36,816 bases of DNA from Eubacterium sp. (GTDB taxonomy: Bacteria; Bacillota; Clostridia; Oscillospirales; Acutalibacteraceae), in the NCBI GenBank assembly GCA_017458975.1, contig JAFSZK010000034.1, positions 1 through 36,816 of the forward strand. Direction: 5' to 3'. Position numbers and translations under genes: made by a program. The notes beneath the pieces are model-generated. The model searched no databases. It was not told the origin of the DNA and saw only the letters and a list, made by a program, of their open reading frames with translations. Shown in pieces: positions 1-36,816 of this stretch (positions are counted from its first letter, which is position 1; every line of letters starts with the position of its first letter).

Positions 1-141
1 AGCAATATAATAGAAAGTTGCGCATATTAACGATAACGCCGTCATAAAAGAAGCAAAAAAGCCAATTATAAAGTATATCTTGGTTCTTCTGCTTTGATTA
101 TTAATAAAGCTAATCACTTTGTTTTTGTTCTTATTTTTCAT
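1..141 (-). CDS. Small membrane protein, N-terminal part only
   Basis: The frame is open from an ATG at 141 to the window edge, giving 47 codons and no stop. An AAGGAG ribosome binding site sits just upstream of the ATG. The first 20 residues are basic (Lys, Asn and Arg rich) and are followed by a hydrophobic stretch of about 20 residues that reads as a membrane segment. It lies 14 bp downstream of the next membrane protein on the same strand, so the two probably form one transcript. The family is not recognisable and the base composition is strikingly AT-rich. Function unknown. Confidence 0.6.
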   Translation of the reverse strand, partial: MKNKNKNKVISFINNQSRRTKIYFIIGFFASFMTALSLICATFYYIA

Positions 142-155
142 ATTTTCTCCTTATG

Positions 156-533
156 TTAACTACTAAAAGCTTTGAATATAATATAGCCAACAATATAAAT
201 CTTAACAAAATAATATATTGCCGGATTAATAATAATCGATAAAAAAACCAGCGATTTTAGTTTGTTATAATAGTTATTTAGTATTGAAATTACCAAAAAA
301 ATTATTGAACTAACAAAAAAAACAACAGAAATAATAAATTGCTTTTCATGGTTTTCAAATAGTATTTTAAGATACTCTAATGGTTTAAAAATCGGATTTG
401 AATACCATTGGGGAAATTCGAAAATATAGCAAAAAAGTATTAAAGAAATAAAGAACAACAACAAAACACTTATTAATAAGAGTGCTTTGCTCTTTTTATT
501 AAGTGATTTAAAAGAATCCGTTATCTTTTTCAT
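156..533 (-). CDS. Hypothetical membrane protein, 125 aa
   Basis: No family is recognised. The basic N-terminus (residues 1-16) is followed by three clear hydrophobic segments at about 17-37, 67-85 and 92-120, so it is an integral membrane protein with a short loop around residues 40-65. AGGAG lies 7 bp before the ATG, which supports the start. It is transcribed ahead of the partial membrane protein at the window edge, 14 bp away. Both are far more AT-rich than the murI-argS genes on the other side, which suggests recent acquisition or an accessory region. No signal for a toxin, transporter or sensor class was seen. Confidence 0.65.
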   Translation of the reverse strand: MKKITDSFKSLNKKSKALLLISVLLLFFISLILFCYIFEFPQWYSNPIFKPLEYLKILFENHEKQFIISVVFFVSSIIFLVISILNNYYNKLKSLVFLSIIINPAIYYFVKIYIVGYIIFKAFSS

Positions 534-585
534 TTTTTACTCCTGTAATTATGAATGTATTGATTTAAGCAACACTTATACTTCT

Positions 586-614
586 ATTAAATTATATTTT
601 TACCAAACCGTCAA
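586..614 (-). promoter_or_regulatory. Putative promoter for the left-edge membrane protein pair
   Basis: On the minus strand TTGACG (609-614) and TTTAAT (586-591) are separated by 17 bp, upstream of the 125-aa membrane protein. The -35 is good and the -10 only fair. The surrounding DNA is AT-rich, so chance matches are possible. Confidence 0.4.
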
Positions 615-659
615 GACGATATTATGATAATTGTTAATATTAACTAAATAAAATAATTA

Positions 660-688
660 TTGATATTATTATATATTTGTGTTAAAAT
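660..688 (+). promoter_or_regulatory. Putative sigma-A promoter of the murI operon
   Basis: TTGATA (660-665) is followed after 17 bp by TAAAAT (683-688). The murI ATG is at 737 behind an AAGGA ribosome binding site. The spacing is ideal and the hexamers each differ from consensus at one or two positions. Confidence 0.55.
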
Positions 689-736
689 GTTAAAATAAAT
701 AAAATGGATTAATATATCCTTTAAGGAATTGATAGT

Positions 737-1552
737 ATGAATACAAGCCCTATCGGGGTTTTTGATTCGGGGCTGGGCGGGCTCTCAACCGTAAGAGCAA
801 TCAAGAAGCTTATGCCAAACGAGGACATAGTTTATTTCGGCGATACGGGACGCGTTCCCTACGGCACCCGTTCAAACGAAACGATTGAAACGTATACCGC
901 GCAGGATATTAAGTTTTTGCGTTCCTTCGGATGTAAAATGATTGTCGTTGCGTGCGGTACGGTATCAACCGTATCTTCAAAAATAATCAGTGATATAAAC
1001 GAGCCATCAACCGGAATTGTTTTTCCGTCGGCAGGCGCGGCTGCAGCGGCGACAAAAAACGGTAAAATCGGAATAATGGGTACGAGTGCAACCGTTAACA
1101 GCGGAGCCTTCAACAAGGCTATTAAACAGTACAACCCCGAAGCCGAGATAACTGCCGTTCCCTGTCCGCTTCTCGTATCCCTCGTTGAAAGTAATTTTAT
1201 AAATATTGACGACGAGGTTGCAAACGCTGCGGTTGAGCATTATATTAAGCCGATTATTGAAAACGGTTGTGATACAATTATTCTCGGATGTACGCATTTT
1301 CCGCTTCTCTCCCCGATTATTAAAAAACACGTCGGAGAAGGCGTAGCCCTTATTGATTCGGGGCTTGAGGAAGCAAAATACGTTAAAACGGTATTAAAAG
1401 AAAAAGGACTTGAAAACACACCCGAACACAAAGGCGTACAAAAATATTTTGTATCCGACAAAACGCAGAATTTTTCAACCGTCGCGGGCGCGCTGCTCGG
1501 CGAGGATATTACCGAGAGCTGTGAATTTGTCGACATATTCAAATACATATAG
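737..1552 (+). CDS. murI: Glutamate racemase (MurI/RacE family) with atypical first Cys motif
   Basis: Interconverts L- and D-glutamate in the cytosol, supplying D-Glu for peptidoglycan. Its 271 aa match the usual family length. Family hallmarks are visible: the N-terminal VFDSGLGGLS block with Asp10 and Ser11, YFGDTGRVPYG at about 33-43, the first catalytic Cys at 73, a Glu in SLVES near 151, and the second catalytic pair in LGCTHFPLL (Cys185, His187). The oddity is the first Cys motif, which reads ACGTVS where ACNTAS is usual, so the substrate-contacting Asn is Gly here. Both catalytic cysteines remain, so activity is likely. A divergent Asp/Glu racemase paralogue is the alternative. It is the first gene of an operon with the ywiB-like gene, argS and a radical SAM gene. 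Confidence 0.88.
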   Translation: MNTSPIGVFDSGLGGLSTVRAIKKLMPNEDIVYFGDTGRVPYGTRSNETIETYTAQDIKFLRSFGCKMIVVACGTVSTVSSKIISDINEPSTGIVFPSAGAAAAATKNGKIGIMGTSATVNSGAFNKAIKQYNPEAEITAVPCPLLVSLVESNFINIDDEVANAAVEHYIKPIIENGCDTIILGCTHFPLLSPIIKKHVGEGVALIDSGLEEAKYVKTVLKEKGLENTPEHKGVQKYFVSDKTQNFSTVAGALLGEDITESCEFVDIFKYI

Positions 1553-1559
1553 GAAAGCT

Positions 1560-1982
1560 ATGACTAAAAAAGCATTAATAAAAATTACGGGTACTCAGAG
1601 CCTTGACGGCGACTCGGATAAAATCGAGCTTACCACGATAGGCACCTTTGAGGAAACAAGCGAGCATTATATTTTCAGATATAAGGAGCACGCTGATGAA
1701 AAGAATAAGATAAACACCCGCCTTTCTATTTCGAAAAACGGTGAGAAGGTTGAGCTTACGCGCTCGGGCGCATACGGTTCAATCCTTATAATCGAGCGTT
1801 CTAAAAGAAATCTCTGTAACTACGCAACCGAATTCGGCGATTTGCTTATGGGTATTTACGGAAGAAGCATTGAAAACAATCCCGGAGAAAAGGACGGAAG
1901 CTTTTCCTTCGGTTATGATATCGACGTTAACGGCGCGCTTACCTCGGAAAATACCGTTTTAGTAGAGTATAAAATTCATTAA
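1560..1982 (+). CDS. DUF1934/YwiB-like beta-barrel protein
   Basis: A 140-aa cytosolic protein of the DUF1934 (YwiB) type, predicted to be mostly beta strands as in calycin-like barrels. The motifs pointing there are the opening block KALIKITGTQ, the basic LTRSGAYGS segment near residue 62, and the late YGRSIENN and FGYDIDVNG segments. The biochemical role of the family is unknown. I chose the ATG at 1560 because AGGAAA overlaps the murI stop immediately upstream. A longer in-frame reading back into murI has no support. In Bacillus subtilis ywiB also lies directly in front of argS, so conserved order backs the call. Confidence 0.8.
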   Translation: MTKKALIKITGTQSLDGDSDKIELTTIGTFEETSEHYIFRYKEHADEKNKINTRLSISKNGEKVELTRSGAYGSILIIERSKRNLCNYATEFGDLLMGIYGRSIENNPGEKDGSFSFGYDIDVNGALTSENTVLVEYKIH

Positions 1983-2010
1983 TTTTGTCAATATATATTA
2001 GGAGATACCA

Positions 2011-3699
2011 ATGTCAAAAATTGTTAAACAGACTCAGGACGAGCTTAAAGACATAATAATTACCGCCGTAAAAGACGCTGTTTCAGGCGGCGCGCTTCCC
2101 GAAGCGGAGCTTCCCGATTTTATAATCGAAAAGCCTGCCGATAAGAAAAACGGCGACTTTTCATCAAATATTGCAATGGCGGGAGCAAGAGCGTTTCATA
2201 TGGCGCCGAGAGCAATTGCCGAAGCGATTGTATCAAATCTTAAGCTCGGCGATACGCTTTTCGAAAGAGCCGAGATTGCAGGACCGGGCTTTCTTAATTT
2301 CTACCTTTCCGACGAGTACTATTCAAGAATACTTGTTGACGTTGTTGAAAGCGGCGACAGCTACGGACGCTCGGATTACGGAAAGGGTAAAAAGGTAATC
2401 GTTGAATTTGTATCCGCTAACCCGACGGGTCCTATGCATATAGGAAACGCGCGCGGCGGCGCAATAGGCGACTGTCTTGCGAGCGTGCTTGACGCGGCAG
2501 GATATGACGTATGGCGCGAATTCTACGTTAACGACGCCGGTAATCAGATTGAAAAATTTGCTACCTCGCTTGAGGTCAGATATCTTCAGCTCTGCGGTAA
2601 GGATATCGAGCTTCCCGAGGACGCTTATCACGGAAGCGACATTACCGAGCACGCTAAAAATTTCTTTGATATAAACGGCGATAAATACGCCGAGGCTGAA
2701 AGCAAGGTAAGACGCGACGCGCTTGTTGACTATGCGCTTCCGATAAATATTCAGGGGCTTGAAAGAGACCTTGGAAAATACAGAATCGAGTACGATAACT
2801 GGTTTAAGGAATCAAGCGTTCACAACGACGGCTCGGTTCAGAGAGTTATTGACGCGCTTAAAGAAAAGGGCGTTACCTATGAAGAGGACGGCGCTTTATG
2901 GTTTAAGGCGAGCGAATTCGGAAACGATAAGGACATCGTTCTTGTCCGTGCAAACGGGCTTCCAACCTATATAGTTCCAGATATTGCATACCATTATAAC
3001 AAGCTCATAACAAGGGGCTTTGACAAGGCAATTGACGTACTCGGAGCCGACCACCACGGCTACGTTCCACGTATGAAAGCGGCGCTTACCGCTCTCGGAA
3101 TTGACGCCGACAGACTCGACGTCGTTATAATGCAGATGGTAAGGCTTGTGCGCGACGGTGAAACGATTAAGCTTTCAAAGCGCTCGGGCAAGGCAATTAC
3201 GCTTAATACCCTTCTTGAGGAAATCCCGATTGACGCGGCAAGATTTTTCTTTAACCTGCGCGAACCGAATTCTCATTTTGATTTTGACCTTGAGCTTGCG
3301 GCTAAGCAGAGCAGCGAAAATCCCGTTTACTACGTTCAGTATGCGCACGCGAGAATATGCTCGATTTTGCGCAGAGCTGCCGAAAACGGTACCGAGATAA
3401 AAGCTCCTTCAAAGGAGGAGCTCGCGCTTCTTAATTCCGATGAGGAAAGAGAGCTTATCTCCCACCTTTCAGCCCTCACCGACGAGATTGTAAGCGCGGC
3501 TAAAAATTACGACCCGGCAAAGATTACTCACTACGTGACCCAGCTTGCAACCCTGTTCCATAAGTTCTATAACGCTCACCGCGTTATGGGCGAGGAGGAA
3601 GGTCTTGAAAGAGCAAGGCTGTATCTTTGTACCGCGGTTAAAAACACCATTAAAAATATTTTGACAATGCTTAAAATTGACGCACCCGAAGCGATGTAG
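2011..3699 (+). CDS. argS: Arginyl-tRNA synthetase
   Basis: Charges tRNA-Arg with arginine using ATP, in the cytosol. The 562-aa protein has the class I layout: the N-terminal Add-1 tRNA-contacting domain (about 1-110), the HIGH-type signature in NPTGPMHIGNARGG near 138-151, the Rossmann catalytic core, a KMSKS-equivalent reading IKLSKRSGKA near 390, and an all-helical DALR anticodon-binding domain from about 440 with the usual YVQYAHARI entry. ATTAGGAG precedes the ATG at 2011. It follows the ywiB-like gene by 28 bp and precedes a radical SAM gene by 21 bp, so all are likely cotranscribed. No T-box-like leader is visible before it. Confidence 0.96.
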   Translation: MSKIVKQTQDELKDIIITAVKDAVSGGALPEAELPDFIIEKPADKKNGDFSSNIAMAGARAFHMAPRAIAEAIVSNLKLGDTLFERAEIAGPGFLNFYLSDEYYSRILVDVVESGDSYGRSDYGKGKKVIVEFVSANPTGPMHIGNARGGAIGDCLASVLDAAGYDVWREFYVNDAGNQIEKFATSLEVRYLQLCGKDIELPEDAYHGSDITEHAKNFFDINGDKYAEAESKVRRDALVDYALPINIQGLERDLGKYRIEYDNWFKESSVHNDGSVQRVIDALKEKGVTYEEDGALWFKASEFGNDKDIVLVRANGLPTYIVPDIAYHYNKLITRGFDKAIDVLGADHHGYVPRMKAALTALGIDADRLDVVIMQMVRLVRDGETIKLSKRSGKAITLNTLLEEIPIDAARFFFNLREPNSHFDFDLELAAKQSSENPVYYVQYAHARICSILRRAAENGTEIKAPSKEELALLNSDEERELISHLSALTDEIVSAAKNYDPAKITHYVTQLATLFHKFYNAHRVMGEEEGLERARLYLCTAVKNTIKNILTMLKIDAPEAM

Positions 3700-3720
3700 T
3701 CATTAAAAAAGGAGAGCCCT

Positions 3721-5142
3721 ATGATAAAGGTAAATCCTAAGCTGTTGCATATTATAGGCAGAAGACTGCTTAAATATGTTTACAAAGACCCAAAAAAGAA
3801 TATTTTAAGACTTCTCAACGTTGCAAAGCCGATTGTAGGAAATATGTACCCTTCATCAACGTTCACAAAGCCGATTGAAATAATTAACGATGAGAGCAAT
3901 ATCTGGCACGATTATCTTTTCAGCGGCATTAACGATATTGACCACGAGCAGTTTTCAAACATCGTTTTAACCTTTGGCATTGACGCGGGCTACGTAGGAA
4001 CCTCAACACTCAGAGCAAAGAGGGACGAGCTTCATTGCAACATTCCGTGGGTTATTCTTCTTGACCCGACAAGCGCATGCAATCTTAAATGTAAGGGCTG
4101 CTGGGCAAGTGAATACGGTTATAAATCAAATCTCACTCTTGACGAAATGAGAAAGCTTGTAAGCGAGGCAAAGGCGCTCGGCACCCATTTCTTTATGTTT
4201 ACGGGCGGCGAACCCCTTGTAAGAAAGGACGACGTTCTTACCCTTGTAAGGGAAAACCGCGACTGCCTTTTCCTGTGTTTTACAAACGGAACGCTTATTG
4301 ACGACAAGTTCTGCGAGGATATGAAAAAAGCAGGAAATCTTACGCTTGCTCTTTCAATTGAGGGAACAAGGGAAACAACCGACGCAAGGCGCGGCGAAGG
4401 CGTTTACGATAAGGTTATGGACGCTATGCGTCTTCTTAAAGAGCATAAATGCCTTTTCGGTACCTCCGTTTGCTACACCTCCGAAAACTATAAGGCGGTA
4501 ACAAGCGACGAGTTCTACGATACGGAAATCGAAAACGGCGCAAAATTTGCGTGGTATTTCCACTATATGCCCGTTGGCGGAGACGCTGATACGAGCCTTC
4601 TTTTAACTCCCGAGCAGCGCGAATACGTTTACCGCGAAATAAGAGCCAAAAGAGACAGCCATACGGGTAAACCGATTTTCACCGTTGACTTTCAGAACGA
4701 CGCTGAATTTGTCGGCGGCTGTATTGCGGGCGGAAGAAATTATTTCCACGTTAACTCCGAGGGAGATGTTGAGCCCTGCGTATTTATCCATTATAGCGAC
4801 TGCAATATAAGGGAAAAGAGCGTTCTCGAATGTCTTAATTCCCCGCTTTTCAAAGAGTATTACAAGGGCCAGCCCTTTAACGATAATATGCTTCGCCCCT
4901 GCCCGATGCTTGAAAACCCGCAGGCGCTTGTTGATATCGTCAATAAATCGGGCGCTAAAAGCACTAATCTCAACTGTCCCGAAAGCGCCGAGGAGCTTTG
5001 TGCAAAATGCGTGAATTACGCAAAAAACTGGGCTCCCAAAGCGAAGGAAATCTGGGAGGAAAAGGAACGCTTCAAGCCGTTTACCCAGTACTGGCGCGAT
5101 ACGCCCGAGGGCAAGGCTGAATTACAAATTACAGATAATTAA
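3721..5142 (+). CDS. Radical SAM protein with SPASM-like C-terminus
   Basis: A 473-aa iron-sulfur enzyme. The radical SAM CxxxCxxC motif is CNLKCKGC with Cys120, Cys124 and Cys127. It is followed by the FTGGEP SAM-binding block near 160-165 and a TIM-barrel core. The C-terminal third carries many extra cysteines (GGCIAGGRNYFHVNSEG, VEPCVF, RPCPMLE, LNCPES, LCAKCVNYA), the pattern of SPASM or twitch auxiliary clusters. About 105 residues of unfamiliar sequence precede the motif. The substrate cannot be named. SPASM enzymes often modify peptides, but no precursor peptide gene is adjacent. GGAGAG lies before the ATG and the gene is 21 bp behind argS, as last gene of the operon. Confidence 0.85.
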   Translation: MIKVNPKLLHIIGRRLLKYVYKDPKKNILRLLNVAKPIVGNMYPSSTFTKPIEIINDESNIWHDYLFSGINDIDHEQFSNIVLTFGIDAGYVGTSTLRAKRDELHCNIPWVILLDPTSACNLKCKGCWASEYGYKSNLTLDEMRKLVSEAKALGTHFFMFTGGEPLVRKDDVLTLVRENRDCLFLCFTNGTLIDDKFCEDMKKAGNLTLALSIEGTRETTDARRGEGVYDKVMDAMRLLKEHKCLFGTSVCYTSENYKAVTSDEFYDTEIENGAKFAWYFHYMPVGGDADTSLLLTPEQREYVYREIRAKRDSHTGKPIFTVDFQNDAEFVGGCIAGGRNYFHVNSEGDVEPCVFIHYSDCNIREKSVLECLNSPLFKEYYKGQPFNDNMLRPCPMLENPQALVDIVNKSGAKSTNLNCPESAEELCAKCVNYAKNWAPKAKEIWEEKERFKPFTQYWRDTPEGKAELQITDN

Positions 5143-5202
5143 AATACAAATAAAAAACAGCAGGTAAGGCTACTTTCCATAAGGATGTTTAGCGTAAAAG
5201 AA

Positions 5203-5236
5203 AACAGAGCAAACAGATTATTCTGTTTGCTCTGTT
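5203..5236 (+). terminator. Strong bidirectional hairpin between the murI operon and the methyltransferase island
   Basis: A perfect 15-bp stem (5203-5217 with 5222-5236) has a 4-nt TTAT loop, followed by ATTATTT on the plus strand. It lies between convergent genes, the radical SAM gene ending at 5142 (plus) and the DUF262-HNH gene ending at 5320 (minus), and could serve both. Runs of A precede it and so provide U residues on the minus strand. Confidence 0.75.
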
Positions 5237-5319
5237 ATTATTTAGGGGCGCGGGTTCTCCTGCATTTTTAGGCGCCTCGGCGCGATGCTTGGGGGAATGG
5301 AAACAATTTAGCATTTTTA

Positions 5320-6480
5320 CTATTTGTTACCTTTAGCACGGTTGTGCGTTTTGCAAAGCATTTGGCAATTATCTATATCTGTCTTTCCACCTTTTGACCA
5401 AGCGGTTACATGGTCAGCATCCATCTCGCCAATTTGATAAATTCGTGTTTTATTATTGTTATTTGAAACTGCACATAAGGGACAGTTAGAGATACCTTTT
5501 TCTAAAGCTTCTTTGGTTTGGAGACTGTATTTTGCTTTTTTTATTGGTTCTTCAAACAATCTAACATTTAATAATTCTGTATTTTCGCAACCTCCAAGTA
5601 CATATTCCCATATGTTTTTCTTGTCTTTAACATAATAATCATTATATAATTCTTCAATCTTATTATTCAGTTCATTTATATCATAAGCGTTCGCGTGGTA
5701 TTTTTCATATAATTCGCCCCACTCTAAACCTTTCATTTCTTTTTTGTCGCTTTTGAATGTTCCACTTATCCAATCAATTACTGATGTAAAATAAGTTTCA
5801 AGCTCCGTAATATTAGTATCAAATCTGTGTTCTGACATATAACTATCAATACAGCCCTTTGACACCCAGTTGATAGCAGTTCTTAAAATATCTTGTCTAT
5901 TTATGCTACCATTAATATATTTAGTCCATATCATGGTTTTCGAGTTTTGAGTGTTAGAAAAAACCTCTTTTGCTTTTGTTACAAACGGTCCAGAGTATAT
6001 AGCATTAAGCAGTTCTTGGTCATTAAGCGGTAATCCTTTAATGTTTATGGTAGTAAACCAATTTTTGATTTCACTTTCCTTGCCTTTGCAAATATAAATG
6101 GTTAATGTTGTATTGTTAACCAAATCTTGAATATCAGACGGTAAACTTGAAAAGTTTTTCTCGGTTCCCTCATAAACATAGGGAAGCTTATTGGTAACAA
6201 ATCTTCCTATACTAGTGATTCTCTGCTGTCCGTCCAATACTTCGTATTTTCCGTCTTCATTTTCAACAAAATAGATTAGCCCAATAGGATATTTTTTTAT
6301 TATGCTATCAATAACATCGACATCCATTTTCTTTTCTGCATAAATATAGTTCCTTTGATATTCAGGCTGAATGACAAGCTTTCCATTCATTCCATATAAG
6401 CCTCTGTTTTCTAATGTGTTATAAACGAAGCCTTCACATAGTTTTTTAATTGTAACATCAGTACGTAACAAAGTTTCCAT
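5320..6480 (-). CDS. DUF262 (GmrS/ParB-like) plus HNH nuclease protein
   Basis: A 386-aa protein. The N-terminal DUF262 domain shows IQPEYQRNY (about 37-45) and DGQQR (83-87), the ParB/sulfiredoxin-like motif linked to nucleotide hydrolysis in GmrSD-type and SspE-type defence proteins. The last 54 residues are an HNH nuclease domain: CPLC (333-336), DADH with His357, Asn371, Cys376 and His379, a zinc-supported beta-beta-alpha-metal fold. The helical middle is unassigned. It starts 7 bp after the methyltransferase stop, with its GGAGAAGG ribosome binding site inside that gene's end, so translation is probably coupled. A restriction-like role is inferred from the domain pair and context. Its AT content is much higher than that of argS or the radical SAM gene. 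Confidence 0.85.
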
Positions 6481-6487
6481 ATTATAC

Positions 6488-7597
6488 CTACCTTCTCCTA
6501 ATCAAATACCTTCCAAAAGGACATTTATGAACACCGTTTTCGGTATATGAAATATCTGTTCTCCCGCGATAGTTCTTTTGAACGCCCAATTCTTTTGCAA
6601 GATTTCCAGAACCCAAACCGACGATTTCAAATTGTTCTGGACACCATTTTTCTAAAAACGAAGCGGCTGGAACTCCCATCAATCCATCATAATCGGACGG
6701 TATTGCATCTACATAGGGAACATCTATTCCATCAATGTTATCATAATGATTATAATAACCTCTTTCCGTTAAATCCTTATGTTTGCTATAGCGGAGGTTT
6801 TCTTCCATAGTCATTAATGATAGCGGCTGATGCAATTTTCCGTGTTCCATATTTGTAAACCAAGCCGCAGCAACATTTTTCATTTTTTTGCCATTTTCAA
6901 TTTTATCATAATTAGTGGGATGTACCGTTTCAAACCACATTCCACCTGACCAAGCAGAACGACCTGACCAAATTTTGCCAGCTCTTATATATGGGAAAAT
7001 TTCCTTGTAACCAGAACTACCTTTATTTCCAATTATTAAGAATTGCTTGTTTGCGTCAATAACCCATTTCATAAAATCAATATAAATAGAAAAGGGCGGA
7101 TTTGTACATATTATATCTGATTCATCTCTAAGCTTTGTAACTTCTTCAGACTGATAATCGCCATCACCACTTAAATAATCCCACTTCAAATCATTTATAT
7201 CAATTCTTTTATTACTGTTACGCTCAAGAATAAATATTTTACCTCGGCTTGCTGTAATATCAGGATTATAATTGGGTGAGTCTTTTTCTATTGATGTTAA
7301 ATAGTCACTTAAACTATATTGATATCCAAACTGTTTTGCCTTTTCATTTTTCGCATCAAGTGAACGGCTTGTACTTATTAGCTTCTTTAATCCTAATAAT
7401 TCAAAATTTTCAGCAAAGAATTTTGTAAAATTGCTCCATTCAGGGTCATCACAAGGCAACAGTATCGTTTTATCTTTAAACGCGTCTGGATTATATTCTA
7501 AATATGCATTTACTTCTAATTGTATATCCATATATTGAGTGTAAAACTCGTCATACTCTTCAATTTTTGCCTTATGTAATTTGTCAGTTTTTGCCAT
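6488..7597 (-). CDS. EcoRI-family adenine-specific DNA methyltransferase
   Basis: Predicted to transfer a methyl group from SAM to N6 of adenine in a specific DNA site. The 369 aa match the EcoRI_methylase family in overall layout: [12 protein letters not shown] (about 46-57) takes the place of the SAM-binding motif, and the catalytic TNPPFS motif (residues 165-170) follows IICTN. The later stretch with [17 protein letters not shown] and [10 protein letters not shown] is typical of the family. I start it at the ATG at 7597 because AGGAG sits 9 bp before it. A longer in-frame reading to 7654 would run through the terminator hairpin. It is cotranscribed with the DUF262-HNH gene. No standard restriction enzyme is nearby, so the HNH partner is the candidate nuclease. 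Confidence 0.88.
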
Positions 7598-7614
7598 TGA
7601 AATCACTCCTAATA

Positions 7615-7645
7615 AAATAAAAAAGCGCACAGCAGAGCCGTGCGC
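7615..7645 (-). terminator. Intrinsic terminator or attenuator just before the methyltransferase
   Basis: On the minus strand GCGCAC-GC pairs with GC-GTGCGC (7625-7645, one mismatch), followed by TTTTTT and more T-rich sequence (7615-7624). The methyltransferase AGGAG begins only a few bases later. An intrinsic terminator placed between a promoter and its own gene usually means attenuation or release of a separate small RNA. Confidence 0.7.
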
Positions 7646-7812
7646 AAAAAACACATAGCTCAGTGTGCTAAACTATCAAACTGAACGCCATTTGTCGTGA
7701 CATGTTGATTAAAGCCATGCGTTTTTATCAGGATGACAAAAACAGCATGCCACGACTTAGACACTATTATTCTTAAGCATAGTTTTTCATTATTCAATTT
7801 GATAGTTTAGCA
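7646..7812 (-). ncRNA. Candidate structured leader or small RNA of the methyltransferase/DUF262-HNH island
   Basis: Three nested stems are readable. P1 pairs 7793-7812 with 7666-7685 over 20 bp. P2 pairs 7746-7756 with 7694-7704 over 11 bp. P3 pairs 7734-7743 with 7721-7730 over 10 bp with a 3-nt UCC loop. Each stem has one mismatch on the plus strand, and in all three cases it becomes a G-U wobble in RNA transcribed from the minus strand. The matching promoter would start transcription at about 7811, the first base of P1. A T6 run at 7646-7651 could form the 3' end. CAUG of P2 can alternatively pair under P3 (7745-7749 with 7716-7720), so two folds compete. No known RNA family is recognised. 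Confidence 0.6.
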
Positions 7813-7817
7813 TCTTC

Positions 7818-7846
7818 ATTTTATCATATATTCTAATTAATATCAA
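7818..7846 (-). promoter_or_regulatory. Promoter of the structured RNA and methyltransferase operon
   Basis: On the minus strand TTGATA (7841-7846), a 17-bp spacer and TAAAAT (7818-7823) form a good sigma-A promoter. The predicted start at about 7811 coincides with the outer inverted repeat of the structured leader. Confidence 0.65.
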
Positions 7847-7863
7847 TAATTAAAACAAAACTA

Positions 7864-7889
7864 AAAGAGACTGCTTTCGCAATCTCTTT
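7864..7889 (-). terminator. Terminator of the PI-PLC-like gene
   Basis: On the minus strand AAAGAGATTGC and GCAGTCTCTTT form an 11-bp stem (one G-U pair) closed by a GAAA tetraloop and followed by TAGTTTTG. It lies 46 bp past the stop of the gene that ends at 7936. Confidence 0.65.
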
Positions 7890-7935
7890 CTTTGTCATCC
7901 TTATTACAAGCGGGCTTACTCCTGCTGTTTGTTTT

Positions 7936-8778
7936 TTAAAAATTTGTATTAATGATTTTATTTATAACATCCTTGCCCGGAAAATCAAGATACAAAATAC
8001 CGTAGTATTTATTATTTTTAAGCTCATATTCGGTAAAGCATTTGTTAATTATATTCGCGTTCTGCCTCGGAAGGTGCAAGCCGCCGGCTGTTGAAAGGTA
8101 ATTAAGAATATACGTTTTTGAAAAAGCTGCTGCGCTTTCAAGAAGCGGCTTTACGCAAAGGCTCCATTTCTTTTTCGGCGAATAGGAATACCTGTCCTGA
8201 ATAAGAAAGCCCCCGCTTTTTGACTGAAGCAGCAGCGCCTTAGCTTCCCTTTTTCCCTGGTCAACCCATAAGGAAACGTCAATTCCGAGGGAGTCCTTTG
8301 CGTCAATACAACGACGAAGAAGTACTATTTTTCCTCTCGCCTGATTCAAGGTGGGCACGTCGGGCTCAAGATACCACGAACCCCTTTCAATATACCTGCT
8401 TTTCAGAATATCAATGCATTTCTGCTGTTCCTTTTCGCTGTCGTTTTTAAACTGTAAAACAACGGTTTCGCTTGGATTATTATTCAGAAATTCATTAAAA
8501 TCGGCTATTATTTCGCCAAGGTGCATTACGCTTTTATATTTTTCGTCGCTGTAAATATTTGCAAAGGAGTGAACAAGTACAAGCCTTTCCCCCTCGCTTT
8601 TTACGCGTAAATCAAAAACCCTTATTCCGCTTTCAAGCTGCTCTTTAATGCTCATATCCTGGCATCGTATAAGCGCGCCCTTAACAAACCTTGCCGCAGA
8701 ATTGTGAGTTGCGGGAAGATTAAGAGAAAAAAGGCTTTTTCCGCCGTCAATTTCATTTAGCCAGCGCTCAGTATTCAT
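7936..8778 (-). CDS. PI-PLC X-domain family phosphodiesterase-like protein
   Basis: A 280-aa protein of the bacterial phosphatidylinositol-specific phospholipase C type, a TIM-barrel that cleaves phosphodiester head groups. The first catalytic His is in LPATHNSAAR near residue 23, with Asn where the B. cereus enzyme has Asp. RVFDLRVK near 57 carries the Asp-Arg block, and the second His is in LVLVHSF near 70. Late hydrophobic strands such as GILYLDFPGK finish the barrel. No signal peptide or membrane segment is seen, so it is probably cytosolic, unlike secreted PI-PLCs. I start at the ATG at 8778 behind GGTGAT, because a TTG start at 8823 would lie upstream of its own -10 box. The substrate is not known. 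Confidence 0.75.
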   Translation of the reverse strand: MNTERWLNEIDGGKSLFSLNLPATHNSAARFVKGALIRCQDMSIKEQLESGIRVFDLRVKSEGERLVLVHSFANIYSDEKYKSVMHLGEIIADFNEFLNNNPSETVVLQFKNDSEKEQQKCIDILKSRYIERGSWYLEPDVPTLNQARGKIVLLRRCIDAKDSLGIDVSLWVDQGKREAKALLLQSKSGGFLIQDRYSYSPKKKWSLCVKPLLESAAAFSKTYILNYLSTAGGLHLPRQNANIINKCFTEYELKNNKYYGILYLDFPGKDVINKIINTNF

Positions 8779-8794
8779 ATAATCACCGAAAAAA

Positions 8795-8823
8795 ATTATA
8801 CCATTAAAAGTTGCTTTATTCAA
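8795..8823 (-). promoter_or_regulatory. Promoter of the PI-PLC-like gene
   Basis: On the minus strand TTGAAT (8818-8823), 17 bp and a perfect TATAAT (8795-8800). It overlaps the divergent promoter of the gene at 8858, so polymerase binding in one direction may exclude the other. Confidence 0.6.
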
Positions 8824-8839
8824 TAGAATGCGCTAATAT
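8811..8839 (+). promoter_or_regulatory. Divergent promoter for the 8858-10227 gene pair
   Basis: TTGCTT (8811-8816), 17 bp and TAATAT (8834-8839). The predicted start falls within a few bases of the GAGGTG ribosome binding site at 8846, which would give a very short leader, so the call is moderate. Confidence 0.45.
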
Positions 8840-8857
8840 TAAACTGAGGTGTAAAAT

Positions 8858-9283
8858 ATGCTTATTTTTAAAACAACGGCTGAGCTTAAAAAAGAGCAAA
8901 GCAAAACCAATATTTCTCATACCTTTACCGTGCCCGGAAACGTCACGGCGCTCGAGGTTGACTACTCATATACCCCTAAGACCGTACAGGACGGCGAGGA
9001 TTCCGTTAAAGAGGCACTTGCCAGGTACGGCGAAGGGAACGAAAGCCCAAGCGATTTTATGCCCGTAAGCAATCTTTTAACGCTCTCCTTTGACGACCCC
9101 GAGGGCTACCGCGGAGCCTGCCACAGACAGGCGAATACTCAAAAAGTAATTATCGGCGAAAACAGCACACCCGGTATTTTTAACCGAAAAATAAAAAGCG
9201 GAAAATGGAGGGTTACTCTTAACGCTCACTATATAGGATGCAGCGTTAATTATGAATTAATAATCAAGGGGGTTGAGCAATGA
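8858..9283 (+). CDS. Conserved-looking protein of unknown function, coupled to PHP gene
   Basis: 141 aa, not recognised with certainty. It is soluble in appearance, with no signal peptide or membrane segment, and rich in alternating hydrophobic residues that suggest a beta-sandwich: TNISHTFTVPGNVTALEVDY near the start, LLTLSFDDPEGYRGACHR in the middle and KWRVTLNAHYIGCSVNYEL at the end. GAGGTG precedes the ATG at 8858. Its last codon and stop overlap the ATG of the PHP phosphoesterase (ATGA, 9280-9283), so the two are translationally coupled and probably act together, perhaps as a substrate-binding or accessory subunit. This partnership is inferred from overlap only. Confidence 0.75.
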   Translation: MLIFKTTAELKKEQSKTNISHTFTVPGNVTALEVDYSYTPKTVQDGEDSVKEALARYGEGNESPSDFMPVSNLLTLSFDDPEGYRGACHRQANTQKVIIGENSTPGIFNRKIKSGKWRVTLNAHYIGCSVNYELIIKGVEQ

Positions 9284-10227
9284 GCTTTTATCCGTGCGAG
9301 CTTCACTGTCATACAATCCACTCCGACGGCGATTTTACTCCTGCCGAGCTTCTTCAAAACGCGAAGGACGAGGGCTACTCTCTAATAGCTTCAACCGACC
9401 ATAATACCTTCAGCGCGGCTGATGAAATGAAAACAGGCGTTCTTCCCTTTATAAAAGGCATTGAGTGGACGACCTATTTCGGTCATATGCTTGTGCTCGG
9501 AATTAATAAATTCATCGACTGGCGCGACGCCGTGCCCGATAATATAGACGTAAAAATAAAAGAGTGTAAAGAAAGCGGCGCACTCGTCGGAATTGCGCAC
9601 CCGTTCCAGCTCGGCTCTCCGATGTGCACGGGCGGGCGTTGGGAATTTAACGTTAAAAGCTGGGATAATGTTGACTATATCGAAATATGGCACGAAAGCT
9701 TTTCTCCCGATAATTTTGAAAACCGAAATGCGCTTAATATGTGGTACTCCCTGCTTGATAGGGGTTATCATATCGCGTGTACCTACGGGCGCGACTGGCA
9801 CAGGCATTATAAAGCCGCCCATTTCGGATGCACCTATCTTGATATAGACTCGGCGATAAATGAAAAAAACGCGATTGACGCCGTTAAAAACGGACGGACG
9901 GTTGTGTCAAGCGGAGCCAAATTCTTTATGATTGCTAAAAAAGGCAGCCTCATCCGCCGTATCGGCGACACATTGGAGGAGGGAAAATACACCCTTTCGT
10001 TTTATACCGACGAATACGCAAGGGATAAATACGGCAAGGGCGAGTTTGAATACGAAGAAATCCGTCTTGTTACAAACGAAAGAAAAACCGTTTTAAACCT
10101 CAAGCCCGACGCGAAGGGAGCCGAGGCTCAGCTTATATCAGGGCATTGGTACGTCGGCGAGCTTTGGGGAAAATATAATTCCGAGCCCTGCCTTCTCGCC
10201 GTAACCTCTCCTATTTACTGTAAATAA
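9280..10227 (+). CDS. PHP-domain metal-dependent phosphoesterase (CehA/McbA-like)
   Basis: A 315-aa cytosolic hydrolase of the polymerase-and-histidinol-phosphatase (PHP) superfamily, which uses a cluster of metal ions to cut phosphoesters or related bonds. Metal ligands are all visible in the expected order: His9 and His11 in ELHCHTIHSDG, Asp40-His41 in STDHNT, Glu62 in GIEWTT, His69 in GHMLVLG, His107 in GIAHPF, and Asp172/His174 in GRDWHRH. A C-terminal region of about 100 residues after 215 looks like a beta-rich add-on of the CehA type. The substrate is unknown. It overlaps the preceding gene by 4 bp and faces the PI-PLC-like gene divergently, so a shared role in phosphodiester metabolism is possible but unproven. 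Confidence 0.85.
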   Translation: MSFYPCELHCHTIHSDGDFTPAELLQNAKDEGYSLIASTDHNTFSAADEMKTGVLPFIKGIEWTTYFGHMLVLGINKFIDWRDAVPDNIDVKIKECKESGALVGIAHPFQLGSPMCTGGRWEFNVKSWDNVDYIEIWHESFSPDNFENRNALNMWYSLLDRGYHIACTYGRDWHRHYKAAHFGCTYLDIDSAINEKNAIDAVKNGRTVVSSGAKFFMIAKKGSLIRRIGDTLEEGKYTLSFYTDEYARDKYGKGEFEYEEIRLVTNERKTVLNLKPDAKGAEAQLISGHWYVGELWGKYNSEPCLLAVTSPIYCK

Positions 10228-10231
10228 GAAC

Positions 10232-10254
10232 CTGACTTGCTCGTCGCAAGTCAG
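10232..10254 (+). repeat. Hairpin just after the PHP gene
   Basis: CTGACTTGC and GCAAGTCAG form a perfect 9-bp stem with a 5-nt loop directly after the stop codon. No T-tract follows on either strand, so it may protect the transcript 3' end rather than terminate. Confidence 0.45.
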
Positions 10255-10288
10255 AACCTTGTTGGCAACAACAATTGAAGCCAATAAA

Positions 10289-10319
10289 AACAGCTTTCAG
10301 GCTAAACCTGAAAGCTGTT
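10289..10319 (+). terminator. Bidirectional terminator between convergent genes
   Basis: A perfect 13-bp stem (10289-10301 with 10307-10319) and 5-nt loop, followed by TATTTATTATT on the plus strand. The right arm abuts the stop codon of the ECF-like gene on the minus strand, and a run of A before the left arm gives U residues in that direction. Confidence 0.75.
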
Positions 10320-11548
10320 TATTTATTATTGCGCGGCATATTGATATAATTATTAACCGCCGGACAAATTATCGCGGCGAGCGCCGCACAGCAAAGAAAC
10401 TTAAACATATTAAGCGGAACGTTATACACAAACAAGCCTACGTCAATCGAGGTAATAGCGGGCACTATTTTTTTTACAAACGGGAAAAAGTGCGTCAGCG
10501 AATCAAACGCTGTTTTGTAATTTTCAAGTATAGCCGCCTCATAATCCTTTGAGTCACCAAGCTGTTTATTTACTAACGGAATAATAATGTATTTAAAGGA
10601 TGCTACCGAAGCAAGAGCGCAAATAACGCTGCTGATTGCACCGCCGATAAATACGGACAGACCCGTATAATCCCTCGGAAGAATCTCCATATTTTCCCTC
10701 ATAAGGTTCTTTTTTTCAAAGCGCTTTGATTTAATAATAATCTTATACAAGCACCATGTTATAATGATAAAAAGAAGATTAAGAACTATCTTATTAGGAA
10801 TACTTGCAACGGCGGACGGGTTTATAAGATAATAAAATCCGTTTTTAATAAACACAGCCGCGCACGCAATAAGCGGGTTTACGCAAATACATATTACAAG
10901 CTCGGCAAGGGCTGAAAATTCAATGCTGATAATTGAGGGCGATAACGGAAAATGAAACGAGGACAAGAGATTTATACCAAGGGATAACAAAAGAAAAACA
11001 AGCGTTATAATACCTTTTCTTAATAATACTGTTTTTCTGATTGCTTTTTCGTCCTCCTCCTCAATAATCAAAAGGAGGTTTTCGTCGTCCTCAATCGGAG
11101 AATCAAGATTTTGTACGGGTAAGGTACCCTTAGTGGTTTTTTCCTCTGAAGAGTCTTCGTTTTCTTCGCGCGTTTCCTCAAGCTTTTTAAGCTCGGTCTT
11201 TTTCTTTTCTTCTCTTTCGAGATATTCCTTATACCTCTCGCTTGCGCTTTTTTGCTTTTTATGCTTTTGGGAGGAGCTGCGGCTCTTGTTTTTATTTTGG
11301 TTATTAATATAATACCCCCTGCCTTTATTTTCACCCTCGCGCATTTTTCCTTCGGGAGGATATTGCATTTCGGGATATGCGCCGTCAGCAAGCCTCGAAT
11401 CGGGATGTTCCGGATTCATACGCCTCGGGTCGGGGTATTCGGGGTTCATACGTCGCGGGTCGGGGTAGCCGCCCTCTCTGCGCCGGGGGTCGGGTCTGCG
11501 ATATGAACGCCTTTGTTTATCATCATAGGGGTGTCTTCTGTAATCCAT
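10319..11548 (-). CDS. ECF transporter S-component-like membrane protein with repeat-rich N-terminal extension
   Basis: 409 aa. The C-terminal half (about 170-400) is strongly hydrophobic with six or so membrane segments and resembles energy-coupling-factor substrate-binding components of the RibU type, notably the HFPLSPSIISIEFSALAELV and NPLIACAAVFIKNGFYYLI blocks. Such proteins bind a vitamin or other small substrate and pair with EcfA-EcfT. The N-terminal 165 residues are unlike normal S components: a Pro/Arg decapeptide repeat (YPDPRRMNPE type, residues 18-57), then Lys/Glu-rich likely helical sequence (100-165). The ligand cannot be deduced, and no EcfA/T genes or riboswitch lie nearby. 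The start at 11548 has only a weak AGG site. Confidence 0.65.
   Translation of the reverse strand: MDYRRHPYDDKQRRSYRRPDPRRREGGYPDPRRMNPEYPDPRRMNPEHPDSRLADGAYPEMQYPPEGKMREGENKGRGYYINNQNKNKSRSSSQKHKKQKSASERYKEYLEREEKKKTELKKLEETREENEDSSEEKTTKGTLPVQNLDSPIEDDENLLLIIEEEDEKAIRKTVLLRKGIITLVFLLLSLGINLLSSFHFPLSPSIISIEFSALAELVICICVNPLIACAAVFIKNGFYYLINPSAVASIPNKIVLNLLFIIITWCLYKIIIKSKRFEKKNLMRENMEILPRDYTGLSVFIGGAISSVICALASVASFKYIIIPLVNKQLGDSKDYEAAILENYKTAFDSLTHFFPFVKKIVPAITSIDVGLFVYNVPLNMFKFLCCAALAAIICPAVNNYINMPRNNK
11378..11497 (-). repeat. Tandem 30-bp repeat encoding Pro/Arg decapeptides
   Basis: Inside the ECF-like gene, codons 18-57 consist of ten-residue units. Two near-identical copies read YPDPRRMNPE and flanking units are degenerate (PDPRRREGG, HPDSRLADGA). 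On DNA the units are visible as repeated TCGGGGT and CGGGTCGGGGT segments on the plus strand. Confidence 0.75.
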
Positions 11549-11570
11549 TTCAAAAACCTGTTAAAACTTA

Positions 11571-11588
11571 GGGCGGATAAATCCGCCC
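11571..11588 (-). terminator. Short hairpin between the Fn3 gene and the ECF-like gene
   Basis: GGGCGGAT and ATCCGCCC form a perfect 8-bp stem with a 2-nt loop, 15 bp past the Fn3 stop. On the minus strand the tail is only TAAGTTTT, whereas on the plus strand an eight-T run follows. It may be a weak terminator or pause that separates the ECF-like gene from the surface-protein operon. Confidence 0.5.
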
Positions 11589-11602
11589 ATAATTTTTTTT
11601 AT

Positions 11603-12127
11603 TTATTTTTTAATGCTTTTTGCTTTTGACCATTTAGAATAATAATTCTTTTTATTTACCGTTTTATAAGTACGAATACGAACATAGTATTTCTTTTTAT
11701 TTTTAATACCTTTAATAACCTTTTTGTTTTTCTTAGCGCCTTTTACCGTAACGGTTTTTTGGTCTTTTTTAAACTTAGCGTTTGTTGAGTACTGGATTTG
11801 ATAACCGCTGACTCCGCTTTTTTTATTCCATATTACGGTAAGAGCGCCTTTGCCTTTTTTAAGCTTTTTTAAGGTTGTAGCCTTAACCGTGACTTTTTTT
11901 ACCGCAGCCGGCTTCGGCTTTGCAGTAACTACCTGTTTATTTTCGGTATTTGTGCTTTGGTTATTATCCGTATTTGTTGAACCGTTTTCGTTATTGTCTG
12001 TACCGTTATTCTTTCCGCCCGAAGAAAGATTGATTTCGGGTAAATCATACGGTGAAGCAGCAAAAGCGGTTACACTAAAAGAGAATAATAGAATTATTAC
12101 TAAAAGCAAAGATAACAGCTTTTTCAT
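11603..12127 (-). CDS. Secreted protein with one fibronectin type III-like domain
   Basis: 174 aa. Residues 1-23 are a classic signal peptide with a likely cut after AFA. Then comes an Asn/Thr-rich disordered linker (about 35-65, NNENGSTNTDNN-like), and from about 77 a basic Fn3-type domain with WNKKSGVSGYQIQYST, a KTVTVKG strand, KNKKYYVRIRTY and a final YYSKWSKAK block. This is the common Fn3 layout of clostridial surface proteins, where it usually mediates carbohydrate or cell-wall contact. No LPXTG or choline-binding repeat is present. The very high Lys content (about a quarter of the domain) could bind teichoic acid. It lies 15 bp behind the 51-aa gene, so they are probably cotranscribed. 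Confidence 0.8.
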   Translation of the reverse strand: MKKLLSLLLVIILLFSFSVTAFAASPYDLPEINLSSGGKNNGTDNNENGSTNTDNNQSTNTENKQVVTAKPKPAAVKKVTVKATTLKKLKKGKGALTVIWNKKSGVSGYQIQYSTNAKFKKDQKTVTVKGAKKNKKVIKGIKNKKKYYVRIRTYKTVNKKNYYSKWSKAKSIKK

Positions 12128-12142
12128 TTTAACACTTCTCTC

Positions 12143-12298
12143 TTAAATTTCAATAGTCCAGTTACTGTTTTTAAAGTAAACCGTATTGGGCTTGTCGCCG
12201 AGCATATTGAAGTCGTCGCCTCCGGATACGGTCATTATGTCCTGAGATGACGTCTGAACTATATTGAACTCAGGTTCCGAATATTTTTTGTTCGTCAT
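12143..12298 (-). CDS. Small 51-aa protein downstream of the surface protein
   Basis: An ORF of 52 codons including stop sits in the gap between the large surface protein and the Fn3 protein. The AAGGAGG ribosome binding site, 8 bp before the ATG at 12298, is the strongest in this operon. The protein starts MTNKKYSEPEFNIVQ, has SSQDIMTVSGGDD in the middle and ends NSNWTIEI. It has no signal peptide or membrane segment and is acidic. From memory it resembles a group of 40-60 aa proteins in Ruminococcus and relatives with a K-Y-x-x-P-E start and a DI-x-T-x-SG centre, whose role is unknown. It is 14 bp after the upstream stop and 15 bp before the Fn3 start, so translation in the operon is likely. 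Confidence 0.7.
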   Translation of the reverse strand: MTNKKYSEPEFNIVQTSSQDIMTVSGGDDFNMLGDKPNTVYFKNSNWTIEI

Positions 12299-12312
12299 AA
12301 TTACCGCCTCCT

Positions 12313-15300
12313 TTACGAATTTACTGCTTCAAAGTATTCTCTTGCATACTGGTTATACCTGTATACCGATTTTACAAGCGTTCTGAGCTCGTTTTCCTTT
12401 TGGTCGGATGAGCTTGCGGTATCTCTTAATACCGTAAAGCAATATGCCATTGCGTTATAGGTTATCGTTGTAACCTCGTTTGTCGTTTTGTCCCTTATTG
12501 TAAGTACAAACGGCTCGTTAAGATTTACCGACTCTATTCCGCCGACCGAAATGAATTTACCCGATACTGCTTCGTCGAATTTTGCTGTGGGTCTTGCGCT
12601 TCCGAACCACTCGCTGCAGCTTACGCTGAGCTCATAGTTTTCGGGGTCAAGCTCCTCTTCGTAATAGAAGCGTACCTCTGTATTTGAAAGTGACATAAGC
12701 GACGTATGCGCTACCGGGAACGAGCCGTTAATTGAAGCTACGGCGTGTCCGTTTGTTTTAACGTCGTTCATCGTTACCGACGTTACGTTATGATAATAAT
12801 CCTCGTTTGTAGCGTCGTCATGATAATATTCATCTTCATCTTTTACCTCTTTACTTGACATATCGGAGGTGTTGTATTCAAAGTATACCTGAGCCGCGGT
12901 TGCATAGTCCATAAGCGATTTACAAAGCTCGCTTGCCTTTTCCCATTCCTCCGCTGTTTCGGCGTCATACATACTTGACGAGGTGTTCTGCTGGATTGTT
13001 ATGTTCTGGTTGATTATATCCTTACAATACTGCCACATTGAATAATCAACGTCGTACAGCTCTGTTCCGTTGCTGTCATAAAGAGTAATCTTAATAGGCT
13101 CGGTAAGCTGTGCGGGTGCGGATTCTATAGTAAACTTATATCTTCCGTCTGCCGTCTTTTCAACCCTTGAAAGCGCTACGTTTTCGTCCTTGAAATCGTT
13201 TTCATACGTTCTCGGATTGTGGTTGTAGTTAAGCATTACGTATGCGTTTTCATCGCTTGTATAATAATCAGCGTCGATAATGAAGTTAATATCTACCGAA
13301 TCCTTGGTTGTGAGATATACAGTATTTCGCGGTTCTCCCGATTCCCATACCGCGTCAACGGTAACGTCGCATTCAGGCATATCGAATGTGTATACTCCGT
13401 TTCCTGCGTTGGTAACGGCAACAGCGTCGCCGTATTGGTCTGTTACGGTAAGGCTTTTAAGAACTTTACCCGAATTGTTATGAGCGGTCACGGTAATTGT
13501 TTTATCGCTGTCCGCATTATATTTGCAATACTCGTATCCCTGCTTTGATGTCGTGAGATATCCGCCGTTTGTATCCTTTTCACTTTCGGGAGCTTCGTTT
13601 ATAATGTCGTATCCGAATACGGGGTGAATATTGAGCCCGTCGGAGCCGTCCGAATAAGTCCACGGAAGGAGGGTGAATGTCTGTCCGCTCTGCTGTTCAA
13701 AGTCGGGGTTAACCTCGTCAACAAAGGCGTCGAGGGTTTCTTTAAGGTCTGTGCTAAGCGGAGTGTCCGATATTGTTTCCGCCGCGTCGTCGACGCCGCT
13801 GCCTACGGTCTCGCCGCTTACAACGGTTGCGGGATAAACCGTGCCGCCCTTTGAGGGAGAGCTGTAATATCCTGCGGTACAGGTGTACGGCGAAGCGTGG
13901 CCGTAGCTGTCGTGCAGATAGGTAATCGCCTTTGTGCCGTCAGCGGCGAAGGCGTTTTCAAATTTTATGTCCGTATCTGCAGTTACAGCGCCGTAACGCG
14001 CCGCGTTTGCGCTTACTTCAGCAAAATTATAAACATTTACAACTTCTGAGTTGCCTGCCTGTGTGTCGCTTTCCTGACAGATACCGACAATTCCGCCCGT
14101 CGGTCCGTAATTTGAGTCGCCGTCGGTTGTTGTTACCGTGCCGACATTGTAGCAGTTTGTGATTGAATTGTACTGCTGGGGATAATAGAAATCCCCTTCA
14201 TCAACGGAGCCGTGTATCGGGCTGCCGTAGGTGTTCGTTCTTGTGTGGCCTACGACGCCGCCTAAATTGCAAGAGGAAACAGCAGTAATGTTACCGGCGT
14301 TAAAACAGTTTACGATTGCCGCCGAGCGGACCTCTGCCGCAATGCCGCCGCTTCCGCAGGCTGAATGTGTGCTTACAGTTATGTCACCGTAGTTGCCGCA
14401 CCTATTGATTACAACCGATGAATAGTTGCTTGATTCGGCAAGAATACCTGCGTATTCATTAATTGTACCTGTGGTTTCGGGATTTGAGTAAACGTCGCCG
14501 TAGTTGTAGCAGTCGACAATTGCGCCGTAGTTCATATTATCAACGCTGCCGCTTGCTATAAAAGAACCAACTATTCCGCTTCCAATATAGTCGGAAGAGA
14601 TAGTAGCTCTGTTTACGCAATTTTTGACCAGCGTTGTGGTGCTGTTTCTCGCATATGCAAGCATACCGCCTGCAACTCTATATTTGCCCGAGCTGCCTCT
14701 TCCGTTAATAACAACGTTTTCGCCTACGGTGCAGTTTTCAATGGTAAGACTTCCCATATAGTTATCCGCAATCATACCCGCGGTATAGTTCCAGTCTTTT
14801 GAAAAGCTGCTGCCTGCCATAATGGTAGAGTTACCCGTAACGTGGCAGTTAATGATTTTGTCCTCACCGAGCGAAACGGGAGCAAACGGAGCAGTCCACG
14901 TTAACGCGCTGTCAATCGTGACGTTTTCTAAGGTTAAATCCTTAATTGTCGCGTTGCCTAAGAATGGAAGCAGGGCTGTGCAAAAACCGTCCGAAGGAGT
15001 CATTGTAATATTGCTGATTGTGTGGTTGTGACCGTCAAACGTTCCGCAGAACTGAGCCTCAGCGTCACCGTTTGAATCGGGGCAGACATATGTCTGAGTC
15101 ATACTTATGTCTTGCAGAAGATTGACCGTTTCTTCTTCAAAATAATAATCGGAATTAGTGCTTTTTGCTAAATTCAGACAATCTCTGAACGCAAGTAAGT
15201 CCGCCTCCGTTGAAATATCATAGACACCGTGGTCGGGGTCCCATGTGTTTTGCGCCGCATTCGCAGTTATCGGCATAGCCGAAAAAAGTAAAATTACCGA

Positions 15301-15339
15301 CATACAAAGAGCTAAAGTCTTTGTTAATAATTTATTCAT
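12313..15339 (-). CDS. Large secreted surface protein with GLUG-like beta-helix
   Basis: 1008 aa, exported. The signal peptide is residues 1-29, cut after ANA. Residues about 95-450 are a right-handed beta-helix-like region: a GTFDGHNHTISN entry motif, then repeated units of the form NC-x-N-x-G-x-I or CYNYGDV alternating with GGI-x-A/V-G turns, as in GLUG-repeat adhesins. Residues about 612-665 form an Ig-like repeat domain ending FDMPECDVTVDAVW. The rest looks like two copies of a beta-sandwich followed by paired helices (LCKSLMDYATAAQVYFEYN and LRTLVKSVYRYNQYAREYF). No LPXTG anchor is visible. A role in adhesion or carbohydrate contact is inferred. I start at the ATG at 15339 behind GGAGA. 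An upstream GTG has no ribosome binding site. Confidence 0.8.
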   Translation of the reverse strand: MNKLLTKTLALCMSVILLFSAMPITANAAQNTWDPDHGVYDISTEADLLAFRDCLNLAKSTNSDYYFEEETVNLLQDISMTQTYVCPDSNGDAEAQFCGTFDGHNHTISNITMTPSDGFCTALLPFLGNATIKDLTLENVTIDSALTWTAPFAPVSLGEDKIINCHVTGNSTIMAGSSFSKDWNYTAGMIADNYMGSLTIENCTVGENVVINGRGSSGKYRVAGGMLAYARNSTTTLVKNCVNRATISSDYIGSGIVGSFIASGSVDNMNYGAIVDCYNYGDVYSNPETTGTINEYAGILAESSNYSSVVINRCGNYGDITVSTHSACGSGGIAAEVRSAAIVNCFNAGNITAVSSCNLGGVVGHTRTNTYGSPIHGSVDEGDFYYPQQYNSITNCYNVGTVTTTDGDSNYGPTGGIVGICQESDTQAGNSEVVNVYNFAEVSANAARYGAVTADTDIKFENAFAADGTKAITYLHDSYGHASPYTCTAGYYSSPSKGGTVYPATVVSGETVGSGVDDAAETISDTPLSTDLKETLDAFVDEVNPDFEQQSGQTFTLLPWTYSDGSDGLNIHPVFGYDIINEAPESEKDTNGGYLTTSKQGYEYCKYNADSDKTITVTAHNNSGKVLKSLTVTDQYGDAVAVTNAGNGVYTFDMPECDVTVDAVWESGEPRNTVYLTTKDSVDINFIIDADYYTSDENAYVMLNYNHNPRTYENDFKDENVALSRVEKTADGRYKFTIESAPAQLTEPIKITLYDSNGTELYDVDYSMWQYCKDIINQNITIQQNTSSSMYDAETAEEWEKASELCKSLMDYATAAQVYFEYNTSDMSSKEVKDEDEYYHDDATNEDYYHNVTSVTMNDVKTNGHAVASINGSFPVAHTSLMSLSNTEVRFYYEEELDPENYELSVSCSEWFGSARPTAKFDEAVSGKFISVGGIESVNLNEPFVLTIRDKTTNEVTTITYNAMAYCFTVLRDTASSSDQKENELRTLVKSVYRYNQYAREYFEAVNS

Positions 15340-15407
15340 AATGCTTGGGTCTCCTTTGTTCACTATACAAAATAGATATAAAATTCCATTATTATTATAT
15401 ATAGTCC

Positions 15408-15436
15408 AGTATATACCCGCATGTCTATTATGTCAA
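15408..15436 (-). promoter_or_regulatory. Strong promoter of the surface-protein operon
   Basis: On the minus strand a perfect TTGACA (15431-15436), 17 bp and TATACT (15408-15413). It lies about 70 bp before the ATG at 15339. The rest of the 363-bp gap 15340-15702 holds only AT-rich DNA and the htpG terminator. Confidence 0.75.
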
Positions 15437-15599
15437 TACTTTTAACGAACTTTTGTCGATTTTGCTAATTTTACATGACATTTTGGGCGATTTGTATCTA
15501 TTTTTATTCATAATTCCGTCACAAATAATTAACAAAAAATTTTCTCTTAAACACTTTTTAGATTAATTTTGAGCCTTCCTCAGAGGGGCGTCCATTATA

Positions 15600-15629
15600 A
15601 AAAGGCGACCGAGCAGTCAGTCGCCTTTT
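15600..15629 (-). terminator. Terminator of htpG
   Basis: On the minus strand AAAAGGCGAC and GTCGCCTTTT form a 10-bp stem with a 10-nt loop and a TTTTTAT tail, 74 bp past the htpG stop. Confidence 0.75.
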
Positions 15630-15702
15630 GATTTTCTAAACAAATAGGAATATGTCAGTCTATATATTTTTTTAAAATCTTTATTACATTATAGAGAGAT
15701 TA

Positions 15703-17580
15703 CTACATCATTTCGCAAATTGTATCCGAAAATTCGGTAGGATTATTAATAGACAAACCCGCAATAAGCCTTGCCTGATTATAGAGAATTTTAGTGTACT
15801 TTTCAAGCTTTTCGTCGTCGGCGTTAAGAAGCTTTTCGGCAATGGAGTGTTCGCTGTTTATTTCAAGAACAAGCTGCGCCTTAACGTTTTCGTCAGCGCC
15901 GGGCATCTGGGAAAGCACCTTCGCCATTTCAAGACTTACAAAGCCCTCCGCCGAAAGACTTACCGCGTGGGAACCGAGCTTATTTGTAAAACGAACGGCA
16001 GTAACCTCGTCGCCGATAAAGCCCTTCATTTTTTCAAGCATTTCCCTGGCATTTTCGTTTTTCGCTTCAAGCTCCTTCTTTTCGTCGTCGGTGCTTAAAT
16101 CAACATCGTCCTTAAGGATATTTGCAAAATGCTTACCGTCATATTCCATAAGCATCTGAATTGCAAATTCGTCAACGTCATCGGTAAAATAAAGAACTTC
16201 ATATCCCTTTTCCTTAATCGCTTCACATTGGGGAAGAAGGGCGATTTTTTCTTCGCTGTCGCCCGAGGCATAGTAAATACTTTCCTGAGAATCAGCCATA
16301 CGCTCCCTGTATTCCTTAAGCGTAGTGTAGCCGCCGTTTGAGGATTTGAACATAATCAGGTCCTTAAGAGAGTCCTTGTTCATACCGTAGTCGGCATAGA
16401 TTCCCCACTTAAGCTGAATACCGAAGGTATTGTAAAAGGCTTCATATCCCTCGCGGTCCTTTTTAAGCATTTTTGAAAGCTCGGTTCTGATTTTCTTTTC
16501 AATCGCCTTTGCTATAATCTTAAGCTGGTGGTCGTGCTGAAGCACCTCGCGCGAGATATTAAGCGTTAAATCGGCGCTGTCAACAAGACCTCTTACAAAG
16601 CTGAAATAATCGGGAAGCAGGTCGGGACATTTATCCATTATAAGAACGCCGTTTGAATAAAGCTGTAAGCCCTTTTCAAAGTCCTTTGAATAAAAGTCCA
16701 TAGGCGCATTCTTCGGAATGAACATAAGCGCGTCAAAGGTTGCCTGTCCCTCGGTCTTTGTATGAATTACGAGCGCGGGGTCGGTATAGTCATAAAACTT
16801 CTGCTTATAGAAATTATTATAATCCTCGTTTTTGATTTCGCTCTTATTCTTTCTCCATAGCGGTACTCGGGAGTTGAGAATTTCGTCGTTAATTTCGGTT
16901 ATGTATTCGCCCTCGTTATCCTTATCGGGAACCTGAGAGGTCATTTCCATAACAATGGGATAGCGGATATAATCGCTGTACTTCTTAACGAGCTCCTCAA
17001 TTCTGTATTGCTCAAGGAATTCGTCATAATTATCGTTTTCGGTATTTTCCTTAATATAGAGAGTTACGGTTGTTCCCGTTTCCTCCTTTTCGCAGGGCTC
17101 GACCGTATAGCCGTCAACGCCCTCGGAAATCCATTTATTTGCTTCGTCGCTTCCAAGCGCCTTTGAAACAACCTCAACCTTATCGGAAACCATAAACGCC
17201 GAATAGAAGCCTACGCCGAACTGACCGATAACCTCAACGTCGTCAATTCCCTCGCTTCCCTCGTTTTCCTTTTTAAAGTCGAGCGAATCCGAGCGCGCAA
17301 TCGTACCTAAATTTTTCTCAAGCTCGTCGGCGGTCATACCGATTCCCTTATCGGAAATTGTAATTGTTCTTTTTTCCTTATCAAGGTCAATTCTTATTTT
17401 CAAATCGTCAGCCGAAGCGTTTATTGAGGAGTCGGTAAGCGACTTGAAATAAAGCTTATCCGTAGCGTCGCTCGCGTTTGAAATAAGCTCACGAAGGAAA
17501 ATTTCCTTATGCGTATAAATAGAATTAATCATCATATCAAGCAGCTTTTTGCTTTCTGCTTTAAATTGCTTTTTTCTCAT
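15703..17580 (-). CDS. htpG: Hsp90-family chaperone HtpG
   Basis: An ATP-dependent cytosolic homodimeric chaperone, 625 aa, the normal bacterial length. The N-terminal GHKL ATPase domain shows RELISNASDATDK (residues about 30-42), DKGIGMT (near 80) and GQFGVGFYSAFMV (near 120). The middle domain has LNISREVLQHD with the ATP-sensing Arg around 335-345, and the C-terminal dimerisation domain ends with the stretch after NNPTEF. There is no MEEVD tail, as expected in bacteria. AAGGTG lies before the ATG. The perfect CIRCE element between promoter and gene indicates control by the heat-shock repressor HrcA. It is monocistronic, bounded by terminators on both sides. Confidence 0.97.
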   Translation of the reverse strand: MRKKQFKAESKKLLDMMINSIYTHKEIFLRELISNASDATDKLYFKSLTDSSINASADDLKIRIDLDKEKRTITISDKGIGMTADELEKNLGTIARSDSLDFKKENEGSEGIDDVEVIGQFGVGFYSAFMVSDKVEVVSKALGSDEANKWISEGVDGYTVEPCEKEETGTTVTLYIKENTENDNYDEFLEQYRIEELVKKYSDYIRYPIVMEMTSQVPDKDNEGEYITEINDEILNSRVPLWRKNKSEIKNEDYNNFYKQKFYDYTDPALVIHTKTEGQATFDALMFIPKNAPMDFYSKDFEKGLQLYSNGVLIMDKCPDLLPDYFSFVRGLVDSADLTLNISREVLQHDHQLKIIAKAIEKKIRTELSKMLKKDREGYEAFYNTFGIQLKWGIYADYGMNKDSLKDLIMFKSSNGGYTTLKEYRERMADSQESIYYASGDSEEKIALLPQCEAIKEKGYEVLYFTDDVDEFAIQMLMEYDGKHFANILKDDVDLSTDDEKKELEAKNENAREMLEKMKGFIGDEVTAVRFTNKLGSHAVSLSAEGFVSLEMAKVLSQMPGADENVKAQLVLEINSEHSIAEKLLNADDEKLEKYTKILYNQARLIAGLSINNPTEFSDTICEMM

Positions 17581-17615
17581 AATATCACCTTCTGTTTATC
17601 AAAAAATTAAAGCAA

Positions 17616-17642
17616 TTAGCACTCTCAATATCAGAGTGCTAA
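17616..17642 (-). promoter_or_regulatory. CIRCE operator (HrcA site) of htpG
   Basis: A perfect 9-9-9 inverted repeat, TTAGCACTC, nine bases, GAGTGCTAA. It starts a few bases downstream of the TATAAT of the htpG promoter, so bound HrcA would block initiation until heat or misfolding titrates GroEL away. Confidence 0.95.
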
Positions 17643-17646
17643 TTAT

Positions 17647-17674
17647 ATTATAGTCCAAAATATTCAAATGTCAA
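17647..17674 (-). promoter_or_regulatory. Sigma-A promoter of htpG
   Basis: On the minus strand a perfect TTGACA (17669-17674), 16 bp and a perfect TATAAT (17647-17652), directly followed by the CIRCE operator. Confidence 0.85.
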
Positions 17675-17684
17675 GACCAAATTA

Positions 17685-17706
17685 AAAGAGCCCAAAAGGG
17701 CTCTTT
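17685..17706 (-). terminator. Terminator of the response regulator-kinase-HtrA operon
   Basis: AAAGAGCCC and GGGCTCTTT form a perfect 9-bp stem with a 4-nt loop, followed on the minus strand by TAATTT. It begins 3 bp after the protease stop codon and separates the operon from the htpG promoter. Confidence 0.75.
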
Positions 17707-17708
17707 AA

Positions 17709-19163
17709 TTATTGGTTACTTTTTCCTTCTTCAACAAGCTTACAGCTTACTTCAAAGGTTTTAATGCTGTTTCCGTCAATTCTTGCAATTGTAATCTTAA
17801 CCGTATCGCCGGGCTTTTTCTTAGCAAGAAGCGAGGTCATAACGTCCGTTGAGGTCATCGTTTTACCCTCAACCGCAACTATCATATCATACTCTCTTAC
17901 ATCCTTATTCTTAAGGTCGGAATCCGAATCAATCTCACGGATAACCATTGCTCCCTTAGCGTCCTTAAAGCCCTTCTTATTAAGTGCAGAAAGGATTGCC
18001 GAAGCGCTGCGGTAATTTTCAAGAGTATTGTACTGGACGCCGAGCTTCGCTCTTCCGGCAACGTAACCGTTTTTAATGAGCGAGTTTGCAGCGTCGAGAG
18101 CCGTATTACTCGGAACCGCAAAGCCCATACCCTCGTATTCGGTGGAGGCAATCTTTGAGGAGTTAATACCGATTACCTGACCCTGCATATTAAAGAGCGC
18201 GCCGCCCGAGTTGCCGGGGTTAATAGCCGCGTCAACCTGAATACACATATTGTCATATCCGATTTGGGAGGAAACCGGAACGTCAAGAGCCGAAACGATG
18301 CCCTTTGTTACGCTGTTTTTAAACTGAAGTCCGCCGGGACATCCGATTGCGATACAGTCCTCGCCGACCTCGATGTCCTTACTGTCGCCGAATTCGGCAA
18401 CGTCAAGTCCGGTTGCGTTAATTGCGATAACGCCGATATCGGTTTTGCTGTCATAGCCTACCATGGTTGCGTCATATTCTTTATTGTTATCAAGCGTTAC
18501 TTTAAAATCGCTTGCGTCCGCAATAACGTGAGCGCAGGTCATAATATAGGTTTTACCGCCCGACTCCTTCATAATTACGCCCGAGCCCTCGCCCGAAGCC
18601 TGTTTTTCGCCGTTTGATGAGCCTTGGTCGAAATTATTATAATAGCTGTAACCGCTTTGGTCGGTATAAACGGTAATTCCTACGCAGGACGATTTTGATT
18701 TTTCCGCAACGCCCGCAGCGGTAAGATTGCCTTTGTTGTCCTTTTTAGCCGCCTCCTCACTGTTCTTTGCGGTTACGTCGTTATCGTCGGTTTTCTGTTC
18801 GGAGCTCTGGGAGGTGGTTGTTTTATTCTCTTTATCGGAGGATGAGCCGCCGTCCCTGCCCGCCATACCGAGACCTGAAATTGCAATAATTGCGCATATT
18901 ACGGCAATAATTACAATAACAACCGTAGCCTTATTCCCGTTCTTCTTTTTCTTCGGTACTCCGAGCGGGTCCGCTGCCTGCGGGGTGTAATACGTTTTAG
19001 GCTGATTGAAGCCTCCCTGCGTATTTTGTTGATAATTACCGTACGGGAAGCCCGCGTTAGGATTAAAATTATCCTTTTTTTCGTTTACCTCTGTGAAGTT
19101 CTGCTTTTCGGGCTCGGGGTTATTATCGGAGCCCGTTCCGAATAAATTATTAAAATCGTCCAT
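17709..19163 (-). CDS. htrA: HtrA/DegP-type membrane-anchored serine protease
   Basis: A 484-aa S1C family protease that degrades or refolds misfolded exported proteins at the outer face of the membrane. A disordered cytosolic N-terminus rich in Asn, Gln and Pro (1-75) is followed by one membrane anchor (about 79-100) and a Ser/Thr/Asp-rich linker. The trypsin-like domain carries the full triad: His212 in TCAHV, Asp242 in KTDIGV and Ser319 in GNSGGAL. A single C-terminal PDZ domain spans about 370-475. It is the last gene of an operon with a response regulator and sensor kinase, 17 bp behind the kinase. That arrangement recalls the CssRS-HtrA secretion-stress logic of Bacillus, though exact orthology is not shown. 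Confidence 0.93.
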   Translation of the reverse strand: MDDFNNLFGTGSDNNPEPEKQNFTEVNEKKDNFNPNAGFPYGNYQQNTQGGFNQPKTYYTPQAADPLGVPKKKKNGNKATVVIVIIAVICAIIAISGLGMAGRDGGSSSDKENKTTTSQSSEQKTDDNDVTAKNSEEAAKKDNKGNLTAAGVAEKSKSSCVGITVYTDQSGYSYYNNFDQGSSNGEKQASGEGSGVIMKESGGKTYIMTCAHVIADASDFKVTLDNNKEYDATMVGYDSKTDIGVIAINATGLDVAEFGDSKDIEVGEDCIAIGCPGGLQFKNSVTKGIVSALDVPVSSQIGYDNMCIQVDAAINPGNSGGALFNMQGQVIGINSSKIASTEYEGMGFAVPSNTALDAANSLIKNGYVAGRAKLGVQYNTLENYRSASAILSALNKKGFKDAKGAMVIREIDSDSDLKNKDVREYDMIVAVEGKTMTSTDVMTSLLAKKKPGDTVKITIARIDGNSIKTFEVSCKLVEEGKSNQ

Positions 19164-19180
19164 GATTTTTACCTCCTTTG

Positions 19181-20692
19181 TTATTTTCCTTTCGGAAGAG
19201 TGAAAACAAATTCAGCTTCGTTTTCGCTGTCGGAACGCGCGAAAATCTTGCCTCCGTGCATTTCGACCATCATTTTAACTATATACAATCCGAGTCCCGC
19301 ACCCTTAGCGTCAAGACTTCTGGACTTGTCAACCTTATAAAATCTTTCAAATACTCTCGTAAGCTCGTCGGGCTTAATTCCCTCGCCGCTGTTTTTAACG
19401 GATATCTCAACTATGTCGCTCTTTTCCTTAACCTTTATATCTATATATCCGTCGGTATTTGTAAACTTAACCGCGTTATCAAAAATGTTATATATCACCT
19501 GATAAATCATATCGGGGTCGGCGTGAACGCGGTGGGGCGGCATATCCTCAAGCCCTCTTATTTCAATATTCTTCTTTTCAATATTCTGTTCAAAGGTAAG
19601 AAGAATATGAATTATCTGGTCGGAAATATTATAATTTTTCGGCTTCATTTCAAAGTCGCCCGATTCCATTTTGCTCATATTAAGCATAGCAACTACAAGG
19701 CGCGAAAGACGTTTTATTTCGTCGGAAACAATTTTAAGATAATAGGTTTCCTTTTCCTTTGGAATAGTGCCGTCGAGTATTCCGTCGATAAAGCCCGAAA
19801 TAGAGGTCATCGGCGTTTTTAGCTCGTGGGATACGTTTGCTACAAAGCTTCTTCTTGAGCTCTCAAGCTTATCGAGCGCGTCCGCCATATCGTTAAAGGC
19901 AATGCCGAGGTCGGATAGCTCGTCGTTACTGTCAATCTCAACTCTGTACGAGAAATCGCCTACGGCAAAGCGCTTTGCCGCCTGGCTCATCTGCTGAAGC
20001 GGAGTTACCATTTTTCTGGTAGTAAGCCAAATCATTGCAAACGCGAGAAGCAATACCACAACCGCAATAACAAGAAAGGCTTTTGTAACCGAGGAAACAA
20101 GGCTTGTTGCGCCCACCTCTACGACCGCAAAAACCGAGCCGATAATATCGCCCTTTTCGTACGCGTTGCCCTGGGAATACTGAGGCGCAACAATAGCAAC
20201 GCCCACAACGTAGGAGTTCTTGCCGTTAATCACCGAACGCGATACCGAAATTGAATCCTCGTAAACCGACTGGATAACCGTATCGTCCATTTTAAAATAC
20301 GCGTGCTCATCGCAAACCATACTCTCGGTTGCATAAGCGCCTATTCCGGTCTGCTCCTTACAGATAATAACGTTTCCCCCAACGTCGCAAACAAACACGT
20401 CCGCGTCAATACAGTTTGAGACGGTACGAAGCGAATCGCAGATAAGCGCCTTATCGGGGGAATAGCTGCTGTTCATATCGTTTACAATAAGCATTTCGGA
20501 AATATTTTCGCTTAAAGCAGTAGCGTTTTCCTTTAAAAGGTTGGTTTTTTCGTTAATTTCGTATGAATTAACAAGCACCATCAGTGCCGTGCCCAGCGCG
20601 ATAAACGCAACTACAAAAATCAAGGCGAACACCAGAAAGTACTTGGTAAAAATATTGGTTCTTTTCAGTACGGAATTTTTCGGTGATTTCAT
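19181..20692 (-). CDS. Membrane sensor histidine kinase
   Basis: 503 aa, the sensor of a two-component system. The first membrane segment is about 17-41, an extracytoplasmic domain covers 42-203, and the second membrane segment is 204-225, followed by HAMP (226-280). The HisKA domain has the phospho-acceptor His289 in FVANVSHELKTP, and the HATPase domain carries NIFDNAVKF, an F-box ERFYKVD and GAGLGLYIV. The outer domain of about 160 residues is of a size and place suited to sensing envelope signals, and contains several cysteines (85, 94, 102, 111 and 127) that could be redox- or metal-sensitive. It lies 10 bp after the response regulator and 17 bp before htrA, so all three are one operon and HtrA is a likely regulated output. 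Confidence 0.93.
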   Translation of the reverse strand: MKSPKNSVLKRTNIFTKYFLVFALIFVVAFIALGTALMVLVNSYEINEKTNLLKENATALSENISEMLIVNDMNSSYSPDKALICDSLRTVSNCIDADVFVCDVGGNVIICKEQTGIGAYATESMVCDEHAYFKMDDTVIQSVYEDSISVSRSVINGKNSYVVGVAIVAPQYSQGNAYEKGDIIGSVFAVVEVGATSLVSSVTKAFLVIAVVVLLLAFAMIWLTTRKMVTPLQQMSQAAKRFAVGDFSYRVEIDSNDELSDLGIAFNDMADALDKLESSRRSFVANVSHELKTPMTSISGFIDGILDGTIPKEKETYYLKIVSDEIKRLSRLVVAMLNMSKMESGDFEMKPKNYNISDQIIHILLTFEQNIEKKNIEIRGLEDMPPHRVHADPDMIYQVIYNIFDNAVKFTNTDGYIDIKVKEKSDIVEISVKNSGEGIKPDELTRVFERFYKVDKSRSLDAKGAGLGLYIVKMMVEMHGGKIFARSDSENEAEFVFTLPKGK

Positions 20693-20702
20693 AAATTAAA
20701 GA

Positions 20703-21395
20703 TTAATCCTTGGTTTCGAATTTATATCCTACGCCCCATACCGTTTTAAGAGTCCACTTATCGGAGACTCCCTCAAGCTTTTCGCGAAGGCGCTTAACGT
20801 GAACGTCAACGGTTCTGCTGTCTCCGTAGTAATCAAAGCCCCATACCTCGTCAAGAAGCTGGTCCCTTGTATAAACACGGTTCGGGTTTGAAGCAAAATG
20901 ATATATAAGCTCGAGCTCTTTGGGAGGAGTATCGACAACCTCGCCCTTAACCTTAAGCTCGTAGTTTGTAATATTAATCTCAAGGTTATCGTATATTACG
21001 ATATTCTTTTCGGCTTCGGGGGCTTCGGTTTCGCCCTTTGTTCTTCTTAACACAGCCTTAACGCGTGCCATTACCTCTTTTGCGTCAAACGGCTTTGTTA
21101 CATAGTCGTCAGCGCCGAGCTCGAGACCGAGAACCTTGTCAAAGGTTTCGCCCTTGGCGGTAAGCATAATAATAGGAGCGTTTGAGCTCTTTCTGATTTC
21201 TCTGCACACCTGCCAGCCGTCCATTTTAGGAAGCATAATATCAAGTAAAACAAGGTCGGGCGTTTTGTTTAGGAAGGTATCAACAGCCGCTTGTCCGTCG
21301 TTTGCAACAAATACGGTATAGCCCTCGTTTTCAAGATAAAGCTTCAAAAGCTCACAGATGTTTAAATCATCATCAACAACAAGTATTTTAGCCAT
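20703..21395 (-). CDS. OmpR-family response regulator
   Basis: A 230-aa cytosolic DNA-binding regulator. The receiver domain (1-120) has the acidic pocket VVDDD (Asp8-Asp10), the phospho-acceptor Asp52 in LLDIMLPKMDGW, Thr in MLTAKGE and Lys in VTKPFD. A short linker with EAPEAEKN leads to a winged-helix Trans_reg_C domain (about 135-228) with PPKELELIYHF, RDQLLDEVWGFDYYGDSRTVDVHV-type recognition features and a final VWGVGYKFE. AAGGAG lies before the ATG. It is first gene of the operon with the sensor kinase and HtrA. The target genes cannot be read from the sequence, but its own operon and nearby htrA are natural candidates. Confidence 0.95.
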   Translation of the reverse strand: MAKILVVDDDLNICELLKLYLENEGYTVFVANDGQAAVDTFLNKTPDLVLLDIMLPKMDGWQVCREIRKSSNAPIIMLTAKGETFDKVLGLELGADDYVTKPFDAKEVMARVKAVLRRTKGETEAPEAEKNIVIYDNLEINITNYELKVKGEVVDTPPKELELIYHFASNPNRVYTRDQLLDEVWGFDYYGDSRTVDVHVKRLREKLEGVSDKWTLKTVWGVGYKFETKD

Positions 21396-21635
21396 AAATT
21401 TTCTCCTTATATTATAAACATTAAATATTTGCCGATAATACTATCATACAAAAGCAGATATTTTTTTAAAAACTGATTAAAAAAATGTTAATGAATTAAA
21501 CTGCTTCATTATGATTTTATACTATTTGTTCATAATTTACAATACCCCCGAGATAATTTTATCGTAACAAAATAGATTAAATGAACATTAAATGCCCTAT
21601 TTTTCGATAATTTGTAACTATTTGTAATAAATTCC

Positions 21636-21665
21636 TTGACAAACACAATATATATAGTGTAATAT
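21636..21665 (+). promoter_or_regulatory. Promoter of rny
   Basis: A perfect TTGACA (21636-21641), 18 bp and TAATAT (21660-21665), giving a leader of about 160 nt before the rny start. The whole gap 21396-21833 is AT-rich. On its left side the promoter of the response regulator must lie between 21400 and 21500 but no clear hexamer pair was found. No riboswitch family was recognised. Confidence 0.65.
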
Positions 21666-21833
21666 AATAAAGAAATTCTATATTATGGATTATTATATCT
21701 TGATATACATTTCTAAATAATTTCCGAAAAACAGCTAAATTTGCTTATAACTGTACCTTTTCTGATGGAATTTCAAGAGAAAAAGAATTCTTTTTCTTTA
21801 ACAAAATCAAGACAGAAGGAGGTGCTGCCAATT

Positions 21834-23411
21834 ATGCTAATTGCCAAAAGCGGAATCACCTTTGAAGCAGGTGACATAGCTTTACTACTTATAATGAGCG
21901 TTGTTTTCTTGGTTCTCGGCTTCTTAATCGGCAAGATTTACGAAGAAAAAAGAGCCGTGAAGAAAAAAGACTCGGCTATACAGGAAGCAACGAAAATTAT
22001 TAACAATGCTTTGTCCGAAGCGGAGGCTACCAAGAAAGCCCAGCTTATGGAAACAAGGGACGAAGTACACAAGCTCCGCTCCGAAGCTGATAAGGATATT
22101 CGCGAAAGACGAAACGAAGTCCAGAGACAGGAAAAGCGTCTCAACCAGCGTGAGGAATATCTCGACAAGAGAGCCGATTCATTAGAATCAAAGAACGAAA
22201 GCTTAAGCCGCAAGCTTAAGGAAGCAGAAGAAAAATTAGTTGAAATTGATGGCATCAAGAAAAGTCAGTTTGATTTACTCGAGAGAATATCCGGATTTTC
22301 TCAGGAAGAAGCAAAAAAGCAGCTTTTACAGTCGCTTGAAAGCGAGCTCGACGTAGAAAAGAGCAAGCGTATTCTTGAACACGAACAGATGATTCGTGAC
22401 CAGAGCGACGTACTTGCAAGAGAAATTATCAGCACCGCTATTCAGCGTTGCGCTGCCGACCATACCGCCGAAACCACAGTATCGGTTGTTTCCCTTCCAA
22501 ACGACGAAATCAAGGGAAGAATTATCGGCAGAGAGGGTCGTAACATCCGCTCTATCGAACAGATTACAGGCGTTGAGCTTATTATTGACGATACGCCTGA
22601 GGCTATTACGGTAAGCTCGTTTGACCCTGTCAGAAGAGAAATCGCAAGACTCACCCTTGAAAAGCTTATTCAGGACGGAAGAATTCATCCGACAAGGATT
22701 GAAGAGATGTTTGAAAAAGCAAAAAGAGAGGTTGAGCAGACTATTAAGGCAGAGGGCGAAAAAGCCGTTATCAGCGCAAACTGCGGCTCCGTTCACCCCG
22801 AGCTTGTTAAGCTTTTGGGTAAGCTTAAGTACCGTACCTCTTACGGTCAGAGCGTGCTCAAGCACTCCCTTGAGGTATCCTATATTGCGGGTCTTATGGC
22901 GTCCGAGCTCGGAGCCGATGAAAAGACCGCAAGAAGAGCAGGTCTTCTTCACGATATCGGTAAGGCGCTTGACCACGAAATGGAGGGCAGCCATATTGCT
23001 CTCGGCGTTGAATACGCAAGAAAATACAAGGAAAACGAAAACGTTGTTCACGCTATTCAGGCTCACCACGGCGACGTAGAATGCAAAACCGTTGTTGCCG
23101 CTCTTGTTCAGGCGGCTGACGCCGTTTCGGCTTCCCGTCCCGGAGCAAGAAGAGAGAACATCGAAAACTACATCAAAAGACTTCAGCAGCTTGAAGAAAT
23201 TTCAACAAGCTTTGACGGAGTTGATAAGGCTTATGCAATCCAGGCGGGCCGCGAAATCCGCGTTATGGTTAAGCCCGAGGTTATCGACGACAAGAAGATG
23301 CCCTTCGTTGCAAGAGAGATTGCAAAGAAAATTGAAGAGGATATGGAATATCCCGGTCAGATTAAGGTTAATATCATCCGCGAAAGCAGAGCCTTTGACG
23401 TAGCAAAATAA
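21834..23411 (+). CDS. rny: Ribonuclease Y
   Basis: A membrane-anchored endoribonuclease that starts mRNA decay in Firmicutes. The 525 aa equal the family norm. A single N-terminal membrane helix spans about residues 16-36. A long Lys/Glu/Arg-rich coiled coil follows (about 40-190), then a KH RNA-binding domain with the [10 protein letters not shown] loop near 228-237 and an HD domain with [17 protein letters not shown] (His-Asp metal pair) and [11 protein letters not shown] start at the ATG at 21834 because AGGAGGTG lies 9 bp before it and the membrane helix then falls at the normal distance from the N-terminus. In-frame upstream codons back to 21741 have no ribosome binding site. A promoter and terminator flank it, so it is probably monocistronic. 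Confidence 0.95.
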
Positions 23412-23426
23412 TTAACAAATCATTAA

Positions 23427-23456
23427 ATACCTGTAGTTTTTCTACAGGTATTTTTT
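23427..23456 (+). terminator. Terminator of rny
   Basis: A perfect 10-bp stem (ATACCTGTAG with CTACAGGTAT) and 5-nt T loop followed by TTTTT, 15 bp past the rny stop. Confidence 0.85.
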
Positions 23457-23504
23457 GTTGTATAAAATTCACATTATTTTAAAAATTATTTATTTTTTTT
23501 TAAA

Positions 23505-23533
23505 TTGACTTTATAAATATTATATTATATAAT
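23505..23533 (+). promoter_or_regulatory. Promoter of the exopolysaccharide operon
   Basis: TTGACT (23505-23510), exactly 17 bp, then a perfect TATAAT (23528-23533), in very AT-rich DNA with T-tracts just upstream that could act as an UP element. The first gene starts at 23578 behind GGGAGG. No other promoter was found up to 36519. Confidence 0.75.
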
Positions 23534-23577
23534 GTATTCTGTATCTTTACGATAAAAATCTGTTTGGGAGGTTCATT

Positions 23578-24396
23578 ATGGACGAAACAAGAGAAATAGA
23601 CATAGACCTGAGAAAAATACTGTTTATGATGCGTAACAAGGTAATATATATAATCCTTGCTACATTTTTTGTAGGCGCGATTGCGGGACTTTACACCCAC
23701 TTCTTTATTGCTCCTACCTATACTGCAACAATCAGTATGGTCGTTTACAATAACCCCGACAGGGTAAGCGCGAGTCAGGGCGTATCGCAGGACGATATCA
23801 GCGCCCAGACGAATCTTGTAGGAACATATATGTTTATGCTTAAAAGCGATAAGGTTCTTGACAAGGTTGCCCAGGAGCTTAATCTCGGCTCGGGTTCACA
23901 GATTAAGGGTCTTATTTCAACAAGTCAGGAGGAGGGTACCTTTGTATTTACCACAACCGTATCCCATACCGACCCCGAAAAGGCGGCTAAGATTGCAAAC
24001 GCAATAGCTAAGATTGCCCCCGATGAAATGGCAAAAACAACAAGAGCGGGTGAAATTAACGTTATTGATACCGCAAAAACTCCGTCCTCACCCTCCGCCC
24101 CGAATATTAAAAAGAATATTTTAATCGGTGCGCTTGTAGGCTTTTTGGTTTCATTTGCAGGCTTCTTTGTATATGAAATATTTGATACAACGATTACTAA
24201 CTCAAACGACCTTGAACGTGAATTTGAATTCCCCGTTCTCGGTACCGTTCCGACGCTTGAGGTTGTTGAAAGAGAGGCTGATAACTCCGACAACGAGTTA
24301 CCGCCGCCCTCGTCAAATAATGACACTTTGGCACGGCCAAGCAGCGCTTTGCTTGAAAACATACAATCTATGAAGGAGGGTGCGAAAAATGACTAA
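23578..24396 (+). CDS. Wzz/CpsC-type polysaccharide chain-length regulator and kinase activator
   Basis: 272 aa. It has the two-helix Wzz topology: a short cytosolic start, membrane helix 1 at about 21-43, an extracytoplasmic domain (44-178) and membrane helix 2 at about 182-202 preceded by the Pro-rich SSPSAPNIKKN motif. A cytosolic tail of about 70 residues follows. In Gram-positive capsule systems this protein partners with the BY-kinase encoded next (CpsC-CpsD), activating it and setting polymer length. Here the two genes overlap by 8 bp, as expected for coupled translation. It is the first gene of the operon with its own promoter 45 bp upstream of the start. GGGAGG precedes the ATG. Confidence 0.9.
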   Translation: MDETREIDIDLRKILFMMRNKVIYIILATFFVGAIAGLYTHFFIAPTYTATISMVVYNNPDRVSASQGVSQDDISAQTNLVGTYMFMLKSDKVLDKVAQELNLGSGSQIKGLISTSQEEGTFVFTTTVSHTDPEKAAKIANAIAKIAPDEMAKTTRAGEINVIDTAKTPSSPSAPNIKKNILIGALVGFLVSFAGFFVYEIFDTTITNSNDLEREFEFPVLGTVPTLEVVEREADNSDNELPPPSSNNDTLARPSSALLENIQSMKEGAKND

Positions 24397-25156
24397 AAGA
24401 GAAAAAAGACGCCAGCTCGCAAGGTCATCGGGCTATACCAAAAACGACGCTAAAAGAATTCTTTGCCGCGATTCCTCCTTCCCTGTTAAGGAGGCATACA
24501 ACGCAATAAGAACAAACCTTCTCTTCCTCCAGCAGGGTGAAAAATGCCCGATATTTGTTATTACAAGCCCTACCGCAAATAACGGTAAAACAATTAATTC
24601 CGTTAATCTTGCGATAAGCTTTGCACAAATGGGTAAGAAGACGCTTCTTATTGACTCGGATATGAGAAACCCGACAATACACAGACTCTTTTCCATATCC
24701 GTTAAAAACGGTCTTTCGGAAATACTTGCGGGCCTTACCGATAATATCTCCGTTTCAAAAACGGACGTTGAAAACCTTTCGGTGCTTACCGCGGGTAAAA
24801 TCCCTCCGAACCCCACCGAGCTTCTTTCCTCGACAAGAATGGACAAGCTCCTTGAATTTGTAAAAGAGCATTACGACTGTGTATTCATTGATACTCCGCC
24901 TATTAATATCGTTACCGATTCAACCGTATTTGCAAGAAAGGTTACGGGTTATATTCTTATAATCAAAACCGATACTACAAATATTAACGACGTTAAAACG
25001 ACAATAGGTAATCTTGAGTCAATCGGCGGAAATATTCTCGGCTTTGTACTTAACGACGTTACAAGCGAGAAGAAAAAATACTACTCCTACTACAGGAGAT
25101 ACAATTATAATTACAAGTATTCTTATAATTATAATTACGATAAATACGAAAAATAA
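24389..25156 (+). CDS. CpsD/CapB-type bacterial tyrosine kinase
   Basis: A 255-aa cytosolic P-loop kinase that works with the preceding Wzz-like protein to control polysaccharide assembly. After the FPVKEAYNAIRTNLLF entry motif come Walker A SPTANNGKT (near 53-61), Walker A' LLIDSDMRNP and Walker B DCVFIDTPP. The tail contains 12 tyrosines in the last 25 residues, the usual autophosphorylation cluster, here unusually dense. The Walker A differs from the common PGEGKS/T version in having Asn-Asn before GKT. I start at the ATG at 24389 behind GGAGGG, rather than an in-frame GTG at 24380 that lies within the ribosome binding site. No CpsB-type phosphatase was found nearby. Confidence 0.9.
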   Translation: MTKREKRRQLARSSGYTKNDAKRILCRDSSFPVKEAYNAIRTNLLFLQQGEKCPIFVITSPTANNGKTINSVNLAISFAQMGKKTLLIDSDMRNPTIHRLFSISVKNGLSEILAGLTDNISVSKTDVENLSVLTAGKIPPNPTELLSSTRMDKLLEFVKEHYDCVFIDTPPINIVTDSTVFARKVTGYILIIKTDTTNINDVKTTIGNLESIGGNILGFVLNDVTSEKKKYYSYYRRYNYNYKYSYNYNYDKYEK

Positions 25157-25167
25157 CAGGTGATTAA

Positions 25168-26673
25168 ATGAACAGACGAACAAGAATGCAATTATTTTTT
25201 GAATTTATCATTGATATATTCTGTTTAATACTTGCAAATGCTTTTTCGATATGTTTATTCTACTTCATAATTCCGAAAATTCCCACATTCCCCGCCATTG
25301 AATGGATAAGACTTGAGGGAACTCTCTTTCTTGCATATCTTGTTATATTCTTCGGCTTTCACCGTAATATAAACACCCAGAACCGAAACCGAAAAAGTGA
25401 GGTCGCCGCTCTTGTAAGAAACGCAACGCTTATATTTGCGCTCTTTGCGGTACTGATTATTCTTTTAAAAAATCCCATTGTAGAATCGAGATATATGCTC
25501 TTTTCAACATATCTTACGTTCATCGGCTTTTCGGCTATAGGAAGATATTTTTTAAAAAGATATCTTACGGGCTTTTATAAAAACAGCAAGACGGCGTCAA
25601 GAGCAATAATCATTACAACAAGCGACAGGGCTGACAACTTTGTTAAAAGTATTAAAGACGACTGGTCGGTATATGTTACGGGAATCGTCCTTCTTGACAG
25701 ATACTGTCAGGACAACGTGTTCAAGTTTTCCGACCCGTTTATCAGAGAGCTTTCCCATCTTTCCCCATCGAATACCGAGGTAATGACTCTTCCCGGGGTA
25801 ATCCACGATATTCCCGTTCTTTCAACGGACGACGGCTTTATTGATATTATCCGCTCGTCTCCGACGGATGAGGTGTTCTTAAACCTTCCCTACACCGACG
25901 ACCTTGAAATTCAGGAAATAATTGAAGAGCTTGAGGATATGGGAATTACGGTACATATTAATATCCCGACCCTTGACGATATTCTTGACGAAAGTAAATT
26001 CGATAACATTAACTGTAAAATGCAGTACGGTTATCCCATGGCGTCCTTCGCTGCAAATCCGCCGCGTTTCGGCTATCTTTTTGCAAAACGCGCGTTTGAT
26101 TTACTTTTCGGAATAATCGGATGTATTCTCTCTGTTCCGGTAATTCTTATTACCGCTGTTCCCCTCCTTCACGAAAGCAAGGGACCGCTTATATTTAAAC
26201 AGCAGCGAGTAGGACTTAACGGAAGAGTGTTCAATATTTATAAGCTCCGCTCAATGTATGTTGACGCCGAGGAGAGAAAAAAAGAGCTGGTAAAAGAAAA
26301 CCAGATGGAAGGCTATATGTTCAAAATGGAAAACGACCCGAGAGTTACAAAGGTAGGAAGGGTTATAAGAAAGCTGAGCATAGACGAGCTGCCCCAGTTT
26401 TTCAACGTTGTCAAGGGCGATATGAGCCTTGTAGGAACAAGACCGCCTACAATAGACGAATTTGAAAAATACGAAAGCAGGCATAAAAGACGTCTTTCAA
26501 TGCGTCCCGGTATTACGGGTATGTGGCAGGTAAGCGGACGCTCCGAAATTCAGAGCTTTGAAGAGGTTGTTAAGCTTGACTGCGAATACATAGATAACTG
26601 CTCCGCGCTTCTTGATTTAAAGATTCTCTTTAAGACCGTCGGAGTTGTTCTGACCCACAAGGGCGCTCATTAA
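25168..26673 (+). CDS. Polyisoprenyl-phosphate phosphoglycosyltransferase (initiating sugar transferase)
   Basis: A 501-aa membrane enzyme that loads the first sugar-phosphate onto undecaprenyl phosphate. Four N-terminal membrane segments (about 8-140) are followed by a Rossmann-like CoA-binding-type domain (150-290), another membrane segment near 311-332, and the bacterial sugar transferase domain: FKQQRVGLNG (near 343), YKLRSM, LSIDELPQFFNV, MSLVGTRPP and MRPGITGMWQVSGRS. This is the WbaP/CpsE layout. Whether it transfers galactose-, glucose- or another sugar phosphate cannot be told from sequence. AGGTGA precedes the ATG, and it lies 11 bp after the kinase gene. Confidence 0.93.
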   Translation: MNRRTRMQLFFEFIIDIFCLILANAFSICLFYFIIPKIPTFPAIEWIRLEGTLFLAYLVIFFGFHRNINTQNRNRKSEVAALVRNATLIFALFAVLIILLKNPIVESRYMLFSTYLTFIGFSAIGRYFLKRYLTGFYKNSKTASRAIIITTSDRADNFVKSIKDDWSVYVTGIVLLDRYCQDNVFKFSDPFIRELSHLSPSNTEVMTLPGVIHDIPVLSTDDGFIDIIRSSPTDEVFLNLPYTDDLEIQEIIEELEDMGITVHINIPTLDDILDESKFDNINCKMQYGYPMASFAANPPRFGYLFAKRAFDLLFGIIGCILSVPVILITAVPLLHESKGPLIFKQQRVGLNGRVFNIYKLRSMYVDAEERKKELVKENQMEGYMFKMENDPRVTKVGRVIRKLSIDELPQFFNVVKGDMSLVGTRPPTIDEFEKYESRHKRRLSMRPGITGMWQVSGRSEIQSFEEVVKLDCEYIDNCSALLDLKILFKTVGVVLTHKGAH

Positions 26674-26683
26674 AGGTAATTAT

Positions 26684-27805
26684 ATGAAAATTGCAATGAT
26701 AGGTCACAAAAGAATACCCTCGCGTGAGGGCGGTATAGAAATCGTTGTGGGCGAGCTTTCAAAGCGTATGGTAAAGCTCGGCCACAGCGTTACTGCTTAT
26801 AACCGAAAGAGCCGACACATTGCAGGAAACGAATATAACGCAAAAAGAGAAAACGAGTACGAGGGAGTTAAGCTTAAATGGATTTACACTCCCGAATCGT
26901 CAAAGCTCAACGCAATCGTTTACAGCGCGTTTTCAACCTTACAAGCCGTATTATGCGGCTATGACGTGATTCATTTTCACGCCGAGGGTCCCGCCTCTAT
27001 GGTAAAGCTTGCAAAGCTTTTTAAAAAGAGATGTATCGTTACAATTCACGGACTCGACTGGCAGAGAGCTAAATGGGGCGGCTTTGCAACAAAATTTCTT
27101 CTTTTCGGAGAAAGAACCGCGGCTGAAAACGCCGATGAAATAATTGTACTGAGCGAAAACGTAAAACAGTATTTTAAAGAAAAGTATAACCGAAACACGG
27201 TTTTTATTCCAAACGGAATTGAAGCTCCGACTCCTAAGGAAGCCCGGATAATAAAAGAAAAGTATGCTCTTGATAAGGACGGCTATATCCTTTTTCTCGG
27301 AAGGCTCGTTCCCGAAAAGGGCGTTCATTATCTTATAAATGCTTTTAAAGAAACCGAATCGGACAAAAAGCTTGTAATTGCAGGCGGCGCGAGCCACACA
27401 AGCGATTACGAAGCCGAAATAAGAGCGCTCGCCCGAAACGACGAAAGAATTGTTTTTACGGGATTCATTCAGGGAGAGGAGCTCGTCGAGCTTTATTCAA
27501 ACGCATATATCTACGTCCTGCCGAGCGACCTTGAGGGTATGCCGATAAGCCTTCTTGAGGCTATGAGTTACGGAAATTGCTGTTTAACCTCCGATATTGA
27601 GGAATGCACGGAGGTCTGTGAGGATAAAGCCGAATACTTTGAAAAGGGAAACGAGAGCGAACTTAAAGCCGCGCTTGAATTTCTTTTAAATAATCCCGAT
27701 AAGGTCAGCGAGTATAAAAACAACGCCGCCGGCTTTATCTTAAATAAATACGACTGGGATAATGTTGTAAACAAAACGCTTGAACTTTATAAAAATAACG
27801 GGTAA
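26684..27805 (+). CDS. Family 4 glycosyltransferase with DUF1972-type N-terminus
   Basis: A 373-aa cytosolic GT-B glycosyltransferase, probably the second-sugar enzyme of the repeat unit because it directly follows the initiating transferase. The N-terminal domain begins KIAMIGHKRIPSREGGIE, the DUF1972 hallmark seen in Cps rhamnosyl- and glucosyltransferases, and TIHGLDWQRAKWGG follows near 119-132. The C-terminal nucleotide-sugar domain has LFLGRLVPEKGVHYLI and a DLEGMPISLLEAMSYG stretch (the E-x7-E motif). The donor sugar is unknown. GGTAAT precedes the ATG. A lone C-terminal helix ends NKYDWDNVVNKTLELY, typical of complete GT4 proteins. Confidence 0.9.
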   Translation: MKIAMIGHKRIPSREGGIEIVVGELSKRMVKLGHSVTAYNRKSRHIAGNEYNAKRENEYEGVKLKWIYTPESSKLNAIVYSAFSTLQAVLCGYDVIHFHAEGPASMVKLAKLFKKRCIVTIHGLDWQRAKWGGFATKFLLFGERTAAENADEIIVLSENVKQYFKEKYNRNTVFIPNGIEAPTPKEARIIKEKYALDKDGYILFLGRLVPEKGVHYLINAFKETESDKKLVIAGGASHTSDYEAEIRALARNDERIVFTGFIQGEELVELYSNAYIYVLPSDLEGMPISLLEAMSYGNCCLTSDIEECTEVCEDKAEYFEKGNESELKAALEFLLNNPDKVSEYKNNAAGFILNKYDWDNVVNKTLELYKNNG

Positions 27806-27809
27806 TAAA

Positions 27810-29000
27810 ATGAAAATTCTTATGGTAAACAAGTTTCTCTACCCCAACGGCGGTTCGGAAACATATATTTTTAAGCTCGGCGATTGCCTTAAGGCGCTCG
27901 GTCACGAGGTTGAATACTTCGGTATGGAGCATGAGGGAAACTGCGTTTCAAACAGCCTTGGGCTGTATACGGGCGATATGGATTTTCATACCGCAAGCAA
28001 GCTTACCCAGCTTTCATATACGCTTAAAACCGTATACTCTCCGGAAGCTAAAAAGAAAATGAGGCTTCTTTTAGAGAGCTTCGCGCCCGACGTCGTTCAC
28101 CTTAATAATTTTAACTACCAGCTTACTCCGAGCGTTATATACGCCGTTAAGGATTATGAGAAGAAAACGGGAAAAAGGGTAAAAATTATTTACACCGCTC
28201 ACGATTATCAGCTTGTATGTCCTAATCATATGATGCTTGATTCTTTTGGCAATATATGTGAGAAATGTGCAAAAGGCGACTATATGAGCTGTTTTAAGAA
28301 CAGCTGCGTTCACTCTTCCAAGGCAAAAAGTCTTATCGGCAGTATAGAGGCAAGTCTTTATAAGGCGCTTAAAGCCTATAAGCATATTGACGCCGTCATC
28401 TGTCCGAGTGAGTTTATGAAAACAAAGCTTGACCTTAATCCCGCTTTAAAGGGCAAAACGCTCACTTTACATAATTTTATCGACAAAGCCCCCGTCGGCA
28501 AGACCGAAAAAGAGGATTACGTTCTTTATTTCGGACGTTACTCCAAGGAAAAGGGCATTAAAAACATACTTGAAGCCAAGGGTATTAATTTCATCTGCGC
28601 AGGCTCGGGAGAGCTTGAGAAGGAAATTGAAAAAGCCGGTATTAAAAACGTCGGCTTTAAAACGGGCAGGGAGCTTGAGGAGCTTATTTCAAAGGCGGTT
28701 TGTTCCGTTTATCCGAGCACATGGTATGAAAACTGTCCGTTTTCGGTAATGGAGAGCATATCTCTCGGGACTCCTGTTATAGGCGCCGATATAGGCGGTA
28801 TTCCCGAGCTCATTGAAAACGGCAAAACGGGCTTCCTTTTTAAAAGCGGGAACACCGCGGATATGGAGGAAAAGATAAAAGCCCTCACCGAAAACAGCTC
28901 TCTTGCAAACGAAATGAGCAGGAACTGTCTTGATTATAAATTTGACACTGCTGAGGCTTATACAAAAAAGCTTCTTAAAATATATGAAACCGAAGGTTGA
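27810..29000 (+). CDS. Family 4 glycosyltransferase with Cys-rich insert
   Basis: 396 aa, GT-B fold. MKILMVNKFLYPNGGSETYI opens the acceptor domain. AHDYQLVCPNHMML (about 138-150) is followed by an insert with several cysteines (CEKCAKGDYMSCFKNSC, about 160-176) that may bind zinc or stabilise a loop. This insert recurs in some capsule GT4 enzymes. The C-terminal donor domain has YFGRYSKEKGI, ENCPFSVMESISLG and ADIGGIPELI. I use the ATG at 27810, 4 bp after the previous stop, behind GGGTAA. The upstream in-frame ATG at 27780 would overlap the previous gene and lacks a site. Its sugar specificity is unknown. Confidence 0.9.
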   Translation: MKILMVNKFLYPNGGSETYIFKLGDCLKALGHEVEYFGMEHEGNCVSNSLGLYTGDMDFHTASKLTQLSYTLKTVYSPEAKKKMRLLLESFAPDVVHLNNFNYQLTPSVIYAVKDYEKKTGKRVKIIYTAHDYQLVCPNHMMLDSFGNICEKCAKGDYMSCFKNSCVHSSKAKSLIGSIEASLYKALKAYKHIDAVICPSEFMKTKLDLNPALKGKTLTLHNFIDKAPVGKTEKEDYVLYFGRYSKEKGIKNILEAKGINFICAGSGELEKEIEKAGIKNVGFKTGRELEELISKAVCSVYPSTWYENCPFSVMESISLGTPVIGADIGGIPELIENGKTGFLFKSGNTADMEEKIKALTENSSLANEMSRNCLDYKFDTAEAYTKKLLKIYETEG

Positions 29001-29003
29001 TTT

Positions 29004-30173
29004 ATGAAAAAGCTTAACGGAACAGTAATAGTTACATACCGCTGCAACGCGCGCTGCACTATGTGTAACCGTTACAAGGCGCCCTCAAAACCCGAAGAGG
29101 AAATATCTCTTGAAACAATTAAAAAGCTTCCCGAAATGTATTTTACCAACATTACGGGGGGCGAGCCGTTTATTCGCACCGATTTAAAGGAAATCGTGCG
29201 CGAGCTTGATAAAAAGAGCGACAGAATTGTAATTTCAACAAACGGCTTTTTTACCGACAGAATTATTGATTTATGTAAGGAATTTCCAAACGTCGGCATA
29301 CGCATTTCGATAGAAGGTCTTGAGGAAACGAACAACAAAATCCGCGGACTTGAGGACGGCTACAACAAGGGCTACGGCACTCTTAAAAAGCTTGTTGAAA
29401 TGGGCCACGGCGACGTCGGCTTCGGTATGACCGTTCAGGACGCCAACGCAAAGGATTTAGTTCCTCTTTATAAAATCAGCGACGAAATGAATATGGAATT
29501 TGCAACCGCGTCGCTTCATAATTCCTTCTATTTTGTTGAAGCAAAAAACGTCATTAAAGACAGAGCTATGGTTGCAAAGGAATTTGAGAAGCTCATTAAC
29601 GAGCTGTTAAAATCAAATTCGCCTAAAAAGTGGTTTAGAGCATATTTCAACCACGGACTTATTAATTATATTTACGGACAGAAAAGACTACTCCCGTGCG
29701 ATATGGCTTTTGACACCTTCTTTATTGACCCTTACGGCGACGTTATGCCCTGTAACGGCACTAAGGAAAAAGAAGTTATGGGTAATCTTAATACTCAGTC
29801 ATGGGACGAACTGTGGAACAGCGAGCAGGCTGAAGCGGTAAGACGAAAGGTAAGAGCCTGCGACCGTCAATGCTGGATGATAGGCTCGGTATCCCCTGCT
29901 ATGCATAAATACATCTGGAAGCCTGCTGCATGGGTGGTAAAGCATAAATTCTTAAAATATTTCAGCGATAATAAATACTCGATGTTTGAAAACAAAATCT
30001 GCCGTGACCTTCGCGACGGAAAGGTTACAAAGGAGGAGCTTGACAGGCTTTCTACCTGTGACTTTAACGCGGTAATTAACGACGGACTCTCCGAAGAGTC
30101 AAAATCCGCCCTTGAAGGCACCACGGGCGAGGAAATTGTTGACGCTGACATTAAAGCACAGCTGGGTGAATAA
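29004..30173 (+). CDS. Radical SAM/SPASM protein inside the polysaccharide operon
   Basis: A 389-aa iron-sulfur enzyme. CNARCTMC gives the radical SAM cluster ligands Cys14, Cys18 and Cys21. The NITGGEPFIRTD block near 49-60 and VISTNGFFTD near 75-84 complete the SAM-binding barrel, and IRISIEGLEETN is a typical later strand. SPASM-type cysteines appear in LLPCDMAFDTF, GDVMPCNGT and RACDRQCWMIG. It is 3 bp after a glycosyltransferase and overlaps the next by 1 bp, so it belongs to the operon. Its reaction is unknown. Because it sits between glycosyltransferases it may modify a sugar or a lipid-linked intermediate, or attach or modify an aminoacyl or lipid group. No peptide precursor is evident. 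Confidence 0.85.
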   Translation: MKKLNGTVIVTYRCNARCTMCNRYKAPSKPEEEISLETIKKLPEMYFTNITGGEPFIRTDLKEIVRELDKKSDRIVISTNGFFTDRIIDLCKEFPNVGIRISIEGLEETNNKIRGLEDGYNKGYGTLKKLVEMGHGDVGFGMTVQDANAKDLVPLYKISDEMNMEFATASLHNSFYFVEAKNVIKDRAMVAKEFEKLINELLKSNSPKKWFRAYFNHGLINYIYGQKRLLPCDMAFDTFFIDPYGDVMPCNGTKEKEVMGNLNTQSWDELWNSEQAEAVRRKVRACDRQCWMIGSVSPAMHKYIWKPAAWVVKHKFLKYFSDNKYSMFENKICRDLRDGKVTKEELDRLSTCDFNAVINDGLSEESKSALEGTTGEEIVDADIKAQLGE

Positions 30174-30907
30174 TGAAGATTTTATTTGTAAATCCGATTA
30201 TTTATACATCGGAAACGTCAAAAATTAAAAAAGCGCCCTCAATTAAGGACACGATGAGTTATGATTTATGTCTTGCGTTTAAGGATATGGGTCATGACAT
30301 AACTCTTTTTGCAGGCGAGCCCTTTAAGCCCGAGCAAAAAGAGGAATATCCCTTTAACGTTGTCTGGGCAAAATGCGCGTTTCCGAAGGTATGCAAGCCA
30401 AACGCTCTGCCGCTGTGCCCCGAGCTTGTAAGCCTTGTTAAGGACGAAAGCTTTAACCTTGTTATTTCAAGCGAAATCTTTTCTCTCAATTCCTTAATGC
30501 TTGCACTTTTTTCAAGGGAAAGCCTTATAGTATGGCACGAGCTTGCAAAGCATAATAATATTATGCATAAAATCCCGTCGAGGCTATGGTATAACACCGT
30601 TGCAAAAACCGCCTTCAGAGGCGTTCCCGTGATAGCAAGAAGCAAGGAAGCAAAAGAGTTTATTTCCCGTTTTTGTAATAATGTGTATGACAGAATTATT
30701 GACCACGGCGTAAATCTCGATAAGTTTGAGGCTTGCAAAAAAAGGAAAAATACTTTGCCGTCGTATCCCAGCTTATTGAAAGAAAACAGATTGACAAAAT
30801 CATTGATAAGTTTTCGGCATTCTCAAAAGCCAATCCCGAATACAAGCTTTACATTTTCGGCGAGGGCGATAAGGAAAGCGGACTCAAAGAGCAGGTTAAA
30901 GACTTAA
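30173..30907 (+). pseudogene. 5' part of a frameshifted family 4 glycosyltransferase
   Basis: Codons 1 to about 188 encode a convincing GT4 acceptor domain, opening MKILFVNPIIYTSE and reaching FCNNVYDRIIDHGVNLDKFEAC. Beyond the A7 run at 30737-30743 the frame reads non-homologous, basic, Ser/Pro-rich sequence and stops at 30907. The expected continuation, the GT4 donor domain, is in the -1 frame. One extra A in the run would join both parts without loss (…EACKKKEKYFAVVSQL…). I therefore treat this as the N-terminal half of a gene of 30173-32463 that is broken, slipped or mis-sequenced. It starts 1 bp inside the previous stop (TAATG). Confidence 0.75.
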
Positions 30908-32463
30908 AGCTTGAAGAAAAGGTCGTTTTCTTCGGCAAGGCATCCCACGACGAGCTCAAAAGCTATCTCTCAAAAGCGAGCGCGCTTCTTGTTTATACAA
31001 GAAAGGATAATAATATGGTCTCAATCGTTGAGTCCATTGCCTGCGCAACCCCCGTTGTTACAACCTCCGTTCCGTATAACGCGTCTTATATAAAAGAAAA
31101 CGGACTCGGAATCGTTAATGACGCTTGGAACGAGAGCGACCTTGAAAGGATTGTATCCGACAAGAAGTACATTGAGAATTGCCTAAATTACAGAAATAAC
31201 ATCTCAACAAAGGGAAAGGTTGAAGCTTTTTTAAGCGTAAAAAACGCAAAGAACATACTTCTCTCCTCCTACAGCGTTAACCCGTTTCACGGAAGCGAGG
31301 ACGGTATAGGCTGGAACTGGACGCTTCAGCTTGCAAAGCATTTTAACGCCGCGGACGACAGAATTTTCCTTGTTACAAAAAAGGTAAACGAAGCCGATAC
31401 AAGACGGGGTATTGAGGAAAACGGGCTTAAAAACGTTAAGCTTACAATAGTTGATACTCCCGACTGGCTCAACTGGTACCGCGAGCACCGCTCAGCGTTC
31501 CACCACCTTTACTATATGCTCTGGCAAAGATATGCATACGCCCGGGCAAAAAGGTCAAAAATCGACTTTGATATTATTCACCATATAACAATGGTGGATT
31601 TCAGAATACCGGGTCATATGCACAAATTTAAAAAGCCCGAAACAATCTTCGGACCCGTCGGAGGCGGACAGTCGACTCCCGAGGCGTTAAAAAGCTATGA
31701 AGCCTCAAGGGCGGTTGAAAAATTCCGCGAAGCTATAAACAAGTCAAGAGCCGTGCTCCCCTCTTATAAAAAGGCAATGAAAAACTTTAACCGCGTTTTT
31801 GCAATCAACTCGGAAACGCAGGAATATATGAGCTCCGCCATGGGCAAAAGGTGTGAAAAGCTCTGCGAATTAGCGCTTGCCGATGAATTCAGGGCTCTTG
31901 AAATACAAAAAAAGAAAAACGCGAGCGTGAAAATTCTTTACCTCGGACGCCTTATTGAAAAGAAAGGCATAATGCTTCTTCTTGACGTTATTAAGGCTAT
32001 GCCCACGGACGGGAACTTCACCCTTGAAATATACGGCGGCGGTCCGCTTGAATCGCGAATTTCAGAATACATTAAAGATAATTCGCTTGAAAACAGGGTT
32101 AAGCTCTGCGGCGAGGTTGAACACAGCGAGGTATCAAACGTATATTCAACCGCCGACATCTTCGTTATGCCCTCTCTCAGAGAAACAAGCGGAAACGTGC
32201 TTGTTGAGGCAATGGCTCACTCGCTTCCCGTTGTTGCGCTTGATATGAGCGTTGCAAGCGATTTTAAAGAACACGGCTGCGGCGAATTTATTAACGTTAA
32301 GCAAAGCAGGGAAGCTATAATAAACGAATTTTCCGACAAGCTCACAAAGCTTATCGACGACCCCGGGCTCAGAACTCAGGAAGGTGAAAAAGGTTATGCT
32401 TTTGTAAACGAAGAGCTTTCGTGGGAAAAGAAATTTGAAAAGGTTTATGACAATCTTTATTAA
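30733..32463 (+). CDS. GT4 donor domain fused to a second complete GT4 glycosyltransferase (3' part)
   Basis: As read it is 576 aa from a TTG start with no ribosome binding site, so it is probably not translated alone. Residues 1-160 are the C-terminal donor domain of the broken upstream gene: KYFAVVSQLIERKQIDKIID, LYIFGEGDKESGL, VSIVESIACATPVV. From about residue 168 a second GT4 begins with KNILLSSYSVNPFHGSEDGI and WNWTLQL, continues with IIHHITMVDFRIPG and FGPVGGGQSTPEA, and ends with LYLGRLIEKKGIMLL, EIYGGGPLESR and SLRETSGNVLVEAMAHSLP. No start codon separates the two, so the intact gene would be a 763-aa double glycosyltransferase adding two sugars. Specificities are unknown. Confidence 0.75.
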   Translation: MQKKEKYFAVVSQLIERKQIDKIIDKFSAFSKANPEYKLYIFGEGDKESGLKEQVKDLKLEEKVVFFGKASHDELKSYLSKASALLVYTRKDNNMVSIVESIACATPVVTTSVPYNASYIKENGLGIVNDAWNESDLERIVSDKKYIENCLNYRNNISTKGKVEAFLSVKNAKNILLSSYSVNPFHGSEDGIGWNWTLQLAKHFNAADDRIFLVTKKVNEADTRRGIEENGLKNVKLTIVDTPDWLNWYREHRSAFHHLYYMLWQRYAYARAKRSKIDFDIIHHITMVDFRIPGHMHKFKKPETIFGPVGGGQSTPEALKSYEASRAVEKFREAINKSRAVLPSYKKAMKNFNRVFAINSETQEYMSSAMGKRCEKLCELALADEFRALEIQKKKNASVKILYLGRLIEKKGIMLLLDVIKAMPTDGNFTLEIYGGGPLESRISEYIKDNSLENRVKLCGEVEHSEVSNVYSTADIFVMPSLRETSGNVLVEAMAHSLPVVALDMSVASDFKEHGCGEFINVKQSREAIINEFSDKLTKLIDDPGLRTQEGEKGYAFVNEELSWEKKFEKVYDNLY

Positions 32464-32474
32464 CGGTGAAAACT

Positions 32475-33383
32475 ATGTCAAGAGCAAAAAAGCTGTTTGA
32501 AAAAAGCAGAAAGAACCACTCGCTGGTTTACGACACAATTTCATACGGTATGTTTAAGCTCGGCTACGGCGATATTAACCTTGCAGGGGCTGTATCCCGC
32601 TATAAGGTTTTTACTGCGCTTGAAAAGAAATACAAAGGCAAAATCGGAAAAACCGATTTTAAGCGCTACGAGGGCGACGCTGCGCCGAAGGTATGGGTTT
32701 GCTGGCTTCAGGGCTTTGAAAACGCGCCCGAGCTTGTAAATAACTGCGTTGCGTCAATTAAGTATCATATTAAAGATAAAGAAATCGTTTTTATTGACGG
32801 CAATAATTTTTCCGAGTTTTGCGATATTCCCGATTACATAATTGACAAATGGAAAAAAGGAATTATCGGTTATGCTCATTTTGCGGATATTATTCGTCTT
32901 GCGCTTCTGACTCAGAGAGGCGGACTCTGGATTGACGCTACGGTTTACCTTACGGGCGCGCTTCCCGAATACGTTACCGAAGGCGATTTCTTCGTTTTGC
33001 GCGACGGCTTCTTTAACTGTGATTTAATCAATATGGGAAACTGGCTTATATTCTCAAAGCCTAATTATATTCTTTTAAACGAAACGCTCAAATTACTCCT
33101 TGATTACTGGAAAGAATACGACTATACAAAGCACTACTTTATTTTCCAGATGTTTTTCAGGATGGTAAGCGACTACTACGAGGACGAGTGGAACTCCGTT
33201 CCCTATTTCAGCCAGTCCGACCAACATATTTTTTCATTCGAGTTTTTTAACGAATACGACGAACATAGATTTAATCAGCTTAAAGAGCTTACTCCCATAC
33301 ATAAGCTTACGACTAAAACCGAAGGCGTAAGCTTTAAAGAAAACAGCTACTATTCCAAGCTTGATACACTTTATAAAAACTGA
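32475..33383 (+). CDS. Capsular polysaccharide synthesis family glycosyltransferase (Caps_synth/GT32-like)
   Basis: 302 aa. It matches the Caps_synth type: PKVWVCWLQGFENAPELV (about 71-88) followed by KEIVFIDGNNFSEF, then IGYAHFADIIRLALLTQRGGLWIDATV (near 132-158), where Asp-Ile-Ile-Arg and the GGLWIDA DXD-like motif bind the sugar nucleotide and metal. There is no membrane segment, so it acts at the inner face of the membrane. AACGGTGA precedes the ATG at 32475. An in-frame GTG at 32466 overlaps that site and is less likely. The donor and linkage are unknown. Confidence 0.85.
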   Translation: MSRAKKLFEKSRKNHSLVYDTISYGMFKLGYGDINLAGAVSRYKVFTALEKKYKGKIGKTDFKRYEGDAAPKVWVCWLQGFENAPELVNNCVASIKYHIKDKEIVFIDGNNFSEFCDIPDYIIDKWKKGIIGYAHFADIIRLALLTQRGGLWIDATVYLTGALPEYVTEGDFFVLRDGFFNCDLINMGNWLIFSKPNYILLNETLKLLLDYWKEYDYTKHYFIFQMFFRMVSDYYEDEWNSVPYFSQSDQHIFSFEFFNEYDEHRFNQLKELTPIHKLTTKTEGVSFKENSYYSKLDTLYKN

Positions 33384-33397
33384 CGGGCGGTAAATTA

Positions 33398-34195
33398 ATG
33401 AAAAAAGAACTTACGTCAAAGGAGCTTCAGAAGGTCTGTACGGAGCTTTTAAAGAAATTTGACGAAATCTGCAAAGAAAACAGCTTAAAATACTCCGCTG
33501 CGGGAGGTACAATGCTCGGCGCGGTACGCCACGGAGGCTTCATCCCGTGGGACGACGACGTTGACGTTAATATGCCGCGTGAGGACTACGAAAAGCTCCT
33601 GAAGCTTCAGTATGAGGACGAGCAGTATAAAATACTCAACTACCGCTATATCGACAATTACTATCACTCGTTTACAAAAATGATTGATAAAACGACTGAA
33701 ATTGACGAGCCTTTGCGCGGTGAAAAAAATATGGGAGTATATATTGATATATTCCCCGTTGATTATGTCGGCGATTATGAAACCGAGGCACCTAAGGTTG
33801 TTAAAAAGGCATGGAAAAACAGCAATTTCTGGCAACACCTCGGCTCGGACGTAAAGTATCACAGAGCCTTTACCCCGAAATATCTTGCAAAGCTCATTTT
33901 CAGAGGCGTGATTTATCCGTTCAGAAAAAAGCTTTTGTATCATTTTGATACAATGTTTACGAATATACCGAAAAGCGAATACTGCGCCAATCTTCAGCTC
34001 GGCACCTACGGTATGGGGGAGTGCTTTAAAAGCGAGCTGTGGGAGGATATGATTTATCTTCCCTTTGAGGACATCGAGATTTGCGCCTTCAGAGATTACG
34101 ATTCCTATCTGAGCAGTCTTTTCGGCGATTATATGACCCCTCCGCCTGAGGATAAAAGAGAGTCTACTCATACCTTTACGGCATACAAAAAATAA
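33398..34195 (+). CDS. LicD-family nucleotidyl/phosphotransferase
   Basis: 265 aa of the LicD type, which moves a phosphorylated alcohol (phosphocholine in the founding member; other groups in relatives) from a CDP carrier to a sugar in surface glycans. The hallmark is YSAAGGTMLGAVRHGGFIPWDDDVDV near 28-53: the nucleotidyltransferase-like GG-x7-HGG followed by the Asp triad that binds metal. IDIFPVDYVGD near 112 and a late LGTYGMGE are also typical. GGCGGTAA precedes the ATG. No CDP-choline synthesis genes (licA, licC, tarI-like) are in the window, so the transferred group cannot be called phosphocholine. Confidence 0.9.
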   Translation: MKKELTSKELQKVCTELLKKFDEICKENSLKYSAAGGTMLGAVRHGGFIPWDDDVDVNMPREDYEKLLKLQYEDEQYKILNYRYIDNYYHSFTKMIDKTTEIDEPLRGEKNMGVYIDIFPVDYVGDYETEAPKVVKKAWKNSNFWQHLGSDVKYHRAFTPKYLAKLIFRGVIYPFRKKLLYHFDTMFTNIPKSEYCANLQLGTYGMGECFKSELWEDMIYLPFEDIEICAFRDYDSYLSSLFGDYMTPPPEDKRESTHTFTAYKK

Positions 34196-34210
34196 ACCTG
34201 AGGAAAACAA

Positions 34211-35473
34211 ATGGAACAAACTATACCGGTAACAAATAAAAATGCTACGCCTGCCACTAAGGTTTATCCTAAGAGCATCATCGCTGCCCTTGCGCTTCTC
34301 GGCGAGCTTGTAATTATCATATTCAAGCCCGGCGGCCAGTACGATGAGGCTTTGGCTGTTGCGAGCACCGTGCTTGTTATTACGTTTATCGCAACCGGCA
34401 AAACAACAAAATATGACCAGAATACCATTTTGCTTCTTGCAATTATTGCCTCTATAGGTATTTTAGGTAACCTTGTTTACGATATAAACAAATCGTATTT
34501 TTCAGTCATGGTAGATATTCTGACCCAGATTAAGCCCTTCGTAATTTTCTTTGCCCTAAGGTATTTTTTAACTACAAAGGAACGAAAAACGGTTATTGAT
34601 TACCTTACGCCTATTGCAAAGCTGTTTATGATTGCGGCATTTATATTCTGCGTTCTTAATCAATTTAAATCGTCAACAGCTCCCGGCGGCTTCAGATACG
34701 GTATAAGAATCTTTCAGTTTTTCTATATATTTAACCATTATTATATCGCTTCCGCGCTTTTCTTCTTCGGCATAATTGTATGTAATAACAGAATTAATGA
34801 AAAGCTGAAAAGGTTTTATATTATAATCGGATGTATAGCAATTATCGGCGCGCTTAAATCCCTTGCCATAATTTCCGTAGGAACGTTCGTCTTCCTTATG
34901 CTTTACTATAAAAAATATGAGAGAATTACCTTTAAGGTAATTATTCCCCTTTTGCTTTTAATTGTTTTGTTGAGCCGCTTCCAGATTAACGCGTATATAT
35001 TGAATACAACCTCTCCGAGACGAATATTCATCGACTACGCAATTAAAAACGCTAACGAGCATTTCCCGCTCGGCTCGGGCTTCGGAACCTTCGGCTCGGC
35101 TGAGGCGGCAAAGCATTACTCTGCGCTGTATATAAAATACCATTTTGAGCGGTTCTGGGGTATGTCACAGGGAGATAAAAAATTCCTTCACGATAATTAT
35201 TGGCAAACTATTCTCGGCCAGTTCGGATGGATAGGCTTCCCGTTCTTTGTATACTTCTATTACAGGTTATTCAAGACCTCCTACGACCCGAACAGTAAAT
35301 CTTATGAGAGAGCAATATGTAACGGTATATTCCTTGGTATGATGGTGTTTGCGCTCGGCTCCGCCTCTATTACAAGCGACCCCGGAGTAATATGCTTCGC
35401 CGCGCTTGCGCTCTTCAGTGAGCCCGAGGAAAAATTCGGTAAAAACAATAAACGGATAAGGATAAAATTTTAG
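34211..35473 (+). CDS. Wzy-like O-antigen/capsule polymerase
   Basis: A 420-aa polytopic membrane protein with about ten hydrophobic segments, beginning near residue 23 and ending near 400. The largest loop lies around 260-340 and carries the motif SGFGTFGSAEA followed by HDNYWQTILGQFGWIG, the arrangement seen in Wzy polymerases and WaaL-type ligases. It most likely joins undecaprenyl-linked repeat units on the outside of the membrane. The short basic C-terminus (NNKRIRIK) is cytosolic. GAGGAAA precedes the ATG. No flippase (Wzx) lies within the window, so one must be encoded elsewhere for this polymerase to have a substrate. Confidence 0.8.
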   Translation: MEQTIPVTNKNATPATKVYPKSIIAALALLGELVIIIFKPGGQYDEALAVASTVLVITFIATGKTTKYDQNTILLLAIIASIGILGNLVYDINKSYFSVMVDILTQIKPFVIFFALRYFLTTKERKTVIDYLTPIAKLFMIAAFIFCVLNQFKSSTAPGGFRYGIRIFQFFYIFNHYYIASALFFFGIIVCNNRINEKLKRFYIIIGCIAIIGALKSLAIISVGTFVFLMLYYKKYERITFKVIIPLLLLIVLLSRFQINAYILNTTSPRRIFIDYAIKNANEHFPLGSGFGTFGSAEAAKHYSALYIKYHFERFWGMSQGDKKFLHDNYWQTILGQFGWIGFPFFVYFYYRLFKTSYDPNSKSYERAICNGIFLGMMVFALGSASITSDPGVICFAALALFSEPEEKFGKNNKRIRIKF

Positions 35474-35478
35474 ATACT

Positions 35479-36519
35479 ATGAACGATTTAATCAGCGTTG
35501 TTATTCCCGCATATAACGCGGCGGCATTTATTTCAAAAACTCTTGATACCGTATTAAAACAGACGTATAAAAATTTTGAAGTAATAATTGTTAACGACGG
35601 CTCTAAGGACAATACTCTTGATATAATAAAAGAGTACGAAAAAAAGGACAACAGAATACGCGTTTTCTCTCAGGAAAACGGAGGCGTTTCGGCGGCAAGA
35701 AATACCGCGCTTACAAAGGTAAAGGGAAAATATATTACCTACGTTGACGCTGACGATTCCCTGCCTTCCGACGCCTTTGAAACTCTGATATCATTTATGG
35801 CGGAGGACGTCGATTTGGTTGTCGGCTCGCACGACGAGGTAAGAATAGGAAAACGCCACCACCTTGAAAAGCCGAAAACGATTGAGGGAAAGGATATTCC
35901 CGGGCGCTTTCGGGAATACGACCCCGTTGTATGGTGGCCCTGGGGCAAGCTTTACCGAACAAGTATTATTCTTGATAACAAGCTTTCCTATGATACAAAT
36001 ATAACCTTCGGCGAGGACCATATTTTTAACCTTCTCTATGCAAAATACATTAAGGGCAAGGTTATAGTTACGGATAAGGTGGTTTATAATTACCACTACA
36101 TAAGGGGCGGACTCTGTTCAAAGTATTATCCCAATATGAACGAGCTTCAGATTTACGTATACTATAAAATTGAGGACTTCTTCGGCGGTCGCGATACCAC
36201 GCCGTATCCTATAAGAGTTCATTATTCGGGCGCATATCTTAAAGGGCTTGTTGATTACTACGCAGCATGGCTTCCGTTTAACAAGGCAGTTGAAAAGGTA
36301 AAGGAAAGCTTTGAGATGTATGCGCATATAATTGACGATTATACTATTAAAGAATTCTTTACCGAAGAGGAGTTCGGCTTTTACAAGTCGGGCGACTACA
36401 AGGCTCTTACAAAGGATTATATTATCAAAAACCCGAAAAGAACCATATTCCGAAAAGGCAAGAGAACCGTAAGACGTTTTCTTGAATTACAACAGAAAAT
36501 ATTTCTTAAAAGAAAATAA
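35479..36519 (+). CDS. Family 2 glycosyltransferase
   Basis: A 346-aa GT-A enzyme. The opening LISVVIPAYNAAAFISKTLD, EVIIVNDGSKDNT (about 35-47) and GGVSAARNTAL near 68 are classic GT2 sequence. The DXD metal-binding motif is YVDADDSLPSD near 90-100. WWPWGKLYR (about 151-159) and FGEDHIF, with the catalytic-base ED pair near 176, complete the catalytic part. A C-terminal extension of about 110 residues ends in a strongly basic tail (RKGKRTVRRF and KIFLKRK), which may hold it at the membrane. It is the last gene of the operon, 5 bp after the polymerase. Weak ribosome binding site. Confidence 0.9.
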   Translation: MNDLISVVIPAYNAAAFISKTLDTVLKQTYKNFEVIIVNDGSKDNTLDIIKEYEKKDNRIRVFSQENGGVSAARNTALTKVKGKYITYVDADDSLPSDAFETLISFMAEDVDLVVGSHDEVRIGKRHHLEKPKTIEGKDIPGRFREYDPVVWWPWGKLYRTSIILDNKLSYDTNITFGEDHIFNLLYAKYIKGKVIVTDKVVYNYHYIRGGLCSKYYPNMNELQIYVYYKIEDFFGGRDTTPYPIRVHYSGAYLKGLVDYYAAWLPFNKAVEKVKESFEMYAHIIDDYTIKEFFTEEEFGFYKSGDYKALTKDYIIKNPKRTIFRKGKRTVRRFLELQQKIFLKRK

Positions 36520-36539
36520 TCCAAAAAGAAAATAATCCA
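36508..36539 (+). repeat. Tandem duplication of 16 bp at the end of the last glycosyltransferase
   Basis: Two identical 16-bp copies of AAAAGAAAATAATCCA (36508-36523 and 36524-36539). The first contains the stop codon of the GT2 gene. Recent slippage is the simple explanation. Confidence 0.8.
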
Positions 36540-36611
36540 AGGACGCCCTTGGGGCGCCCGTCATAAAGAAGGTTAGGTTTTGGCTTCATCCTTTTGCCCC
36601 TAACAACATAA

Positions 36612-36646
36612 AAAACCGTCTGAATACGCAAGTATGCAGACGGTTT
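36612..36646 (+). terminator. Terminator of the exopolysaccharide operon
   Basis: AAAACCGTCTG pairs with CAGACGGTTTT, with an inner ATAC/GTAT stem and GCAA loop, followed by ATTAT. It lies 92 bp past the last stop codon and the stem is symmetrical, so it could serve a gene arriving from either side. Confidence 0.75.
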
Positions 36647-36693
36647 TATTATGCCGTTATAACCTAAAATTATTTTGCCAAAACTGCTTCGCA

Positions 36694-36803
36694 CCCAAAA
36701 ATGAGCATATTTTTTGTCAGAACAAAGCACAAAATCACCATAAGGCTTGCCGCCTTATGGTGATTTTTAATGAAGTTATGGCGTAAAAGATGCCATTTTT
36801 GGG
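36694..36803. repeat. Nested inverted repeat around the right-edge hairpin
   Basis: CCCAAAAATG-A-GCAT (36694-36708) is the reverse complement of ATGC-CATTTTTGGG (36790-36803) apart from one bulged A. The pair encloses the perfect 16-bp hairpin at 36731-36767. TGTCAG (36716-36721) and CTGACA form a second inverted pair around the right arm. The remaining part of 36520-36816 has no convincing gene. Confidence 0.55.
36731..36767 (+). terminator. Second strong hairpin near the right edge
   Basis: A perfect 16-bp stem (36731-36746 with 36752-36767) with a 5-nt loop and T-rich tail. It can act in either direction and may belong to a convergent gene beyond the window. Confidence 0.65.
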
Positions 36804-36816
36804 CTGACATTCTTTA

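Follow-up and report, generated by a model that had tools for sequence, protein, structure and literature searches.

A leader RNA on the minus strand of the analysed DNA (in the following "the window", the whole stretch of 36,816 nucleotides) probably acts as a promoter-proximal two-state transcription attenuator in front of a methyltransferase gene. It would represent a new RNA family that works like the expression platform of a riboswitch. The members of this family share a promoter, the stems P1, P2 and P3, a strand termed T and an intrinsic terminator. The 3' half of T is similar to the P3 5' arm, such that it can replace this arm on the P3 3' arm and continue pairing into the joining strand J. 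Alternatively, T can form a helix with the 5' terminator arm. The positions of all elements in the window are listed in Table 1.

Table 1. Elements of the attenuator RNA in the window and the genes behind it.
Feature	Position	Strand	Remarks
Promoter	7818..7846	-	-35 TTGATA (7841-7846), 17-nt spacer, extended -10 TGATAAAAT (hexamer 7818-7823, TAAAAT)
Attenuator RNA	7614..7812	-	first base of P1 to end of U-rich run
P1 5' strand	7793..7812	-	outer-stem arm
Additional small hairpin in the P1-P2 interval	7764..7782	-	predicted fold
P2 5' strand	7746..7756	-	fold; own-partner fit across members
P3 5' strand	7735..7743	-	holds GUUUUU, competitor of T
P3 3' strand	7721..7729	-	fold
P3 3' arm and joining strand J (AAAAACGCAUGGCUU)	7712..7726	-	putative OFF-state partner of T; co-variation with T
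P2 3' strand	7694..7704	-	fold
P1 3' strand	7666..7685	-	outer-stem arm
Strand T (GAGCUAUGUGUUUUU)	7647..7661	-	can pair with P3/J or, alternatively, the 5' terminator arm
Terminator 5' arm segment pairing with T (antiterminator)	7635..7644	-	9 of 10 pairs in the window copy, counted by eye
Intrinsic terminator hairpin	7625..7645	-	terminator scan; kept in members
Terminator U-rich run	7614..7624	-	sequence
Shine-Dalgarno region (UUAGGAGUG)	7604..7612	-	directly 3' of the U-run
EcoRI-type adenine methyltransferase (PF13651)	6488..7597	-	first gene behind the RNA; E 1.5e-94
GmrSD_N (DUF262) + HNH protein	5320..6480	-	second gene of the operon

An earlier note on this DNA had described three nested stems, a preference of the fold for the minus strand and a promoter with a 17-nt spacing, all of which were recovered. 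For the minus-strand RNA from 7646 to 7812 a folding energy of -57.2 kcal/mol (z -7.1) was obtained compared to -43.0 kcal/mol (z -5.0) for the plus strand, and for both strands none of 200 shuffled sequences gave an equal value. P1 is a 20 nt inverted repeat with 95% complementarity. After P1 follow a short linker, T, the terminator with its U-run, the Shine-Dalgarno (SD) region and the ATG of the methyltransferase (7597-7595). The note had also let the RNA be followed by a T6 run and then by a clear intrinsic terminator. The terminator was confirmed, whereas the T6 run (7646-7651) is not the end of the RNA: it forms the 3' end of the conserved strand T. Promoter-like sites are common near the leader (5 found versus 2.6 in shuffles), such that the comparative evidence for the promoter (see below) weighs more than the site in the window. 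Judged from the sequences, the folded RNA is real and its transcribed sense is the minus strand. We regard the feature as being beyond chance because it is a member of a family with compensatory changes.

The distribution of the RNA was obtained in several steps. A DNA search in 300 genomes of the window's family returned 22 genomes with matches, most of the matching places covering only T and the terminator. From 21 loci compared side by side, 19 shared the layout, while L010 had a similar terminator only and L006 was a shortened form lacking P2 and P3. The latter (L006:1502-1606, minus strand, about 105 nt) keeps P1, the linker, T and the terminator and, as read by eye, precedes a gene for a small XRE-type regulator. 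A covariance model (R1) built from 18 loci with 173 positions, leaving out L003 and L006, matched 114 of the 300 genomes of the family, 139 of 394 genomes of the order (under 20 different family labels) and 1 of 398 in the phylum sample, which was the genome of the window itself. The family and order samples overlap. Since only few candidates were scored per genome (2 in the DNA search, 9 in the family scan, 7 in the order and phylum scans), copy numbers are lower bounds and a genome without a match is not proven to lack the RNA. Many of the sampled genomes were fragmented. In the own genome 8 copies were found at E < 1e-10, 7 of which were recovered by the order scan. The window copy matched the model at 7615-7809 with 104.6 bits (E 1.0e-16); its extra hairpin between P1 and P2 is largely specific to this copy, the other aligned members being mostly gapped there.

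For detailed analysis we used 184 members at 173 loci, after removal of 12 opposite-strand echo matches and with identical sequences counted once. These comprise the best-scoring of the listed matches, the loci of the first DNA search and the own genome rather than all matches. One comparison was left with 151 members after five had been dropped, L057 and L006 for want of a recognisable J and L077, L163 and L113 for want of a U-run; another was left with 178 after L167 had been dropped. A promoter-like site scoring at least 9/12 was located upstream of 133 of the 184 members, compared to 11 of 176 in a control region. For 121 of these 133 members it occurred at one fixed distance of 5 nt from the start of the model. 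For the window copy the computed distance is 8 nt, as the model match starts 3 nt inside P1, and the distance to the first base of P1 is 5 nt.

Compensatory stem changes, for which the earlier note had proposed an examination of homologues, were found. In 29 members that had not been used for model building, P1, P3 and the terminator together had 97.7% standard pairs, and 15 of the 28 pairs were changed on both sides. The number of cells with such two-sided changes was 41 compared to 9.2 in shuffles (0/500), for an alignment that was fitted to the tested structure of these three helices. Taken singly, P1 and the terminator consisted of standard pairs throughout (100%), with two-sided changes at 6 of 9 and 4 of 9 pairs, respectively; for P3 the share of standard pairs was 93.4%. 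In the 151-member set the stem arms strongly preferred their own partners over permuted ones, with z -36 for P1 and z -48 for P2 (0/1000 each) and z -7.4 for P3. RNAalifold applied to an alignment made by sequence predicted P3 and the terminator only; there, the named P1 was paired in 141 of 162 cells.

We then compared the two competing pairings of T, neither of which was part of the covariance model. For the T-J duplex the mean energy within the same member was -15.1 kcal/mol compared to -11.95 kcal/mol for permuted partners, and none of 5000 permutations was as favourable (151 members). The same result of 0/5000 was obtained for 35 members of less than 70% identity as well as for 15 members thinned by another measure. 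For 5 members 135 of 5000 permutations were as good, i.e. the signal became weaker under stricter thinning. In the 29-member alignment 20 T-J cells were changed on both sides compared to 6.5 in shuffles (0/500). The excess was seen in cells, in the percentage paired and in the covariation score. Counted by pairs changed on both sides (3 versus 2.4; 230/500) or by pair types (9 versus 9.2; 395/500), these 29 members did not exceed the shuffles. Clear compensation was seen at two T-J columns, one with U-A in 14, C-G in 10 and U-G in 5 members, the other with G-C in 20, A-U in 8 and G-U in 1. The counted pairs at the end of the duplex (columns 78 and 79) were broken in 9 and 7 of the 29 members. 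At the two positions where T changes together with J, the terminator arm carries U and G in all 29 members, which can pair with either letter of T.

For the pairing of T with the terminator arm the energies were -12.9 kcal/mol for own and -11.0 kcal/mol for permuted partners (0/5000; 151 members). Again 0/5000 was obtained for the 35 members below 70% identity, followed by 36/5000 for 15 members and 117/5000 for 5 members; 27 members from the loci of the 29-member alignment gave 20/5000. Over 11 columns of this alignment 95.5% of the cells were paired, a value that was reached in 13 of 500 shuffles. Neither two-sided changes (3 cells versus 2.5; 248/500) nor the covariation score (184/500) of the antiterminator were in excess in the 29 members.

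As a control, J against the terminator arm gave no signal (904/1000; 2493/5000). When 18-nt windows were moved in 6-nt steps around J, T fitted the window of its own member best only at and around J; along the terminator it did so only on the 5' side, with one 3' window at z -1.9. Reversed-sequence controls also departed from the permutations (J: z -4.0, 0/1000; terminator arm: z -2.3, 9/1000), indicating that a part of the permutation signal is due to composition or relatedness and is not specific. In an array of four tandem copies (L065) three copies fitted their own J best, while the fourth preferred the J of another copy (-15.8 versus -15.5). Altogether, the comparison of the sequences supports the T-J pairing strongly and the T-terminator pairing less strongly. 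The earlier note had considered a switch in which a CAUG motif pairs in two exclusive ways. The possibility of a switch is supported, with T rather than CAUG as the exchanged strand.

Two further recurrent elements were found. An unpaired AAUA beside P1 was present in 72% of the 184 members, whereas shuffles gave 31%. The linker that precedes T was also recurrent, its commonest form occurring in 31 of 156 members read. While the comparison supports an expression platform, the recurrence of AAUA and linker does not prove an aptamer.

From these data a mechanism can be proposed in which transcription probably starts at P1. In the ON state P3 would keep its own 3' arm, and the free T would bind the 5' terminator arm to form the antiterminator. 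RNA polymerase would then read into the gene, which typically lies 10-40 nt downstream. In the OFF state T would take the 3' arm of P3 together with J, the terminator hairpin would form and transcription would stop. The calculated energies of the window copy are -10.7 kcal/mol for P3, -18.2 kcal/mol for T-J, -13.0 kcal/mol for the antiterminator and -16.2 kcal/mol for the terminator; the corresponding medians of the members are -7.3, -15.2, -11.3 and -15.4 kcal/mol. The summed energies, which ignore pseudoknot penalties, favour the OFF state, such that the default would probably be OFF and a signal would switch the RNA ON. Both the ON/OFF assignment of the two states and the default are inferred. 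The signal would act by stabilising P3 or by keeping J from T. The most likely candidates are a small molecule and an RNA-binding protein, and a switch driven by temperature or kinetics is possible. For the window this would mean that the attenuator sets the expression of a type II restriction-modification pair, as which the two genes behind it are annotated: the GmrSD_N + HNH protein matches the PADLOC model of a type II restriction enzyme (E 8.6e-81).

An intrinsic terminator between the promoter and a start codon, one of the features by which an attenuator can be recognised, is found in the window and in 104 of the 184 members. In these 104 the U-run is followed within 40 nt by an SD motif and start codon, compared to 0 of 184 in a divergent and 3 of 175 in an upstream control; the remaining 80 of the 184 members do not follow this rule. 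Another feature, an antiterminator pairing that excludes the terminator, has the permutation support given above. The attenuator that the earlier note had offered as one option is supported by a start codon directly behind the terminator and by a conserved alternative antiterminator helix.

The same note had offered, as another option, a stand-alone small RNA, i.e. a trans-acting RNA family whose members each possess their own promoter and terminator, the adjoining gene being incidental. We consider this unlikely, at least for most members. While a promoter-like site and a strong terminator would fit a stand-alone RNA as well, the frequent SD motif and start codon so close behind the terminator would not be expected, and the conserved antiterminator would have no evident use. 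In its favour, several copies per genome occur, and tandem arrangements of two or four units were seen at 9 of 173 loci. In the L065 array (L065:766-1737, plus strand) each of the four units has a terminator and, read by eye, a promoter-like site. The last unit leads into a PIN-domain (PIN7) gene, while the upstream units are followed by another promoter-like site and no gene. Only short RNAs would arise from these upstream units, which a simple attenuator does not explain, and they may act in trans. Several copies per genome as well as tandem copies also occur for riboswitches.

Inverted repeats may also merely mimic a structured RNA if the element is mobile or repetitive, being MITE-like or an IS-derived "mobile attenuator". 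The 20-bp terminal inverted repeat and the unrelated genes downstream are in line with such an origin. Naville and Gautheret described mobile attenuators as related, IS-derived terminators immediately before unrelated genes (PMC2965389). In comparison with that description, the RNA reported here is a structured RNA of about 160-200 nt that has a promoter of its own and alternative helices that co-vary. In the own genome only one other partial DNA match was found (83% over 48 nt) and no near-identical copies, for which reason a dispersed repeat was rejected. The arms moreover differ between the copies and yet stay paired by compensatory change, and the promoter keeps a fixed distance. A mobile element is therefore quite improbable. 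Still less probable is a leader-peptide attenuator under ribosome control: it would share the attenuator layout, but an SD-like motif with a start codon was present before T in only 27 of the 184 leaders in the stretch scanned. A 6S-like RNA, also suggested in the earlier note, can practically be dismissed. 6S RNA (RF00013) resembles the present RNA as a long rod with internal loops and of similar length (about 190 nt); however, the own genome carries a separate 6S match (RF00013, 54.6 bits, over the cut-off) on another contig (C23), and the attenuator family is multi-copy with a terminator and a gene behind it.

The attenuator, which we favour over these alternatives, was not restricted to methyltransferase genes. 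A search for EcoRI_methylase gave 39 places in 32 genomes of the family sample, of which 30 were fetched. The RNA was present at 7 of these 30 loci including the window. A leader specific for the methyltransferase was therefore rejected, as 23 of the 30 loci had no RNA match; at two distant homologues of the methyltransferase (L022 and L023) no RNA match was found either. In the terms of the earlier note, which had named homologous islands without the RNA as a refutation and had considered an RNA working together with the island, this result speaks against the tie to the island and not against the RNA. A partnership with the island is too narrow, as the RNA precedes many unrelated genes. The methylase is one target among many.

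A census with Pfam, PADLOC and PHROG covered the proteins encoded at most 135 nt downstream, 144 of 145 with a 47-aa ORF at L167 left out, each protein being cut to at most 330 aa. Among the 144 were 17 BspA-type LRR, 8 CHAP, 6 HTH_3, 5 EcoRI_methylase and 5 double zinc ribbon proteins. A hydrophobic N-terminus was seen in 59 of 103 close downstream proteins compared to 12 of 43 upstream control genes. The eight copies in the own genome precede genes for a CHAP-dockerin protein, an MmeI-type restriction-methyltransferase, an FRG-domain protein (with an uncertain start codon), a SHOCT protein, a protein with weak zinc-ribbon matches below the cut-off, two proteins without Pfam match and the EcoRI-type methylase of the window. 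The restriction-methyltransferase and the FRG-domain protein, at L057 and L061, are defence-like.

Based on this gene set one may tentatively go one step further, to an idea that we hold possible while giving it somewhat less than an even chance: an order-wide orphan class of riboswitch-like RNAs, in which one shared signal would turn on scattered accessory genes via a pseudoknotted strand exchange, forming an RNA-based surface and defence regulon. With the same reservation, its set would include BspA-type surface proteins, CHAP hydrolases, lipoproteins, zinc-ribbon proteins, XRE regulators and restriction-modification systems.

The view of the earlier note that no known family is involved holds for Rfam 15. 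At the gathering score there was no match at the window RNA or at 20 member loci. With E up to 5 the window stretch gave 7 sub-threshold matches only, among them one to ncS54 (26.4 bits against a cut-off of 43) that covers linker, T and terminator; 20 further member loci searched with E up to 1 had no match overlapping the RNA. The family has in common with the terminating platforms of riboswitches that one strand is shared by two exclusive helices and that an intrinsic terminator lies directly before the gene. It differs from them in lacking an Rfam match or a known ligand, in having accessory rather than metabolic targets, and in a common strand that would pair into an internal hairpin across P1/P2, corresponding to a pseudoknot topology. 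Fremin and Bhatt reported 3161 candidate RNA motifs from human microbiomes, 508 of them within 25 bp upstream of genes, and mention 15 candidates before HTH_XRE genes (PMC8040213). The passages of that article used for comparison do not describe the attenuator family, and an overlap with one of the 3161 motifs is possible. No description of the RNA was found in the abstracts and passages of the literature that were searched, including passages of PMC11109978, PMC8040213, PMC2965389, PMC8632094 and PMC6429828. Attenuation by mutually exclusive helices is a known mechanism; what looks new is the RNA family, together with the set of genes behind it.

A structured RNA without match in Rfam 15 is present in about one third of the sampled genomes of the order, often in multiple copies. 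It marks accessory genes that are possibly co-regulated and raises the question whether a single signal activates surface and defence genes jointly, and which signal this is. With T at its centre, it also provides a concrete switch that can be tested.

Relatives of the RNA were also looked for in viral sequences. No stretch of the viral contigs matched the methyltransferase query, and the RNA pattern had 0 matches there, which is weak evidence given that an exact pattern was used. Among 50,697 phage records 2 contained a relative, both being unannotated faecal scaffolds labelled "Bacteriophage sp." (MT835845 and MT837627). According to the open reading frames these relatives (L225:2076-2235 and L226:2501-2658) precede lipoprotein-like and zinc-ribbon genes. 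Some flanking frames look bacterial, such that the scaffolds may be host DNA.

Several other features were observed close to the RNA or elsewhere in the window. Near two members a match to Gut-1 RNA (RF01706) was found, over the cut-off at L002:1080-1152 and below it at L186:2813-2886. In the window a gene for a PI-PLC-X domain protein (7936-8784, minus strand) ends upstream of the attenuator RNA, and a second terminator-like hairpin lies on the same strand (7890-7863). Further along, a gene run of exopolysaccharide type extends over 23578-36519 on the plus strand. As named by reading the translations, it includes chain-length and tyrosine-kinase-like proteins, a sugar transferase and glycosyltransferases.
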